DNA of 64,000 nucleotides from Herbidospora galbida (GTDB lineage: Bacteria > Actinomycetota > Actinomycetes > Streptosporangiales > Streptosporangiaceae), in assembly GCF_005233835.1 (NCBI RefSeq), contig NZ_SZQA01000023.1:1-64000 (forward strand). Direction: 5' to 3'. Shown in pieces: positions 1-64,000 of this stretch. Below the pieces are notes generated by a model. It saw nothing but the letters and a program-made list of their open reading frames with translations, had not been told where the DNA came from and ran no database searches. Both the position numbers and the translations under genes were made by a program. Position 1 is the first letter of the stretch; every line of letters starts with the position of its first letter.

Positions 1-205
1 CCGCCCGCAGGTGCCGTGCGGCGGTCGCCAGGTCGTCGAGGTGGACGGCCGCGATGCCCAGCGCGCGTTCGGCCCTCGACTGGGCGGCCAGGTCGCGCCG
101 CTCGCGGGCGCGCGCCGCCACCTCGGCCGCGACGATCACCGCCCGCCCCGGATCGGCCTCGGCGAGCATGAGCGCGGCCCGCGCCGGATCCTGGGTCGTC
201 GTCAC
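1..205 (-). CDS. N-terminal fragment of a TPR-like protein (possible CHAT-domain protein), cut by window edge
   Basis: The minus strand reads from a GTG at 205 to the window edge without a stop, giving about 68 residues. They form alternating Ala/Arg/Leu-rich helices (RAALMLAEADPGRA, RAERALGIAAVHLDDL) with the look of tetratricopeptide repeats. A weak Shine-Dalgarno (AGGAG) lies about 16 bases upstream. From memory, actinomycete TPR-CHAT proteins start this way, and the divergent neighbour is a subtilase, a combination often seen with CHAT genes. No CHAT domain is inside the window, so that part of the call is inference. Confidence 0.5.
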   Translation of the reverse strand, partial: MTTTQDPARAALMLAEADPGRAVIVAAEVAARARERRDLAAQSRAERALGIAAVHLDDLATAARHLRA

Positions 206-304
206 CCGTCGCAGTTTTCCACTCCTGATTTCCGCGCGGGATGTATCAAACGGGTGAGTGCCCGCTCATCAATCGGAAGTGGCGAATCACGCGAGGGAGT
301 TCCC

Positions 305-1555
305 ATGCCTTTCACCGACCCGGGCGGCGTCTACCGAAGCGACACCGAGGCCTGGAAGGTCGACCAGCTGGTCGTCGACCGGCGATATCAGACACTGGTC
401 CTGAACCGCCTCACCGACCTCACCGGTCACACCTGGGAGGAGATCGACACCAGCCCCGAACTGGGCCTCACCCTCTGCGAGCTGCCCGACCTGGCGGCCA
501 TCGAGCAGGCTCTCGTCGGCGGCTTCCTGGAGGGCGTCCGCCGGTCGCGGCAGGGGGAGTACGACCCCGCCGACCCGATCCCGGCCCTCGACCTCCTCCT
601 GTACGCCCTCCGCACCTCCTTCGAGGAGAGGTACGACGGCTGGTCGCCCCCGATGGCCAAGAACCGGCTGCTCGACGGCGTCCAGGGCTCGCCCTACACC
701 GGCGGCGGCCGGCCCGACGAACTGGCCCCGGCCGTCCAGGCCGACCTGGCCCGGATGACCGCGCCCGGCGTAGGGCCGCACGTCGGCATCCTCGACTCCA
801 AGATCGTGCCGCACCCCGACCTGGAGGGGCGCTTCCTCGCCTCGGCCAAGGACATCTATACGGGCGCCGCGCCGCACCCTTCGCCGGTCGGCCACGCCAC
901 CTTCGTCGCGGGCGTGATCCTCAAGCACGCCCCGGACGCGGTCCTGGTCATGCGGTCGATCCTCGACAACCGGGGCGTCGAGGTCTCCTCGTGGGCGGTG
1001 GCCAAGGCCATGGTGGGCTTCCTCAAGACCGACGTGCGGGTGCTCAACCTGTCGTTCGGCTGCACCACCCACGACAACCGGCCGCCGACCGTGCTGGAGC
1101 GGGCCGTGCAGCGGCTCTCACCCGCGATCGTGCTGGTCGCGGCGGCCGGCAACCACGGCCGTCCCACGCCGCGGCGGCGGGCCGCCCGGATCACCGAGGT
1201 CACCCCGGTGTGGCCGGCCGCCTGCGCCGACGTCGTCGCCGTGGGCGCCCGGGGCGCCGAGTTCAGCCCGAAGGTCCCGTGGGTCAACGTGCTGGCCGAC
1301 GGCCTCGCGGTGACCAGCACCTACCTCACCGGCGAGGTCGACGTGGTCGAGCGGCTCCTGAACGGCGAGGTGGCCGTACAGGACAAACTGCAGTTCAACG
1401 GGTACGCCATCTGGAGCGGCACCTCCTTCGCCTGCGCCGCCGTGGTCGGCGAGATCGCCGCCCGCGCGGTCGCGCAGAACATCTCGGCCCGTGCGGCGGC
1501 CGACCTCATCGTGGCCGAATCCGCTGACGAGGTGCTCGCCGAGCTCAGCCTGTAG
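305..1555 (+). CDS. S8 (subtilisin-like) serine peptidase, cytoplasmic type
   Basis: A 416-aa protein. The C-terminal two thirds is a subtilase domain with all catalytic positions in slightly unorthodox motifs: Asp164 in GILDSKI (usually VIDTGI), His197 in GHATFVAG (usually HGTHVAG), oxyanion Asn283 in AAAGNHG and Ser374 in SGTSFACA. The first 130 residues match no family I know. I see no signal peptide or propeptide, so it probably acts inside the cell, unlike secreted subtilisins. The ATG at 305 is chosen because GAGGGAG lies 5-6 bases upstream; the open frame extends further 5' but overlaps the divergent TPR gene. With that gene and the 150-aa gene downstream it resembles a CHAT-associated peptidase module. 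The family is confident; the role is not known. Confidence 0.85.
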   Translation: MPFTDPGGVYRSDTEAWKVDQLVVDRRYQTLVLNRLTDLTGHTWEEIDTSPELGLTLCELPDLAAIEQALVGGFLEGVRRSRQGEYDPADPIPALDLLLYALRTSFEERYDGWSPPMAKNRLLDGVQGSPYTGGGRPDELAPAVQADLARMTAPGVGPHVGILDSKIVPHPDLEGRFLASAKDIYTGAAPHPSPVGHATFVAGVILKHAPDAVLVMRSILDNRGVEVSSWAVAKAMVGFLKTDVRVLNLSFGCTTHDNRPPTVLERAVQRLSPAIVLVAAAGNHGRPTPRRRAARITEVTPVWPAACADVVAVGARGAEFSPKVPWVNVLADGLAVTSTYLTGEVDVVERLLNGEVAVQDKLQFNGYAIWSGTSFACAAVVGEIAARAVAQNISARAAADLIVAESADEVLAELSL

Positions 1556-1582
1556 TGTCCAGACGGGCCGCTGTGTCCATGA

Positions 1583-1635
1583 GGCAGATTCATGGCGCGA
1601 GCCACAGCCGGCCTTCGACCGGCCGCTTCTCGCTT
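1583..1635. repeat. Dispersed hairpin repeat, copy 1
   Basis: About 52 bases reading GGCAGATTC...GCGCGAGCC(A/G)CAGCCGGCC...TCTCGCTT recur at 36800-36850 with about four substitutions and one small indel. Outer arms GCGAG/CTCGC and inner arms around GCCGG/CCGGC fold into a hairpin. Both copies lie between plus-strand genes in the same orientation. Confidence 0.7.
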
Positions 1636-1670
1636 TGCGGCCCGTCTGCGGCACGAGGGAGGAGAGAGCC

Positions 1671-2123
1671 ATGCGTGACGACGCCCTCATGGAGGAACTC
1701 GCGGCCGCGCTGCGCGCCGCCGACCCGGTGCCTCCCGGGCTGGTCGAGATGGGGCAGGCGATCTACACCTGGCGGCTGGTCGACGCCGAACTCGCCGAGC
1801 TCAGCTCGCTGGGCGCGGCCGGGCCGCTGGTCCGGGCCGACGAGGTGGCCGCGCTGCGCGACCTGGCGTTCCAGACCGCGTCGGGCCTGGTGATCGAGCT
1901 CGGCGTCAGCGGCGACGCCCTGCTGGGCCAGCTCGACCCGCCGGCCGAAGGAGAGGTCCGCGTCGTGACCGGCGCCGGGCCGGGACCGGGCCTGCCGGTC
2001 GACGAGGTGGGCGGGTTCCGGATCTCCCCGATCCCGCCCGGCCGGTTCCGGCTCCACTTCCGGGGCGGCGGGCTGAACGTGGTGACCACCCCGATCTACT
2101 GGGGCGGCACCCACGACGAATAG
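1671..2123 (+). CDS. 150-aa conserved-type hypothetical protein next to subtilase
   Basis: It starts at an ATG 5-6 bases after the strong Shine-Dalgarno GAGGGAGGAG. The first half is predicted helical and acidic (LMEELAAALRAADPVPPGLV, DAELAELSSLG). The second half is a beta-rich segment ending in a Gly-rich tail (FRLHFRGGGLNVVTTPIYW). No TM segment or catalytic motif is seen. The 3' end overlaps the convergent mannosyltransferase by 28 bases. Similar small proteins sit beside CHAT/peptidase genes in actinomycetes as far as I recall, but I cannot assign a function. An adaptor for the neighbouring peptidase is a guess from position only. Confidence 0.75.
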   Translation: MRDDALMEELAAALRAADPVPPGLVEMGQAIYTWRLVDAELAELSSLGAAGPLVRADEVAALRDLAFQTASGLVIELGVSGDALLGQLDPPAEGEVRVVTGAGPGPGLPVDEVGGFRISPIPPGRFRLHFRGGGLNVVTTPIYWGGTHDE

Positions 2124-3676
2124 AGCAGCCGCGCCCGCCAGCCCTCGTAGGGGAGCGTGTCGCCGGTCAGAATCGGCTGCAGCCAGGCGAAGTTGGCCAG
2201 CACCAGCAGCCCGAACACGCCGACCGCGACCGCGCCCCGCGACCGGCGGGCCGGGCTCGCGCCGCGCCTGCCGAGCGCCAGACCGGCGACCAGGGTCAGC
2301 GCCAGGATCATGAACGGCACCATCGGCAGCGCGTAGAACTGGTACATCGTCCGGTTGTCGGCGATGGCGTAGTAGAACCACGGGATCCAGCCGGTGGCGT
2401 AGCCGAGCAGCACCGCCCCGGCCCGCCAGTCGCGCGTCGCGGTGTACCACGACAGCATCGCGACCATCGCCGCCAGCCCCGCGAACCACAGGATCGGGGT
2501 GCCCGCCGCGTAGATCGCCGACGAGCACGAATCGGCCCCGCAGCCCTGCGGCGAGCTGTAGTGCAGCAGCACCGGCCGGTACTGCAGCGGCCACTGCCAC
2601 GGCTCGCTGGCGTAACTGTGGCCGGCGGCCAGCCCGGTGTGGAACGACAGCGCCTGGAGCTGGTAGGAGACCAGCGACCTGATCGAGTCGAACAGGAAGA
2701 ACACCCACCCGTGGTCGGTGGCCTGCGCCCAGTTGCGCCCCCACCCGCGCTCACTGGCGAACCATCCCGTGTACGACACCACATAGACCACGACCGGCAC
2801 GACCCACATCCAGGCCACGCCGAGCGGCAGATCCCGCTTCCACGACCCGCGATAGGGCTTGCGCAGCCCGATCGAGCGCCGCGCCCCGGCGTCCCAGAAC
2901 AGCGACAGCACCAGGAACCCGACGACGAAGAACGCACCCGTCCACTTGGTGGCCGTCGCCGCCCCCAGCGCCAGCCCGGCCAGCAGCCGCCACGGCCGCC
3001 GGCCCAGATGGGGCCCGAAGTCGCCGGGGATCGCCCGCGCGTGCCACTCGGCCAGCCTGGCCCGCATGTCGTCGCGGTCGGTGACCAGGCAGGCGAACGC
3101 GGCCACCAGCCAGAACGACAGGAAGATGTCGAGCAGCGCGGCCCGCGACATGACCATGTGCATGCCGTCGACAGCCAGCAGGAGACCGGCGAGGCAGCCC
3201 AGCAGCGTCGAGCGGGTCATCCGCCGGGCGGTGCGGGCCAGGATCAGGATCGACAGCGTCCCGACCAGCGCGGCCATGAACCGCCAGCCGAACGGGTTGA
3301 TCCCCCAGATCCACTCGCCGAGCGCGATCATCCACTTGCCGAGCGGCGGATGCACCACGTAGTCGCCGCACTCGGCGACCCGCGCGCAGGTCCGGAACAC
3401 CCCGTCGCCGCCCGCCAGCAGGGCCGGGTCGGGCTTCTCGACGCTCTTGGTCTCGACGCCGAACCGCAGCAGCGACAGCGCCTCTTTGGCGTAGTAGGTC
3501 TCGTCGAACATGACCTCGTGCGGCCGGCCGAGGTTCACGAACCGCAGGATTCCGCCGAACACCGTGACGATCAACGGCGCCAGCCATCCCCACAGCACGC
3601 TGCCGGGCTGCGGCGGCACGAGGCGGTCGCGCGCCGGGACCGGGAGGGGCGGGGAGATCGTGGTCACCCGCCTCAT
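2096..3676 (-). CDS. Dolichyl/polyprenyl-phosphate-mannose--protein O-mannosyltransferase (GT39, PMT family)
   Basis: An integral membrane glycosyltransferase that transfers mannose from polyprenyl-phosphomannose to Ser/Thr of exported proteins at the outer face of the membrane. It has a hydrophobic helix after about 30 residues, the PMT acidic motif FDETYYAKEALSLL in the first external loop, then HPPLGKWMIALGEWIWG, many TM helices, and a C-terminal loop ending SSWVPPQ. The length (526 aa) fits actinobacterial Pmt. The start is uncertain: ATG 3676 is used, but GTG 3667 has a better Shine-Dalgarno (AGGATGAGG). A TATCCT-like -10 read on the minus strand (3692-3697) supports a start in this area. 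The gene diverges from hisD and converges with the 150-aa gene. Confidence 0.92.
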   Translation of the reverse strand: MRRVTTISPPLPVPARDRLVPPQPGSVLWGWLAPLIVTVFGGILRFVNLGRPHEVMFDETYYAKEALSLLRFGVETKSVEKPDPALLAGGDGVFRTCARVAECGDYVVHPPLGKWMIALGEWIWGINPFGWRFMAALVGTLSILILARTARRMTRSTLLGCLAGLLLAVDGMHMVMSRAALLDIFLSFWLVAAFACLVTDRDDMRARLAEWHARAIPGDFGPHLGRRPWRLLAGLALGAATATKWTGAFFVVGFLVLSLFWDAGARRSIGLRKPYRGSWKRDLPLGVAWMWVVPVVVYVVSYTGWFASERGWGRNWAQATDHGWVFFLFDSIRSLVSYQLQALSFHTGLAAGHSYASEPWQWPLQYRPVLLHYSSPQGCGADSCSSAIYAAGTPILWFAGLAAMVAMLSWYTATRDWRAGAVLLGYATGWIPWFYYAIADNRTMYQFYALPMVPFMILALTLVAGLALGRRGASPARRSRGAVAVGVFGLLVLANFAWLQPILTGDTLPYEGWRARLLYSSWVPPQ

Positions 3677-3779
3677 CCTATTGACGGCAAAGGATAGGAT
3701 CGCTCCACTGATTACTTTTGTGACCAGTGCCCCGAATGTCCGCATGATGGACATCGCGGGATTCGGGACCGGCCGTCCG

Positions 3780-3785
3780 TAGACT
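3780..3785 (+). promoter_or_regulatory. -10 box (TAGACT) for leaderless hisD transcript
   Basis: TAGACT ends 6 bases before the GTG of hisD and no Shine-Dalgarno is present. That spacing puts the transcription start on the GTG, so the his operon mRNA is probably leaderless. Confidence 0.5.
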
Positions 3786-3791
3786 GTTCGG

Positions 3792-6755
<2,964 letters not shown>

Positions 6756-6759
<4 letters not shown>

Positions 6760-6908
6760 ACTTCTCCTCCAGCGCCATGATCTTCATCGGCCTCTTCCTG
6801 ATCGGCGGGGTGGTCTCCTTCGCCAAGCAGAAACTGAAGCTGGCCGCGGTGGTGACCGGCGCGCTGTCCGCGCTGGCCCTGACGGCGGGAGTGATGTGGT
6901 GGCAGTGA
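6756..6908 (+). CDS. 50-aa membrane protein inside the his operon
   Basis: A GTG overlapping the hisB stop (GTGA) opens a 50-codon frame with two hydrophobic helices: [14 protein letters not shown] at the N-terminus and [21 protein letters not shown] at the C-terminus, joined by the basic loop KQKLK. The frame is flush with hisB and its stop overlaps the hisH start region, so it is almost certainly translated by coupling. A small gene at this position also occurs in other actinomycete his operons as I recall. Function is unknown; it has no visible enzymatic motif. Confidence 0.7.
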
Positions 6909-7543
6909 AGAAGAACGTCGTCGTCCTCGACTACGGCTCGGGGAACCTGCGGTCGGCCGAGCGCGCCCTGGCGCGCGTCGGCGCCGACGTCACGGTGACC
7001 GCCGACTTCGACGAGGCGCTGAACTGCGACGGTCTCGTGGTGCCCGGCGTGGGGGCCTTCGCGGCCTGCATGACCGGCCTGCGGGGCGTGCGCGGCGAGC
7101 AGATCGTCGCCCGGCGGCTGGCCGGCGGCCGGCCGGTGCTCGGGATCTGCGTCGGCATGCAGATCCTGTTCGAGAAGGGCGTCGAGCACGGCGTCCACAC
7201 CGAGGGCTGCGGCGAGTGGCCCGGCACGGTCGAGCGCCTCGACGCGCCCGTGCTGCCCCACATGGGGTGGAACACGGTCACCGCGCCCGGCGACTCGGTC
7301 CTGTTCGCCGGCCTCGACGCCGGCACCCGCTTCTACTTCGTCCACTCCTACGGCGTGCGGGAGTGGGAACTCGTCCCGCACGACGAGGGGTTCAAGGCGC
7401 CGCTGGTCACCTGGGCCACTCACGGGGTGTCGTTCGTCGCCGCCGCCGAGAACGGCCCGCTCATGGCCACCCAGTTCCACCCGGAGAAGTCCGGCGACGC
7501 CGGGGCGACGCTGCTCCAGAACTGGCTGAACACCCTCTCATGA
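6899..7543 (+). CDS. hisH: Imidazole glycerol phosphate synthase, glutamine amidotransferase subunit
   Basis: Class I glutaminase that feeds ammonia to HisF. The nucleophile Cys lies in [18 protein letters not shown], and the catalytic His-Glu pair lies in [10 protein letters not shown]. The N-terminus [18 protein letters not shown] is typical. GTGs at 6896, 6899 and 6905 are all possible; 6899 is best spaced (7 bases) from GGGAG at 6887. It starts within the end of the 50-aa gene and overlaps the next gene by 4 bases. Confidence 0.96.
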
Positions 7544-7875
7544 GCAAGGAGCGGGCCAGACGCCGGGCCGAGAGGGAGGCCGAGAAGGCCCGCCTGGCGG
7601 AGGAACGGGCCCGCCGCGAGGCCAAGACGGCCAGGCGGCGGGAACTGCGCGGCCGGATCACGGCCGTGCTGCCCAAGCCGGTCAGAGTGGCCCGGCAGGG
7701 CGGCGTGCTGGCCCGGCGCCGCCGCGCCCAGAACGCGGCCATGCTCGTCCTGTTCCTGCTGGTCCAGGTCATCGCCTGGCTCACGCTCGACATGATGGCG
7801 CGGCTCGCGGTGCTGGGCCTGTCCATCCTGATCGTCCCGGTGCTCGTCACCGTTCTCTTCGACCGGAGGTCCTGA
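7540..7875 (+). CDS. 111-aa membrane protein with highly charged helical N-terminus, his operon
   Basis: The ATG overlaps the hisH stop (ATGA). Residues 1-40 are a very charged Arg/Glu/Lys helix, probably a coiled coil ([18 protein letters not shown]). A basic stretch follows, then two hydrophobic helices ([19 protein letters not shown] and [19 protein letters not shown]). It sits four bases ahead of priA. No family function is known to me. Being cotranscribed with hisH and priA may mean only operon residence. Confidence 0.8.
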
Positions 7876-7879
7876 ACAG

Positions 7880-8602
7880 ATGTCACTCGTGTTGCTGCCC
7901 GCCGTGGACGTGGCCGACGGCCAGGCGGTCCGCCTGGTGCAAGGCGAGGCGGGCTCGGAGACCTCGTACGGCGACCCGCTCGCCGCCGCCCTCGCCTGGC
8001 AGGACGCCGGCGCCGAATGGATCCACCTGGTGGACCTCGACGCCGCGTTCGGCCGTGGTTCGAACCGTGAACTGCTCGCCGAGGTCGTCGCCAAGCTCGA
8101 CGTCCAGGTGGAGCTGTCCGGCGGCATCCGCGACGACGCCTCTCTCGAGGCCGCCCTCGCCACCGGCTGCCGCCGCGTCAACATCGGCACCGCCGCCCTG
8201 GAGAACCCCTCGTGGTGCTCCAAGATCATCGCCGAGTACGGCGACCGCATCGCCGTCGGCCTCGACGTCCGCGGCACCACCCTGGCCGCCCGCGGCTGGA
8301 CCCAGGAGGGCGGTGACCTCTGGGAGGTCCTCGACCGCCTGGAGGCCGACGGCTGCCCCCGCTACGTCGTCACCGACGTGACCAAGGACGGCACCCTCCG
8401 CGGCCCCAACCTCGACCTGCTGCGCGAGGTGTGCGCCCGTACCGACAAGCCGGTCATCGCCAGCGGCGGCGTCTCCAGCCTCGACGATCTCCGCGCCCTG
8501 AACGGCCTGGTCGGCCTCGGCGTCGAGGGCGCCATCGTCGGCAAGGCCCTCTACGCCCAGGCGTTCACACTCGAAGAGGCGCTCGCGGCGGTGAGGGCAT
8601 GA
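7880..8602 (+). CDS. priA: Bifunctional phosphoribosyl isomerase (ProFAR isomerase HisA / PRA isomerase TrpF)
   Basis: A (beta/alpha)8-barrel isomerase. Catalytic aspartates are Asp10 ([10 protein letters not shown]) and Asp166 ([15 protein letters not shown]). The phosphate-binding loops are ELSGGIRDD and [12 protein letters not shown]. The [14 protein letters not shown] segment contains the Arg/Trp characteristic of actinobacterial PriA, which switches between the two substrates. In actinomycetes lacking trpF, PriA serves both histidine and tryptophan synthesis; the trp cluster at 32259-35135 here has no trpF. Dual activity is established for the family and inferred here. GGAGG lies upstream of the ATG. 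Confidence 0.95.
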
Positions 8603-8982
8603 CACCCACCCGCATCTCCTCGGGCGGTCCGTGGGAGGAACGCTACGGATACTCGCGCGCCGTCGTCGCCGGGAACCACGTCTTGGTCTCCGGCTGCACC
8701 GCCACCATCGGCGGTGAGGTCCAGCACGTCGGCGACGCCTACCAGCAGACCCTGACCGCCTTCGGCGTGGCCCTCGACGCGCTGGAGAAGGCCGGCGCGT
8801 CGGTCACCGACGTGGTGCGCACGCGGCTGTTCGTCGTCAGCCAGGACGACTTCGACGCCGTCGGCGAGGCCCACGGCGAGCTGTTCGGCGAGGTCCGCCC
8901 GGCCTGCACGTCGGTGCGCGTGGCCGGCCTGATCGACCCGCGCATGCTGGTCGAGGTGGAAGTGGAGGCCTACCGGTCATGA
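8599..8982 (+). CDS. RidA-family protein (YjgF/UK114), his operon copy
   Basis: A 127-aa chorismate-mutase-like fold protein of the RidA superfamily, which hydrolyses reactive enamine/imine intermediates produced by PLP enzymes, or has other roles in subfamilies. Seen: [16 protein letters not shown], the pairing helix [30 protein letters not shown], and the C-terminal [25 protein letters not shown]. The Arg of canonical RidA (usually in the R.A. motif before the last strands) appears as SVRVAGL. It overlaps priA and hisF by 4 bases each, so it is cotranslated between the two isomerase/cyclase steps. Confidence 0.9.
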
Positions 8983-9749
8983 CCGTGGCCGTGCGCGTGA
9001 TCCCGTGCCTGGACGTCGACGCGGGCCGGGTCGTCAAGGGCGTCAACTTCGAGAACCTGCGCGACGCCGGCGACCCGGTCGAACTGGCCAGGCGCTACGA
9101 CGCCGAGGGCGCCGACGAACTGACCTTCCTCGACATCACCGCCTCCAGCTCCGACCGCTCGACCATGTACGACGTGGTCCGGCGGACGGCCGAGCAGGTC
9201 TTCATCCCGCTGACCGTCGGCGGGGGAGTCCGGACCAACGACGACGTCGACCGACTCCTGCGGGCCGGCGCCGACAAGGTCGGCATCAACACCGCCGCCA
9301 TCGCCCGGCCGGAGTTCCTCCGCGAGGCGGCCTGGCGGTTCGGCTCGCAGTGCATCGTCCTGTCCGTCGACGCCCGCCGTGTCGTCGACGGCCCGCCGAC
9401 CCCGTCGGGCTTCGAGGTGACCACCCACGGAGGCCGCAGGGGAACCGGCATCGACGCGGTCGAATGGGCCGCCCGGGGCCAGGAACTCGGCGTGGGCGAG
9501 ATCCTGCTGAACTCGATGGACGGCGACGGCACCAAAGACGGCTACGACATCGAGATGATCAAGGCCGTACGGGCCGCCGTGACGGTACCGGTGATCGCCT
9601 CGGGCGGGGCAGGGACGCTCGAGGACTTCCCACCGGCGATCGAGGCGGGCGCCGACGCGGTCCTGGCGGCGAGCGTCTTCCACTTCGGCGAACTGAAGAT
9701 CGGCGACGTGAAGAACACGCTGCGCGAGGCGGGCCACCCCGTCAGGTAG
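8979..9749 (+). CDS. hisF: Imidazole glycerol phosphate synthase, cyclase subunit
   Basis: Forms IGP and AICAR with HisH ammonia. The 256 aa and motifs match the family: [17 protein letters not shown] with the catalytic Asp, [37 protein letters not shown] with the second catalytic Asp, and [13 protein letters not shown]. The ATG overlaps the ridA stop. It is the last gene of the operon, followed by a strong terminator. hisG, hisE and hisI are not in this operon. Confidence 0.98.
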
Positions 9750-9759
9750 GGCATCGTGG

Positions 9760-9793
9760 AGGGCCGGGCGTCGTGCCGACGACGCCCGGCCCT
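9760..9793. terminator. Strong hairpin terminator after hisF
   Basis: A perfect 15-bp inverted repeat, AGGGCCGGGCGTCGT / ACGACGCCCGGCCCT, with a 4-base loop starts 11 bases after the hisF stop and is followed by CTCTTG. It ends the his operon and could also stop minus-strand reading from the RidA-like gene. Confidence 0.85.
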
Positions 9794-9864
9794 CTTGGGC
9801 ACGGCGCCGGGCGCGCACGATGTCGCCCTCGTCGGCGGCCTGGACGTGCTAGAGGAGCCTCTGA

Positions 9865-10272
9865 TCAGTCGATGACCGCAGTGGCTTCGACCTCGACCAG
9901 GAGGTCTGGCTCGCCCAGCGCCGCGACGCCCAGCAGTGTGATCGGTTTGACCGGGTCGATCCCCAGCTTCGCCGCCGCCCGGCCCACCCCCTCACCCAGC
10001 AGTGGCATCTTCTCGGGACTCCAGTCGACGACGTAGATGGTCAGCTTCGCCACGTCGTCGAAGGAGCCGCCGATCTCGGCCAGGGCGGTGCCGATGTTGA
10101 GGTAGGCCTGTTCGACCTGGGCGGCGAGATCTCCTTCGCCGACCGGTCGGCCATCGGCGTCGCGGGCGACCTGACCCGCGAGGAACACCAGCTTCGATCC
10201 GGTCGCGATCGACAGCTGCCGGTAGACATCGGGCTTCGGCAATCCATCGGGATTGACCAGAATCACGCTCAT
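9865..10272 (-). CDS. RidA-family protein, divergent from TetR regulator
   Basis: A 135-aa RidA-like protein. Seen: LVFLAGQVARDADGRPVG, AQVEQAYLNIGTALAEIG, VAKLTIYVVDW and the C-terminal PITLLGVAALGEPDLLVEVEATA. In the last segment the conserved Arg of deaminase-active RidA is replaced (TLLGVAAL), so it may not be a typical imine deaminase. The ATG at 10272 has a good Shine-Dalgarno (AAGGAGGGG). It is transcribed divergently from a TetR gene across a 52-bp gap with a palindrome, so it is probably the regulator's target. Confidence 0.9.
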   Translation of the reverse strand: MSVILVNPDGLPKPDVYRQLSIATGSKLVFLAGQVARDADGRPVGEGDLAAQVEQAYLNIGTALAEIGGSFDDVAKLTIYVVDWSPEKMPLLGEGVGRAAAKLGIDPVKPITLLGVAALGEPDLLVEVEATAVID

Positions 10273-10297
10273 GACCCCTCCTTCGCGTTCCTGAAAG

Positions 10298-10312
10298 CAT
10301 AGCGATGCTATG
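10298..10312. promoter_or_regulatory. Palindromic operator candidate (CATAGC-GAT-GCTATG)
   Basis: A perfect 6+3+6 inverted repeat lies in the 52-bp gap between the divergent RidA-like and TetR genes, overlapping where promoters for both must lie. This position and symmetry are typical of a TetR autoregulatory operator. Binding is inferred. Confidence 0.6.
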
Positions 10313-10324
10313 TATTCTGGCGCC

Positions 10325-10957
10325 ATGGCGAGGACGAGAGATCCGGCGGTCCGCTCCCTGCTGCTGGACCGGGCCGCACAGATGCTTCGAGCCCGGGAAC
10401 CCGTCACGCTCCGCACGCTGGTCGCCGGAACCGGCGTGTCGACGATGGCCGTCTACACCTACTTCGGCAGCATGGACGGCCTGTGGAAGGCGCTGCGACA
10501 GGAGGGCTTCACCCGCCTGGCGACCAAACTCGCGGCCGTCTCGATGTCCGCGGATCCGGTGCGAGACCTCGCCGCCCTGGGGGCCGCCTATCTGTCCAAC
10601 GCCCTGGAGAACCCCGACCTCTACCGCGTCATGTTCGACGCGGGTTTCGAACTCGAAGACGCCGACGCTGCGGATGAGGCTCTGCACGGCCTCGTCCGGG
10701 CCGTCGAACGGGCCAAGACAGCCGGTCGCTTCCGTGACGACGTCGTTCCACTGGAACTGGCGACACAGAGCTGGGCGATCGGGCACGGGCTCGCGTCACT
10801 TGTCGCCACGGGCCCCCTGCCGCACCAGGCGCTCGCCCACGCCGTACCCATGCTGACCGCTCTGTTCATCAGCGCGGGAGACGATCCCTCCAGATGTCGC
10901 CGGTCGGTCGGGCACGGGTGGGAGCAGACTCCTCCGGCCGGGGTCCGGCTTTCATGA
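10325..10957 (+). CDS. TetR/AcrR-family transcriptional regulator
   Basis: A 210-aa protein. An N-terminal helix-turn-helix follows the TetR pattern: RSLLLDRAAQML, then VTLRTLVAGTGVSTMAVYTYFGSMDGLWKAL. The C-terminal ligand/dimer domain resembles the WHG type (ALENPDLYRVMFDAGF, LATQSWAIGHGLASLV). The ATG at 10325 is preferred; an in-frame ATG at 10310 lies inside the palindrome. It probably represses itself and the divergent RidA-like gene. The last 30 residues (RRSVGHGWEQTPPAG) look unlike the family, and the stop sits at the edge of a sigma-factor remnant, so the natural C-terminus may have been altered by rearrangement. Confidence 0.88.
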   Translation: MARTRDPAVRSLLLDRAAQMLRAREPVTLRTLVAGTGVSTMAVYTYFGSMDGLWKALRQEGFTRLATKLAAVSMSADPVRDLAALGAAYLSNALENPDLYRVMFDAGFELEDADAADEALHGLVRAVERAKTAGRFRDDVVPLELATQSWAIGHGLASLVATGPLPHQALAHAVPMLTALFISAGDDPSRCRRSVGHGWEQTPPAGVRLS

Positions 10958-11371
10958 TCGAAGAGAGCGGCCCTGGTGGGGGCGCCTCTCCGAGGGCCGG
11001 ACCTGGGCCAGCCGCCGTCGCAGGACCTCGCGCTCGGCCGGATTGTCCGTCCGGGCCAGCGCCGCCTCGTACGCGCCGAGGGCCTCCTCGCTTCGGCCCA
11101 GGCGGCGCAGCAGGTCGGCCCGGACGGCGTGGAACAGGTGGTGGCCGTCGAGGTCCAGGTCGTCGAGGAGGCCCAGCGCCGCCGACGGGCCGTCGACCTC
11201 GGCCACGGCGACGGCGCGGTGCAGGGCCAGCACGGGCGTGGGGGCCAGGGCGATGTGCCGGTCGTAGAGCCGCACCACCTGCCGCCAGTCGGTGGGGGCG
11301 TCACTGTGGACGGCGTTGATCGCCGCCTGGATCTGGTAGGGCCCCGGCCGGTTGCGGCGCAGACAGATGTT
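10952..11371 (-). pseudogene. Remnant of an ECF sigma factor with C-terminal TPR-like domain (ECF42-like)
   Basis: The frame reads CLRRNRPGPYQIQAAINAVH, then WRQVVRLYDRHIALAPTPV, HRAVAVAEVDGPSAAL, DGHHLFHAVRADLLRRLG and ALARTDNPAERE. This is the C-terminal domain of large ECF sigma factors (DUF6596/ECF42 type). The sigma-2 and sigma-4 domains that should precede it are missing: upstream of about 11371 the frame turns into unrelated sequence. No functional sigma factor can be made. It is a decayed fragment. Confidence 0.8.
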
Positions 11372-11537
11372 GGAAGGGTTGTCCGCAGGAGACGAGATGC
11401 CGTCGCACCTTGAGGTGCCGAATGTTCTGAGGCCGGTGAGCCGCCGCCGCATGCCTTCGGTCATTCAGCGTCCGGATCGGCCTCCGCGTTGCCAGGAGGC
11501 GTCTGCCTGCCGCACATGAGTCGCCGGCCGTCTCGCC
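11372..11537. other. Non-coding junction sequence, nothing recognised
   Basis: Between the sigma-factor remnant and the NmrA-like gene I see no convincing gene, repeat or terminator. Short frames are present on both strands but none has a ribosome site or family motif. It is probably scrambled debris from the event that removed the sigma-factor 5' half. Confidence 0.5.
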
Positions 11538-12374
11538 TCAGGCGCGCAGCACCTGGGTCAAGGTCAGTGGGGGATGCCCCGTCACCTTCTCTACGTGGTC
11601 GGTCACCACATCGAGTTCACCCGCCCCGACCGCCGCATACGACGTCACCCACCCAGCCACCGCCCACTCCGGCGCACCGTAACGCTCGCGGGAGGCGTAG
11701 GCCTCGTCGAGGGTCTCGTTCTCGAAGGTGACCGACGAGCCTCGCGCCTCGGACAGGATGCGGGCGATGTCGGTCATGGTGAGGAGGTCGGGGCCCGTCA
11801 GGTCGTAGGTGACGCCCTGGTGGTCGGCCGGGTCCTGGAGGATCGTGGCGGCCACCGCGGCGACGTCGGCGCGGGCCACCGGGGCGAAGCGGCCTTCGCC
11901 CGCGGGGCCGCGGATGACGCCGTCGTCGCCGATCATGTTCTCGAGGAAGTCGAGGTAGAGGCTGTCTCGGAGGAAGGTGAAACCCACTCCGGTCTCTTCG
12001 ATGTGCCGTTCGGTGTGCCAGTGGTCTCGGCCGAAGGTGAACGTGCACTCGGGCCCCGCTCCGAGGAACGAGGTGTAGACGATGCGGGGAACGCCCGCCG
12101 CCACCGCCGCGTCGACCGCCGCCGTGTGGAGGGCGACGCGGTCGGGATGTTCGGTCGCCGAGATCAACATGAGGACCCCGGCGCCGTCGAGGGCCGCCGC
12201 GAACGCGGACGGGTCTTCGTAGGGCGCCTGGGCGATCTCCGCGCCGTCGAGCCGGGGAGCGCGGGACGGGTCGCGAACGACCAGCCGCTGCCGGACTCCG
12301 GCCTGAGCCAGTCGCCGGGCGATCCGCCCGCCGAGCCCGCCGGTCGCCCCGGTCACCGCGATCAGGTCACTCAT
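11538..12374 (-). CDS. NmrA-like/QOR2-type NAD(P)-binding oxidoreductase
   Basis: A 278-aa atypical short-chain dehydrogenase. It has an N-terminal Rossmann motif, VTGATGGLGGRIARRL, a basic residue patch VVRDPSR that would bind NADP, then VPRIVYTSFLGAG in the strand-4/active-site region and FTFLRDSLYLDFLENM. This matches the NmrA/quinone oxidoreductase 2 group (YtfG-like), which reduces quinones or senses NADP. It lacks the classical YxxxK pair. It stands alone on the minus strand. Confidence 0.88.
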   Translation of the reverse strand: MSDLIAVTGATGGLGGRIARRLAQAGVRQRLVVRDPSRAPRLDGAEIAQAPYEDPSAFAAALDGAGVLMLISATEHPDRVALHTAAVDAAVAAGVPRIVYTSFLGAGPECTFTFGRDHWHTERHIEETGVGFTFLRDSLYLDFLENMIGDDGVIRGPAGEGRFAPVARADVAAVAATILQDPADHQGVTYDLTGPDLLTMTDIARILSEARGSSVTFENETLDEAYASRERYGAPEWAVAGWVTSYAAVGAGELDVVTDHVEKVTGHPPLTLTQVLRA

Positions 12375-12481
12375 CAGACCAGTTTCGCATGGGAGAGTCC
12401 GGACGCCCGGTCAGCGCGCGCCGAAGCCCCCCTTTAGATGATCATCCGTGGGCGCCGGAAACGAGGGAACCGCGGACGGCG

Positions 12482-12646
12482 CTACTGGTTGAGCACGCCG
12501 TTGAAGAAGGTGGCCAGCGAGTTGGCGCCGGAAGTGACACCGTCAAACACTCCCCTGACAGCGCCGGCCGCGGCTGACGGCTGAGTCCAGAGGTAGAAGG
12601 CCACGAACGCAATGCCTGCGTACGTGAGCACTTTCTTGACCTGCAT
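12482..12646 (-). CDS. 54-aa single-TM membrane protein, paralogue A
   Basis: The ATG at 12646 follows a strong Shine-Dalgarno (AGGAGG, 8 bases away). The protein begins MQVKKVLTYAGIAFVAFYLW, then TQPSAAAGAVRGVFDGV, TSGANSLATFFNGVLNQ and stop. A basic N-terminus, one TM helix and an amphipathic C-terminal half are visible. It matches its neighbour at 12769-12930 closely (KK.LTYA.IAFV.FYL.TQP, AAGAVRGVFD, GA.SLA.FFN), so both are real genes and a tandem duplication. Proteins like this occur in other actinomycetes as I recall, without a known role. Confidence 0.8.
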   Translation of the reverse strand: MQVKKVLTYAGIAFVAFYLWTQPSAAAGAVRGVFDGVTSGANSLATFFNGVLNQ

Positions 12647-12768
12647 TGGGGGGCCTCCTGCGGTATGTGTCCCGGATTTTTCTACCCGGCGACATCAGTG
12701 ATCATAACTAGCCGGATAGAGAGGAGGACCTTCCGGCACGCCCGACCACGGTCACGGCACACCCCGGT

Positions 12769-12930
12769 TCAGGCAAAGAGTGAGTTGAAGAACAGGGCGA
12801 GCGATTGGGCCCCGTCGCCGATCGCGTCGAACACGCCGCGCACGGCGCCGGCCGCCCCCTGGGGCTGGGTGAACAGATAGAAGATCACGAAGGCGATGGC
12901 GGCGTACGTGAGTAACTTCTTGGCGTTCAT
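12769..12930 (-). CDS. 53-aa single-TM membrane protein, paralogue B
   Basis: It starts MNAKKLLTYAAIAFVIFYLF at the ATG 12930, with GGAG 8 bases upstream, and ends SLALFFNSLFA. It shares roughly half its residues with paralogue A 122 bp downstream on the same strand, with the same layout: Lys-Lys anchor, TM helix, TQP turn, Ala/Gly linker, and an amphipathic VRGVFD...LALFFN helix. An upstream in-frame ATG exists, but homology to A stops at this start. Function is unknown; size and layout would suit a small membrane-stress, holin-like or complex-accessory protein. Confidence 0.8.
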   Translation of the reverse strand: MNAKKLLTYAAIAFVIFYLFTQPQGAAGAVRGVFDAIGDGAQSLALFFNSLFA

Positions 12931-13106
12931 GGCGGAGCTCCAACCGTGTTCAGTGCCATCACTCTGCCCCATCGGCCGGGACCGCGCGTGAGGTTTGGCA
13001 CGATCGTAAGATCCGGCCCGCTTCCCCCACGGGGCACGCGAAAAACTCCCGTTCGCGCCAAACCAAAGGCCCCCGAGCTCCGAAGAAGCTCATAAAGGGA
13101 GGTCAG

Positions 13107-14324
13107 GTGCGCCGGAGGGTAGCGGTCATCGGCAGCGGCGTGGCGGGGCTCACCGCCGCGCACGTGCTGCGTTCCACACACGACGTGACGCTCTACGAGG
13201 CCGACGACCGGCTCGGTGGGCACGCCCACACCCACGACGTGGCGGGGCTGGCGGTCGACAGCGGGTTCATCGTCCACAACGACCGCACCTATCCCCACCT
13301 GACGCGGTTGTTCCGGGAGCTGGGGGTGGCCACGCAGGAGTCGGACATGAGCATGTCGGTGCGCTGCGACGGCTGCGGCCTCGAATACGCCGGCGGCAAG
13401 GGCCTCACCGGTCTCCTGGCCCGCCGGCCCTCGGCGGCCTACCTGCGGCTGCTGGCCGACGTGCCCCGGTTCCACCGGACGGCCCGCGCGCTCCTGGAGA
13501 CCGACGACGAGCGCACCCTCGGCGAGGTCGCCCGGCACTTCCCGGCCTACTTCACGCGGCACTTCCTCACCCCTCTCGTGGCGGCCGTGTGGTCGTGCGC
13601 GCCCGCGACCGCCCTGCGCTATCCGGCGCGCTACCTGTTCACGTTTCTGGCCAACCACGGGATGCTCAGCGTCTCGGGCAGCCCGGTCTGGCGGACCGTC
13701 ACCGGGGGCAGCCGGACCTATGTGGAGAAGGTGGCCAAGGGGCTCACGGCGGTGCGCACCGCGACTCCCGTACGGGAACTGAGGCGGCACGCCGACGCGG
13801 TCGAGATCCGCGACGACGGCGACGAGACCGCCTCCTACGACGCGGCGGTGGTCGCCACCCACCCCGGGCAGGCCCTCGCCCTGCTGGCCGCCCCCACCGA
13901 CGTGGAGCGGCGAGTGCTGGGCGGTTTCGCCTACTCCCGGAACCCGGCGGTGCTGCACACCGACGCGAGCGCGCTGCCCCGCGCCGGGGGCGCGCGGGCG
14001 TCGTGGAACTACCGCATGTCCGGCTGCGCCGCAGAGCCCTCTTCCGTACGCGTCTCCTACGACATGACCCGCCTCCAGCGGCTGCCGACCGGAACCCGCT
14101 ATCTGGTCACCCTCGGCGACGACGTGCCCGCCGAACACGTCATCGCCCGGATGGACTACGAACACCCCGTCTACACCCCCGAGACGGTCGCCCTGCAGAA
14201 GCTGCTGCCGGCGCTGTCGGACGGCCGGGTGGCGTTCGCGGGGGCGTACCACGGATGGGGTTTCCACGAGGACGGCTGCCGGTCCGGGCTGACGGCCGCC
14301 GAGAACCTGGGGGCACGCTGGTGA
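13107..14324 (+). CDS. FAD-dependent amine-oxidase-like oxidoreductase of lipid-modification operon
   Basis: A 405-aa flavoprotein. It has the dinucleotide-binding VIGSGVAGLTAAHVL at residues 6-20, the FAD ribose-binding acid in LYEADDRLGGHAHTHDV, and the C-terminal FAD motif AGAYHGWGFHEDGCRSGLTAAENL. The GTG start follows GGGAGG. It belongs to the amine-oxidase-like group found beside DUF1365 and cyclopropane-synthase-like genes, here overlapping DUF1365 by 4 bases (GTGA). In Rhodobacter sphaeroides related genes (the ufa genes) take part in methylated furan fatty acid formation. Oxidation or desaturation of a lipid acyl chain is therefore plausible but inferred. Confidence 0.9.
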   Translation: MRRRVAVIGSGVAGLTAAHVLRSTHDVTLYEADDRLGGHAHTHDVAGLAVDSGFIVHNDRTYPHLTRLFRELGVATQESDMSMSVRCDGCGLEYAGGKGLTGLLARRPSAAYLRLLADVPRFHRTARALLETDDERTLGEVARHFPAYFTRHFLTPLVAAVWSCAPATALRYPARYLFTFLANHGMLSVSGSPVWRTVTGGSRTYVEKVAKGLTAVRTATPVRELRRHADAVEIRDDGDETASYDAAVVATHPGQALALLAAPTDVERRVLGGFAYSRNPAVLHTDASALPRAGGARASWNYRMSGCAAEPSSVRVSYDMTRLQRLPTGTRYLVTLGDDVPAEHVIARMDYEHPVYTPETVALQKLLPALSDGRVAFAGAYHGWGFHEDGCRSGLTAAENLGARW

Positions 14325-14938
14325 CACCCGCCCTGTATCGCTGCTCCATCACCCACGTGCGTTCCTCGCCGCTGCGTCACGCGTTCACCTACGACGGCTA
14401 CCTGTGGCTCGTGGACCTCGACGACCCGCCGCGCGGCTTCGACCCGGACGCCCGCGAGGAGCTCGACGCGTTCCTGGCCGGCCACGGCGAACGCGCGGGC
14501 ACGGTCGTCATGCTCGCCGGGCGGCGCACCCTCGGCTACGTCTTCAACCCCCTGAGCGTCTACTGGTGCGACACCGGCGTGGTGGTCGCCGAGGTCCGCA
14601 ACACCTACGGCGGACGCCACCGCTACCTGCTCCGCCCCGACGCCCACGGCCGCGCCGAGACGGACAAGGAGTTCTACGTCTCGCCCTTCCACCCCGTCGA
14701 CGGCCGCTACACGCTCCGGCTGCCGCGCCCCGGCGACCGGCTCGACCTCGCGGTGACGCTGCACCGTCCCGAGGGCAGGCCGTTCGTGGCGACGGTGCGC
14801 GGCCGGCGGGTGGCGCCGACGTTGCGCAACCGGCTGCGGATGGCGCCCCTGCTGGTGGGGGCGCGGATCCGGCGTCAGGGCATCGCCCTCTACCTCCGTG
14901 GGCTGCCCGTCGTACCCCGAAAGAGAGAAACGTCATGA
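14321..14938 (+). CDS. DUF1365 family protein
   Basis: A 205-aa protein with the signature pieces of DUF1365: YRCSITHVRSSPLRHAFTY, GYVFNPLSVYWC, VVAEVRNTYGGRHRYLL and KEFYVSPFHPVDGRYTL. The biochemical function of the family is unsettled. It nearly always accompanies an FAD oxidoreductase and a CFA-type methyltransferase, as here. It is translationally coupled on both sides (GTGA with the previous gene, ATGA with the next). No signal peptide is seen. Confidence 0.93.
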   Translation: MTPALYRCSITHVRSSPLRHAFTYDGYLWLVDLDDPPRGFDPDAREELDAFLAGHGERAGTVVMLAGRRTLGYVFNPLSVYWCDTGVVVAEVRNTYGGRHRYLLRPDAHGRAETDKEFYVSPFHPVDGRYTLRLPRPGDRLDLAVTLHRPEGRPFVATVRGRRVAPTLRNRLRMAPLLVGARIRRQGIALYLRGLPVVPRKRETS

Positions 14939-16131
14939 CGCACGCCATCGCCCTCACGCCCCCACGATCGCCCCTGCGGGTGAGGGCGGTCCGGCAGTTG
15001 TTCCGCAACGCGGTGACGCGGTTGCCGTTGCGGGTCCGGATGCCCGACGGCGAGATGCTCGGCGATCCCTCCGGCCCCCTCATGCGGGTGGTGCGGGCGG
15101 AGGACTTCTTCTCCCGGGTGGGCGCCGATGGGCTGATCGGCTTCGGCGAGGCCTACATGGCGGGCGACTGGGAGGCCGACGACCTGGCCGGGGTGCTGAC
15201 CGTGATGGCGACGCAGCTGGCGTCGCTGGTCCCGGCCCCGCTGCAGCGGTTGCGCGGCGTGTGGGCGCGGCGGCACCCCCGGTCGGAAGAGGGGACCGTG
15301 GAGAACGCCCGGAGGAACGTCCAGCGGCACTACGACCTGTCGAACGACCTGTTCGCGGAGTTCCTCGACCCGTCCATGACCTACTCCTCCGCGCTGTTCC
15401 ACGGGGAGGCCACCTGGGAGAACCTGGAGGAGGCCCAGCGCGCCAAGATCGACCGGCTGCTCGACGAGACCCGGGTCGGGCCGGGGTCGACGGTGATGGA
15501 GATCGGGACCGGCTGGGGCGCGCTGGCGATCCGGGCCGCGATGCGCGGGGCCACGGTCCGGACGATCACCGTCTCGGCCGAGCAGCGGGCCTTCGCCCTG
15601 GAGCGGGTGGCCGCCGCCGGGCTGTCCGACCGGGTCGCGGTGGAGCTGTGCGACTACCGGGAGGCCGCGGGGTCGTACGACGCGGTGGTCAGCGTGGAGA
15701 TGATCGAGGCGGTGGGCGAGCGATACTGGCCGGTCTTCTTCGCCACTCTCGACCGGCTGCTGGCCCCCGGCGGGCGGGTGGGGCTCCAGGCGATCACGAT
15801 GCCGCACGACCGGATGGTGGCCTCGCGGCACACGTACACGTGGATCCAGAAGTACATCTTCCCGGGCGGGCTGCTGCCGAGCGTCACGGCCATCGAGCAG
15901 AACCTCGGGCCGCTGCGGATCGCCGGGCGCCACGAGATGGGCGGCGACTACGCCGAGACGCTGCGGCTGTGGCGGGAGCGCTACTGCTCGCGGCGGGCGG
16001 AGATCTCGCGGCTCGGCTTCGACGAGTTCTTCCACCGGATGTGGATCTTCTATCTGGCTTATTCGGAGGCCGGTTTCCGGTCGGGCTATCTGAACGTGCG
16101 GCAGTTCGTTCTGGAAAGGGGTCGTTCGTGA
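14935..16131 (+). CDS. Cyclopropane-fatty-acyl-phospholipid synthase-like SAM methyltransferase, copy 1
   Basis: A 398-aa protein. It has an N-terminal acyl/lipid-binding region, then HYDLSNDLFAEFLDPSMTYSSALF typical of the CFA family, the SAM site VMEIGTGWGALAIRAA (Thr where most have Cys), VSVEMIEAVGERYW, and GLQAITMPHDR where classical CFA synthases and mycobacterial CmaA have LLHTI. Thus the His of the E. coli active site is absent in this copy. A methyl transfer to an unsaturated acyl chain is likely, but cyclopropane formation is not certain. The start is ATGA-coupled to DUF1365. Confidence 0.93.
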   Translation: MTHAIALTPPRSPLRVRAVRQLFRNAVTRLPLRVRMPDGEMLGDPSGPLMRVVRAEDFFSRVGADGLIGFGEAYMAGDWEADDLAGVLTVMATQLASLVPAPLQRLRGVWARRHPRSEEGTVENARRNVQRHYDLSNDLFAEFLDPSMTYSSALFHGEATWENLEEAQRAKIDRLLDETRVGPGSTVMEIGTGWGALAIRAAMRGATVRTITVSAEQRAFALERVAAAGLSDRVAVELCDYREAAGSYDAVVSVEMIEAVGERYWPVFFATLDRLLAPGGRVGLQAITMPHDRMVASRHTYTWIQKYIFPGGLLPSVTAIEQNLGPLRIAGRHEMGGDYAETLRLWRERYCSRRAEISRLGFDEFFHRMWIFYLAYSEAGFRSGYLNVRQFVLERGRS

Positions 16132-17300
16132 CGCTCGTCGCGAGCCGGTTGGCCGACACGGTCGCCGGGCTGTTCGGAGGCGCGCTGCCCGTCGGGCTGC
16201 GGACCTGGGACGGCGGGTTCGCCGGTCCCGAAGACGCGCCCGTCGTGGTGCTGAGATCGCCCCTGGCGCTGCGGCACCTGCTGTGGGCCCCCGGCGAACT
16301 CGGGCTCGCCAGGGCCTACGTCAGCGGCCATCTCGACGTCGAGGGCGATCTGGCCGACGGGTTCCGGCGGGTGTGGGCCGCCGCCTCCGGCGGTCCCGGG
16401 ATGGCCGAGCTGGCGCGCGGGGCGCGTACCCTCCTCGGGCTCGGCGTCGCGGGCCCGCGCCCGCCGATCCCCCTGAGCGAGGCGCGGCTGCGGGGCCGCC
16501 TGCACACCCGAGGCCGCGACCGCGACGCCATCGCGCACCACTACGACCTGTCCAACGACTTCTACTCGCTGATCCTCGACCCCTCGATGGCCTACTCGTG
16601 CGCCAAGTGGGCGCCCGGCGACGACCTCGCCCGGGCTCAGCGCCGCAAACTCGACCTCGTGTGCGCCAAGCTCGGCCTCCAGCCGGGGATGCGGCACCTC
16701 GACGTCGGCTGCGGCTGGGGCTCGATGGTGCTGCACGCGGCCGAATACGGCGCCGAGTCGGTCGGCGTCACGATCGCCGCCGAGCAGCAGGCCTTCGTCC
16801 GGGCACGCGGCGGCGAGGTGCGGCTGCAGGACTACCGCGACGTCTCCGACGGCCCCTACGACGCGATCTCCTCGATCGAGATGGGCGAACACGTCGGCGA
16901 GGAGAACTACCCCGTCTACGCCTCGACCCTGTTCGGCCTGGTACGTCCCGGCGGCCGCGTCGTCGTCCAGCAGATGTCACGCGGCGCCAACGCCCCCGGC
17001 GGCGGCCCGTTCATCGAGCGCTACATCGCGCCCGACATGCACATGCGCCCCGTCGGCCGGACCGTCGCCATGTTCGAGGAGGCCGGCTTCGAGGTGCTGC
17101 ACGTCGAGGGCATGCGGGAGGACTACGCGAAGACCGTCCGGGCCTGGTACGACACCTTCGAGTCCCACTACGGGGAGGCGGTGGCCCTGGTGGGGGAGGA
17201 GGTCGCCCGGGTGTGGCGGCTCTATCTGGTCGGCGGCGGGCTGGCCTTCGAGTCGGGACGCATGTCCGTCCACCAGATCACCGTGGGCCGCCCTTCGTGA
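16128..17300 (+). CDS. Cyclopropane-fatty-acyl-phospholipid synthase-like SAM methyltransferase, copy 2
   Basis: A 390-aa second member of the family, clearly diverged from copy 1. Residues 1-130 include an SCP2-like lipid-binding segment (LRSPLALRHLLWAPGELGLARAYVSG). Then come HHYDLSNDFYSLILDPSMAYSCA, the SAM site HLDVGCGWGSMVLHAAE, SSIEMGEHVGEENY and VVVQQMSRGANAPGGG. The QQM motif again differs from LLHTI. It is translated from a GTG overlapping the first copy. Two unlike copies in one operon suggest two successive or two different acyl-chain modifications. Confidence 0.92.
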   Translation: MTLVASRLADTVAGLFGGALPVGLRTWDGGFAGPEDAPVVVLRSPLALRHLLWAPGELGLARAYVSGHLDVEGDLADGFRRVWAAASGGPGMAELARGARTLLGLGVAGPRPPIPLSEARLRGRLHTRGRDRDAIAHHYDLSNDFYSLILDPSMAYSCAKWAPGDDLARAQRRKLDLVCAKLGLQPGMRHLDVGCGWGSMVLHAAEYGAESVGVTIAAEQQAFVRARGGEVRLQDYRDVSDGPYDAISSIEMGEHVGEENYPVYASTLFGLVRPGGRVVVQQMSRGANAPGGGPFIERYIAPDMHMRPVGRTVAMFEEAGFEVLHVEGMREDYAKTVRAWYDTFESHYGEAVALVGEEVARVWRLYLVGGGLAFESGRMSVHQITVGRPS

Positions 17301-17333
17301 CAACCCGGCACATGCGTAACGCGTCGAGATGAC

Positions 17334-17732
17334 ATGCCGGAGAACCAAGGGCCCACCAAGCTGCAGATCTGGTTAGGTGTGGGGCTCATCGTCCTGTTCG
17401 TCGCCGCCCTCGTGGTCCTCGTGCTGCTGCGCGACGACCCGCAGTGGGACCGGCTCGTGTTCCTGCTCCAAGGGCTGGAGGCGCTGGTGTTCGCGGCGGC
17501 CGGGGTGCTCTTCGGAACCGCCGTCGGACGGTCGTCGGCCGCCGTGCAGGAGGTCGCCGCGGCGCAGGAACGGGCGTCGGCGGCGGAGACCGACGCGGCC
17601 AACGGGCGGGCGCTGGCGTCGGCGGTGCTGGCGTCGGAGGAGCAGAGCGCGCGGCGGGGCAGCCGGGAGCCGGCGATGGAGGCCGAGTCGGACCTTGCGG
17701 CGCTGGCCCGAAGGCTGTTCCCTAACGCGTGA
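17334..17732 (+). CDS. 132-aa two-TM protein, first gene of CHAT/NTPase locus
   Basis: A hydrophobic helix at about residues 11-31 (IWLGVGLIVLFVAALVVLVLL) and a second at 43-66 (VFLLQGLEALVFAAAGVLFGTAVG) are followed by an Ala/Glu-rich coiled-coil tail (VQEVAAAQERASAAETDAA). It starts 33 bp after the lipid operon and its stop overlaps the CHAT start by one base. The layout, a membrane hairpin with a cytoplasmic coiled coil, suits a membrane anchor for the following CHAT-NTPase. That is inference; I recognise no named family. Confidence 0.8.
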   Translation: MPENQGPTKLQIWLGVGLIVLFVAALVVLVLLRDDPQWDRLVFLLQGLEALVFAAAGVLFGTAVGRSSAAVQEVAAAQERASAAETDAANGRALASAVLASEEQSARRGSREPAMEAESDLAALARRLFPNA

Positions 17733-19513
17733 TGAGTGTCGTCCGGGTCGGCCCGAGGAGCGCGTCCGGTTATCCGGTCGTGCTCGTCGACGACGCCGGA
17801 GAACGGCTGCTCCGGCACATCGACCCGGCCCGGCTGTCCGCCCTCACCGGTGACGCGTCGCCCCAGGGCCGGCGCTCACTGGGCCGGGCGCTCCACGACC
17901 TGGTCCACGACCCGTCGCTGGCCGCCTCCCGGGCCGTCTACCTGGACATCGGCGAGGAGGAGTTACGGGCGCTGCCCTGGGAGTCGATGATCGCTCCCGA
18001 CGGGCGGCGGCCGTTCCTCGCCGAGGGGGCCTGCTGGGCGCGCGGACGACCGCTGCCCGCCACCCGCCCGGATGTGCTGGTGCCGATCCGGCTGCTCATC
18101 GTGCTCGGCAACACCGACGATCCCGCGCTGCTCGCCCGCGAGGAGGCCGACGCGATCAGACGGTCGCTGCGCGCCCGCCACGGCGCCTGGCACGTCGAGG
18201 TGCTCGACCAGCCGACGCCCCGGGAGTTCTTCGAGCGCATGGACGACATGCGGCCGCACGTCCTGCACTTCGTCGGCCACAGCGGGGTCGATCCGCTGGA
18301 AGGGCTGCCGATGCTGGAGTTCAACGGCCCCTCGGGCGCCGTCGGCGTCACCGCCGACCGGATCGTCAACGCGATCACCGAGCCGCCCCGGCTGGTCGTG
18401 CTCAACGCGTGCCGGACCGCCTACGGTCCCTCCGCCTCCATCTGGGAGCTCGCCGACGCCTTCGGCGCCGCCGCCGTGGTGACGATGCGCGGCGACGTCG
18501 CGTCCGCCCCGGCGGTGGTGTTCGCCGAGAACCTCTACGAGTCGCTCGCGTCGGGCGCGACGGTCGGCGAGGCGGTGCGGGCCGCCCGCACGGTCATGTT
18601 CCGGGAGGGCCTGTCCGAATGGGAGGCGCCGTCGCTGGTGGTCGGGCACGCGCCCGAGGACGTCCTGCCGTGGAGTCTCGGCGTCGACCCCGACACGGCG
18701 CTCCACCTGGCCGAACTCTATGCGGGGGTGGCGATGGCGGTCGACCGGGCCGCCGAACGCTGGCGGTTGTGGGGCGGGGTCGACTCCGACGCGCCGCCCT
18801 ACCGGGCGCTGCTCGTCGGTGGCGGGCCCGAGGTGGGCAAGTCGTCGCTCGTCCGCTCGTGCGTGTTCACGTGGCGGCTGCGCGGCTGCACGGCCCTGTA
18901 CGTGGACGCAGGAGCCCTCCGAGACGGGCGCAACGTGCCGTGGCTCGACGTGGTCCGCGCGGTGGCCGACGCCCTGCCGCCGCTGGCCGGGGCCGAGAGG
19001 TTCCGGCACCATCTCGTCCACCTGAGACGGGGCCTGCGGCCTCCTGCGGGGCCCTTCCAGCCGGACGACCGGGGTCCGTGGGAGGCGGCCAACGAGGCGG
19101 AGCCGCAACTGCGCGAGGCGCTGTTCGAAGGGCTGCGCGCGTTGCTGGCCGAGACCGGGCGGGTGACGATCGCCCTCGACCATCTGGCGCTCGTCCCGGA
19201 GCTGGGCGACACCCTGGTGCCCGGCCTGCTCCTGCCGGTCGCGGAGGGCCGGCTGAACGGGGTGTCGGTGATCGTCGCGGAGGACGACGAACGGGTGCTG
19301 GGCGCGTTCGCCGACCGCGCGCAGCGGCTCACGGTCGAGCCGTGGGACCGGGACCGCACCGAGGAGATCTTCCGCGAGTTCGGCGCCCGTGCCAACCGGC
19401 CCTACCAGGGCGGCTGGAAGGACGCCTCGGAGTGGGCCCGGGACAACACGCCGGTGTTCATGCCGTCCCACCTGCACATGTTCCACACCATGATCGCGGC
19501 GGGCCGGCCGTGA
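17732..19513 (+). CDS. CHAT-domain cysteine protease fused to P-loop NTPase
   Basis: A 593-aa protein. Residues 1-310 are a CHAT (caspase HetF-associated with TPR) domain with the His-Cys dyad: His183 in HFVGHSG and Cys227 in LVVLNACRTA, preceded by LPWESMI, and followed by VVTMRGDVASAPAVVFAENLY. From about residue 360 comes a P-loop ATPase with GGGPEVGKSS (Lys370), a candidate Walker B VTIALDH and a later sensor-like region. The ATG at 17732 is used; a GTG one codon earlier is possible. It forms an operon with genes before and after it (overlaps of 1 and 4 bases). CHAT enzymes cleave partner proteins in bacterial conflict or cell-death systems; the substrate here is unknown. Confidence 0.88.
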   Translation: MSVVRVGPRSASGYPVVLVDDAGERLLRHIDPARLSALTGDASPQGRRSLGRALHDLVHDPSLAASRAVYLDIGEEELRALPWESMIAPDGRRPFLAEGACWARGRPLPATRPDVLVPIRLLIVLGNTDDPALLAREEADAIRRSLRARHGAWHVEVLDQPTPREFFERMDDMRPHVLHFVGHSGVDPLEGLPMLEFNGPSGAVGVTADRIVNAITEPPRLVVLNACRTAYGPSASIWELADAFGAAAVVTMRGDVASAPAVVFAENLYESLASGATVGEAVRAARTVMFREGLSEWEAPSLVVGHAPEDVLPWSLGVDPDTALHLAELYAGVAMAVDRAAERWRLWGGVDSDAPPYRALLVGGGPEVGKSSLVRSCVFTWRLRGCTALYVDAGALRDGRNVPWLDVVRAVADALPPLAGAERFRHHLVHLRRGLRPPAGPFQPDDRGPWEAANEAEPQLREALFEGLRALLAETGRVTIALDHLALVPELGDTLVPGLLLPVAEGRLNGVSVIVAEDDERVLGAFADRAQRLTVEPWDRDRTEEIFREFGARANRPYQGGWKDASEWARDNTPVFMPSHLHMFHTMIAAGRP

Positions 19514-22500
19514 GCGCCCAGGTGGAGGCGCTCGCCGCGACCGTGGTCTCGGGCGCCCTGGGGCTGTGGGCCGGCGGCGACGCCGAGGCGCTGGCCCGGA
19601 AGGAGGAGGGCGCGCTGCTGGCGGGCTACGTCCGCCGGCTCGCCGGCCGGATGGCCGAACCGGTGGCCCGCCGGATCGAGTCGGCGCTGCCGAGGGAACC
19701 CGGCCCCGGCCACCTGGCGGCGATCGACGCCGTGCGGGAGTCGCTGCGCGGCCGCCTCTCCGGCGAGGACGCCGACGAGCTCGACCGAGGGCTGCCCGAC
19801 CTCTCCTCCGACCTGCCCGAGCCGATGGCGGAGTTCTACTTCGGGCTCCGCCGGGAGTGCTGCGCCGTCCTGGTCCAGACCGCCCGCTCGCTGCCGCTCC
19901 ACCGTCCCGGCTTGCTGAGGGAGCTGGTCCGGCAGCAGAACACGATCGCCGAACGGCTGACCGATCTCGCGACGTTGCTGTTCGCCGCGTTGCCGTCCGG
20001 GGTCCGGGGCGCGCTGATGCGGTGCGCGCTGCCGGGACGGTTCGACGAGACCCTCTACGACGCGGTGCTGCGCGGCGACGGTCCCTCGCTGGCCGAGATG
20101 GCGGCGACCGGGCGGTTCCGGCGGCTGCCCGGCTCGGGACAGTACCGGCTCGACCCGGCGCTCAGGGAGACGGCGTGGTCGCGGTGGTGGATCGACGAGG
20201 CGCGGGTCATGGGAGAGGGCATCCCCGACGCGATGCGCGAGACGGCCAGGCGGATCGCCGACGAGGTCGACGACGAGCTGGAGGAACTGCGCCTGACCGC
20301 GCTGGTCTCACCCGGCGGGGCCGTCGCGGCCTTCCGCGTGCTCTACCGGCGCGCCGACACGGCCTTCGACCTGGTCGCCTGCCAGGACGCGCTCGACGTC
20401 CTCGCCGCACCCGACCTGATCGGCGTCAGCCCCCTCATCGCGGAGACGCACGCCACCTACCAGGCCCGGCTGGCGGCCCGCACCGCCCACGCCACGGAAT
20501 ACCGCCAGACCGGCCGCTACCTGCACAGAGACGCCCTGGAGCGAGTGCTGACCGGTGACGCCAGGGTGGTCCACCTGCACGCGCCCGGCGGCATGGGCAA
20601 GACGATGCTGCTGCGGTGGTTCGCGGCCCGCCGGTGTCTCACCCAGTGGCCTCACGTGCCGTGCGCGCGGATCGACCTCGACGCCGTCGACCCGGTCAAC
20701 GCGGTCCGTCATCCGTGGCTGGTGTTGCTGGAGATCGCCGCGCAGCTGTCGCCCCAGATCCCCGGCGCGCCCTTCTTCGACCTGCTGCGCGACCACGACC
20801 GGTGGCGGCGGGTGCTGAGCCGCGCCGCCGTGCCCAACACCGCGCTGCTCTCCGAGGTCGAGGCCGCGGCCGCCGACGGGGCCGATGTCACCCGCCGGTT
20901 CTTCGCCACCGACCTGCCCGACCACGTGGTCGTGTTCGACACCCTCGAAGAGATCGTGCTCAGACCCGCCGCCGACCCGCGTCCCTTCGTCGAGACGCTC
21001 GCCCGCCTCTCCGGGCGGGTCGTCCTCTCCGGCCGGTACGACCTGCGCGACCGCCTCCCCGGATTCGCCGACGCCTTCCCCGACGCCGAGATCGTCGAGG
21101 TGCCCCCGTTCGACGACGACCTGGCCGCCCGCTATCTGACCGAACGCCGCGGCCTGACCCGGCCCGACCTGATCGACGCCATGGTCCGCCGCGCGGGCGG
21201 CCTGCCCTTCGCCCTCGCCATGTACGGCGACCTCGCCGAGGCCAACCCGGAGCTGACCGCCCGGGAGGTGGAGGAAGCCCGCGAACCCGCCCTGCTCTAC
21301 TGCCTCGACCGCATCCTGGAACGCATCCCCGACGACCGGCTGCGCTGGCTGCTCCGCTACGCCGTGCTGCCCCGCCACCTCGACGCCGAGTTCGTCACCG
21401 ACGTGCTGTGGCCCCACCTGGAGGCGGGTCTGCGCGACGACAAGGTCCTCGACGACCCGGCCGAGGACGCCCGCCCCGACCGCAAGACCAAGATCTTCCT
21501 CCCCGGCCCGCCACCGCCCGCCCCGGCGGCCCTGTGGGAGGAACTGACGACCTACGCGGGCGCGACCTCCTGGGTCCAGCCCACCGACGACGGCCGGCTC
21601 GTCTTCCACGAGAACCTGCGCGACCCGGTCCGCGACCTCCTCCGCGACCATCCCGTTTTCGCCGTCCTGCACGCGTCGGCCGAGGCCCACTACACCCGCC
21701 GCGCCGCCCGGGAACACTGGGCCCGCTGGTCGGCCGAGGCGGTCTACCACGCCTTCCAGCACCGGGGGACGGCCGCCCTGCCGAGGTGGCGGGCCCTGAT
21801 CACCGAGGCCTGGGACACCGGCCGCGCCGACCACGCCGGGGAACTCGCCGACGACCTGCTGATCTACGCGAAGGACGACGACGTCCGCTACGCGGCCCTC
21901 ATCGAGCAGGCGCGGGCCGCGATCGAGGCCGCCCGGCGCGACCTTTCGCCCGGCGCCTCCGGCGCGCACTGGAACAGGGCCGAGAGCGCCCTCGCGGAGG
22001 CGGGACAACTGGGGGAGCCCTCCCCGATGCACCACGCCCTGACGGCGATGGTGCACCTGGCCCGCGACCGCCACGAGGAGGCCGAGGCGGAACTGGCGAT
22101 GATCGCCGGCGAGGACCTCGACGAGGACACCGCCGCAGAGGTCGACCTCGTCCGGGCCGCCTCCGCCGACCAGGAGGAACTGCGGCAGGTGTACGCGCGG
22201 GCGGAGGAACGGGACGACCTGCGGGGCCTGGAGTTCACGGCCCGTTTGCTGGGCCGGGACATCGCCGTGGGGGGCGGCGACGTCAACGAGGCGGCCCGAT
22301 ACCTGATGGAGTCGGGCGACCTGCCGGAGCTGGCCCGAGTCCTGCTCCAGCGGGGCCGGCCGGGGAGCGCGCTCGACGTGTTCCCGGAGGCACCTCCGCC
22401 CGGGATCGCGACCGGTGGAGAGCGCGACCGGTTGCTCGTCACCGCCGAGGCCATGATCGCGCTCCGCCGCCCGGCCGCCGCCGTCCGCCTGCTGACCGGC

Positions 22501-24522
22501 CGGATCTCCACCGATCACGCCTCGTCGGCGATCGTGATGGCCCGCGCCCTGGGCGACCTGATGGAGTACGAGGTCGCGCTCGACGCCCTCACGCACGCCC
22601 GCCGCGCCGCCACGCTGGGGGCCGACCGCAAGGCCCTCACCCGGGAGACGGCGCGGCTCCACCTCGACGTGGCCGGAGACGTCGTGGCCGCCGAACGGAT
22701 GCTCGGCGAGATCCTCGACGACGTCCTGCACCCCGACCCGCTCTGGGCGGACATCCGGCTCGCCCAGGCCAGGGACGACGACGCGGTCTCCATCGCCTGG
22801 CGGACGGCCAAGGGATCGTCCGACCCCGTGGCCCAGGCGAAGGCGGCCGTGACCGGGCTCCAGGTCGGCCAGCCCATGGGTGGCCGGCTCATTCGGTACG
22901 TCCGGCTGATCGACGACCTCGGCCTCCGCCTCGAATCGCTACGGGAGCTGCGGAAATGCCGTCTTCCCGTGGATCTGTCGGAGGCGGTCCTCGATCCGTG
23001 GCTGGCCGAGCGAGCCGAGTGGCAGCGGGAGGACCGGGCCTGCCTCGACCTGCTCGCGGTGGAGGTGGCGCGCGTGGCCGGTCGCTCAGCGGACGCCGCC
23101 GTGCTGCTCGACGAAGCGGTCTTCGGCCTCGCGAGCTCCGACGTCGTCGCGTGGCTCGACTGGATCCGGGCGAAGAACCGCATCGGGCCCGCGATCGCCG
23201 GTGAGTGGGAACCCCCGGAGATCGAGGGCGGCCCGGACCTGACGGGCGCCTTCCTCGTCGAACTCGCCCGGCGCCGCCTGCCCGTCGACCCGGAGTGGAA
23301 GACGTCCTCGCGGCTCGACCGGGCCGGGGAACTCATGGGCGACCGTCCCATGCGCTGGCACGGCACGCTCTGGCAGACCCGTGCCGATCTCGCCGCCTCG
23401 CAGGGCCTGCCCGACCGCGAACACCGGCTGCGCGCGATGTCGGTGTGGCGGGACCTGGGACAAGTCGCAGAACTCCAGGCGACCCCACCCACCCCTACCG
23501 AGACCATCGCCTACGGACCCCCGACCACCCACAGCCCGGACCTCGAGGCCGACGACGAAGCCCGATCGGACTCGGCCGCTGCCGACTCGGACGGGCTGGA
23601 CTGGCACCGGTTCGATGACGAGTCGCCGGATCACGAACCAGAAATCGTCGTGCCCCTCGGCGGGCTTCAGCCCGTCGGCGATGACTGGACGGTTCACGAG
23701 GCCACGAACGGCCTGGGCGACCGGTTGCTCCCCGGGCTCGAGGGCCGGCTGGAGGACTCCCCGGAACCCCTCGACGTCCGCCTGGACGGCTACGCCGGTG
23801 GCGCGCCGTGGGAACTGCTCGGCTGGGGCGGCCGCACGCTGGGCCGCCATCCCCGAGTCAGGTGCGTCTATCGAACGCCGCGCGGGCTCGTGCCGGTCGA
23901 GGAGCCGCCGGGTCGCCGGGAACCGGTCGTACACGTCATCGAACCTGATCTGGTGCTTGCGGCCAGGACGCGGGGGCTGCCCGGTTCGCTGAAGGTCGCC
24001 GAGCTCTACCGGAACCGTGACCTCCCGGCCGAATCCCGGACTCCGCTGGAGGCGCTCGGCCGGCGCGAGATCGGCGTGCTCCACGTCGCCGGCGTCATGG
24101 ACACCGCCAGGGGCGTCCCGGCGCTGTCCTTCCTCGGCGACGACGACGGGATCGAGCCCGACGCCCTGCACGAGGTGCTCCGGCGGCTGCGCGGCAACCC
24201 GCCTCTCGTCGTGCTCGACGTCCTGGCCCCGGCCAACCGCGCCGAGTTCCCCCGGCAACTCTCCCTCCGCAACCGGTTCGCCCAGGAGATCGTGCGCGTC
24301 ACGTTTCCCGTCACCGTCCTGGCCATCGGCCCCGCCCCCGGCCTGACCCGTTCGGTGGCGATCACCGACGTGGCCTTCGCCGTGTCGGCGGGGTCGTCGA
24401 CGCCCGGACTGTGGCAGCGGATCCAGAGCCACGAGATCGCCTCGGAGGACGACGCCTACGCCTTCGCGGCCACGGCGCTGTTCTCCAACGTGCGCCCCGC
24501 CGGCATGCCCGGGTTCCGATGA
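19510..24522 (+). CDS. 1670-aa STAND-like NTPase with TPR-like repeats and degenerate C-terminal CHAT domain
   Basis: The GTG at 19510 overlaps the CHAT gene stop. Residues 1-350 are helical and unrecognised. The NTPase has Walker A LHAPGGMGKT (Lys364), Walker B VVVFD (Asp477) and the STAND hallmark GGLP at 563-566. A long Ala/Leu/Arg-rich helical array, probably TPR-like, spans about 700-1260. An acidic low-complexity linker sits near 1340-1380. The last 280 residues resemble CHAT (APWELLGWG, VLHVAGVMD with His1525), but the Cys position of LVVLNAC reads LVVLDVL, giving Leu1572, so protease activity should be lost. It is probably a sensor or scaffold for the active CHAT protein. Note the lack of any frameshift over 5 kb. 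Confidence 0.85.
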   Translation: MSAQVEALAATVVSGALGLWAGGDAEALARKEEGALLAGYVRRLAGRMAEPVARRIESALPREPGPGHLAAIDAVRESLRGRLSGEDADELDRGLPDLSSDLPEPMAEFYFGLRRECCAVLVQTARSLPLHRPGLLRELVRQQNTIAERLTDLATLLFAALPSGVRGALMRCALPGRFDETLYDAVLRGDGPSLAEMAATGRFRRLPGSGQYRLDPALRETAWSRWWIDEARVMGEGIPDAMRETARRIADEVDDELEELRLTALVSPGGAVAAFRVLYRRADTAFDLVACQDALDVLAAPDLIGVSPLIAETHATYQARLAARTAHATEYRQTGRYLHRDALERVLTGDARVVHLHAPGGMGKTMLLRWFAARRCLTQWPHVPCARIDLDAVDPVNAVRHPWLVLLEIAAQLSPQIPGAPFFDLLRDHDRWRRVLSRAAVPNTALLSEVEAAAADGADVTRRFFATDLPDHVVVFDTLEEIVLRPAADPRPFVETLARLSGRVVLSGRYDLRDRLPGFADAFPDAEIVEVPPFDDDLAARYLTERRGLTRPDLIDAMVRRAGGLPFALAMYGDLAEANPELTAREVEEAREPALLYCLDRILERIPDDRLRWLLRYAVLPRHLDAEFVTDVLWPHLEAGLRDDKVLDDPAEDARPDRKTKIFLPGPPPPAPAALWEELTTYAGATSWVQPTDDGRLVFHENLRDPVRDLLRDHPVFAVLHASAEAHYTRRAAREHWARWSAEAVYHAFQHRGTAALPRWRALITEAWDTGRADHAGELADDLLIYAKDDDVRYAALIEQARAAIEAARRDLSPGASGAHWNRAESALAEAGQLGEPSPMHHALTAMVHLARDRHEEAEAELAMIAGEDLDEDTAAEVDLVRAASADQEELRQVYARAEERDDLRGLEFTARLLGRDIAVGGGDVNEAARYLMESGDLPELARVLLQRGRPGSALDVFPEAPPPGIATGGERDRLLVTAEAMIALRRPAAAVRLLTGRISTDHASSAIVMARALGDLMEYEVALDALTHARRAATLGADRKALTRETARLHLDVAGDVVAAERMLGEILDDVLHPDPLWADIRLAQARDDDAVSIAWRTAKGSSDPVAQAKAAVTGLQVGQPMGGRLIRYVRLIDDLGLRLESLRELRKCRLPVDLSEAVLDPWLAERAEWQREDRACLDLLAVEVARVAGRSADAAVLLDEAVFGLASSDVVAWLDWIRAKNRIGPAIAGEWEPPEIEGGPDLTGAFLVELARRRLPVDPEWKTSSRLDRAGELMGDRPMRWHGTLWQTRADLAASQGLPDREHRLRAMSVWRDLGQVAELQATPPTPTETIAYGPPTTHSPDLEADDEARSDSAAADSDGLDWHRFDDESPDHEPEIVVPLGGLQPVGDDWTVHEATNGLGDRLLPGLEGRLEDSPEPLDVRLDGYAGGAPWELLGWGGRTLGRHPRVRCVYRTPRGLVPVEEPPGRREPVVHVIEPDLVLAARTRGLPGSLKVAELYRNRDLPAESRTPLEALGRREIGVLHVAGVMDTARGVPALSFLGDDDGIEPDALHEVLRRLRGNPPLVVLDVLAPANRAEFPRQLSLRNRFAQEIVRVTFPVTVLAIGPAPGLTRSVAITDVAFAVSAGSSTPGLWQRIQSHEIASEDDAYAFAATALFSNVRPAGMPGFR

Positions 24523-25679
24523 CCCGCCGCGCGATCGAACTGCACGCCAAGATCGCCGGTCTGGAGGCCGAACTCGCCGCCTGGCGCTCGCTGTCGGCCC
24601 CGGGCGCCCGGCTGGAGAAGCACCACACCCAGATCGGCGCCATCACCGCCGCCCTCCAGGTCGCCGTCGACCACCTCACCGCCAGGGCGGACTCCGGCGA
24701 TCCGTGGACGGCGACGGAACACCTCCTGATCCGCACCCACGACGTTCTCGACTACTTCCGCGCCAAGTTCGCCCTCCGCCTGGCCGACGTCTTCGCCGAC
24801 TACCTGACGGTCGCCGACGAGCTCGCCTGGGAGTGCTACGAACCGGTCCGGACGTACGCCCCCCGGCGGAAGGAACCCCCGCTCGTCTTCCTGGACCGGT
24901 CGGCGGAACCGTTCTCCATCGCCCGTGGCGCCGACTACGCCACCGAGCTGATCGCGAAACCTCCGGGCAGCCTCCGCCGGGTCGTGGAGCGCCTCCCCGT
25001 CCCGCTGATCGGCGTCCCGTGGTTCCACCTCCGCCATCTCCCCGACGCCCTGGTCATCGCCCACGAAGTGGGTCACCTGGTCGAAACCGACCTCGACCTG
25101 ACCCCGACGCTCCAGACGTCGATCGCCGGAGCACGCCCCGAATGGCGGCGCTGGCTCGGAGAGGTCTTCGCCGACGTGTACGCAGCCCTCGCCACCGGAC
25201 CCGGCTACCTGAGCGCCCTGTCCGACTTCCTCGACACCGGATCGGGCGGCACCGGCGCGGGGGCGTACCCGCCTCCGGAGACCCGCCTCGACGTGGTTCG
25301 AGCGGTCTTGGACGGCGGCCGCGCGACGGAGGCCGCAGAGGTGGCGGCGGCCCTGGTGGCGGGCCCCTATCCCCAACTGGGCGGCCGCCGCCTCGACGAG
25401 ATCCTCACCTTCGACCGCGACCTGGCCGACCGCCAGGCGAGCGCGCTGCTCCTGCGCATGGCTCCCGACCCCCGGTCGAACGTGCGCACCCTGCTCTCCT
25501 CGGCCGCCCTGGCCTTCGCCCGCGACCCCGAGACGTACCAGAAAGCCGGCACGACGGACCGTGTCGTCCACGCCGCGCACCGGAAGATCACGGCCGGAGT
25601 CCGCGCCGCCACGACGCCGCAGGCGGCGGCGGAACGCGGCCGCGAAGCCGGCGAGGCCATCCTCGGCCTGCTCCTCTGA
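24519..25679 (+). CDS. HExxH metallopeptidase-like protein, last gene of CHAT/NTPase locus
   Basis: A 386-aa protein starting at an ATG overlapping the previous stop (ATGA). The N-terminal 110 residues are a helical, probably coiled-coil segment (HAKIAGLEAELAAW). The core has LVIAHEVGHLVE with His182, Glu183 and His186, followed about 30 residues later by GEVFADVYAAL, where Glu215 or Asp219 could be the third zinc ligand (gluzincin or aspzincin pattern). The C-terminal 150 residues are helical. No signal peptide or TM is seen, so it is cytoplasmic. Presumably it is the effector, or a second protease, of the four-gene locus. I do not recognise a named peptidase family. Confidence 0.82.
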   Translation: MTRRAIELHAKIAGLEAELAAWRSLSAPGARLEKHHTQIGAITAALQVAVDHLTARADSGDPWTATEHLLIRTHDVLDYFRAKFALRLADVFADYLTVADELAWECYEPVRTYAPRRKEPPLVFLDRSAEPFSIARGADYATELIAKPPGSLRRVVERLPVPLIGVPWFHLRHLPDALVIAHEVGHLVETDLDLTPTLQTSIAGARPEWRRWLGEVFADVYAALATGPGYLSALSDFLDTGSGGTGAGAYPPPETRLDVVRAVLDGGRATEAAEVAAALVAGPYPQLGGRRLDEILTFDRDLADRQASALLLRMAPDPRSNVRTLLSSAALAFARDPETYQKAGTTDRVVHAAHRKITAGVRAATTPQAAAERGREAGEAILGLLL

Positions 25680-25698
25680 CCAGAACAGGGGGCCTGCT

Positions 25699-26334
25699 TC
25701 ACATGCCCAGCCGGGCCCCCATCAGCTTCTCCACCGCCCACGGCTCCCCGTCGAGCGCCACCCGCGCGTGGTCCTGGCGGCCGAACGCGAACAGCAGCAG
25801 CTCCTGTGCGGGCCCGGTGACCACCACGGCCGGGTCGGACATCTTCGCCCCCGCCTTCTGGCCCGTTCCCGCCCGGCGCAGCACCACGCCCACGGGCGAC
25901 TTGCGGAAGAACACCCGGGCTCCGGCGGCGACCCGCTTCCACAGCAGGTCGTCGAGGTCGGCGGGGAGTTCGCGGGGTTCCCAGCCCGCCTGGGCGCGGC
26001 GCACGTCTTCGTGGTGGACGAAGAACTCGATCGTGTTCACCGCCGAGTCGAGGCCGGGGATCAGGCCGTAGGGCGTCCAGCGGGGCGGGCCCTGGCGGAC
26101 TTCGTTCACCACTTCCGCGTAGGGGCGGGCCCGGACCTGCTCCTGGACGTTGCGCGTGTAGGGCGCCAGGAACTTCACCGCTATCCCGGCGGCGGCGTCG
26201 ATGCGCCGTTCCCGGACGACGAGGTGGGCGGCGAGGTCGGCGGTCTCCCACCCCTCGCACAGGGTGGGGGCGAACGGGCCCAGATCGTCGAGAAGTTCGG
26301 TGATGGCGGCACGTTCCGCGCGGGCGTAGCTCAT
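25699..26334 (-). CDS. TIGR03085-type putative metal-binding protein (DinB/mycothiol maleylpyruvate isomerase fold)
   Basis: A 211-aa actinobacterial protein. The four-helix DinB-like N-terminus has the motif TLCEGWETADLAAHLVVRER, and NTIEFFVHHEDVRRA carries the further His ligands. The C-terminal part includes VVVTGPAQELLLFAFGR, typical of the group whose members use mycothiol in some cases. The substrate is unknown. The start ATG lies 6 bases after a minus-strand TAGGGT (-10), suggesting a leaderless transcript. Confidence 0.88.
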   Translation of the reverse strand: MSYARAERAAITELLDDLGPFAPTLCEGWETADLAAHLVVRERRIDAAAGIAVKFLAPYTRNVQEQVRARPYAEVVNEVRQGPPRWTPYGLIPGLDSAVNTIEFFVHHEDVRRAQAGWEPRELPADLDDLLWKRVAAGARVFFRKSPVGVVLRRAGTGQKAGAKMSDPAVVVTGPAQELLLFAFGRQDHARVALDGEPWAVEKLMGARLGM

Positions 26335-26340
26335 GGCTCA

Positions 26341-26346
26341 ACCCTA
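26341..26346 (-). promoter_or_regulatory. -10 box (TAGGGT) of leaderless TIGR03085 gene
   Basis: Read on the minus strand, TAGGGT is followed by six bases and the ATG at 26334, with no Shine-Dalgarno between them. Confidence 0.4.
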
Positions 26347-26516
26347 AGCACCCGCCCGCCGGGAATAAGAGCGGTGATCGTCGTGATTTCCCCACGTGGG
26401 CTTTCCCGGCCCTACGCCTATGGGCCCGCCCTGTGGTCAGACCTTGGCCCGATCCGAACTGTCGGCCATCGTTTGTATGGTCGGAGCTCGAACCACCGAA
26501 CGGAAGGAACCCCCGA

Positions 26517-28313
26517 GTGCCCGACAAGGTGTCATCCGCGGTCATGCGCAAGGGGTTCCGCGTCATCGGTCACGCCGTCAGGACCGAGCCGAAGATCTTC
26601 ACGGGCGCCGTCCTGGCCAGCGCCGTCTACGGCGTGACGACCGTCCTGTCGTCGTGGGCGCTGGGCTGGGCGACCGAGAACGCGGTGCTGCCTGCCTTCC
26701 GCGACGGCCACGCCACCGGGGGCACGCTGGCGCTGGCGGCCACGCTGATCGTCGGGGTCGCGGTGTTCAAGGCGCTGGGGGTGATGGGCCGGCGCATCAT
26801 GGCCGGCATCCACCAATACCGCATGCAGGCGCATTTCCGGCGGTCGCTGGGGCGGCAGTTCCTCCGCCTGCCGCTGTCGTGGCACCACCGTCATCCGACC
26901 GGGCAGCTGCTGTCCAACGCCAGCTCCGACGCCGAGGCCGCCTGGGGGCCGCTCGCGCCGCTGCCGATGGCGGTCGGCGTGATCGTCATGCTCGTCGCGG
27001 CGGCGGTCGCCATCGTGCTGACCGACCCCGTGCTCGCCGTGGTCGGCTTCCTGATCTTTCCGGCGATCGCCCTGCTGAACCTCGTCTACCAGCGCAGGCT
27101 CACGCCGCTCGCGACGCGGGCGCAGGAGCTGCGGGCGGCGGTGTCCGAGGTCGCCCACGAGAGCTTCGAGGGCGCGCTCGTGGTCAAGACCCTCGGCCGC
27201 GAAGACGCCGAGGCGGCCCGGTTCGACGACAGGGCCGCCGCGCTGCGCGACGCCAACATCGCGGCCGGCCGGGTGCGCGGCCTGTTCGACCCGCTGCTGG
27301 AGGCGCTGCCGACCCTCGGCGTGCTCGCCGTGCTGCTGTTCGGCTCCTACCGCCTGGCCTCCGGCGACGTCACCGCCGGTGAGCTGATCCAGGTGTCCTA
27401 CCTGTTCACGCTGCTCTCCTTCCCCGTGCGGGCGCTCGGGTGGGTGCTGGGCGAACTACCCCGCTCGGTCGTGGGCTGGACCCGGGTGCAGGAGGTGCTG
27501 GGCGCGGAGGGCTCCATGGTCTACGGTTCGGTCCGGCTGCCGGCCGACCGGCCCGCCGAGGTGGCCGTGGCCGGCGTCTCCTTCGCCTACGAGCCCGGCG
27601 TGCCGGTGCTGCGCGAGGTCGGCTTCACCGTCCAGCCGGGCCGCACGGTCGCCGTGGTCGGCCCCACCGGCTCCGGCAAGTCCACGTTGACCCAGTTGCT
27701 GGCCCGCCTGGTCGACCCCGACGAGGGCGTGGTCGCGATCGACGGCGTCGACCTGCGCGAGATCGAGCGCGACGGCGTGAGCGGCGCGGTCTCCCTGGTC
27801 CCGCAGCAGACGTTCCTGTTCGACGACACCGTCCGGGGCAACATCACGCTCGGCGCCGACGTCGCCGACGAGAAGGTCTGGGCCGCCCTGCGGCTGGCCC
27901 AGGCCGACGGGTTCGTCAGCGCCCTGCCCGAGGCCCTCGACACCAAGGTCGGCGAGCGCGGCACCACTCTGTCGGGCGGCCAGCGCCAGCGGCTCGCCCT
28001 GGCCCGCGCGCTGGCCCGCGAACCTCGGCTGCTCATCCTCGACGACGCCACCTCCAGCGTCGACCCGCAGGTCGAGAAGCGCATCCTGTTCGGCCTGCGT
28101 GACCAGCACGCCACCGTCATCGTGATCGCCTACCGCATGGCCACGATCTCGCTGGCCGACGACGTCGTCTACATCGAGAACGGCACCGTCGCCGACCACG
28201 GCCCCCACGAGGTCCTGCTGGCCCGCTGCGCCGGCTACCGCGAGCTCGTGACCGCCTACGAACGCCAGGAGGCCGAGAACGCGGCCCTCGAAGAGGAGAC
28301 CGTCGCCCCGTGA
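26517..28313 (+). CDS. ABC exporter, TMD-NBD half with degenerate ATP site
   Basis: A 598-aa type IV ABC half-transporter with six TM helices and a C-terminal nucleotide-binding domain. Walker A is GPTGSGKST (Lys388) and the signature LSGGQRQ is canonical. The catalytic Glu after Walker B is replaced by Asp (LLILDDATS, Asp510), and the H-loop His by Tyr (VIAYRM, Tyr539). The GTG at 26517 follows AAGGA. Together with the overlapping next gene it forms a heterodimeric exporter of the BmrCD/TM287-288 type with one non-hydrolysing site. The substrate is unknown (lipid or drug). Confidence 0.93.
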   Translation: MPDKVSSAVMRKGFRVIGHAVRTEPKIFTGAVLASAVYGVTTVLSSWALGWATENAVLPAFRDGHATGGTLALAATLIVGVAVFKALGVMGRRIMAGIHQYRMQAHFRRSLGRQFLRLPLSWHHRHPTGQLLSNASSDAEAAWGPLAPLPMAVGVIVMLVAAAVAIVLTDPVLAVVGFLIFPAIALLNLVYQRRLTPLATRAQELRAAVSEVAHESFEGALVVKTLGREDAEAARFDDRAAALRDANIAAGRVRGLFDPLLEALPTLGVLAVLLFGSYRLASGDVTAGELIQVSYLFTLLSFPVRALGWVLGELPRSVVGWTRVQEVLGAEGSMVYGSVRLPADRPAEVAVAGVSFAYEPGVPVLREVGFTVQPGRTVAVVGPTGSGKSTLTQLLARLVDPDEGVVAIDGVDLREIERDGVSGAVSLVPQQTFLFDDTVRGNITLGADVADEKVWAALRLAQADGFVSALPEALDTKVGERGTTLSGGQRQRLALARALAREPRLLILDDATSSVDPQVEKRILFGLRDQHATVIVIAYRMATISLADDVVYIENGTVADHGPHEVLLARCAGYRELVTAYERQEAENAALEEETVAP

Positions 28314-30103
28314 CGACCAACACCGTGACGACCCAGACGCTTCAGAACGTCGAGCGCGGCGCGCTCGAGACCATCCGCCACGGCCTGCGGCTGTCGCCGG
28401 AGTTCCGCCGCGGCCTCGGGGTCACCCTCGCGCTGGCGATCCTGGCCACCGTCGGCAAGGTGATCGTCCCGATCGCCATCCAGCAGGTCATCGACCAGGG
28501 GCTCAGCGGCGCCTCGCCCGATCTGCCGTTCATCCGCAACGCCGTGCTGGCCTGCGCGGGCGCGATCCTGCTGACCGCGGTGGCGGGCTACGCGATGAAC
28601 GTGCGGCTCTACCGGGCCACCGAGTCGGGCCTGGCGACGCTGCGCGGCAAGGCGTTCCGCCACGTCCACGACCTGTCGGTGCTGACCCAGAACACCGAGC
28701 GCCGGGGCGCCCTGGTGTCGCGGGTGACCGGCGACGTCGACCAGATCAGCACCTTCATGCAGTGGGGCGGCCTGCTGATCATCGTGGCGAGCGGCCAGCT
28801 GGTGATCGCGACCGTGCTGATGGCCGTCTACTCCTGGCAGCTCACCCTGCTCGTATGGGGGCTGTTCCTGCCGCTGGTCTTCGCGCTGCCGAGGTTCCAG
28901 CGGCTCGTCGCCCGCAACTACCTGACCGTCCGCGAGCGCACCGGCGACACCCTCGCCGCGATCAGCGAGTCGGTCGTCGGCAGCGCGGTGATCCGCGCCC
29001 ACGGCGCCGAGGAGCGCACGGCGACCCGCATCGACGCCGCCGTCGACGCCCAGCGGGCCGCGCAGACCCGCGCCCAGAAGATCATCGGCTTCACCTTCCC
29101 GATCACCGAGCTGGTCGCCTCGATCGCCATCGCCGGGGTGGTCGTCGTCGGCGTGCTGCTCGGCGTGGGCGGGTCGATCACCCCGGGGCGCCTGGTCGCG
29201 TTCCTGTTCCTGATCACCCTGTTCATCGCGCCGCTGCAGACCGCGACCGAGGTGCTCAACGAGGCCCAGAACGCCATCGCCGGCTGGCGTCGCGTGCTGA
29301 GCGTCCTCGACACCCCGGCCGACGTCGCCGACCCGGGCGACGAGGGCGTCACCCTGCCGCGCGGCCCGATCACCGTGGCGTTCGAGAACGTCGGCTACGC
29401 CTACCCCGACGGGCCGCCCGTCCTGCGCGGGGTCGACGTCGTCATCCCGCCGCGCCGCCGGGTGGCCGTGGTGGGCGAGACCGGCTCGGGCAAGACCACC
29501 TTCGCCAAGCTGCTCACCCGCCTGATGGACCCCGTCGAGGGCCGCGTCACGGTCGACGGCGTCGACCTGCGCGATCTGCGTTTCTCGTCGCTGCGCGAGC
29601 GCATCGTGATGGTCCCGCAGGACGGCTTCCTGTTCGACTCGACCCTGGCCGAGAACATCCGCTTCGGCCGTCCGGGCGCCACCGACGACGAGATCGCCGA
29701 GGCGCTGGCCGCGCTCGGCCTGGCCGACTGGCTCGACGGCCTGCCCGGCGGGCTGCAGACGGCGGTCGGCCAGCGCGGCGAGTCACTGTCGGCGGGCGAA
29801 CGCCAGCTGGTCGCCCTGGCCAGGGCCTACCTCGCCGACCCCGACCTGCTCCTGCTCGACGAGGCGACCTCGGCGGTCGACCCGGCCACCGAGGTCCGCA
29901 TCGCCCGCGCCCTCGACGGCGTCACCCGGGGCCGCACGGCCGTCTCGATCGCCCACCGCCTGTCGACGGCGGAGGCGGCCGACGAGGTGCTCGTCTTCGA
30001 CCGTGGCGAGATCGTGCAGCGCGGCTCCCACGCCGACCTGCTCAAGGAGCCGGGCGTCTACGCCGACCTGCACGCCTCGTGGGCCGGCGCCACCCGCAGC
30101 TAG
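28310..30103 (+). CDS. ABC exporter, TMD-NBD half with catalytic ATP site
   Basis: A 597-aa partner of the previous gene, started at a GTG overlapping its stop. It has six TM helices, then Walker A GETGSGKTT, Walker B with the catalytic Glu518 (LLLLDEATS) and H-loop His549 (SIAHRLST), all canonical, but a non-canonical signature LSAGERQ at 493-497. In the sandwich dimer this signature faces the degenerate Walker site of the partner, while the partner's normal LSGGQ faces the active site here. The two genes therefore degenerate in a matched way. Confidence 0.94.
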   Translation: MTTNTVTTQTLQNVERGALETIRHGLRLSPEFRRGLGVTLALAILATVGKVIVPIAIQQVIDQGLSGASPDLPFIRNAVLACAGAILLTAVAGYAMNVRLYRATESGLATLRGKAFRHVHDLSVLTQNTERRGALVSRVTGDVDQISTFMQWGGLLIIVASGQLVIATVLMAVYSWQLTLLVWGLFLPLVFALPRFQRLVARNYLTVRERTGDTLAAISESVVGSAVIRAHGAEERTATRIDAAVDAQRAAQTRAQKIIGFTFPITELVASIAIAGVVVVGVLLGVGGSITPGRLVAFLFLITLFIAPLQTATEVLNEAQNAIAGWRRVLSVLDTPADVADPGDEGVTLPRGPITVAFENVGYAYPDGPPVLRGVDVVIPPRRRVAVVGETGSGKTTFAKLLTRLMDPVEGRVTVDGVDLRDLRFSSLRERIVMVPQDGFLFDSTLAENIRFGRPGATDDEIAEALAALGLADWLDGLPGGLQTAVGQRGESLSAGERQLVALARAYLADPDLLLLDEATSAVDPATEVRIARALDGVTRGRTAVSIAHRLSTAEAADEVLVFDRGEIVQRGSHADLLKEPGVYADLHASWAGATRS

Positions 30104-30160
30104 CGCGCGTGTCGATCATGGATTTGCCGTTGTCGCTGGTCGCTGCGGCAGAATGGTCAT

Positions 30161-30511
30161 ATGTCCCTGGACCCGAAGATCGCAGACCGGCTCAAGCGGA
30201 GCGGCGACGGGCTGGTGCCCGCCGTCGTCCAGCAGCACGACACCGGTGAGGTGCTGATGCTCGCGTGGATGGACGACGAGGCGCTGCACCGCACGCTCAC
30301 CACCGGCCGGGCCACCTACTGGTCGCGCAGCCGGGGCGAATACTGGGTCAAGGGCGAGACCTCGGGCAACGTGCAGTTCGTCAGGCACGCCGCGCTCGAC
30401 TGCGACGGCGACACCATCCTGCTCAAGGTCGACCAGCGCGGCCCCGCCTGCCACACCGGCACCCGCACCTGCTTCGATGACGACGTGCTTCCGGTGATCG
30501 AGGGTTCATGA
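30161..30511 (+). CDS. hisI: Phosphoribosyl-AMP cyclohydrolase
   Basis: A 116-aa Zn/Mg enzyme for the third step of histidine synthesis, opening the adenine ring of PR-AMP. Motifs: [34 protein letters not shown], the metal-binding cysteines and acids in [10 protein letters not shown], and [12 protein letters not shown]. The HisE domain is absent, so it is monofunctional. It lies away from the main his operon, next to tryptophan genes as in streptomycetes. The ATG follows CAGAAT by 6 bases and has no Shine-Dalgarno, so it may be leaderless. It overlaps the next gene by 4 bases. Confidence 0.97.
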
Positions 30512-31041
30512 ACCGCCGCGCGCTCTACGCCTGGCTGGTCCTCAGCGCGGTCGCCGGGGCGATCGCCCTGCTCGCGGGCGGCCGGGTGTGGGCGCAGCTG
30601 CTCGCGCCCTCCGGGCCGGCCAACCCGGAGGCCGTCCACGACGTCCCCGGCGCGGAGGTCGCGCCGGTGATCACGCCGGTGGTGCTGGCGGCGCTGGCGG
30701 GATGCGTGGCCGTGCTCGCCACCAAGGGCGTCTTCCGGCAGGTCGTCGGGGTGCTGGTGGCGATCTGCGGGGGAGCGGTCGTGGTCGGGGTGACGCGGGT
30801 GTTCGACGACGTCCTGCTGCTGGAGTCGGCCGATCTGCCCGGCGCGTCCGTCCAGGTCACCGTGTGGCCCTGGATCACCGGCCTGGGCGGGTTGCTGCTG
30901 ATCGCGGGCGGTCTGTGGGCGGCGGTCGCGGGCGGGACCTGGCCGGGCATGTCGTCCCGGTACGACCGCACCGACCGAGGGAAGCCCGCCTCGGAGCGGT
31001 CGATGTGGGATGCCATCGATCGCGGAGACGATCCCACCTGA
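30508..31041 (+). CDS. Tryptophan-biosynthesis-associated membrane protein (TIGR02234 type)
   Basis: A 177-aa protein with four hydrophobic segments ([75 protein letters not shown]) and a polar C-terminal tail ending [15 protein letters not shown]. This arrangement, just before trp genes, matches the Trp operon-associated membrane protein of actinobacteria. In other actinomycetes trpE normally precedes it, but trpE is not here. It is cotranslated with hisI by an ATGA overlap. Confidence 0.88.
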
Positions 31042-31095
31042 TTACAACTTGTCCTCAGGTTGCCCTGATTTGATGGGGATGTCGGCACCCGTCGC

Positions 31096-31101
31096 TACAG
31101 T
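31096..31101 (+). promoter_or_regulatory. -10 box (TACAGT) of leaderless DUF4190 gene
   Basis: TACAGT lies 6 bases ahead of the ATG at 31108, with no ribosome site between, so the mRNA should begin at or next to the start codon. Confidence 0.45.
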
Positions 31102-31107
31102 CGTCGC

Positions 31108-31710
31108 ATGACTTACGGGAACCAGCCCGGCGACACGGGGGATCCGGGCAACGACTACCCGGGTTACGGTCAGCAGCCGGACTACGGCCAGGGCGGCGGC
31201 TATCCGCAGCAGCCCGGCTACCCCCAGCAGCCCGGCTACGGCCAGCCCGGTTACGGCACGCAGAACACGCAGCCCGCCGGGGGCTACGGCCAGCCCGACT
31301 ACGGCTACGGTCAGCAATACCAGCAGGGTTATCAGCAGGGCTACCAGCAGCCCGGCTACGACCAGGGCTACGCGCAGCCGGGCTACGGCTACGCCGCCCC
31401 CCGGCCCACCAACGGCCTGGCGGTCGCCTCGCTCGTGATGGGCCTGATCGGCCTGGTCTTCTGCGGCCTGACCGCGATCCTGGGCGTGATCTTCGGCCAC
31501 ATGTCGCTGAGCCGCATCAAGAGCAGCGGCGAAGACGGCCACGGCCTCGCGGTGGCCGGCCTGGTGACCTCCTACATCACCATCGGCCTGTGGGTGATCC
31601 TCTGGCTGATCTTCGGCGCCGCCCTCCTCACCCTGGTCGGCCTCGCCGAGGCCACCCAGGAGTACGGCAAGAGCCTGGAGAACTGGCCCACGGAGTTCCC
31701 CACCTCCTGA
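31108..31710 (+). CDS. DUF4190 membrane protein with Gly/Tyr/Gln/Pro-rich N-terminus
   Basis: A 200-aa protein. Residues 1-105 are low complexity with repeats of the kind [11 protein letters not shown] and [17 protein letters not shown]. Two TM helices follow, [28 protein letters not shown] and [26 protein letters not shown], separated by [19 protein letters not shown], the DUF4190 core. Such proteins are common in actinobacterial membranes; the function is unknown. The low-complexity part could drive clustering at the inner face. The start is taken from the promoter spacing. Confidence 0.92.
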
Positions 31711-31726
31711 TCCACCCGGGCTGATC

Positions 31727-31732
31727 TACCCT
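31727..31732 (+). promoter_or_regulatory. -10 box (TACCCT) of leaderless DUF2752 gene
   Basis: TACCCT followed by GGGGCG and the ATG at 31739; no separate Shine-Dalgarno fits. Confidence 0.4.
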
Positions 31733-31738
31733 GGGGCG

Positions 31739-32143
31739 ATGACCTCCAGAACCGCCGCGGTCACGCTGCCGGCCTCCGTCGGCGGCCTGCTCGCGGCGGC
31801 GGCCGCATTCGTCGCGGTCGTCGACCCGTCGCGGCCCGGCCACTATCCGCCGTGTCCGTTCCTGCTGGTCAGCGGTTTCTACTGTCCGGGGTGCGGCGGG
31901 CTGCGGGCGGTCCACGCGCTGACCCGGCTCGATGTGGGCGGCGCGTTGTCGTTCAACCCGCTGTTCGTTGCGGTCGCACCGTTCCTGGTGTACCTGTGGG
32001 CGAAGTGGCTCTCGTCCGCCTGGCGGGGGAGGCCGTTGCGGACCCGCCTGACGGCACCCGTGGCCGTCTGGTCGTTCGTCGCGCTGGCCTTGTTGTTCGG
32101 GGTTGTACGCAATACGCCGTACGGCGCTTTTCTGGCTCCGTGA
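31739..32143 (+). CDS. DUF2752 membrane protein
   Basis: A 134-aa protein with the DUF2752 signature PFLLVSGFYCPGCGGLRAVHAL followed by FNPLFVAVAPFLVYLWAKW. An N-terminal helix, a middle helix and a C-terminal one (LTAPVAVWSFVALALLFGVV) are predicted to cross the membrane. The CPGCG motif could bind metal or a thiol, but no function is established. A DUF2752 gene sits upstream of trpC in Streptomyces as well, as I recall. Confidence 0.9.
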   Translation: MTSRTAAVTLPASVGGLLAAAAAFVAVVDPSRPGHYPPCPFLLVSGFYCPGCGGLRAVHALTRLDVGGALSFNPLFVAVAPFLVYLWAKWLSSAWRGRPLRTRLTAPVAVWSFVALALLFGVVRNTPYGAFLAP

Positions 32144-32223
32144 CCGGCACCCGATGGCGGGCCGACGTCGGCAAGGCCGATACCATCGGCAGGACGCAGT
32201 CGACCTGGAGGGATCCGGAGCAC

Positions 32224-32262
32224 GTGAGCGAACGAGCCAGCAAGGGCGGTGAGGTCCGATGA
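32224..32262 (+). CDS. Possible 12-aa mini-ORF overlapping trpC start
   Basis: The GTG at 32224, three bases after CGGAG, opens [12 protein letters not shown] and stops in an ATGA overlap with trpC. It carries no Trp codons, so it is not a classical attenuator peptide. It could couple ribosomes into trpC. It may also simply be the tail of an unused frame. Confidence 0.3.
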
Positions 32263-33071
32263 CGGTTCTCGACGACATTCTCGAGGGCGTCCGCGAAGAC
32301 CTCGCCGAGCGGCAGAAGGCCGTGTCGATCGATGAGCTCAAGGAACGCGCCCGGCGCGCACCCACTCCGCGTGACGTCTACGGAGCCCTGAAGGCCGACC
32401 GCGTCTCGGTCATCGCCGAGGTCAAGCGGTCGAGCCCGTCCAAGGGGGCGCTGGCCGCGATCGCCGACCCGGCGGCGCTGGCCGTCGACTACGAGGCCGG
32501 CGGCGCCCACGTGATCAGCGTGCTGACCGAGCGCCGGCGCTTCGGCGGGAGCCTGGAAGACCTCGCGGCCGTACGCGCCGCCGTGGACATCCCGATCCTG
32601 CGCAAAGACTTCATCGTCACCGCCTACCAGCTGTGGGAGGCCCGCGCCTACGGCGCCGACCTGGCCCTGCTGATGGTGGTGTCGCTCGACCAGAACGCCC
32701 TGGTCTCGCTGATCGAGCGGGCCGAGTCGATCGGGCTGGTCCCGCTGGTCGAGGTGCACACCGAAGAGGAACTGGAGCGCGCGGTCGACGCGGGCGCCAA
32801 GCTCATCGGCATCAACGCCCGCGACCTGCGCACGCTCGAGGTCGACCGCGAGGTCTTCGCCAGGCTCGCCCCGAAGGTGCCCGAGGGCGTCATCCGGGTC
32901 GCCGAGTCGGGTGTTCGCGGCCCGCACGACCTGCTCGCCTACGCCCGCGCCGGCGCCGACGCGGTGCTGGTCGGCGAGAGCCTCGTGACCGGCAAAGACC
33001 CGCGTTCGGCGGTGAACGACCTGGTCACCGCGGGCGCCCACCCTTCGTCCCGCCAAGAACGGCAGTCGTGA
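32259..33071 (+). CDS. trpC: Indole-3-glycerol-phosphate synthase
   Basis: A 270-aa (beta/alpha)8-barrel that decarboxylates and cyclises CdRP to indole-glycerol phosphate. Seen: [12 protein letters not shown] with the catalytic Lys, [30 protein letters not shown] with the second Lys, [24 protein letters not shown] and VAESGV. The trpF product that feeds it must come from PriA or a distant gene. GAGG precedes the ATG by five bases. Confidence 0.98.
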
Positions 33072-33085
33072 CCGGAGACTCGTCC

Positions 33086-34327
<1,242 letters not shown>

Positions 34328-34340
34328 CCGGAAGCCAGCC

Positions 34341-35135
34341 ATGACGACACTTGCCACGGTCTTCGAGAAGGCCCGCGCGGAGAACCGCGCCGCGCTGGTG
34401 GGCTACCTGCCCGCCGGGTTCCCCACGATCGACGGCGCCATCGCCGCCGCGACCGCCATGGTCGAGGCCGGGTGCGACGTGATCGAGATCGGCCTGCCCT
34501 ATTCCGACCCGCTGATGGACGGCCCGACCATCCAAGACGCGGTCCACCGGGCGCTCGAGAACGGCACCCGCATCGCCGACGTGATGCGCACGGTCGAGGG
34601 CGTGGCCAAGTCGGGCGCGGCGACCCTCGTCATGACCTACTGGAACCCGATCGACCGCTACGGCGCCGACCGCTTCGCCCGCGACCTGGCCAACGCGGGG
34701 GGAGTCGGGACCATCACCCCCGACCTCACCCCCGAAGAGGCGGGCCCGTGGCGCGAGGCGAGCGCGTCGGCCGGCATCGACACGGTCTTCCTGGTCGCGC
34801 CGAGCTCGACCGAGGAGCGCATCGCGATCGTGACGGAGTGCTGCACCGGCTTCGTCTACGCCGCCTCGCTGATGGGCGTCACCGGCGCCCGCGAGTCGGT
34901 CGGCGCGGCCGCCGCCGGGCTGGTCGAGCGCACCCGCCCCCACGCGAAGGTCCCGGTCTGCGTCGGTCTCGGCGTCGGCACCGGCGCCCAGGCCGCCGAG
35001 GTCGCCGCCTACGCCGACGGCGTGATCGTGGGCTCGGCCTTCATCCGCCGCCTGCTCGACGCGCCGAACGAGCAGGAGGGCCTGCGAGCCGTCCGCGAAC
35101 TCGCCGCCGAACTGGCGGAGGGCGTCCGCCGCTAG
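34341..35135 (+). CDS. trpA: Tryptophan synthase alpha chain
   Basis: A 264-aa barrel enzyme that cleaves indole-glycerol phosphate and channels indole to TrpB. The catalytic Glu and Asp are in VIEIGLPYSDPLMDGP. The phosphate-binding loops are SLMGVTGARE and VGLGVGTGAQAAEV, with VIVGSAFIRRL at the end. It follows trpB by 13 bases and is the last gene of the cluster; a hairpin terminator follows. Confidence 0.98.
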   Translation: MTTLATVFEKARAENRAALVGYLPAGFPTIDGAIAAATAMVEAGCDVIEIGLPYSDPLMDGPTIQDAVHRALENGTRIADVMRTVEGVAKSGAATLVMTYWNPIDRYGADRFARDLANAGGVGTITPDLTPEEAGPWREASASAGIDTVFLVAPSSTEERIAIVTECCTGFVYAASLMGVTGARESVGAAAAGLVERTRPHAKVPVCVGLGVGTGAQAAEVAAYADGVIVGSAFIRRLLDAPNEQEGLRAVRELAAELAEGVRR

Positions 35136-35154
35136 ATCTTCCTTTGCCCACCCG

Positions 35155-35187
35155 AACGGCCGGTCACCATCAGGTGGCCGGCCGTTT
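35155..35187. terminator. Hairpin terminator after trpA
   Basis: An inverted repeat AACGGCCGGTCACC / GGTGGCCGGCCGTT with an ATCA loop and one unpaired bulge is followed by TTGCG, 20 bases after trpA. Confidence 0.8.
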
Positions 35188-35444
35188 GCGTTCGCGGGAC
35201 GTCGCGGCGACGGCGGGCGCGGCCGGGTGGCGCCGGTTGCGGCGGCGGTTCGGGCGGCGGGCGGCGCCGTGGTGGGCGGAGCCGTAACGGAGGAAAGAGC
35301 CCGGGATTTACCCGGGCAGCCCTCCCCATACCCGCCTCCAGGTTTCGCCTTACCAGGTGTTTATCGAGGTCATGGTGAGGTGGACTCCAATAGGTTCGGG
35401 ACCGGTGGCCGTGTAGGCGGCCCCGGGACCTGGGAGGAGTCTCC
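35188..35444. other. Gene-free upstream region of the MauE-like gene
   Basis: This stretch completes a 309-base gap between trpA and the MauE-like gene. Besides the trpA terminator it holds a perfect hairpin GCCCGGG-ATTTA-CCCGGGC at 35299-35317. It ends in the Shine-Dalgarno GGGAGGAG for the next gene. The first part is very GC-rich (GGCGGGCGGCGCC). Reading frames here lack family motifs, and I count no gene. Confidence 0.5.
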
Positions 35445-36029
35445 GTGTCAACGCATCGTCGCGGCCCGAGTTCGTCACTCAGTGCATCTGTGGTTGTACC
35501 CTGGGTGACGACCGTCGCCCGGCTCGTGCTCGCCGGCGTGCTGATCGTCGCGGGGTGGCTGAAGGTCGGCGCCCCCGCTCTGTCGGTGCAGGCCGTGCGC
35601 GCCTACGAACTACTGCCGGACCGGATCGCCACGGCCGTCGGATACGGCCTGCCCGTGCTGGAGATCGTCGTCGGAGTGCTCCTTGTCCTTGGCCTGCTCA
35701 CCCGCCTGTCGGCGGTCGGCGCGGGGCTGCTCATGGTCGCCTTCGTCATCGGCATCGCCTCGGCGTGGGCGCGGGGGCTGCGCATCGACTGCGGCTGCTT
35801 CGGCGGCGGCGGGCCGCTCGCCGAGGGACAGGAGCCCTCGTACTTCTGGGAGCTGGTGCGCGACTTCGGGCTGGTGGTGCTGGCGGGCTGGATCGCCTGG
35901 TTCACCCCCGGCCGGTTCGCGCTCGACACGCCCCTGGGCCTGGCCCCCCGCCCAGCCGCCGAGGAGGAGTCCGGCGATCACGAGCCCGGTGCGAGTGATC
36001 ACTTGGATGAAGTGAAGGAGAACCACTGA
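35445..36029 (+). CDS. MauE/DoxX-like membrane protein with CxC motif
   Basis: A 194-aa protein with four TM helices: VTTVARLVLAGVLIVAGWLKV, GYGLPVLEIVVGVLLVLGLL, AVGAGLLMVAFVIGIASAW and LVRDFGLVVLAGWIAWF. Between the last two lies RIDCGCFGGGG, with Cys116 and Cys118 facing outside. This matches the MauE/DoxX group, thought to help thiol oxidation of exported proteins in place of DsbB or VKOR. The GTG start follows GGGAGGAG. It shares one base with the DsbA-like gene, so they act together. Confidence 0.88.
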   Translation: MSTHRRGPSSSLSASVVVPWVTTVARLVLAGVLIVAGWLKVGAPALSVQAVRAYELLPDRIATAVGYGLPVLEIVVGVLLVLGLLTRLSAVGAGLLMVAFVIGIASAWARGLRIDCGCFGGGGPLAEGQEPSYFWELVRDFGLVVLAGWIAWFTPGRFALDTPLGLAPRPAAEEESGDHEPGASDHLDEVKENH

Positions 36030-36787
36030 TGGGCAAAGGTGCGCGCGAGGCGACGGCCAGGGAACGGATCGCCGCGCTGCGGCAGGCCGACCGCAGGAAG
36101 GACCGCCACCGCCGCCTCGCCACGATGGTCACCATCGCGACCATCGCCGTCCTGGCCATCGGCGGCGGCGCCTGGTACGCCGCCGCCCGTGACACCGCCG
36201 AGAAGCAGACGGCGGCCGCCAAACTGGCCCCGACCACGGTCAACGCCGACGGAACGGTCACCATGGCCCGGCCGGGGGTGACCGCGCCGGTGCTCGACGT
36301 CTATGAGGACTTCCAGTGCCCGGCCTGCAAGGCGCTGGAGGAGTCGTCGGGGCCGACGATCAAGAACCTGGCCTCCGAGGGCAAGGCCAAGGTCGTCTTC
36401 CACCCGATCACGATCTTCTCGATGGAGCCGACCAAGTCCAACTCGGTCCGCGCCGGGGCGGCCTCCCGCTGCGTCACCGACGGGGCGACGTGGCCGGCCT
36501 TCCACGACCGGCTCTTCAAGGAGCAGCCGTCGGAGACCGTCGAGGGCTTCGCGCTGACCGACCTGGTCGCGTGGGGCAAGGAGGCGGGCATCACGGCGCC
36601 CGACTGGGAGAAGTGCGTGACCTCCCAGAAGTACGCCCAGACCCAGCTCACCCAGTCCGACAAGGTCATCCGGACCGAGAAGATCACCGGCACGCCCACG
36701 CTCAAGCTGAACGGCAAGGACCTCGACTCCAACGTCGCCTTCGTGCCGAACAAGCTGCGCCAGGCCGTGCTCGCGGCGGGCAAGTGA
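36029..36787 (+). CDS. Membrane-anchored DsbA-like thiol-disulfide oxidoreductase
   Basis: A 252-aa protein. A basic cytoplasmic start, one TM helix (MVTIATIAVLAIGGGAWYAAA, about 32-52), then an extracytoplasmic thioredoxin fold with DFQCPACKAL (Cys97 and Cys100) and the cis-Pro loop KITGTPTLKLNG. Two further cysteines (SRCVTDG, EKCVTS) lie in the helical insert. It is the likely partner of the MauE-like protein, introducing disulfides into secreted proteins. Its start codon overlaps the previous stop (TGATG). Confidence 0.93.
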   Translation: MGKGAREATARERIAALRQADRRKDRHRRLATMVTIATIAVLAIGGGAWYAAARDTAEKQTAAAKLAPTTVNADGTVTMARPGVTAPVLDVYEDFQCPACKALEESSGPTIKNLASEGKAKVVFHPITIFSMEPTKSNSVRAGAASRCVTDGATWPAFHDRLFKEQPSETVEGFALTDLVAWGKEAGITAPDWEKCVTSQKYAQTQLTQSDKVIRTEKITGTPTLKLNGKDLDSNVAFVPNKLRQAVLAAGK

Positions 36788-36799
36788 CGCCTGCTCCAC

Positions 36800-36850
36800 G
36801 GCAGATTCCGCGCGAGCCGCAGCCGGCCTTCGGCCGTCCGCGTCTCGCTT
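36800..36850. repeat. Dispersed hairpin repeat, copy 2
   Basis: The sequence at 1583-1635 recurs here: GGCAGATTC, then GCGCGAGCC, CAGCCGGCCTTCG and TCTCGCTT are shared. The arms GCGAG (36812) and CTCGC (36844) enclose a GC-rich stem. It begins 12 bases after the DsbA-like stop and may act as its terminator. Confidence 0.7.
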
Positions 36851-36919
36851 GAGGATGGGGTGATCAACCTGAGACGGGCTCATTGGTGACGAGGGTGCGC
36901 GAGTGCGCCTCGGAGGCGG

Positions 36920-36925
36920 TAACGT
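36920..36925 (+). promoter_or_regulatory. -10 box (TAACGT) ahead of lgt
   Basis: TAACGT ends 8 bases before the ATG of lgt and no Shine-Dalgarno is visible, suggesting a leaderless or near-leaderless transcript. Confidence 0.4.
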
Positions 36926-36933
36926 CCTGTGAC

Positions 36934-37911
36934 ATGCCCCTCGCCTCGATCCCGAGCCCGTCGCAGGGGGTCTGGTACCTCGGACCCCTTCCCATCCGGG
37001 CCTATGCGCTCTGCATCGTGCTGGGCGTCGTCTTCGCCGTCTGGCTCGGCGAGCGCCGCTGGCGCGCCCGCGGCGGCCTTCCCGGCACGATCACCGACCT
37101 GGCCGTCTGGGCGGTCCCCTTCGGCCTGGTCGGCGGCCGGCTCTACCACGTCATCACCGACAACCAGCTCTATTTCGGAGCTGACGCGGAGAACCCGTGG
37201 TATCACATCTTCTTCATCTGGAAGGGCGGCCTCGGCATCTGGGGGGCGGTCGCGCTCGGCGGGGTCGGCGTCTGGATCGCCTGCCGCCGGCGCGGCATCT
37301 CGCTCTCGGCCGTCGCCGACGTCGTCGCGCCCGGCATCCTGATCGCCCAGGGCATCGGCCGGTGGGGCAACTACTTCAACCAGGAGCTCTTCGGCGGTCC
37401 CTGCGACTACGCGTGGTGCCTGGAGATCGAGCCCGGCCGCCCCGGCACCGTGCCCGGCGCGCTGACCTACCACCCGGCGTTCCTCTACGAGTTCGTCTGG
37501 ACCCTCGCGGTGGCGGGTGTGCTCCTCCTGATCGACCGGCGCTTCAGTCTCCGCCACGGCCGTCTGTTCGCCCTCTACATCATGGGCTACACCCTGGGCC
37601 GCTTCTGGATCGAGGGCATGCGGGTCGACCCGGCCCACGAGATCCTCGGCATGCGCCTCAACCAGTGGACGTCGATCGTGCTGTTCCTCGGCGCGCTGGC
37701 CTACTTCTGGCTGACCAGGAACAAGACCACCGAGGAGATCATCGTCCCCGACGGCGAGGTCCCGCCGGTGGCCGAGGGCGCCGAGGCCGACCCGGCCCAC
37801 CTCCACGACCAGGCCGACGACCACGAGAACGAGGCCCGCGAGACCGGCGAGCCCGATGAGGCCGCCCCCGACGACAAGACGGAGAAGGCCGAGGAGGCCG
37901 GTCAGAGATGA
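36934..37911 (+). CDS. lgt: Prolipoprotein diacylglyceryl transferase
   Basis: A 325-aa membrane enzyme that attaches diacylglycerol from phosphatidylglycerol to the lipobox Cys of prolipoproteins. Seen: the Lgt signature GRWGNYFNQELFGG, GGLGIWGAVALGGVG, GRLYHVITDN and RFWIEGMRVDP, with seven predicted TM helices. The C-terminal 50 residues are a highly acidic tail (DDHENEARETGEPDEA), longer than in enterobacteria but usual in actinobacteria. An upstream in-frame GTG region is ignored because of the promoter spacing. It overlaps the next gene by 4 bases. Confidence 0.97.
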   Translation: MPLASIPSPSQGVWYLGPLPIRAYALCIVLGVVFAVWLGERRWRARGGLPGTITDLAVWAVPFGLVGGRLYHVITDNQLYFGADAENPWYHIFFIWKGGLGIWGAVALGGVGVWIACRRRGISLSAVADVVAPGILIAQGIGRWGNYFNQELFGGPCDYAWCLEIEPGRPGTVPGALTYHPAFLYEFVWTLAVAGVLLLIDRRFSLRHGRLFALYIMGYTLGRFWIEGMRVDPAHEILGMRLNQWTSIVLFLGALAYFWLTRNKTTEEIIVPDGEVPPVAEGAEADPAHLHDQADDHENEARETGEPDEAAPDDKTEKAEEAGQR

Positions 37912-38624
37912 CCGGCGCCGTCGGCCCGGAACTCTCCACCCACCACAGTCACCGCGACGTCACGGGTGGCTGGCTGCGCCCGGCGGTGTTCGGCGCGATG
38001 GACGGCCTGGTGTCGAACTTCGCGCTCATCGCCGGCGTGGCGGGCGGCACGGCCGACACCCGCGTGATCGCGCTCGCGGGTGTCGCGGGCCTGGCCGCCG
38101 GGGCGTTCTCGATGGCCGGAGGCGAGTACGTCTCGGTGGCGAGCCAGCGTGAGCTGGCCCAGGCCGAGATCGCGGTCGAGCGCCGCGAGATGGCCGTCCA
38201 CCCCGAAGAGGAGGAGGCCGAGCTGGCCGCCCTCTACGAACGGCGCGGCGTCGACCCCGGCCTGGCCGCAGAGGTGGCCCGGCAGATCTCCCGCAACCCC
38301 GAACAGGCCCTGGAAGTGCACACCCTCAACGAGCTGGGCGTGAAGCCCGACGATTTGCCGTCGCCGGTGACCGCCGCGCTGTCGTCGTTCCTGTCGTTCG
38401 CCGTCGGCGCCGTGATCCCGCTGGTGCCCTACATGGCCGGGGTGACCCACCTCTGGCTGTCGGCCGCGCTGTCCATGGTCGCGCTCTTCGGAGCGGGCGC
38501 CCTGGTGTCCCGGGTGACCGCGCGGAGCTGGTGGTTCAGCGGTCTGCGCCAGCTCCTGGTCGGCGGCGTCGCCGCCGGGCTGACCTGGGGACTGGGGTCG
38601 CTGATCGGAGCGAGCGGCCTGTGA
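37908..38624 (+). CDS. VIT1/CCC1-family transporter
   Basis: A 238-aa membrane protein of the vacuolar iron/manganese transporter family. TM1 includes GWLRPAVFGAMDGLVSNFALIAGVAGG, followed by LAAGAFSMAGGEYVSVASQREL and a long charged helical hairpin (EIAVERREMAVHPEEEEAELAAL), which in VIT1 binds metal. Three further TM helices follow (ALSSFLSFAVGAVIPLVPYM and others). It probably exports Fe2+ or Mn2+. The ATG overlaps the lgt stop. Confidence 0.93.
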   Translation: MTGAVGPELSTHHSHRDVTGGWLRPAVFGAMDGLVSNFALIAGVAGGTADTRVIALAGVAGLAAGAFSMAGGEYVSVASQRELAQAEIAVERREMAVHPEEEEAELAALYERRGVDPGLAAEVARQISRNPEQALEVHTLNELGVKPDDLPSPVTAALSSFLSFAVGAVIPLVPYMAGVTHLWLSAALSMVALFGAGALVSRVTARSWWFSGLRQLLVGGVAAGLTWGLGSLIGASGL

Positions 38625-39427
38625 CCCCCGCCAAGTCCTCCCGCGCCAAACGCCGTCCGGCGCCCGACGAGACCTGGGGCAGCGTCAAGCTGGCCGAGAT
38701 GGGGCTCACCGGCGGCCAGCAGAAGGTCCTCGCCGTCCTGGCCACCGTCGTCGGCATCCTGCTCATGGCGTACCTGCTGGTCTTCGTGGTCGAGGCGTTC
38801 GACGACGACCCGACGCCCGAGCTGCAGTCGAGCTCGCCGCTGGGCCAGGCCCGGCCGGCGGCCTACCGGGCGTGGCCGTCGCTGAAGCAGTTCGCGCCGA
38901 TCGCCGACCGCGCCGCCGACGCGAAGCCGCTGACGGTCGAAGAGGTCTTCACCACCAAGACGCTGAAGGCCGGCAAGATCACTTTGAAGCTGGGCGAGCG
39001 TCAGCTCGACGCCGACTGCGCCCGCGTCGTCTGGGGCGAGGCGCTGACCGAGGCGCTGGCGACGGCCGGCTGCACCCAGGCCGCCCGCGCCCAGTTCGTC
39101 AGCGCCGACGGCCGCTACGTCGCCCAGTACGCCCTGCTCAACCTGGAGTCGGTGACCGCCGCCGACGAACTGGTCCGGCAGATCTCCAACCTCTACCGGG
39201 GCGGCTGGCTGCTGCCGCTGCCCTCTGCCCAGCCGGCGCTGACCGGCTTCACCGAGGCCAGCGGCCACGCGATGGGCCACTACCTGGGCCTGGTCTGGAT
39301 CGGCCGCGCCGACGGTGAACGCCCGGAAGACACCGACGACATGGTGACCCTCGGCCTCGCGGTCCGCGAGGCGGAGAAGGTCGTCTACCGGCGGGTGGTC
39401 GCGGTGACCGGGGTCCCGGCCGGCTGA
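38621..39427 (+). CDS. Membrane-anchored extracytoplasmic protein, paralogue of 39518-40087
   Basis: A 268-aa protein that starts at a GTG overlapping the previous stop. A short basic N-terminus, one TM helix (VLAVLATVVGILLMAYLLVFVV, about 36-57), then an extracellular domain with two cysteines (DADCARVVWG, TAGCTQAARAQF). It shares a series of positions with the next gene: PLTVEEVF, the two Cys, A.F.NLE...ADELVRQ, and MGHYLGLVWIGRADG. No known family. The pair of cysteines suggests a disulfide, which the nearby Dsb-like pair could form. Confidence 0.82.
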   Translation: MTPAKSSRAKRRPAPDETWGSVKLAEMGLTGGQQKVLAVLATVVGILLMAYLLVFVVEAFDDDPTPELQSSSPLGQARPAAYRAWPSLKQFAPIADRAADAKPLTVEEVFTTKTLKAGKITLKLGERQLDADCARVVWGEALTEALATAGCTQAARAQFVSADGRYVAQYALLNLESVTAADELVRQISNLYRGGWLLPLPSAQPALTGFTEASGHAMGHYLGLVWIGRADGERPEDTDDMVTLGLAVREAEKVVYRRVVAVTGVPAG

Positions 39428-39517
39428 CCCCCGCCGCTGTCACCGCTTGCCCACGCTCGGTGTCCGCCTTTCGAGATGCACGCCCTCCCGCACCCCGATC
39501 CCCGTCATGATGGTGCG

Positions 39518-40087
39518 GTGAGGGTGGGACTGAAGATGCGCGTGGTGACCGTGCCGGTGCTCGCGGTGGCGCTGGCCGGGTGCTCCGACGCCGGCGGCGT
39601 CGACCGGCCGGGCACCGTCCGGGCCGAGATCAGCTCGGCGATCTACGCGCCGATCGCACAGCAGCGGGTCGACGCCGCGCCGCTGACCGAGCAGGAGGTC
39701 TTCCCGGCCCCGGCGCTCGGGGTCATGAAGAAGGAGTCGGTCACCCTGAGCGCCGACTGCGCCGTCGCGGTGTCCGCCGACGTCGACGGGTGCTCCCAGG
39801 TGGTGCGGGGGCTGTTCCGGGGGCCCGAGCTGGTCGGGCAGGTGGCGGTGTTCAACCTGGGTGACGTGGCGCAGGCCGACGCGCTGGTGCACCGGTTCAA
39901 GGAGGAGCTGTTCCTGACGCCGCTGGCCTCCGAGCGGGCCGGCACCGCGATGGTCAGGGCGATGGGCCACTTCGTGTCGGTCAGCTGGGTGTCGGCCGAG
40001 GGCGACGCGAGGCCCGACCTGGCCGAACCGCTGGCCGCCCTCGACCTGGCCTCACGCTTCGTCCAGGCCCGGATCCTCGCCCTCTAG
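39518..40087 (+). CDS. Lipoprotein, paralogue of the preceding gene
   Basis: A GTG start at 39518 gives a 189-aa protein with the lipoprotein signal VVTVPVLAVALAGCSDAGG (lipobox LAGC). The body aligns by eye with the previous protein: PLTEQEVFPAPAL, SADCAVAV, DGCSQVVRGLF, VAVFNLGDVAQADALVHRF and MGHFVSVSWVSAEG. The alternative start ATG 39536 still keeps the signal. It has no other recognisable domain. Its 3' end overlaps the convergent BpsA-like gene by 36 bases. A CATGAT box 6 bases ahead of the GTG may be a leaderless promoter. Confidence 0.82.
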   Translation: MRVGLKMRVVTVPVLAVALAGCSDAGGVDRPGTVRAEISSAIYAPIAQQRVDAAPLTEQEVFPAPALGVMKKESVTLSADCAVAVSADVDGCSQVVRGLFRGPELVGQVAVFNLGDVAQADALVHRFKEELFLTPLASERAGTAMVRAMGHFVSVSWVSAEGDARPDLAEPLAALDLASRFVQARILAL

Positions 40088-41485
40088 GCTGCGGGCGACC
40101 GCCTCGGCCAGGCCGGTCAGGCGGTGCATCGGGAGTTCGAGCGCGGTCGCGCCGGCCCAGGCCGGGATGCGCGCCCTGGCCTGGTTCTTCGTCAGGCCCA
40201 GTTCGGCGACCAGGCCTTCGCGCCAGGCGTTGGCGACCTTGCCGTGGCTGGTGGCCAGGATCCGCCGGGTGACGGCGTCGGGGGCGGGCGGGAGCCGTAC
40301 GGGCGAGGCGGTTCCGAAGACGCGGACCTCGGCGTCGCGGGCGGCGAGCACCAGGCGCGGGAGGGCGGCCTCCAGGCCGGGGGCGTGGATGGCCACCCGG
40401 GAGACCTGCGCGGCGTAGGGCTTGGCGAGCCACGTCGAGAGGCGGACCCGGGGGACGCCCGGGAGCAGATCGCGGGGCCAGTCGCCCACGAGCAGGTCGG
40501 GGGCGTAGTCGCCCAGCTCCGGGGGCGCGGCCTTGGCCGATTCGACCGCCTGCGGGCCCTGGGTGTAGATGGCGGTGGCCAGGCGGTCGACGCGGGAGGC
40601 GACGGCGGGCCAGCTCTTGGTGGTCGGGCGCAGGACGTAGAGGTCGGCGGCGCTGCCGATGGCCTCGGCGCCGTCGTAGCGGTTGAAGTCGGGATAGATC
40701 GCCTCGTTGAGCAGCTGCAGGTCGGCCAGGGAGTGCTGGACCTTCAGGGCCAGCATGGGGGTGCGCTCGGACGCGCCGTAGGCGAGCAGCACGCGGCCCT
40801 CGTCGCGGTCGCGCAGGCCTTCGAGGCCCCGGGCGACGAACAGGCCGACGCCGTCGGGGGTGTAGGGCGGGTCGGTGATCGCCAGATCGGCCCAGCCCCG
40901 GGCCGACGGGGGCAGGCCCAGCCGGAGATCGGCCCATCGGGTGGTCACCCCGAGGTCCTGCTCGTCGATGTACGCCAGGATCCGGTCGTCGACGTCGACG
41001 ACCATGACCTCGACGTCGGGATGGATGAGACGGACCGCCAGTGAGGTGAGGTCGTGGTCGCCCACGCAGAGCAGCCGCGAACCGGGCAGCCAGAACCGCG
41101 AGCCGAGCAGCAGAGCGCGCCTGACCACGGTTTCCGGGGTGGCCGACACGTGGTCGAGGGCCGACCGTCCGCGCGGCGCTCCGGCGATGAGCGCGGCCAT
41201 CCGCGCGACCACCTCGGCGTCCACCATGTGAGACACCGGGTCCGAAATAGAGGACGATATCGAAATGTTGTAGAGTTTGACCTGTTCAGTTGGGATTCGG
41301 ACGTGCTGATCGCGATGCTCAAGGGGGAGCACGCGCATGAGCGCCTCGATCGTCCTCCGGGACGTCGCCGTCTCCCTGACCACATCGGCGAGCGTCCACC
41401 AGCGTCCGTCCGACAGGAGAGAGACAGCCTTTCGCAACCGCCATCCGTCCACACCGGCACGCGCGTAGAGCTCGTCGATCGACAT
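40052..41485 (-). CDS. BpsA-like (bis-aminopropyl spermidine synthase family) protein with N-terminal winged helix
   Basis: A 477-aa protein. An N-terminal helical/winged-helix part (RKAVSLLSDGRWWTLADVVRE, TSRRTIEALM) precedes a SAM-type Rossmann core with RLLCVGDHDLTSLAV, VEVMVVDVDDRILAYID and AITDPPYTPDGVGLFVARGL. The DPPY signature and layout match the branched-chain polyamine synthase (BpsA) family known from thermophiles, and its little-studied actinobacterial relatives. Residues 300-477 are unrecognised. Whether it makes a polyamine or modifies something else is open. The ATG at 41485 is preceded by TAAGGT with 7 bases between, so it is probably leaderless. Confidence 0.8.
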   Translation of the reverse strand: MSIDELYARAGVDGWRLRKAVSLLSDGRWWTLADVVRETATSRRTIEALMRVLPLEHRDQHVRIPTEQVKLYNISISSSISDPVSHMVDAEVVARMAALIAGAPRGRSALDHVSATPETVVRRALLLGSRFWLPGSRLLCVGDHDLTSLAVRLIHPDVEVMVVDVDDRILAYIDEQDLGVTTRWADLRLGLPPSARGWADLAITDPPYTPDGVGLFVARGLEGLRDRDEGRVLLAYGASERTPMLALKVQHSLADLQLLNEAIYPDFNRYDGAEAIGSAADLYVLRPTTKSWPAVASRVDRLATAIYTQGPQAVESAKAAPPELGDYAPDLLVGDWPRDLLPGVPRVRLSTWLAKPYAAQVSRVAIHAPGLEAALPRLVLAARDAEVRVFGTASPVRLPPAPDAVTRRILATSHGKVANAWREGLVAELGLTKNQARARIPAWAGATALELPMHRLTGLAEAVARSLEGEDPGLDEA

Positions 41486-41492
41486 ACGCGAA

Positions 41493-41498
41493 ACCTTA
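41493..41498 (-). promoter_or_regulatory. -10 box (TAAGGT) of leaderless BpsA-like gene
   Basis: On the minus strand TAAGGT is followed by seven bases and the ATG at 41485, with no ribosome site between them. Confidence 0.4.
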
Positions 41499-41614
41499 GT
41501 GGGCCCGGCGGGTGCCATCCGGAAACGGTGGGGTAACCTCTACTCACTACAACTGCAGCAGGGCCAGCGTCGTCCCTCTGTCACCACGCAGAAGATGACG
41601 ACGGGAGTGATTTC

Positions 41615-44600
41615 ATGCCTGCTGCCCGCCATGGCCGTCCTGGGGACCTTCCCGAGCCTCAGGGCCTTTACGACCCCTCGTACGAGCATGACGCCTGTGG
41701 TGTCGCCATGGTGGCCGACGTCCACGGCCGCCGTAGCTACGACATCGTCGAGAAGGCTCTGACCGCGCTCATCAACCTCGATCACCGGGGTGCTCGGGGG
41801 AGCGAACCGGACACCGGTGACGGCGCCGGCATCCTGACCCAGATCCCGGACGCGTTCTTCCGCGCGGTCGTCCCCTTCGACCTCCCGGAGGCCGGGAAGT
41901 ACGCCGCCGGCATCGCCTTCCTGCCCATCGACGCGCAGGCCCGGGCGACCGCCCTGCGGATGATCGACGAGATCGCGACCGAGGAGAACGTCAAGGTCCT
42001 CGGCTGGCGCGACGTGCCCGTCGACACGCGGCACGCCGGGCCGACCGCCCGCGCCGTGATGCCCCACTTCATGCAGCTCTTCGTGAGCTCCGGCGACCTG
42101 TCGGGCATCGAGCTCGACCGGGCCGCCTTCGCCTTCCGCAAGCGGGCCGAGCACGAGGCCGACGTCTACTTCGCCTCGCTCTCCAGCCGGACCACCGTCT
42201 ACAAGGGCATGCTCACCCCGCAGCAGGTCGAGCCCTTCTTCCCCGACCTGTCGGACGAGCGCTACGTCACCGCCATCGCGCTGGTGCACTCGCGCTTCTC
42301 CACCAACACCTTCCCGTCGTGGCCGCTGTCGCACCCCTACCGCTACGTGGCCCACAACGGCGAGATCAACACCGTCAAGGGCAACCGCAACTGGATGCGC
42401 GCCCGCGAGACGATGCTGGAGACCGGCCTCATCCCCGGTGACCTCGAGCGGCTGTTCCCCATCTGCGACCCCGACGGCTCCGACACCGCCTCGTTCGACG
42501 AGACGCTGGAGCTGCTGCACCTCGGCGGGCGCTCGCTGCCGCACGCCGTGCTGATGATGATCCCGGAGGCGTGGGAGAACCACACGGAGATGGACCCGGC
42601 CCGCCGGGCCTTCTACGAGTTCCACTCCACGCTGATGGAGGCCTGGGACGGCCCCGCGTCGATCTCCTTCTCCGACGGCACCGTCGTCGGCGCCGTGCTC
42701 GACCGCAACGGCCTGCGTCCCGGCCGGTTCTACGTCACCGACGACGGCCTGGTCATCCTGGGCTCCGAGGCGGGCGTGCTGAGCGACATCCCGCAGGAGA
42801 AGGTGGTCCGCAAGGGCCGTCTCCAGCCGGGCAAGATGTTCCTCGTCGACACCGCCCAGGGGCGGATCATCGAGGACGACGAGATCAAGGCCGAACTGGC
42901 CGCCGCCGAGCCCTACGAGGAGTGGCTGCACGCCGGTCTGGTGCGGTTCGAGGAGCTGCCCGAGCGCGAGCACGAGCACCCCACCCACGAGGCCCTCGTC
43001 AAGCGCCAGCAGACCTTCGGCTACACCGAGGAAGAGCTGCGGATCATCCTCACCCCGATGGCCGCGACCGGCGCCGAGCCGATCGGGTCGATGGGCACCG
43101 ACAGCCCGGTCGCCGCGCTGAGCGACAAGCCGCGGCTGCTGTTCGACTACTTCAGCCAGCTGTTCGCGCAGGTCACCAATCCGCCGCTGGACGCCATCCG
43201 CGAGGAGCTCGTCACCTCGCTGCAGTCGACCATCGGCCCCGAGCACAACCTGCTCGAGCCGGGCGCGGCCTCCTGCCGCCGTCTGGTGCTGCCCTACCCG
43301 GTGATCGACAACGACGAGCTCGCCAAGATCGTCCACATCAACGACGAGGGCGCGCTGCCCGGCTTCCAGCCCCACGTCGTCTCCGGTCTCTTCCACGTCG
43401 GCGGGGGCGGCGACGCGCTGACCCGGCGGCTGCAGGAGATCCGCGAGGAGGTCTCGCAGGCGATCGCCGACGGCGCCCGCATCATCGTGCTGTCCGACCG
43501 CGGGTCGAACGCCGAGAAGGCGCCGATCCCGTCGCTGCTGCTGACCGGCGCGGTGCACCACCACCTGATCCGGGAGAAGTCCCGCACCCGGGTGGGCCTG
43601 GTCATCGAGACCGGCGAGGCGCGCGAGTGCCACCACATGGCCCTGCTCATCGGCTACGGTGCCAGCGCGATCAACCCCTACCTGGCGATCGAGACCGTCG
43701 AGGAGCTGTTCCCCGACAGCCGCAAGGCGGTCCGCAACCTCATCAAGGCGTACGGCAAGGGCGTCCTGAAGGTCATGTCCAAGATGGGCGTGTCCACGGT
43801 GGCGTCGTACACGGGCGCCCAGATCTTCGAGGCCCTGGGCCTCGGGGCCGAGGTCATCGCCGAGTGCTTCACCGGCACCAACTCGCGGCTCGGCGGCGTC
43901 GGGTTCGACGTGCTGGCCAAGGAGGCGCTGCAGCGGCACACCAAGGCGTACCCGAGGGCCGAGAACGCCCACCGGCGCCTGGAGGTCGGCGGCGAATACC
44001 AGTGGCGGCGCGAAGGCGAGCCCCACCTGTTCAACCCGACGACCGTCTTCAAGCTCCAGCACGCCACCCGCACGCGGCGTTACGAGATCTTCAAGGAGTA
44101 CACCGACCTGATCGACGGTCAGGCCGAGACCCTGATGACGCTGCGCGGCCTGTTCAAGCTGCGCCCGGCGGCCGGCGGCCCCATCTCGATCGACGAGGTC
44201 GAGCCGGTCTCCGAGATCGTCCGGCGGTTCTCCACCGGCGCGATGTCCTACGGCTCCATCTCGATGGAGGCCCACGAGACCCTCGCCATCGCCATGAACC
44301 GGCTCGGCGCCAAGTCGAACACCGGTGAGGGCGGCGAGGACCCCGAGCGCCTCTACGACCCGACCCGCCGCTCGGCGATCAAGCAGGTGGCCTCCGGCCG
44401 CTTCGGCGTGACCTCGGAGTACCTGGTCAACGCCGACGACGTGCAGATCAAGATGGCCCAGGGCGCCAAGCCCGGCGAGGGCGGCCAGCTGCCCGGCCAC
44501 AAGGTCTACCCGTGGATCGCCAAGACCCGGCACTCCACGCCGGGCGTCGGCCTGATCTCGCCGCCGCCGCACCACGACATCTACTCGATCGAGGACCTGG

Positions 44601-46114
44601 CGCAGCTCATCCACGACCTGAAGAACGCCAACCCGAAGGCCCGCATCCACGTGAAGCTGGTCTCCGAGGTCGGCGTCGGCACGGTCGCGGCGGGCGTCTC
44701 CAAGGCCCACGCCGACGTCGTGCTGATCTCCGGTCACGACGGCGGCACCGGCGCCTCTCCGCTGACCTCGCTGAAGCACGCGGGCACCCCGTGGGAGCTC
44801 GGCCTGGCCGAGACCCAGCAGACCCTGCTGCTCAACGGCCTGCGCGACCGGATCGTGGTGCAGGCCGACGGCCAGCTCAAGACCGGCCGCGACGTCATCA
44901 TCGCCGCCCTGCTCGGCGCCGAGGAGTACGGCTTCGCCACCGCTCCGCTGGTGGTCTCGGGCTGCGTCATGATGCGCGTCTGCCACCTCGACACCTGCCC
45001 GGTGGGTGTGGCCACCCAGAACCCCGAGCTGCGCAAGCGCTTCACCGGCAAGCCGGAGTTCGTGGTCAACTACTTCGAGTTCATCGCCGAGGAGGTCAGG
45101 GAGTACCTGGCCGAGCTGGGCTACCGCTCGCTCGACGAGGTCATCGGCCGCAGCGACCTGCTCGACACCGAGGCCGCCGTGACCCACTGGAAGGCCCAGG
45201 GCCTGGACCTGTCGCCGATCCTCTACCAGCCGGAGCTGCCGCAGGGCACCCCGCGCAAGCAGGTCGTCGCGCAGGACCACGGCCTGGCCGAGGCGCTCGA
45301 CAACACGCTGATCCAGCTGGCCGAGGGCGCGATCGAGTTCGGCCAGCAGGTCACGCTGGAGCTGCCGATCCGCAACGTCAACCGGACCGTCGGCACCATG
45401 CTCGGCCACCACGTCACCAAGAAGTGGGGCGGGGCGGGCCTGCCGGAGAACACGATCGACGTGAGCTTCACCGGTTCGGCGGGCAACTCGTTCGGCGCGT
45501 TCGTGCCCAAGGGCATCACGCTGCGGCTGACCGGCGACGCCAACGACTACGTCGGCAAGGGCCTGTCGGGCGGCCGGATCACGGTCACCCCGCCGAGCGA
45601 CCTGCTCGACGGCCAGATCATCGCCGGCAACGTCGGCCTCTACGGCGCGACCTCCGGCGAGGCGTTCATCCGGGGCGTGGTGGGCGAGCGGTTCTGCGTC
45701 CGCAACTCCGGCGCCACGGCCGTCGTCGAGGGCGTGGGCGACCACGGGTGCGAGTACATGACCGGCGGCCGGGCCGTCGTCCTGGGGCCGACCGGGCGCA
45801 ACTTCGCGGCCGGCATGTCCGGCGGCGTGGCCTACGTGCTGGACCTCAAGCCCGAGCGGGTCAACCGCGAGATGGTCGAGCTGGAGGCCCTCAGCGCCGA
45901 GGACTCCGAGATCCTTCGCGAGCTGGTCGAGAAGCACCTGGCCGAGACCGGTTCGCCGGTGGCCAAGGGCCTGCTCGCCGACTGGGAGGCGGCCGCCGCC
46001 AGGTTCGGCAAGATCATGCCGATCGACTACAAGCGGGTGCTCACCGCCAGGGCCACGGCCGAGGCCGAGGGCCGCGACATCGACGAGGCCATCATGGCCG
46101 CGGTTCACGGATAA
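41615..46114 (+). CDS. gltB: Glutamate synthase (NADPH), large chain
   Basis: A 1499-aa enzyme that makes two glutamates from glutamine and 2-oxoglutarate. After a 27-residue propeptide the N-terminal nucleophile is Cys28 ([11 protein letters not shown]) of the Ntn glutaminase domain. The central and FMN-binding domains carry [12 protein letters not shown] and [11 protein letters not shown] 3Fe-4S site is formed by Cys1117, Cys1123 and Cys1128 ([15 protein letters not shown]). The C-terminal beta-helix repeats ([21 protein letters not shown]) complete it. GGGAG lies 8 bases upstream of the ATG. It pairs with gltD after a 12-base gap. Confidence 0.98.
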
Positions 46115-46126
46115 GGGGGTAACGAC

Positions 46127-47593
<1,467 letters not shown>

Positions 47594-47601
47594 TACGTCA
47601 A

Positions 47602-47646
47602 AACGGCGCCCCCTGCGTATTCCAGGGGGCGCCGTTCTGCGTTTTT
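47602..47646 (+). terminator. Rho-independent terminator after gltD
   Basis: AACGGCGCCCCCT and AGGGGGCGCCGTT form a perfect 13-bp stem with a 9-base loop, followed by CTGCGTTTTT. It is the most classical terminator in the window. Confidence 0.9.
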
Positions 47647-47759
47647 GGGCCGATCCTTTAGGGCAATTCCGGAATATCTACTTTTGTGGGATGCGCGTTG
47701 AGTTGCGGACGCCCGGAGGGGTTCGCGAGGATCAGGACGTTCCAGATCGAGGAGGACCG

Positions 47760-49352
47760 GTGCGTAAGGCAGTATTCGCGGGGTTGGCGCTGACCCTGCT
47801 GACCACGGCCTGCGCGGCCTCCCAGGAGACGGCCGTCTCCCACGACTACCTCGTGTTCTACACGCCCGGCCAGGGCGGCGCCGCGACCGGCGTCGTCGAG
47901 GCGACCGGCGGCGACGTGCTGTCCGACGACGCCGAGCTCGGTTACCTGGTGGCCCGCGCCGCCCGCATCCCGTCGGGACCGTCGATCGTGGGCGTCATGT
48001 CCGACAAGCCGATCGGCGAGATCGCCCGCGCCAAACCCGTCGCCGCGCCCGTCGCCGCGCCGCGCCGCGCGGCGGTGAAGAACGAGCCGCTCGCCGGCCG
48101 CCAGTGGGACATGCGGATGATCGGGGCGACCGCGTCGGGGTCGTACAAGAAGCAGATCGGCAACCACAAGGTGCTGGTCGGAGTCATCGACACCGGGATC
48201 GACGGCAAGCACCCGGACATCGCGCCCAACTTCAACCGGAAGCTGTCGCGCAACTTCGTCACCGACCGGCCGAAGGACTCCAAGGGCAAGAACTTCGACG
48301 GCCCGTGCGAGTTCAAGGGCTGCAAGGACCCGGCCGACCACGACGACGACGGCCACGGCACCCACGTGGCCAGCACGATCGCCTCGCCGCTCAACGGCAT
48401 CGGCATCGGCGGGGTCGCGCCCGGCGTGTCGCTGGTCAACCTGCGGGCCGGCACCGACTCGGGCTACTTCTTCCTCAAGCCGACCATGGACGCCCTGAAG
48501 TACGCCGCCGACAACGGCATCGACGTGGTCAACATGTCGTTCTACGTCGACCCGTGGAACTTCAACTGCCCGGCCAACCCGGCCGACACCCCGGCCCAGC
48601 AGTCGGAGCAGAAGGCCATCATCGCGGGCATGACCCGCGCGGTCGCCTACGCCCGCGCCCGCGGCGTGACCCTGATCAGCGCCATCGGCAACGGCTCCAC
48701 CGACCTCGGCGACCCGACCCAGGACACCGGCAGCCCCGACTACCCGTCGGGCGCGGCCAAGTCCCGGAAGATCGACAACACCTGCCTGAACATCCCGGCC
48801 GAACTCCCCGGCGTGATCACGGTGACCTCGGTCGGCCCGAGCAAGCGCAAGGCCGTCTACTCCGACTACGGCGCCGAGCAGGCCGACGTGGCCGCCCCCG
48901 GCGGCGACGCTCTCGACACCGGCACCTCGCTCAAGGGGGCCGCCCGTGAGATCCTGGCCGCCGCACCCCGCAACGCGCTCCGGGCCGCGACCTCGATCGA
49001 CGCCAAGGGGCAGCCGCTGACCTCCTCGGTCGTCCGGGAGTGCAAGAACGGCACGTGCTCCTACTACCAGTACCTCGAGGGCACCTCGATGGCCGCCCCG
49101 CACGTCTCCGGGGTCGCCGCGCTGCTGGTGGCCCGGTTCGGCAAGCCCGGCAAGGGCGGCCTGCAGCTCGACCCGGCCCGGCTGGAGAGCCTGCTCTACG
49201 CCTCCACCTACGACCGCGGCTGCCCGGCCTCGGGCAACTACCGCTACTCGGCCGACACGACCCACGCCTGCGTGGGCTCAACGTCGCGGAACGGCTTCTA
49301 CGGAAACGGCATCATCAGCGCGCAGAAGGCGGTCACGATCGCGGGTACTTAG
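47760..49352 (+). CDS. Secreted subtilase (S8) lipoprotein
   Basis: A 530-aa protein. GTG 47760 follows GAGGAGG. The lipoprotein signal is VRKAVFAGLALTLLTTAC (lipobox TTAC). Residues up to about 120 act as a propeptide-like region. The peptidase has canonical catalytic motifs: Asp in VGVIDTGIDG, His in GHGTHVASTIA and Ser in GTSMAAPHVSG. Extra loops contain cysteine pairs (GPCEFKGCKD, CLNIP, ECKNGTCS, GCPAS, HACVG), suggesting disulfides. It is probably an extracellular, membrane-tethered protease. It has no clear partner gene. Confidence 0.92.
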   Translation: MRKAVFAGLALTLLTTACAASQETAVSHDYLVFYTPGQGGAATGVVEATGGDVLSDDAELGYLVARAARIPSGPSIVGVMSDKPIGEIARAKPVAAPVAAPRRAAVKNEPLAGRQWDMRMIGATASGSYKKQIGNHKVLVGVIDTGIDGKHPDIAPNFNRKLSRNFVTDRPKDSKGKNFDGPCEFKGCKDPADHDDDGHGTHVASTIASPLNGIGIGGVAPGVSLVNLRAGTDSGYFFLKPTMDALKYAADNGIDVVNMSFYVDPWNFNCPANPADTPAQQSEQKAIIAGMTRAVAYARARGVTLISAIGNGSTDLGDPTQDTGSPDYPSGAAKSRKIDNTCLNIPAELPGVITVTSVGPSKRKAVYSDYGAEQADVAAPGGDALDTGTSLKGAAREILAAAPRNALRAATSIDAKGQPLTSSVVRECKNGTCSYYQYLEGTSMAAPHVSGVAALLVARFGKPGKGGLQLDPARLESLLYASTYDRGCPASGNYRYSADTTHACVGSTSRNGFYGNGIISAQKAVTIAGT

Positions 49353-49398
49353 AGAGGAGATGAGTAGCCGGACGGATTCCGGCCTCCGGTTCTCTTCT

Positions 49399-49404
49399 TA
49401 GGTT
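49399..49404 (+). promoter_or_regulatory. -10 box (TAGGTT) of leaderless DUF2784 gene
   Basis: TAGGTT, then CGAAAA, then the ATG at 49411, with no ribosome site. Confidence 0.45.
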
Positions 49405-49410
49405 CGAAAA

Positions 49411-49800
49411 ATGATTTATCACGTTCTATGGCAAACCGTGATGGTCGTCCATTTCCTCGTCCTCGCGTACATCGCCCTGGGCGGTTTCCTGGCCTGGTGG
49501 TGGCCCCGCCTGATCTGGCCCAGCCTGGGGTTCGCCGGGTGGGGCGCGATCCAGCTCACCGGGGTGGTCGAGTGCCCGCTGACGGTCCTGGAGAACTGGG
49601 CCCGTGATCGGGCCGGCGCCCACCTGCTGGAGCCCGGCGGGTTCATCGACACCTACATCACGGGCGTGGTCTATCCGGCGCGGTATCTCGCGGAGGTCCG
49701 CGTCGGGGTCGTCGCGTTGATCGTGATCTCGTGGGTCGGCTTCGCGGTCGTCCGCCACCGCCGTCACGTGGCGGGGAAGTCGCAGACGTCGATCGCGTAG
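49411..49800 (+). CDS. DUF2784 membrane protein
   Basis: A 129-aa protein with the DUF2784 pattern: VMVVHFLVLAYIALGGFLAWWWP, then GVVECPLTVLENWAR and FIDTYITGVVYPARY, and a last TM helix VRVGVVALIVISWVGFAVV. Three or four TM segments are predicted. The function of the family is unknown. Its end overlaps the convergent lipoprotein by 37 bases. The promoter spacing fixes the start. Confidence 0.93.
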   Translation: MIYHVLWQTVMVVHFLVLAYIALGGFLAWWWPRLIWPSLGFAGWGAIQLTGVVECPLTVLENWARDRAGAHLLEPGGFIDTYITGVVYPARYLAEVRVGVVALIVISWVGFAVVRHRRHVAGKSQTSIA

Positions 49801-50594
49801 CCGAGCAGTCTCTCCTGGACGTCCTTGGGCGGGGTGACGATCATCCGGTACGTCTCCCCGCCCTCGGTGTGTCCCCAGACCTGGAACAGGTAGGCCTGCT
49901 TGGCCTCCGCGAAGGCGTGCGGGTCGCAGCGGGTGGGGCGGATCGTGACCGGGATCTCCGTGGTGCCCACGGGGACCTCGGCGACGGGCCGCCTCTTCTC
50001 CGGCTCCAAGACGTAGTGGGTGGTGCCGTCGACGTCGTCGACGGTCACCGGACGGGTGCTCGTGACGGTCAGCACCCCCTTGAGGTCGTCGCCCTGCCTG
50101 CGGAAGGTCCCGAAGGCGATCGTGGCCGACTGCTTCAGGATGTACTCGCCGCACTCGTACTTCACGAGCCGGGTCAGCAGGCCGTCGGTGACCGGGATCG
50201 GGAAGCGGACCTCCTTCGGCGGGGCGTCGCCCACGGCCATCGTGGCCACGATGTCGGTCGGCTTGACGGGCGGGATGGCGGTGGCGTCGCAGCGGGCCCG
50301 GCCGTAGGTGATCGGGAAGTCGGTCCGGGGCGTCTTCGGCAGGGTGGTGTCGACCCGCACCGGGGCGGAGGGCTCGAACGAGCCCGAGTCGAGCCGCAGG
50401 TCGGTGATGTGCAGGGGCGTGTCGGCGGCGTTGGTGACCGAGACCTGGATGCGATGGACCGCGACATCCGAACGCCATTGCTGCAACGCGACCGAAACAC
50501 CGGTAGGGGGCGCGGTCGATTCGGTAGCCTGTCCACCGCACGCGAGGGCGCTCATCAGCGTCAAGACGGCAGCCAACCTCCGGAACCACCCCAT
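49764..50594 (-). CDS. Secreted lipoprotein of unknown function
   Basis: A 276-aa protein that starts MGWFRRLAAVLTLMSALACGG, a clear lipoprotein signal (lipobox ALAC). The rest is predicted beta-rich (VHRIQVSVTNAADTPLHITDLRL, ATIAFGTF, VTVDDVDGTTHYVL) with three cysteines, and the C-terminal part has ETYRMIVTPPKDVQERLLGYAIDVCDF. No family recognised. Its start ATG follows TAACCT by eight bases on the minus strand, so it is probably leaderless. Confidence 0.85.
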   Translation of the reverse strand: MGWFRRLAAVLTLMSALACGGQATESTAPPTGVSVALQQWRSDVAVHRIQVSVTNAADTPLHITDLRLDSGSFEPSAPVRVDTTLPKTPRTDFPITYGRARCDATAIPPVKPTDIVATMAVGDAPPKEVRFPIPVTDGLLTRLVKYECGEYILKQSATIAFGTFRRQGDDLKGVLTVTSTRPVTVDDVDGTTHYVLEPEKRRPVAEVPVGTTEIPVTIRPTRCDPHAFAEAKQAYLFQVWGHTEGGETYRMIVTPPKDVQERLLGYAIDVCDFPAT

Positions 50595-50602
50595 AGCGGG
50601 AC

Positions 50603-50608
50603 AGGTTA
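50603..50608 (-). promoter_or_regulatory. -10 box (TAACCT) of leaderless lipoprotein gene
   Basis: Read on the minus strand, TAACCT is followed by eight bases and the ATG at 50594. Confidence 0.4.
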
Positions 50609-50690
50609 GGACACGTCGGCTATCGCGTGAAGTCATTGACAATTTGGCCACAGCTATGGGCGCCGTCACATTCAAGTGGTCTGGACCAAT

Positions 50691-50696
50691 TAGGCT
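50691..50696 (+). promoter_or_regulatory. -10 box (TAGGCT) of leaderless pyk
   Basis: TAGGCT, seven bases, then the GTG at 50704; no ribosome site in between. The same TAGGCT hexamer precedes polA at 60059. Confidence 0.5.
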
Positions 50697-50703
50697 AGGA
50701 CTC

Positions 50704-52140
50704 GTGAGCCGTCGAGCAAAGATCGTCTGTACCCTAGGTCCCGCCACCTCGTCCCCGGAACGGCTGCGGGAGCTGATCAGCGCGGGCATGGACGTCGCCC
50801 GCTTCAACCTCTCCCACGGCAGTCATGAGCTGCACAAAGAGGTCTTCGACCGGGTGCGGGAGGCGGCCGAGGAGCTCGGCCGCGCGGTAGGCGTGCTGGC
50901 CGACCTCCAGGGGCCGAAGATCCGGGTGGGCAAGTTCGCCTCGGGCCCGGTCCGCCTCGGCGTCGGTGACATCATCACGATCACCACCGAAGACGTCCCC
51001 GGAGACCGCGACCTGGTCTCCACCACCTACGATGGCCTGCCCGGCGACGTGAAGCCGGGAGACACCATCCTCGTCGACGACGGCCGTCTCCACCTGGAGG
51101 TCGACAAGGTCGAGGGCCCCCGGGTGACCACCCGGGTCGTCATCGGCGGCATGATCTCCGACAACAAGGGCCTCAACCTCCCGGGCGTCGCCGTCAGCGC
51201 CCCGGCCCTGACCGAGAAGGACGAGGCGGACCTCCGCTGGGCCCTTCGCACCGGTTTCGACATGATCGCGCTGTCGTTCGTGCGGTCGCCGGAGGACGCC
51301 GACATTGTCCACCGCATCATGGAGGAAGAGGGCGTCCACCTGCCCCTCATCGCCAAGATCGAGAAGCCGCAGGCGGTCGACGCCCTCGAGGCGATCGTCG
51401 ACCGGTTCGACGGCGTCATGGTCGCCCGCGGCGACCTGGGCGTCGAGCTCCCGCTGGAGCAGGTCCCGATCGTGCAGCGCCGGATCATCGAGCTCTGCCG
51501 CGAGAAGGCCCACCCGGTCATCGTGGCGACCCAGATGCTCGACTCGATGATGGCCGCACCCCGGCCGACCCGCGCCGAGACCTCCGACGTCGCCTACGCC
51601 GTCATGGACGGCGCCGACGCGGTCATGCTGTCGGGCGAGACCTCGGTCGGCAACTACCCGATCGAGTCCGTCGCGACGATGGCCCGCATCGCCACCGCCG
51701 CCGAGGGCGCGACCCTCCACGCCACCCACAACCTCGACCGGCTCCCCGAGTCGACCGGTGGCGCCATCGCCCGCGCCGCCGCCGAGGTCGGCGCCATCGT
51801 GGGGGCCAAGGCCCTGGTCGCCTTCACCATGTCCGGCGAGACCGCGCGCCGCCTGGCCCGCTACCGCAGCCCGATCCCGCTGATCGCGTTCACCTCCAAC
51901 CCGGTGGTCCGCGGCCAGCTCGCGCTGACGTGGGGCGTGGAGACGTTCGAGGTGCCGTTCGTCCACCACACCGACGACATGGTGCGTCAGGTGGAGGCGT
52001 CGCTGCTCGCCCTCGGCTCGTTCGAGAAGGGCGACAAGATCGTCATCGTGGCGGGCTCGCCTCCCGGCAACCCCGGGTCGACGAACGCCCTGCGCGTCCA
52101 CACCATCGGTTCGGCCGTGGCCCACCCCAACCTGGGCTGA
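50704..52140 (+). CDS. pyk: Pyruvate kinase
   Basis: A 478-aa glycolytic enzyme converting PEP and ADP to pyruvate and ATP. Seen: RRAKIVCTLGPATSSPERL, RFNLSHGSHE, ADLQGPKIRVG, PLIAKIEKPQAVDALEAI with the catalytic Lys, MVARGDLGVELPLEQVP, ATQMLDSM, and SGETSVGNYPIE. The C-terminal regulatory domain is complete. The GTG at 50704 is chosen from the promoter; the frame is open further upstream across the lipoprotein promoter. Confidence 0.98.
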   Translation: MSRRAKIVCTLGPATSSPERLRELISAGMDVARFNLSHGSHELHKEVFDRVREAAEELGRAVGVLADLQGPKIRVGKFASGPVRLGVGDIITITTEDVPGDRDLVSTTYDGLPGDVKPGDTILVDDGRLHLEVDKVEGPRVTTRVVIGGMISDNKGLNLPGVAVSAPALTEKDEADLRWALRTGFDMIALSFVRSPEDADIVHRIMEEEGVHLPLIAKIEKPQAVDALEAIVDRFDGVMVARGDLGVELPLEQVPIVQRRIIELCREKAHPVIVATQMLDSMMAAPRPTRAETSDVAYAVMDGADAVMLSGETSVGNYPIESVATMARIATAAEGATLHATHNLDRLPESTGGAIARAAAEVGAIVGAKALVAFTMSGETARRLARYRSPIPLIAFTSNPVVRGQLALTWGVETFEVPFVHHTDDMVRQVEASLLALGSFEKGDKIVIVAGSPPGNPGSTNALRVHTIGSAVAHPNLG

Positions 52141-52153
52141 TCCGCTCATCCGG

Positions 52154-52184
52154 AAGGGCCGTCACGTACGACGTGGCGGCCTTT
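52154..52184. terminator. Hairpin terminator after pyk
   Basis: AAGGGCCGTCACG / CGTGGCGGCCTTT pair around TACGA with two mismatches, 14 bases after the pyk stop. Confidence 0.7.
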
Positions 52185-52315
52185 CGGCGTTCCCGGCGGC
52201 CTCCCGCGCCGCGGCGATCTCGCCATGATGGGCCAGGGCCCAGTCGGCCGGCGCGGACAGCGGCGTGAGCAGCGAGGCGCCGAGCCCGGTCAGGCTGTAC
52301 TCGACCGACGGGCCA
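52162..52315 (-). pseudogene. Remnant of an HxlR-family transcriptional regulator
   Basis: The minus frame reads PSVEYSLTGLGASLL, then TPLSAPADWALAHHGEI and AAREAAG, ending at 52162. This is the end of a HxlR winged-helix regulator (usual form PRVEYSLT.LG.SL.P...L..WA..H). The DNA-binding domain is missing. Upstream in frame is unrelated sequence that runs into the tRNA gene. It is a 3' fragment, probably not translated. Confidence 0.7.
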
Positions 52316-52391
52316 CGCTGGCGACCCTCGATGCGGGGCAGGCCGCTGGCCTGGCGGCGGTCACCGCGCGAATCAGGGCATGACGAAAGGG

Positions 52392-52464
52392 TGCCCCGAG
52401 TGGGATTCGAACCCACACTTGATGGATTTTGAGGCCATTGACTCTGCCGTTGGTCTATCGGGGC
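52392..52464 (-). tRNA. tRNA, anticodon CAA (Leu?) with short variable loop
   Basis: The minus strand folds into a full 73-nt tRNA: acceptor GCCCCGA/TCGGGGC, D-stem GAC/GTC with GG in the loop, anticodon loop CTCAAAA (anticodon CAA), a 5-nt variable loop, T-arm GTGGG-TTCGAAT-CCCAC and discriminator A. CAA reads the leucine codon UUG, yet the long variable arm of class II tRNA-Leu is absent, and the anticodon stem has a C-T mismatch next to the loop. CCA is not encoded. Confidence 0.8.
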
Positions 52465-52493
52465 GTGCGTGGTCCCAATCTAGCGGACGTCGG

Positions 52494-52499
52494 TAACCT
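52494..52499 (+). promoter_or_regulatory. -10 box (TAACCT) of leaderless pdtaR
   Basis: TAACCT, seven bases, then the GTG at 52507, with no ribosome site. Confidence 0.45.
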
Positions 52500-52506
52500 C
52501 TTGTGC

Positions 52507-53106
52507 GTGAGTGGAACGCAGCGGCGAGTGGTGATCGCGGAAGACGAGGCCCTGATTCGCCTCGACCTGAAGGAGATGCTGGAGGAGGACGGTTACGCCG
52601 TCGTCGGCGAGGCCGGTGACGGTGAGAGCGCCGTGAAGCTCGCCACCGAGCTCCGGCCGGATCTGGTGATCCTCGATGTGAAGATGCCCGTCCTCGACGG
52701 CATCTCGGCCGCCGAGCAGATCGTGTCGGAGCGCATCGCGCCCTGCCTGATCCTGACGGCGTTCTCGCAGCGCGACCTGGTCGAGCGGGCCAGAGACGCG
52801 GGGGCGATGGCCTACCTGGTCAAGCCGTTCACCAAGGGCGACCTGGTGCCGGCCATCGAGATGGCGGTCAGCCGCCACGAGGAGATCGCGGCCCTGGAGA
52901 AGGAGGTCACGACGCTCTCCGACCGGCTGGAGACCCGCAAGCTGGTCGAGCGGGCGAAGGGCCTGCTCATGGCCCAGCACGGATGGACGGAACCGCAGGC
53001 CTTCCGGTGGATCCAGAAGGCCTCGATGGACCGCCGTCTCAGCATGCGACAGGTCGCCCAGATCGTGGTCACCGAGGCCGCGGGGCCGCCCGACAAGTCG
53101 GCCTGA
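52507..53106 (+). CDS. pdtaR: Response regulator with ANTAR RNA-binding domain (PdtaR-like)
   Basis: A 199-aa protein. The N-terminal receiver has the acidic pair in VVIAEDEALIRLDL, the phospho-Asp in DLVILDVKMPVLDG, Thr in LILTAFS and Lys in AYLVKPF. A coiled coil (ALEKEVTTLSDRLETRK) leads to the ANTAR domain LVERAKGLLMAQHGWTEPQAFRWIQKASMDRRLSM. Phosphorylation would let the ANTAR dimer bind two-hairpin RNA and prevent termination, as known for Mycobacterium PdtaR (Rv1626). The kinase is not nearby. The GTG at 52507 is set by the promoter. Confidence 0.94.
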   Translation: MSGTQRRVVIAEDEALIRLDLKEMLEEDGYAVVGEAGDGESAVKLATELRPDLVILDVKMPVLDGISAAEQIVSERIAPCLILTAFSQRDLVERARDAGAMAYLVKPFTKGDLVPAIEMAVSRHEEIAALEKEVTTLSDRLETRKLVERAKGLLMAQHGWTEPQAFRWIQKASMDRRLSMRQVAQIVVTEAAGPPDKSA

Positions 53107-53205
53107 CCGGCCCAAGATCCCTCCGGCTCGCGACCCCGCAGGTCAGGGCCGGAGGCGCAGTGTGTTGAGGACTTATTACGACTCCGCATCCAAGTGTCCA
53201 CAGTT

Positions 53206-53231
53206 CAGACGCTTTCCTGGCAAGGCGTCTG
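53206..53231. promoter_or_regulatory. Inverted repeat in leader of substrate-binding protein gene
   Basis: CAGACGC and GCGTCTG flank a 12-base spacer, 85 bases upstream of the substrate-binding protein ATG. It could be a repressor operator or a leader hairpin. Confidence 0.35.
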
Positions 53232-53316
53232 CGAGTTATGTACGTTTCCAGCATTCGAACGGGACGGTGTCCTGGTTAAGCCCGGCGTTCCGTTGCATGG
53301 ATGAAGGAGACACTTC

Positions 53317-54612
53317 ATGATCCGCATTGCCCCCATGGGGCGGGTGCTGGCAGTCGCCGCGGCCGCCAGCCTTGCCCTGACGGCCTGTGGTGGTGGCGAG
53401 GAGACGGCCGCGCCGGCCACCTCGGCGCCGGCCACGACCGCCGCCGCTCCCGCCACCACGGCGGCGGCCGCGGGCGACGGCACCCTCACCATCGGCTCGA
53501 TCCTGCCCCAGACTGGTGACCTGGCCTTCCTCGGCCCGCCGGAGTTCGCCGGCGTCGACCTTGCCGTCTCGGAGATCAACGCCGCCGGCGGTGTCCTCGG
53601 GAAGCCGGTGACCAAGATCCACGCCGACTCCGGTGACGCGAAGACGGACATCGCTTCGCAGTCCGTTGACAAGCTGCTGCAGCAGAAGGCCGACGCGATC
53701 ATCGGTGCGGCTTCGTCGGGTGTGTCCCTCACCGTTATCGACAAGATCGTCAACGCCGGTGTGGTCCAGTTCTCCCCCGCGAACACCTCGCCGGAGTTCA
53801 CGTCGTACAACGACAAGGGCTTCTACTTCCGGACGGCTCCGTCCGACGTGCTGCAGGGCCGTGTTCTCGGCGACCTGATGATCCAGGACGGCGGCGAGAA
53901 CATCGCCATCCTGAACCGCCAGGACTCCTACGGCACCGGCCTCGCGGCCGAGGTCAAGAAGTCCGTCGAGGGCGGCGGCGGCACCATCGCCGGCGAGGTC
54001 GCCTACGACCCGGCCGCGCCCGACTTCTCGGCCGACGTGGCGAAGATCAAGGAAGCCAACCCCGACGCGATCGCGCTGATCTCGTTCGACGAGACCAAGA
54101 AGCTCATCCCCGAGCTCGAGAAGCAGGGTCTGGGTCCGGACAAGGTCAAGATCTACTTCGTCGACGGCAACCTGGCCGACTACTCGGCCGACTTCCCCGA
54201 GGGTCTGCTCGAGGGCGTCAAGGGCACCCTGCCCGGCGCGGCCTCGGAGGGCAAGTTCAAGGAGAACCTGCTCAAGACCAACCCCGACCTGCGGGACTTC
54301 AGCTACGCCCCCGAGTCCTACGACGCCACGATCCTGATCGCCCTGGCCGCCGAGGCGGGCAAGGACGACTCCGGCACCGGCATCTCGAAGAACCTGGTCG
54401 CGGTCAGCAAGGGTGGCACGAAGTGCACCGACTACAAGGCCTGCCTCGACCTGCTGAAGGCCGGCACTGACATCGACTACGACGGCGTCAGCGGCCCGGT
54501 CGAGTTCTCGGACGCGGGCGACCCGTCCGAGGCCACGATCGGCATCTACAAGTACGGCAAGGACAACAAGTACACCAACGAGACCTACCTCGCCGGTAAG
54601 GTCGACAGCTGA
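53317..54612 (+). CDS. Branched-chain amino-acid-type ABC substrate-binding lipoprotein
   Basis: A 431-aa protein with lipoprotein signal RVLAVAAAASLALTACGGG, then a Thr/Ala/Pro linker (ATSAPATTAAAPATT) and a periplasmic-binding fold of the LivJ type: LTIGSILPQTGDLAFLGPPE, AVSEINAAGGVLGKPV, IIGAASSGVSL, NRQDSYGTGLAAEV and YDATILIALAAEAG. It is the probable receptor for the LivHMGF-like set coded on the opposite strand at 55273-59256. AAGGAG lies 9 bases ahead of the ATG. The long leader (about 200 bases) may carry control. Confidence 0.93.
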   Translation: MIRIAPMGRVLAVAAAASLALTACGGGEETAAPATSAPATTAAAPATTAAAAGDGTLTIGSILPQTGDLAFLGPPEFAGVDLAVSEINAAGGVLGKPVTKIHADSGDAKTDIASQSVDKLLQQKADAIIGAASSGVSLTVIDKIVNAGVVQFSPANTSPEFTSYNDKGFYFRTAPSDVLQGRVLGDLMIQDGGENIAILNRQDSYGTGLAAEVKKSVEGGGGTIAGEVAYDPAAPDFSADVAKIKEANPDAIALISFDETKKLIPELEKQGLGPDKVKIYFVDGNLADYSADFPEGLLEGVKGTLPGAASEGKFKENLLKTNPDLRDFSYAPESYDATILIALAAEAGKDDSGTGISKNLVAVSKGGTKCTDYKACLDLLKAGTDIDYDGVSGPVEFSDAGDPSEATIGIYKYGKDNKYTNETYLAGKVDS

Positions 54613-54640
54613 TCTTCCCCGCTCAGCCTGTAGCGACCGA

Positions 54641-54676
54641 AGCCCCCGTCGTCCGGAAGGACGGCGGGGGCTTTCT
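54641..54676 (+). terminator. Rho-independent terminator after substrate-binding protein gene
   Basis: AGCCCCCGTCGTCC / GGACGGCGGGGGCT with a GGAA loop and one mismatch, then TTCT. Confidence 0.85.
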
Positions 54677-54770
54677 CGTGGCCGCTACGGCGATATGAGT
54701 GCAATGTGAGGTATCACCCGCCACCGAACCGCATTCGGGCCTCATGGGCGCTCTCAGGGCCGCGCGGACC

Positions 54771-55196
54771 TCAGCCCGCCTGGGCGCAGCCCTTCTCGAT
54801 CGCCGTGGCCGCCGCCCGCCACTCCTTCAGCGCCGCCACGGCCTTCTCGTGCGGCGTCGCGGCCGGGACCAGCACGCGGATCGTCCGCTTCATGGTCGCC
54901 GTGTGCTCCGCCAGCCCGGCCGGCAGCTTCTCCCCGTAGCTGAGGATCACGCCCTCCACATAGGCGATCCGGCCGCGCATGCCCTCGCCGAACTCCTGCG
55001 CCTCCTCCTGCCCGGCCGGCTTCAGGACGTGCTCGGCGAAGCCGAGCGCCGAGACCACCCGCCGGCAGGGGTCGTCGGCGGCGTCGGCGCCGGTCACGTA
55101 CATGTCGGTGGAGGCCGCCTTCGGCGGCGGCGGCGCGGAGGCGCAGGCGGTCAGCAGCCCGAGGGCTGCCAGGGCGAGCAGACGGCTGGGCGCCAT
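54771..55196 (-). CDS. Small lipoprotein of unknown function
   Basis: A 141-aa protein. The signal MAPSRLLALAALGLLTAC ends in a lipobox (LTAC). A Pro/Ala-rich linker follows, then an all-alpha domain (RRVVSALGFAEHVLKPAG, FGEGMRGRIAYVEGVIL, HTATMKRTIRVLV, VAALKEWRAAATAIEKG). Two cysteines (DPCRR, KGCAQ) could pair. No family recognised. It sits between the liv gene clusters and could be related to them only by position. Confidence 0.8.
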   Translation of the reverse strand: MAPSRLLALAALGLLTACASAPPPPKAASTDMYVTGADAADDPCRRVVSALGFAEHVLKPAGQEEAQEFGEGMRGRIAYVEGVILSYGEKLPAGLAEHTATMKRTIRVLVPAATPHEKAVAALKEWRAAATAIEKGCAQAG

Positions 55197-55224
55197 GGGC
55201 GGAACCCCGTTTCTGTACGGAAGC

Positions 55225-55259
55225 GAAAAAGGCCACCGGGACGACCCGGTGGCCTTTTC
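55225..55259. terminator. Bidirectional-looking terminator after livF
   Basis: AAAAAGGCCACCGGG / CCCGGTGGCCTTTTC with a 4-base ACGA loop, with a U-rich run on either strand; it ends the minus-strand livHMGF transcript 13 bases after livF. Confidence 0.85.
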
Positions 55260-55272
55260 GAGGAGGAGGACG

Positions 55273-56052
55273 TCAGGCGCGGGCCAGCGTCCCCAGGTAG
55301 AGCTCGATGACCTTCGGGTCCTTGATGAGGTCCTTGCCGGACGCGGTGTAGGCGTTCCGGCCCTGGTCGAGCACGTAGCCGCGGTCACAGATCTGCAGGC
55401 AGCGGCGCGCGTTCTGCTCCACCATGATCACGGTCACCCCGGCCCGGTTGATCTGCTGGGCCTGGATGAAGACCAGGTCCTGCAGCTTGGGCGACAGACC
55501 GGCGGAGGGCTCGTCGAGGAGCAGGACGGAGGGCTCGGTCATGAGGGCGCGCCCCATGGCCACCATCTGCCGCTCGCCGCCGGACAGGGAGCCCGCCCGC
55601 TGCTTGCGCCGGTCCTTGAGGGCCGGGAAGATCTCGCAGACGAACTCGAAGCGCTCCTTGAACTTCTTGGGCACCTGGAAGGCGCCCATCTCGAGGTTCT
55701 CCTCGACGCTCAGCGACGGGAACACGTTGTTGGTCTGCGGCACGAAGCCGACCCCGCGCTCCACGAGCGCGTGGGCCTTCAGGCCGGTGATGTTCTCGCC
55801 CTTGAGGGTGATCGAGCCCGTCCGCACCTCGACGAGGCCGAACAGCGCCTTGAGCAGGGTCGACTTACCGGCGCCGTTGGGGCCGATGATGCCGATCAGC
55901 TCGCCCTCGTTCACGTAGAGGTCGGCGCCGTTGAGGATGTTCACGCCCGGCAGGTAGCCGGCGAACAGCTCGTCGCAGCGCAGCAGCGCGTCTCCGGCGG
56001 CCGCCACGTGTGCCGAGCGGTCGACGATCGCGTTCGGGTCGGCGGCGCTCAT
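55273..56052 (-). CDS. livF: Branched-chain amino-acid ABC transporter ATP-binding protein LivF-type
   Basis: A 259-aa ABC ATPase with Walker A GPNGAGKST, signature LSGGERQMVAMGRALM, Walker B VLLLDEPSAGL and H-loop MVEQNAR (Gln as usual for LivF). The ATG overlaps the stop of livG (ATGA). It drives the LivH/LivM pore with LivG. The C-terminus (LYLGTLARA) is of ordinary length. Confidence 0.96.
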   Translation of the reverse strand: MSAADPNAIVDRSAHVAAAGDALLRCDELFAGYLPGVNILNGADLYVNEGELIGIIGPNGAGKSTLLKALFGLVEVRTGSITLKGENITGLKAHALVERGVGFVPQTNNVFPSLSVEENLEMGAFQVPKKFKERFEFVCEIFPALKDRRKQRAGSLSGGERQMVAMGRALMTEPSVLLLDEPSAGLSPKLQDLVFIQAQQINRAGVTVIMVEQNARRCLQICDRGYVLDQGRNAYTASGKDLIKDPKVIELYLGTLARA

Positions 56053-56972
56053 TCCGTGCTCTCCTTGTCGAGTTCGGCCTCGGCCTCGTGGAGCTGCCGC
56101 TCCTCCTCCTCGGCCGAGAGCGGGGCGTCGTGGTGGGCGCCGAGGTAGGCGTCCACGACCCGCTCGTCCGACATGACGCTGTCGGGCGGACCCTCGGCGA
56201 TCACCTCGCCCTGGGCCATCACGATGACCCAGTCGGAGATGTCGCGGACCATGTCCATGTCGTGCTCGACGAACAGGACGGTCATCCCGAGCTCGCGCAG
56301 GTTCTTCACGTGGCCGAGCAGCGACTGCGTCAGGGCCGGGTTCACACCCGCCATCGGCTCGTCGAGCATGACCAGCTCGGGGTTGCCCATGAGGGCGCGG
56401 GCCATCTCCAGCAGCTTGCGCTGGCCGCCCGAGAGGCTGCCGGCGAAGTCGTCGCGCTTGGCGTCGAGCTTGAAGCGCTGGAGCAGGTCCTCGGCCTGGA
56501 GGGTGATCTCGTCCTCCTGGCCGCGCCACAGGCCCGGGATCAGGCCGCGGAAGAAGTTCTCGCCCTTCTGCGCCTGGGCGCCCAGGCGCATGTTCTCGAT
56601 GACCGTGAGCTTCGAGAGCGCCTTGGTCAGCTGGAAGGTGCGGACCATGCCCTTACGGGCGACCTTGTAGGCCGACACCCCGTTCATGGCCTGGCCGTTG
56701 AAGGTCCACTGGCCCTCGTCGGCGGTGTCGAAGCCGGTCAGCTGGTTGAAGAACGTCGTCTTCCCGGCGCCGTTGGGGCCGATCAGGGCGGTGATGCTGC
56801 CCCGCTGGATCTCGACGTGGTTGACGTTCACGGCGGTCAGACCGCCGAAGCGGCGCACCACGTTGTCGACGACGAGGATCGGGTCGGGCTTGGGGACCCC
56901 GGGCTCGGCGGCCATGCCCTCGAACGCCTTGAGGGCCGCCGCCTTGCCGGCCGGGAGCGATTCAGCGTGCAT
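56049..56972 (-). CDS. livG: Branched-chain amino-acid ABC transporter ATP-binding protein LivG-type
   Basis: A 307-aa ABC ATPase with Walker A GPNGAGKTT, signature LSGGQRKLLEMARALM, Walker B LVMLDEPMAGVNP and H-loop FVEHDMD. About 28 residues precede the ATPase core, and a 30-residue acidic tail (SAEEEERQLHEAEAELDKE) follows it; both are longer than in E. coli LivG. The start overlaps the end of livM by 11 bases. Confidence 0.96.
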   Translation of the reverse strand: MHAESLPAGKAAALKAFEGMAAEPGVPKPDPILVVDNVVRRFGGLTAVNVNHVEIQRGSITALIGPNGAGKTTFFNQLTGFDTADEGQWTFNGQAMNGVSAYKVARKGMVRTFQLTKALSKLTVIENMRLGAQAQKGENFFRGLIPGLWRGQEDEITLQAEDLLQRFKLDAKRDDFAGSLSGGQRKLLEMARALMGNPELVMLDEPMAGVNPALTQSLLGHVKNLRELGMTVLFVEHDMDMVRDISDWVIVMAQGEVIAEGPPDSVMSDERVVDAYLGAHHDAPLSAEEEERQLHEAEAELDKESTE

Positions 56973-57951
56973 CGATTGAGATCTCCCTCTTGTCCCCGAA
57001 GATGCCCTGCGGCCGGTAGATCAGCAGCAGCATGAGGCCGAGGCCGACGAGCATCAGGCGGATCGCGCCGACCTGGTTGACCGTGATGAAGGTGATCGCG
57101 CCGCTGTTGACGGCTTCTTCCATCCCGGTGCCGATGAAGATGAGCAGCAACCAGAAGAGCATCGAGCCGACGATCGGACCGAGGATCCGGGCCGCGCCAC
57201 CGAGGATCAGCACGGTGTACGCGTAGAACGTCAGGTCGGTCGAGAACAGGTCGGGCTGCACGGCCGATCGGCTGAGGGCGAAGATGAAGCCGCCCATCGA
57301 GCCGATGACGCCACCGATGACCAGCGCCTGCATCTTGTACGAGAACACGTTCTTGCCGAGGCTGCGCACGGCGTCCTCGTCCTCGCGGATCGCCTTGAGC
57401 ACGCGGCCCCACGGGCTCTTCATCGCCATGAACAGGACGAACGAGGCGAGCGCCACGAGCACCCAGCCGACCGTCAGCACCCACATCGACCGGTTGTCGA
57501 AGCCGATGATCGGGGGGATGCCGTACTCACCGGGGGGATAGGGGTTCATGTCGTAGAACGAGCCCGAGAAGGCCTGGAGGCCGTCGGTGCCGCCGAAGGT
57601 GTCCGACAGCGCGACCGACCGCACGACGAGGCGGACGATCTCCGCCGCGGCGATGGTGACGATGGCCAGATAGTCGGCCCGCAGCCGCAGGGTCGGGATG
57701 CCCAGCAGCAGGGCCATCAGGACGGCCAGCAGCAGGCCGATGCCGACGCCCAGGAAGAAGGGCAGCCCGAAGGTGGAGACGGTCACCGCGATGGCGTACG
57801 CGCCGATGGCCAGGAATCCCGCCTGGCCGAAGTTGAGCAGGCCGGTGTAGCCGAACTGCACGTTGAGGCCGATCGCCGCGAGGGCGTAGATGATGGCCTC
57901 GGAGCCGATGCCCGCTTCCACGGCCCGGCTGAAGATGAGTGTCCAGTCCAT
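56962..57951 (-). CDS. livM: Branched-chain amino-acid ABC transporter permease LivM-type
   Basis: A 329-aa permease. Repeated hydrophobic helices (IIYALAAIGLNVQFGYTGLL, AIAVTVSTFGLPFFLGVGIGLLLAVLMALLLG) surround the LivM motif LRLRADYLAIVTIAAAEIVRL and the EAA-like loop SPWGRVLKAIREDEDAVRSLG. The C-terminus is LMLLLIYRPQGIFGDKRE. It lies 9 bases after livH in an operon livH-livM-livG-livF. Confidence 0.96.
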   Translation of the reverse strand: MDWTLIFSRAVEAGIGSEAIIYALAAIGLNVQFGYTGLLNFGQAGFLAIGAYAIAVTVSTFGLPFFLGVGIGLLLAVLMALLLGIPTLRLRADYLAIVTIAAAEIVRLVVRSVALSDTFGGTDGLQAFSGSFYDMNPYPPGEYGIPPIIGFDNRSMWVLTVGWVLVALASFVLFMAMKSPWGRVLKAIREDEDAVRSLGKNVFSYKMQALVIGGVIGSMGGFIFALSRSAVQPDLFSTDLTFYAYTVLILGGAARILGPIVGSMLFWLLLIFIGTGMEEAVNSGAITFITVNQVGAIRLMLVGLGLMLLLIYRPQGIFGDKREISIDAR

Positions 57952-57960
57952 GTGTGCCTC

Positions 57961-59256
57961 CTAGCCGATCCGCTCGCGACGGCCGAGGATGCCCTGCGGC
58001 CGGACCATGAGCACGATGATCAGCACGACCAGCGCGCCGATGGTCTTCATCTCCGGCGGGATCCACAACGTGGAGACCTGGACGAACATGCCGACCACGA
58101 GCGAACCGACCAGGGCGCCGAACGCGGTGCCCAGGCCGCCGAGGGTGACGCCGGCGAACATCAGCAGCAGGACCTGCTGGCCCATCTGGAAGTTCAGGTT
58201 CTGGGTGGTGCCGAGCAGGATGCCCGCCAGCGCCGCGATGCAGGTGCCGGACGCCCAGACGAGCCGGATGACCCGGTCGACGTTGATGCCCGACGAGGAG
58301 GCCAGCGCCGGGTTGTCGGCGACCGCGCGGGTCGCCTTGCCGAGCCGGGTGTACGTCAGGGCCAGGCCCACCGCGATCAGCACCACGATCTCGATGCCCA
58401 TGGCGATGAGGCTCTTGGGCGTGGCCGAGATCGGGCCGATCTGGATGCCGGCCTGGGCGACGTACTGGTCGTAGGACTCGCCGCCGCCGCCGAACAGGAA
58501 CAGCAGCAGGGCCCGCAGGAACAGGGCCAGGCCGATCGAGATGATCATCATGGAGATCAGGCCGGTCTTGCGGCGCCGCAGCTGGCCCCAGAAGAACCGG
58601 TCCTGTCCCCAGCCCAGGGCGGCCGCTATCACCAGCGCGATCGGCGCGGCGATCAGCAGGTGGAGGCCGACCACGGTGTTGAAGAAGAACGCGAGAAAAG
58701 CGCCGATGGTGAGCAGCTCACCATGGGCGAAGTTGGTCAAACCGGTCGTACCGAAAATCAGGGAGAGCCCGACCGCGCCGAGCGCGATGATCAGGCCGAG
58801 GTTGAGGCCCTCGAACACGAGCTGGGCCACACGGGTCCAATAGGAGCTGCCGCCCCCGTCACCCTGTTGCCCCTGGGGTGGGGCGTTCGCGTCGACCAAT
58901 CCGAACAGCACGTTGCGGGCGTTACCCTCGAAAACCTGGACGGTCAGCGTCCCACGGTTGGGGTCTCGCAGCGCTTTCCCTGCGGGAAGGGTGGCCTGGT
59001 CCAGCGTGACCTTGTAAGAACCGGCCTTGTCGACGGCGACCTTCCAGGCCCCGTCCGCTCCGGTCGTGGCCTCTCCGACGGGCGCGTCTGCGTCGGTCGC
59101 CACGGTGATTTTCACGCCTGCTACAGGCTGGCCTTGGATTCTGAGTGTGCCTTTGACTTCTTCGCCTTCGGCCGCCCACGCTGTGGACGCTCCGGCCAAG
59201 AAGACGAAGATGAGTCCACCCATGAAGGCCGTGAACGCGATCACGGCTCTGCGCAA
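57961..59256 (-). CDS. livH: LivH-type permease with N-terminal signal peptide and carboxypeptidase-regulatory-like domain
   Basis: A 431-aa permease, about 140 residues longer than LivH of E. coli. The N-terminus has a signal-like helix (VIAFTAFMGGLIFVFLAGASTAWA), then an exported beta-sandwich of the carboxypeptidase D regulatory type (GTLRIQGQPVAGVKITVATD, GADGAWKVAVDKAGSYKVTL), a Gly/Pro linker and the permease (GLNLGLIIALGAVGLSLIFG, NFAHGELLTIGAF, YTRLGKATRAVADNPALA). The TTG at 59256 is chosen: GAGGAG lies 6 bases upstream, while the next ATG or GTG would destroy the signal. Confidence 0.88.
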   Translation of the reverse strand: MRRAVIAFTAFMGGLIFVFLAGASTAWAAEGEEVKGTLRIQGQPVAGVKITVATDADAPVGEATTGADGAWKVAVDKAGSYKVTLDQATLPAGKALRDPNRGTLTVQVFEGNARNVLFGLVDANAPPQGQQGDGGGSSYWTRVAQLVFEGLNLGLIIALGAVGLSLIFGTTGLTNFAHGELLTIGAFLAFFFNTVVGLHLLIAAPIALVIAAALGWGQDRFFWGQLRRRKTGLISMMIISIGLALFLRALLLFLFGGGGESYDQYVAQAGIQIGPISATPKSLIAMGIEIVVLIAVGLALTYTRLGKATRAVADNPALASSSGINVDRVIRLVWASGTCIAALAGILLGTTQNLNFQMGQQVLLLMFAGVTLGGLGTAFGALVGSLVVGMFVQVSTLWIPPEMKTIGALVVLIIVLMVRPQGILGRRERIG

Positions 59257-59456
59257 TGGTGCTCCTCGTAGGTCATGACGGGGTTGTGCCTCGCCATCCC
59301 GAACACGGGACACCGCGATAGGTCCACGGTGTAATGGCCGGAGCATAGAGCCGAACGCCCGTTTACGGACAGTTCGTCACCAATCGGTGACCTGGCTGTG
59401 TCGTGTGCGTTTTGCATCGTCCCCGCAGGTGGGGGTGGCCGAGCCGGGGGAATGGC
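59257..59456. other. Non-coding upstream region of livH
   Basis: Here lie the presumed livH promoter and part of a 349-base gene-free interval. No family-bearing frame or strong repeat is visible in it. It includes a short AT-richer patch (GACAGTTCGTCACCAATCGGTGACC) holding the small inverted repeat GGTCACCGATTGG / its complement around 59375-59390. Confidence 0.4.
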
Positions 59457-59538
59457 GAGGGCCCGTGGCTGACCTTTGGGGCCGTGCAGAGCTTCCCCGG
59501 CGCTGCACGTTGTCTACTCAGCCCGCCACGGGCCCCTC
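59457..59538. ncRNA. Structured element with nested inverted repeats, possible small RNA
   Basis: Outer arms GAGGGCCCGTGGC (59457-59469) and GCCACGGGCCCCTC (59525-59538) pair over 13 bases with one bulge; inside, CGTGCAG (59483-59489) and CTGCACG (59503-59509) form a second stem. It lies between the thioesterase gene and livH, where either a structured RNA gene, a terminator of the thioesterase transcript or a leader could be. Direction unknown. Confidence 0.4.
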
Positions 59539-59605
59539 AAGATGAAGACAGTAGCGACAGCGGTGGCCCCTGTGCAGGCTGATGCCGCTTTGTGATGTCG
59601 GGATG

Positions 59606-60019
59606 TCAGGAACCGGCTTGATCGCGAAGCATGCAGGTCAGCCGTGAGGTGCACACCGTGCGGCCCTCGTCGTCGACCACCTCGATCTGGTACGTCGCCA
59701 GCGTGCGCCCCCGGTGCAGGGGGAGGGCGGTCGCGGTGACGTGGCCCGACCTGGCCGACCGGTGGTGGGTCGCGTTGATCTCGATGCCGACCGCGGCCCG
59801 GCCCTCGCCGGCCTGGAACATCGCCGCGATCGAGCCGACCGTCTCGGCCAGCACCACCGAGGCGCCGCCGTGCAGCAGCCCGTACGGCTGGGTGTTGCCC
59901 TCGACCGGCATCCTGGCGACCACCTTCTCGGCCGTCACCTCGAGGAACTCGATGCCCATGCGGTCGGGCAGATGGCCTGTCCCTGCGGCGTTCATCAGCG
60001 CGACGAGCTCTTGGGTCAA
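59606..60019 (-). CDS. Hotdog-fold PaaI-type thioesterase
   Basis: A 137-aa protein of the PaaI/YdiI group, which hydrolyses acyl- or aryl-CoA thioesters in the cytoplasm. Seen: LPDRMGIEFLEVTAEKVVARMPV, QPYGLLHGGASVVLAETVGSIAA with the catalytic HGG...E pattern, INATHHRSARSGHVTATA, and CTSRLTCML. The TTG at 60019 is chosen because GGAAGAG lies 3 bases upstream; the next ATG, 24 bases on, is an alternative. It diverges from polA across 51 bases. Confidence 0.9.
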   Translation of the reverse strand: MTQELVALMNAAGTGHLPDRMGIEFLEVTAEKVVARMPVEGNTQPYGLLHGGASVVLAETVGSIAAMFQAGEGRAAVGIEINATHHRSARSGHVTATALPLHRGRTLATYQIEVVDDEGRTVCTSRLTCMLRDQAGS

Positions 60020-60058
60020 GGCTCTTCCTTTCAGGGTGGTTCTGTCGTAGGGGGAGAC

Positions 60059-60064
60059 TAGGCT
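60059..60064 (+). promoter_or_regulatory. -10 box (TAGGCT) of leaderless polA
   Basis: TAGGCT, six bases (CTGAGC), then the GTG at 60071; no ribosome site. It is the same hexamer as before pyk. Confidence 0.5.
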
Positions 60065-60070
60065 CTGAGC

Positions 60071-62746
60071 GTGCCGAAGACCGAAGAGACCCCCCGTTTG
60101 CTGCTGCTGGACGGCCACTCCCTGGCCTACCGGGCGTTCTACGCGCTGAAGGACGCCAACCTCATGACGACCGACGGCCAGCACACCGAGGCGGTCTACG
60201 GCTTCCTGTCGATGCTGACCAACATCATGCGCGACGAGGCGCCGACCCACCTGGTGGTCTGCTTCGACCGCAGCGAGCCGACCTTCCGGCACGAGGCCTA
60301 CGCCGACTACAAGGCCAACCGGTCGGAGACGCCCGAAGACTTCCGCGGCCAGATGCTGCTGATCCACGAGCTGCTCGACACCCTCAAGGTCCCCCACCTG
60401 TCGCTGGCGGGCTTCGAGGCCGACGACCTGATCGCCACCCTGGCCACCCGCGCCTCCGGCGAGGGCATGGACGTGCTGATCGTCACCGGCGACCGCGACG
60501 CGCTCCAGCTCGTCGACCCGAAGGTCACCGTGCTGATGACCCGCCGGGGCATCAGCGACATGACCCGCTTCACGCCCGAGGCGGTCGTCGAGAAATACGG
60601 CCTGACGCCGAACCAATATCCCGACTTCGCCGCCCTGCGCGGCGACCCCAGCGACAACCTGCCGTCCATCCCCAGCGTGGGCGAGAAGACCGCGACCAAG
60701 TGGATCAGCGAGTTCGGCTCGCTCGACGAACTGGTCCGCCGGGCCGACGAGGTCAAGGGCAAGGTCGGCGACAAGCTGCGCGAGCACCTCGGCCAGGTCA
60801 TCCACAACCGCATGCTCACCGAGCTGCGCCGCGACGTCGCGCTCGACGTCGAGCCGGCCGGCCTGACCATGGGCCAGTGGGACCGCGAGGAGATCAACAA
60901 GCTCCTCGACAGCCTCCAGATCCGGGGCGAGCTGCGCGAGCGCCTGTTCAAGGTGCTCGGCACCGCCGAGCCCGAGGTGCAGGGCGGCTTCGAGGCCGAC
61001 ATCGTCACCCTGGAGCCCGGCGGCGTGGCCGCCTGGCTCGGCGCCCTGCCCGCCGGCCGCACGGGGCTGGCCTTCGCCGGGGCGTGGGGCAGCGGCACCG
61101 GCCGCATCGACGCCCTGGCCTTCGCGGCGGCCGGCGGCTCGGCCGCCTACCTCGACCTCACCCGGCTGACCGCCGACGACGAGGCCGACCTGGCCGCCTG
61201 GCTGGCCGACGAGACGATCGAGAAGGCCGTCCACGACAGCAAGGGCCCGCTGCTCGGCCTGTGGGCCCAGGGCCTCGACCTGCGCGGCCTCACCTGCGAC
61301 ACCGCCCTGGCCGCCTACCTGGCGATGCCGGGCCAGCGTTCCTTCCCGCTCGACGACCTGGTGCTGCGCTACCTCCACCGCACGCTCGAGAACACCTCCG
61401 CGGCCAACGGCCAGACCAGCCTGTTCGACGACGCCGACGACACGGCCGCCCGCGACCTGGCGATGAGGGCCGTGGCCGTGCTCGACCTGGCCGAGGCGCT
61501 GGAGAGCCACCTGTCCCAGCGCGGCGGCACCCGCCTGGTGACCGACGTGGAGCTCCCGCTGGTCCGGGTGCTGGCCGAGGTCGAGCGGGCCGGCATCGCC
61601 GCCGACGCCGAATACCTCGCCGCGCTGGAGGCCGAGTTCGCCGCCGCCGTGAAGATGGCCGTCGACGCCGCCCACGCGGCGGTGGGGGAGCAGTTCAATC
61701 TGGGCTCGCCCAAGCAGCTCCAGGAGATCTTCTTCGAGCGGCTCAACCTGCCGAAGACCAAGAAGATCAAGACCGGCTACAGCACCGACGCCGACCAGCT
61801 CGCCTGGCTGGCCACCCAGACCGAGCACGAGCTTCCCACGATCATGCTCCGCCACCGCGACCAGCAGAAGCTGCGCACCACGGTCGAGGGCCTGATCAAG
61901 GAGATCGCCGACGACGGCCGCATCCACACCACGTTCAACCAGATCATCGCCGCGACCGGCCGCCTGTCGTCGGAGAAGCCGAACCTCCAGAACATCCCGA
62001 TCCGGACCGCCGAGGGCCGCCGCATCCGCAAGGGCTTCGTGGTCGGTCCCGGCTACGAGACCCTGCTGACGGCCGACTACAGCCAGATCGAGCTGCGCAT
62101 CATGGCCCACCTGAGCGGCGACCGCTCGCTCATCGAGGCCTTCGGCTCGGGCCACGACTTCCACGCCGCCACCGCCGCCAAGGTCTTCGACACCACTCCC
62201 GAGACGGTCACGGGCGAGATGCGCGCCAAGATCAAGGCGATGAACTACGGCCTGGCCTACGGCCTGAGCGACTTCGGCCTCTCGGGCCAGCTCAACATCC
62301 CGGTCGCCGAGGCCAGGACGCTGAAAGAGGAATACTTCGAGGAGTTCGGCGGCATCCGCGACTTCCTCAACGACATCGTCGCCCAGGCCCGCACCGACGG
62401 CTACACCTCCACCATCCTGGGCCGTCGGCGCTACCTGCCCGACCTGACGAGCGACAACCGCCAGCGCCGCGAGATGGCCGAGCGCATGGCCCTCAACGCC
62501 CCCATCCAGGGCAGCGCGGCCGACATCATCAAGGTCGCCATGCTGAACGTGCAGCGGGCGATCGCCGGCATGCGCTCCCGCATGCTCCTCCAGGTCCACG
62601 ACGAACTCGTCTTCGAGGTCCACCCCGGGGAGCTCGACGACCTCCGCCAGGTGGTCGTGAAGGAGATGGCGGCGGCCTACGAGCTGACCGTCCCGCTCGA
62701 CGTGTCGGTGGGCGTGGGTCCCAACTGGGAGGACGCGGGCCACTGA
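60071..62746 (+). CDS. polA: DNA polymerase I
   Basis: An 891-aa repair and Okazaki-fragment polymerase. An N-terminal 5'-3' exonuclease (LLLLDGHSLAYRAFYAL, GFEADDLIATLA, VTGDRDALQLV, RGDPSDNLPSIPSVGEKTA) is followed by a 3'-5' exonuclease-like domain without the metal-binding acids, so inactive as in other actinobacterial and Taq-type enzymes. The polymerase domain is complete: motif A DYSQIELRIMAHLSG, motif B KIKAMNYGLAYGLSDFGLS, motif C LLQVHDELVFEV. The start is fixed by the promoter. Confidence 0.98.
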   Translation: MPKTEETPRLLLLDGHSLAYRAFYALKDANLMTTDGQHTEAVYGFLSMLTNIMRDEAPTHLVVCFDRSEPTFRHEAYADYKANRSETPEDFRGQMLLIHELLDTLKVPHLSLAGFEADDLIATLATRASGEGMDVLIVTGDRDALQLVDPKVTVLMTRRGISDMTRFTPEAVVEKYGLTPNQYPDFAALRGDPSDNLPSIPSVGEKTATKWISEFGSLDELVRRADEVKGKVGDKLREHLGQVIHNRMLTELRRDVALDVEPAGLTMGQWDREEINKLLDSLQIRGELRERLFKVLGTAEPEVQGGFEADIVTLEPGGVAAWLGALPAGRTGLAFAGAWGSGTGRIDALAFAAAGGSAAYLDLTRLTADDEADLAAWLADETIEKAVHDSKGPLLGLWAQGLDLRGLTCDTALAAYLAMPGQRSFPLDDLVLRYLHRTLENTSAANGQTSLFDDADDTAARDLAMRAVAVLDLAEALESHLSQRGGTRLVTDVELPLVRVLAEVERAGIAADAEYLAALEAEFAAAVKMAVDAAHAAVGEQFNLGSPKQLQEIFFERLNLPKTKKIKTGYSTDADQLAWLATQTEHELPTIMLRHRDQQKLRTTVEGLIKEIADDGRIHTTFNQIIAATGRLSSEKPNLQNIPIRTAEGRRIRKGFVVGPGYETLLTADYSQIELRIMAHLSGDRSLIEAFGSGHDFHAATAAKVFDTTPETVTGEMRAKIKAMNYGLAYGLSDFGLSGQLNIPVAEARTLKEEYFEEFGGIRDFLNDIVAQARTDGYTSTILGRRRYLPDLTSDNRQRREMAERMALNAPIQGSAADIIKVAMLNVQRAIAGMRSRMLLQVHDELVFEVHPGELDDLRQVVVKEMAAAYELTVPLDVSVGVGPNWEDAGH

Positions 62747-62841
62747 GGAAGCGGAGTCGCCTCCTTCCGTCACGGCTCCGCCCCGAGACGGCCTTTGTGG
62801 GTTTTCGCCTCCTTCTGGGCGGCGATCACGACTAGGGTCAG

Positions 62842-63954
62842 ATGACTGTGCGGAAGGTTGTGTCCCTGACCGGTGTGGCCAACGTCGTGGTGGTCACGCT
62901 CGGGTTGATCGCGCTCTCGCTCATGCGCGGACCGGCCGCCCCGCCCCGCGCCGGCCTGCCCCACACCGAGGCCCAGAAGAAGCCCGGGCAGAGCAGCGAG
63001 GCCCCGCCCCAGCTCGCATTACCCGCGTTCGCGCTGCCCGCCCCCGTCCGGGCGACCGAAGAGTCGGCCCGGCGGGTCAAGGCCAACGAGGTCGGGCTCG
63101 TGCCGGTGCTCATGTACCACCGGATCCGGTGGGACCGCAGCGCGTCCATCGACCGCACGCCCAAGCAGTTACGGGTGGAGCTGGAGCGGCTGGCGCGGGC
63201 CGGCTACGTGCCCGTCACGGCGGCCGAGTTCGTCGAGGGGCGGATGGACGTCGCCGCCGGGGCCCACCCGGTCGTGCTCACCTTCGACGACGGGAACCCC
63301 AGCCACTTCGCGCTCGGGGCCGACGGGCTGCCGATGAAGGACACCGCCGTCGAGATCATCCTCGCGGTGGCCGGGAAGTACCCCTCGTTCCGCCCGGTCG
63401 CGACCTTCTACGTCAACCGCGAGCCCTTCGGCCTCAAGGGCGAGGACGCCCAGAAGGCGGGGGTACGGTGGCTGATGGACCACGGTTTCGAGGTGGCCAA
63501 CCACACCTACGCCCACAAAGACCTGCGGAGCCTGTCCAACAAGAAGGTCAGCGAGCAGATCGTGCGCGGGGAGCGGCTGCTCAGGCAACTGGGAGTGGAA
63601 GATTTCTCCACGTTCGCCCTACCGTTCGGCTCCCGTCCCCGCAAGGGGTCGCTGGGCCGCGGCGGGTCGTGGGACGGCGACAAGTACCGGTACGAGGGCG
63701 TGTTCCTGGCCGGGGCCGAGCCGTCGAAGTCGCCCTTCGCCAAGGGCTACGACCCCCGTGAGATCCAGCGGATCCAGTCGAACGGGCTGGCCGGCGACTG
63801 CCGCAAGTGGTGCTCGACCTACTGGCTGAAGTGGCTCGACGAGCATCCCGGCGAGCGCTACACGGCCGACGGAGACCCGGACACTCTCTCTGTGCCGCGC
63901 CAACTTCGCGCCAATGTTGCGTCGAAGCGTGGCAAAAAGGTTATCTACTATTAA
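62842..63954 (+). CDS. Secreted or membrane-anchored polysaccharide deacetylase
   Basis: A 370-aa protein. An N-terminal TM helix (VANVVVVTLGLIALSLM) with a basic start anchors or exports it. A Pro/Ala-rich linker follows, then a NodB-homology (CE4) domain: VPVLMYHRI, LTFDDGNPSHF with the catalytic and metal Asp pair, VATFYVN, and NHTYAHKDLRSLS with the two metal His. The C-terminal part (FALPFGS, LSVPRQLRANVA) is complete. Probable substrate is cell-wall or capsular glycan. The ATG at 62842 follows AGGG closely. Confidence 0.92.
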   Translation: MTVRKVVSLTGVANVVVVTLGLIALSLMRGPAAPPRAGLPHTEAQKKPGQSSEAPPQLALPAFALPAPVRATEESARRVKANEVGLVPVLMYHRIRWDRSASIDRTPKQLRVELERLARAGYVPVTAAEFVEGRMDVAAGAHPVVLTFDDGNPSHFALGADGLPMKDTAVEIILAVAGKYPSFRPVATFYVNREPFGLKGEDAQKAGVRWLMDHGFEVANHTYAHKDLRSLSNKKVSEQIVRGERLLRQLGVEDFSTFALPFGSRPRKGSLGRGGSWDGDKYRYEGVFLAGAEPSKSPFAKGYDPREIQRIQSNGLAGDCRKWCSTYWLKWLDEHPGERYTADGDPDTLSVPRQLRANVASKRGKKVIYY

Positions 63955-64000
63955 GCTGCGTCCCGGGCCTTCGGATTGACCCTGCTCGCCAGGTCTCATA
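63955..64000. other. Window end, nothing recognised
   Basis: The last 46 bases after the deacetylase stop hold no recognisable feature; a neighbour gene may begin beyond the edge. Confidence 0.5.

Follow-up and report, generated by a model that had tools for sequence, protein, structure and literature searches.

A CHAT protease locus of Herbidospora galbida: a possible inflammasome-like switch whose membrane effector is exchanged among relatives

The window analysed here, a stretch of 64,000 nucleotides from Herbidospora galbida, contains four genes (g1–g4) that overlap end to end, and it raises the question of whether their products, a small membrane protein, a CHAT protease-NTPase, a large STAND-like NTPase and a metallopeptidase-like protein, work together and to what end. 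The preliminary description regarded them as a candidate conflict or cell-death system. An ORF check bore out the intact, overlapping genes it reported, and the residues it pointed to (His183, Cys227 and Lys370 in g2, GGLP in g3 and HEVGH in g4) lie where they were said to lie (Table 1). The overlap between g1 and g2 is counted from the ATG of g2; a GTG at 17729 is an alternative start. Comparison with three Herbidospora orthologues gave dN/dS values of 0.11–0.48 across g1–g4 (0.11–0.24 for g1), where the g2 start used in G150 misses a start codon. The preliminary description was aware of no account of this exact gene set, and a literature search found none.

Table 1. Features of the g1–g4 locus (positions in the window).
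Feature	Position	Strand	Remarks
Four-gene cassette g1–g4	17334-25679	+	all four intact; overlaps 1, 4, 4 bases
Cassette limits	17301..25698	.	missing as a block from 3/7 Herbidospora genomes
g1	17334..17732	+	132 aa; TM helices: 2 predicted; variable slot, proposed as membrane effector
g2	17732..19513	+	593 aa; CHAT protease fused to P-loop NTPase; ATG start
g2 catalytic His183	18278..18280	+	His in 34/34 aligned g2 rows having the column
g2 catalytic Cys227	18410..18412	+	Cys in 33/33 rows having the column
g2 P-loop Lys370	18839..18841	+	GK[ST] in 18/20 type A rows, window included
g3	19510..24522	+	1670 aa; GTG start; STAND-like NTPase + repeats + pseudo-CHAT tail; proposed sensor/switch
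g3 NNH1 (NACHT N-terminal helical domain 1)	19531..19968	+	residues 8-153; PF22733 E 1.4e-9, above cut-off
g3 NTPase core	20521..21333	+	P-loop GGMGKT + GGLP (residues 563-566)
g3 repeat region	21607..23499	+	weakly TPR-like; proposed sensor
g3 pseudo-CHAT tail	23707..24519	+	approximately residues 1400-1670
g4	24519..25679	+	386 aa; zinc metallopeptidase-like
g4 HEVGH motif	25062..25076	+	residues 182-186
g4 EVFAD motif	25161..25175	+	putative third zinc ligand region

The g2–g3–g4 order recurs in 19 of the 45 loci found from g4 (type A; for one of them, L047, g4 was detected by tblastn only), and in 15 further loci of the 45 g4 lies directly before g2. The hosts belong to the Actinomycetota, Acidobacteriota and Chloroflexota. 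The distance matrices of g2, g3 and g4 (19 rows, L047 left out) correlate at 0.96–0.97, and none of 2000 permutations gave a value as high. As the three genes recur in order and evolve together, they do not form a chance cluster; an annotation artefact is likewise ruled out by the recurrence, the co-inheritance and the purifying selection. The preliminary description was to fall if its genes did not co-occur in other genomes; they were found together across many.

The product of g2 matches the CHAT model of Pfam (PF12770, E 1.4e-22) and its His-Cys dyad is invariant wherever it can be read, which agrees with its earlier designation as an active-looking CHAT protein. The P-loop is less uniform: two type A rows deviate (GKG in L046 and GRT in L051), and GK[ST] is found in 0/14 readable type B rows. 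In g3 the P-loop GK[TS] is present in 20/20 rows and a GxP-like motif in part of the aligned rows. AAA_16 is matched by both g2 and g3 below the Pfam cut-off, and the NACHT and AP-ATPase models are not reached by the window g3. The two NTPases are homologous to each other according to hhalign (probability 97.3, E 2.5e-11). The alignment of g3 from Acrocarpospora and from the NEAU-GS5 locus begins only at residue ∼151. The C-terminal tail of g3 also aligns with the CHAT domain of g2 (hhalign probability 97.3, E 1.6e-11), and its catalytic columns are without His and without Cys in 20/20 rows. Judged by its sequence, the CHAT-like tail recognized earlier is thus a CHAT homologue minus the catalytic residues, i.e., a pseudo-CHAT.

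The repeat region of g3 had been called a long TPR-like array. An ANAPC3 match at residues 973–1028 of the window copy speaks for this, but at E 0.0014 it stays below the Pfam cut-off. Among the four Herbidospora copies, residues 901–1300 are 0.53–0.69 identical vs. 0.80–0.86 in the NTPase. Type B loci have WD40 repeats in place of the TPR-like ones.

In g4, H182, E183, H186, E215, F217, A218 and D219 are invariant in 37/37 aligned relatives, so that each of them has the HExxH motif and the downstream acidic ligand of a zincin (H182, E183, H186 and E215). No match above cut-off was obtained for g4 with Pfam (the same is true for g1), nor with YpfJ/PF04228, M48 or the FxSxx peptidase, and no PDB relative was found. 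YpfJ is the best NCBIfam match for 11/37 g4 relatives, far below cut-off. The gene is present in type A and type B loci and also in the type C loci of Chloroflexota, where it adjoins a STAND gene and no CHAT match was found. A g4 match occurs in 12/150 genomes of the family and in 2/396 genomes of a phylum-wide sample (four candidates scored per genome), the window's own genome among them.

While g2, g3 and g4 are constant, the first gene is not. Seven of the 19 type A loci have a two-TM protein as gene 1 and eight a ∼270 aa protein of a gasdermin-linked family; one of the remaining loci has a canonical bacterial gasdermin (bGSDM) and in three no candidate was recognized. By these comparisons gene 1 is the variable slot of the locus. 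The preliminary description had cast g4 as effector or substrate and assigned no role to gene 1. However, g4 belongs to the core that stays constant, whereas the exchanged part is gene 1, which is therefore the likely effector; an effector role of g4 is kept below as a rival. The two TM helices of g1 are predicted from a hydropathy scan of the g1 of relatives, including 93% identical copies. All 6/6 aligned copies share R..WDRL between the helices and GLEA.VFA..G.LFG in helix 2, and g1 has no recognized homologue of known function.

The ∼270 aa slot family, which is found in Streptomyces, Actinoplanes and Frankia, aligns with gasdermins in a profile-profile comparison (E 1.1e-4, 190 colinear columns), with a score of 40.2 vs. 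a maximum of 21.7 over 200 shuffles of the columns. With the first eight slot sequences the comparison was not significant (E 0.04) and a rank test was mixed; without the Geodermatophilus sequence it gave E 0.0058. The reverse test of the gasdermin profile against single slot proteins was not significant (best rank 9/362), and neither profile matched the known PDB gasdermins. The larger profile comparison and the shuffles favor a link between the slot family and gasdermins; the first and the reverse tests do not. The family was found in 14/333 Streptomyces genomes and in 0/396 of the phylum-wide sample, the latter run without a positive control. Of 15 Streptomyces regions that contain the slot family, 10 also have a CHAT-like gene in the vicinity (direct match), and in two of the 15 the slot-family gene occurs with g4 alone.

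The canonical gasdermin is that of the Geodermatophilus locus L046 (PADLOC E 3.1e-49; PDB 7n51 E 5.3e-12), the only one of the 19 type A loci to carry a bGSDM. It sits downstream of g4, outside the upstream slot, and overlaps the end of g4 by 14 bases when read from the ATG at 11352. As bGSDM was found in 0/296 sampled actinobacterial genomes and this particular protein in 1/26 Geodermatophilus genomes, a chance adjacency is unlikely. Canonical bGSDM occurs in just 1/22 genomes with such loci, and PADLOC found none among the four proteins of the window or in the window's genome. In Chloroflexota, a CHAT gene lies shortly upstream of the gasdermin in 15/16 regions; no g4 or g3-type match was found in those 16 regions.

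With gasdermin or gasdermin-like genes in place of g1 in its relatives, the locus is probably a bacterial counterpart of the inflammasome, and we see an even chance that it works as a protease switch of the inflammasome kind in which the membrane effector is replaceable. In such a switch g3 would be the sensor, its repeats binding a trigger upon which the STAND-like NTPase changes state. Two domains of g2 have homologues in g3 (CHAT/pseudo-CHAT and NTPase/NTPase), so a mixed complex of the two proteins is probable; within it, the dead CHAT domain from g3 would position and activate the live CHAT of g2. The activated CHAT would cleave its targets, and g4 would be a second core protease that either processes the effector or is itself turned on by CHAT. 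Released by cleavage, the two-TM protein g1 would permeabilize the membrane so that the cell is killed or arrested, possibly in defense against phages. More tentatively, and with somewhat less than even confidence, we propose a prokaryotic inflammasome class in which a dead-CHAT STAND protein licenses a live CHAT, a zinc peptidase is the second core protease and at least three membrane executioners are interchangeable: a two-TM killer, as in the window, a divergent family of gasdermins, as in Streptomyces, Actinoplanes and Frankia, and a canonical gasdermin, as in Geodermatophilus. If this is true, the logic of the animal inflammasome (sensor NTPase, dead/live caspase-like pair, protease and pore) is found in a compact bacterial operon whose pore-forming part can be swapped. 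The locus offers a defined gene set for asking how a pseudo-enzyme activates a CHAT protease. It also brings in two candidates, one for a further gasdermin family and one for an executioner other than a gasdermin, and with g4 it delimits a family of zinc peptidases that accompanies STAND NTPases in Actinomycetota and Chloroflexota.

The genomic setting gave no support for an association with phage or defense islands; the preliminary description had proposed a check for phage islands. The Herbidospora cassette occupies one fixed site amid housekeeping genes, and its neighbors are the same in Acrocarpospora pleiomorpha. At the empty sites (G033, G083 and G149) the flanking genes are 43 to ∼570 bases apart with no convincing cassette remnant; in G033 homology to the window ends at 17300 and restarts at 25699, the two parts being separated by 36 unrelated bases. 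PADLOC analysis of 119 proteins flanking type A loci (119/128 called genes of L039–L054; nine short ones left out) gave few defense genes besides the gasdermin: the matches (to 1e-10) were bGSDM 1, mad3 5, mad2 3, mad8 3, CARF_ADA 1, four IetA models 1 each, MzaA 1 and TRIP13 1. A scan of type B and C flanks, which covered 103/158 flanking genes, all type B, gave some restriction-modification, Dnd/Ssp and BREX-type matches, and no bGSDM among the 25/34 families listed. A defense-island setting was rejected, as neither type A nor type B flanks have a clear pattern. Many type B loci end with a further gene, g5, for which no relative was found with Pfam (two members), PADLOC (one member) or in the PDB, nor any link to gasdermins or the slot family. 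A conflict or cell-death role gains weight from the linked gasdermin and gasdermin-like genes, but not from phages or defense islands.

Part of this setting would suit a developmental or stress-signaling module, in which g3 senses an internal state and CHAT remodels the membrane protein g1 without death. Many hosts are filamentous actinobacteria, the neighborhood is shared and poor in defense genes, and there is a weak match to HetF (E 0.032). We nevertheless think this improbable, given the absence of the whole block from some Herbidospora genomes, the sparse occurrence of g4 in the family, the scatter across phyla and the gasdermin links. Alternatively, the CHAT/STAND pair could activate the zinc peptidase g4, which would destroy an essential host protein, as the Lit protease does, leaving g1 as just a membrane anchor. 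The conserved zinc site, the presence of g4 in all three locus types, the type C loci and the two Streptomyces regions with g4 as the only partner are consistent with this. However, the effector is usually the variable member of such systems, and here that member is gene 1, with g4 constant; the pairing of g4 with a slot-family gene in the absence of CHAT is just as compatible with a processing enzyme, and no relation of g4 to Lit-type or other families reached the cut-off. An executioner role for g4 is therefore also unlikely.

Zincin metallopeptidases are coupled to AP-ATPase-TPR proteins in the FxSxx-COOH systems of actinobacteria (Kaur 2020, PMC7159879), whose loci comprise a zincin, a short precursor and a STAND-TPR protein, and the combination of a zincin peptidase with a STAND-TPR protein resembles the present locus. 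By analogy, g1 could be a peptide precursor and g4 its processing peptidase. Unlike those systems the locus has CHAT proteases, and g4 matches none of their models, with 0/37 g4 relatives matching such a family in NCBIfam at E 0.1 or better. Moreover, g1 has two TM helices, and a globular protein of ∼270 aa often fills the slot. We consider peptide processing very unlikely. We thus retain the protease switch with an exchangeable effector as our reading.

No known defense system accounts for the locus, as no PADLOC model fits g1–g4 at a convincing E-value: the best for g2 were SAVED_CHAT (3.9e-4), BovA (2.2e-3) and mad8 (0.053), and g1, g3 and g4 had no match at E 1. As in Avs/bNACHT proteins, g3 is a STAND-like NTPase with C-terminal repeats and NNH1, but it has no recognized effector domain or PADLOC match, and enzyme and effector are separate genes here. 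The TPR-CHAT of Craspase (type III-E CRISPR) is reportedly a CHAT protease switched by a partner, which is the kind of control proposed for g2; gRAMP and CRISPR parts were covered only by PADLOC on the four proteins. EACC1-caspase and other ternary conflict systems also combine a constant NTPase/peptidase core with an exchangeable effector and membrane association (Kaur 2020, PMC7159879), whereas no EACC1, vWA or MoxR gene was recognized in the locus, and its core includes a zinc peptidase. The bGSDM operons encode caspase-like or CHAT proteases and in their multigene forms include NLR-type genes; the legend of Fig. 2 in the source names CHAT and Peptidase U49 (PMC9612521). They differ from the present locus, in which an active CHAT is combined with a pseudo-CHAT STAND protein encoded by another gene and with a zinc peptidase whose family had no name before, and which in the window has no gasdermin and a two-TM protein as executioner candidate. 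In both, a protease adjoins a membrane executioner, and a true bGSDM is present in L046, which belongs to the type of locus described here.

The overlapping four-gene locus of the preliminary description (g1–g4, together the cassette) is real and intact, with the overlaps as claimed. In g2 a CHAT protease (Pfam PF12770, E = 1.4e-22) is joined to a P-loop NTPase, and g3 begins with an NNH1 domain (Pfam, E = 1.4e-9) followed by an NTPase. Where a long TPR-like array had been reported in g3, the repeats are weakly TPR-like. The two-TM protein g1 and the HExxH zinc metallopeptidase-like g4 gave nothing at the Pfam cut-off, and NCBIfam, PADLOC and PHROGs searches of the locus gave no convincing match. 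Purifying selection acts on all four genes (dN/dS 0.11–0.48 against three orthologues); within g3, conservation among the orthologues is highest in the NTPase and lowest in the N-terminus and the repeats. Other Herbidospora proteins in two fetched regions (L030 and L034) share the NNH1 domain with 47–50% identity, which suggests domain exchange among NLR-like proteins of Herbidospora.

A search with g4 gave matches in 12 of 150 genomes of the family. Around these matches the complete g1-g2-g3-g4 order was found in two further Herbidospora genomes, two Acrocarpospora genomes and one third genus, so that the gene order, whose conservation the preliminary description had left to be checked, recurs in several genera. 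Distant g4 relatives adjoin different CHAT/NTPase genes. In Acrocarpospora pleiomorpha (L017/L040) the reading frame in which g4 matches differs between its first ~45 residues and the remainder, seemingly through a frameshift or sequencing error.

When named genomes were scanned with a g4 alignment of 11 sequences, 45 loci were found; they were assigned to types by our own gene calling and profiles built on the first loci. Type A, with the order g2-g3-g4, comprises 19 of the 45 (L036–L054), an Acidobacteria MAG and an Anaerolinea MAG among them; the g4 of L047 was detected by tblastn alone. Over 19 type A copies, the window included and L047 left out, the g2, g3 and g4 distances show correlations of 0.96–0.97. 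Type B, with g4 and then g2, comprises 15 loci (L055–L064, L067–L069, L075 and L076), where g4 of L055 and L068 was detected by tblastn alone and L076 is truncated at a contig end. A large ORF whose profile matches the g3 NTPase (probability 99.9, E = 5.8e-34) follows g2 in 13 of the 15. Eight Chloroflexota loci (type C; L071–L074 and L077–L080) carry g4 without a CHAT match, in every case convergent with a STAND gene, which is BTAD-NB-ARC-TPR according to Pfam in the one locus examined. L065, L066 and L070 were too short for assignment. Type B loci within L055–L069 often end in a conserved ~320-aa gene of no recognised family (g5), and a partial g5 relative lies on the opposite strand in three Frankia loci. 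The WD40 repeats of one type B NTPase protein, as opposed to the weakly TPR-like ones of the window protein, may reflect sensor swapping.

Among the readable type A and type B rows, 34/34 keep the catalytic His of g2 and 33/33 the Cys, bearing out the active-looking CHAT described earlier. The g2 P-loop GK[ST] occurs in 18 of 20 rows in type A and in 0 of 14 in type B. The CHAT-like tail claimed for g3 proved homologous to the g2 CHAT domain (probability 97.3, E = 1.6e-11); this pseudo-CHAT is without both catalytic residues in 20/20 rows, and the g3 P-loop is kept in 20/20. The NTPases of g2 and g3 are also homologous (E = 2.5e-11). The large ORF of type B may also finish in a pseudo-CHAT, as its terminal part matched CHAT weakly (probability 28, E = 6.4e-4). 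In g4, H182, E183, H186, E215, F217, A218 and D219 are kept in all 37 aligned relatives; it had no PDB sequence match and no family above cut-off. Given the conserved residues of g2 and g4 and their loss in the g3 tail, g2 and g4 look catalytically active, and g3 appears to carry a dead partner domain.

The gene-1 position is a variable slot. Upstream of g2, a relative of two-TM g1 is found in 7 of 19 type A loci (L036–L041, L051) and an unrelated ~270-aa family, the slot family, in 8 (L043, L044, L047–L050, L052, L054); the slot members tested had no Pfam or PADLOC match. In L046 the gene after g4 (248–282 aa) is a bacterial gasdermin (bGSDM; PADLOC E = 3.1e-49; PDB 7n51, E = 5.3e-12, and 8sl0, E = 6.1e-12). 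An integrase-like gene upstream hints at mobility of this locus. No membrane candidate was recognised in L042, L045 or L053; a calcineurin-like phosphoesterase lies upstream in L045, and a matrixin downstream in L053.

Canonical bGSDMs are rare among the sampled actinobacterial genomes (0/296; controls 0/14). The same search was positive for the Geodermatophilus genome (1/22 genomes), and the L046 protein was found in 1 of 26 Geodermatophilus genomes. Among Chloroflexota, 17 of 350 genomes have a bGSDM. The g2 CHAT profile matched a gene close upstream in 15 of the 16 regions fetched (the 17th was omitted; the sole miss, L137, is a short contig), in agreement with a review that describes bGSDMs flanked and cleaved by caspase-like proteases, CHAT included (PMC9612521). 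The matched genes lie among amidase-like and FtsZ-like genes (named by eye), and g4 had no match in the 16 regions. In fungi, about 17% of gasdermin-linked proteases are accompanied by CHAT proteases (PMC10989679).

Compared with gasdermin profiles, eight slot members gave a non-significant E of 0.04 and a mixed rank test. The slot family occurs in 14/333 Streptomyces genomes, from which 15 regions were fetched for neighbourhood analysis. A complete slot-g2-g3-g4 set was called in four; in L159 and L161 the core genes were found and the slot gene was missed by the gene caller. L162, with a long proline-rich tail on its slot protein, and L163 have no CHAT match. A different CHAT-like protein was matched by profile in L166, L167, L168 and L170, and by profile-sequence comparison in L164 and L165 (probabilities 83 and 92; His and Cys motifs visible); L169 had no clear one. 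With 21 members, the slot–gasdermin E was 1.1e-4 over 190 colinear columns (0.0058 without the Geodermatophilus sequence), and the score of 40.2 compares with at best 21.7 in 200 column shuffles. Gasdermins, mostly close kin of one another, ranked 1, 2, 3, 5, 7, 8 and 9 of 359 against the slot profile. The reverse test of single slot proteins against gasdermin did not reach significance (best rank 9 of 362). On these profile comparisons the slot family is probably a gasdermin.

Coordinates of the cassette and of single features in the window and at other loci
Sequence	Positions	Strand	Feature
Window	17334–25679	+	g1–g4
Window	17300; 25699		Homology with tightest empty site (43 bases) ends; restarts
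Window	2–205	−	Partial repeat-like ORF running off the window start (contig end)
L046 (Geodermatophilus saharensis)	1672–2271		Integrase-like protein (by eye), upstream of gasdermin-bearing locus
L046	11352		ATG (start chosen by us) from which the gasdermin gene overlaps g4 by 14 bases
L052 (Streptomyces)	29–1042		Second, short CHAT-like gene upstream of slot gene
L056 (type B)	18143–19144		g5
L060 (H. cretacea, type B)	12927–17960		NTPase protein with WD40 repeats (E = 4e-14)
L162 (Streptomyces)	9610–12095		Only slot-family gene, then g4 metallopeptidase gene
L163 (Streptomyces)	9698–11868		Only slot-family gene, then g4 metallopeptidase gene

We observe directly the components of the locus, how they are conserved and the exchange of gene 1; for each step of action we infer the most likely sequence, in which g3 would sense, its pseudo-CHAT would license g2, g2 and g4 would process the effector, and g1 would damage the membrane. 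Rival readings make g4 itself the executioner, or the locus a developmental module or a peptide-processing system. A logic of this kind, in which a constant NTPase/peptidase core works with exchangeable effectors, is described for conflict systems in PMC7159879 and PMC8195603, and STAND antiviral logic is described in PMC10907252. Literature searches within an open-access collection listed no description of this gene set.

In four of seven Herbidospora genomes the cassette is flanked by a cyclopropane-synthase-like gene on one side and a 211-aa gene on the other (names assigned by eye), and in the three cassette-free genomes the distance between these two genes is 43, 440 and about 570 bases. 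The empty sites and constant flanks mark the cassette as a unit that can be removed from a stable position; it is not part of a visible phage island, and the link with phage islands that the preliminary description proposed to test is not supported. Similar neighbours surround the cassette in A. pleiomorpha. H. cretacea has no cassette at that site and carries its type B locus elsewhere.
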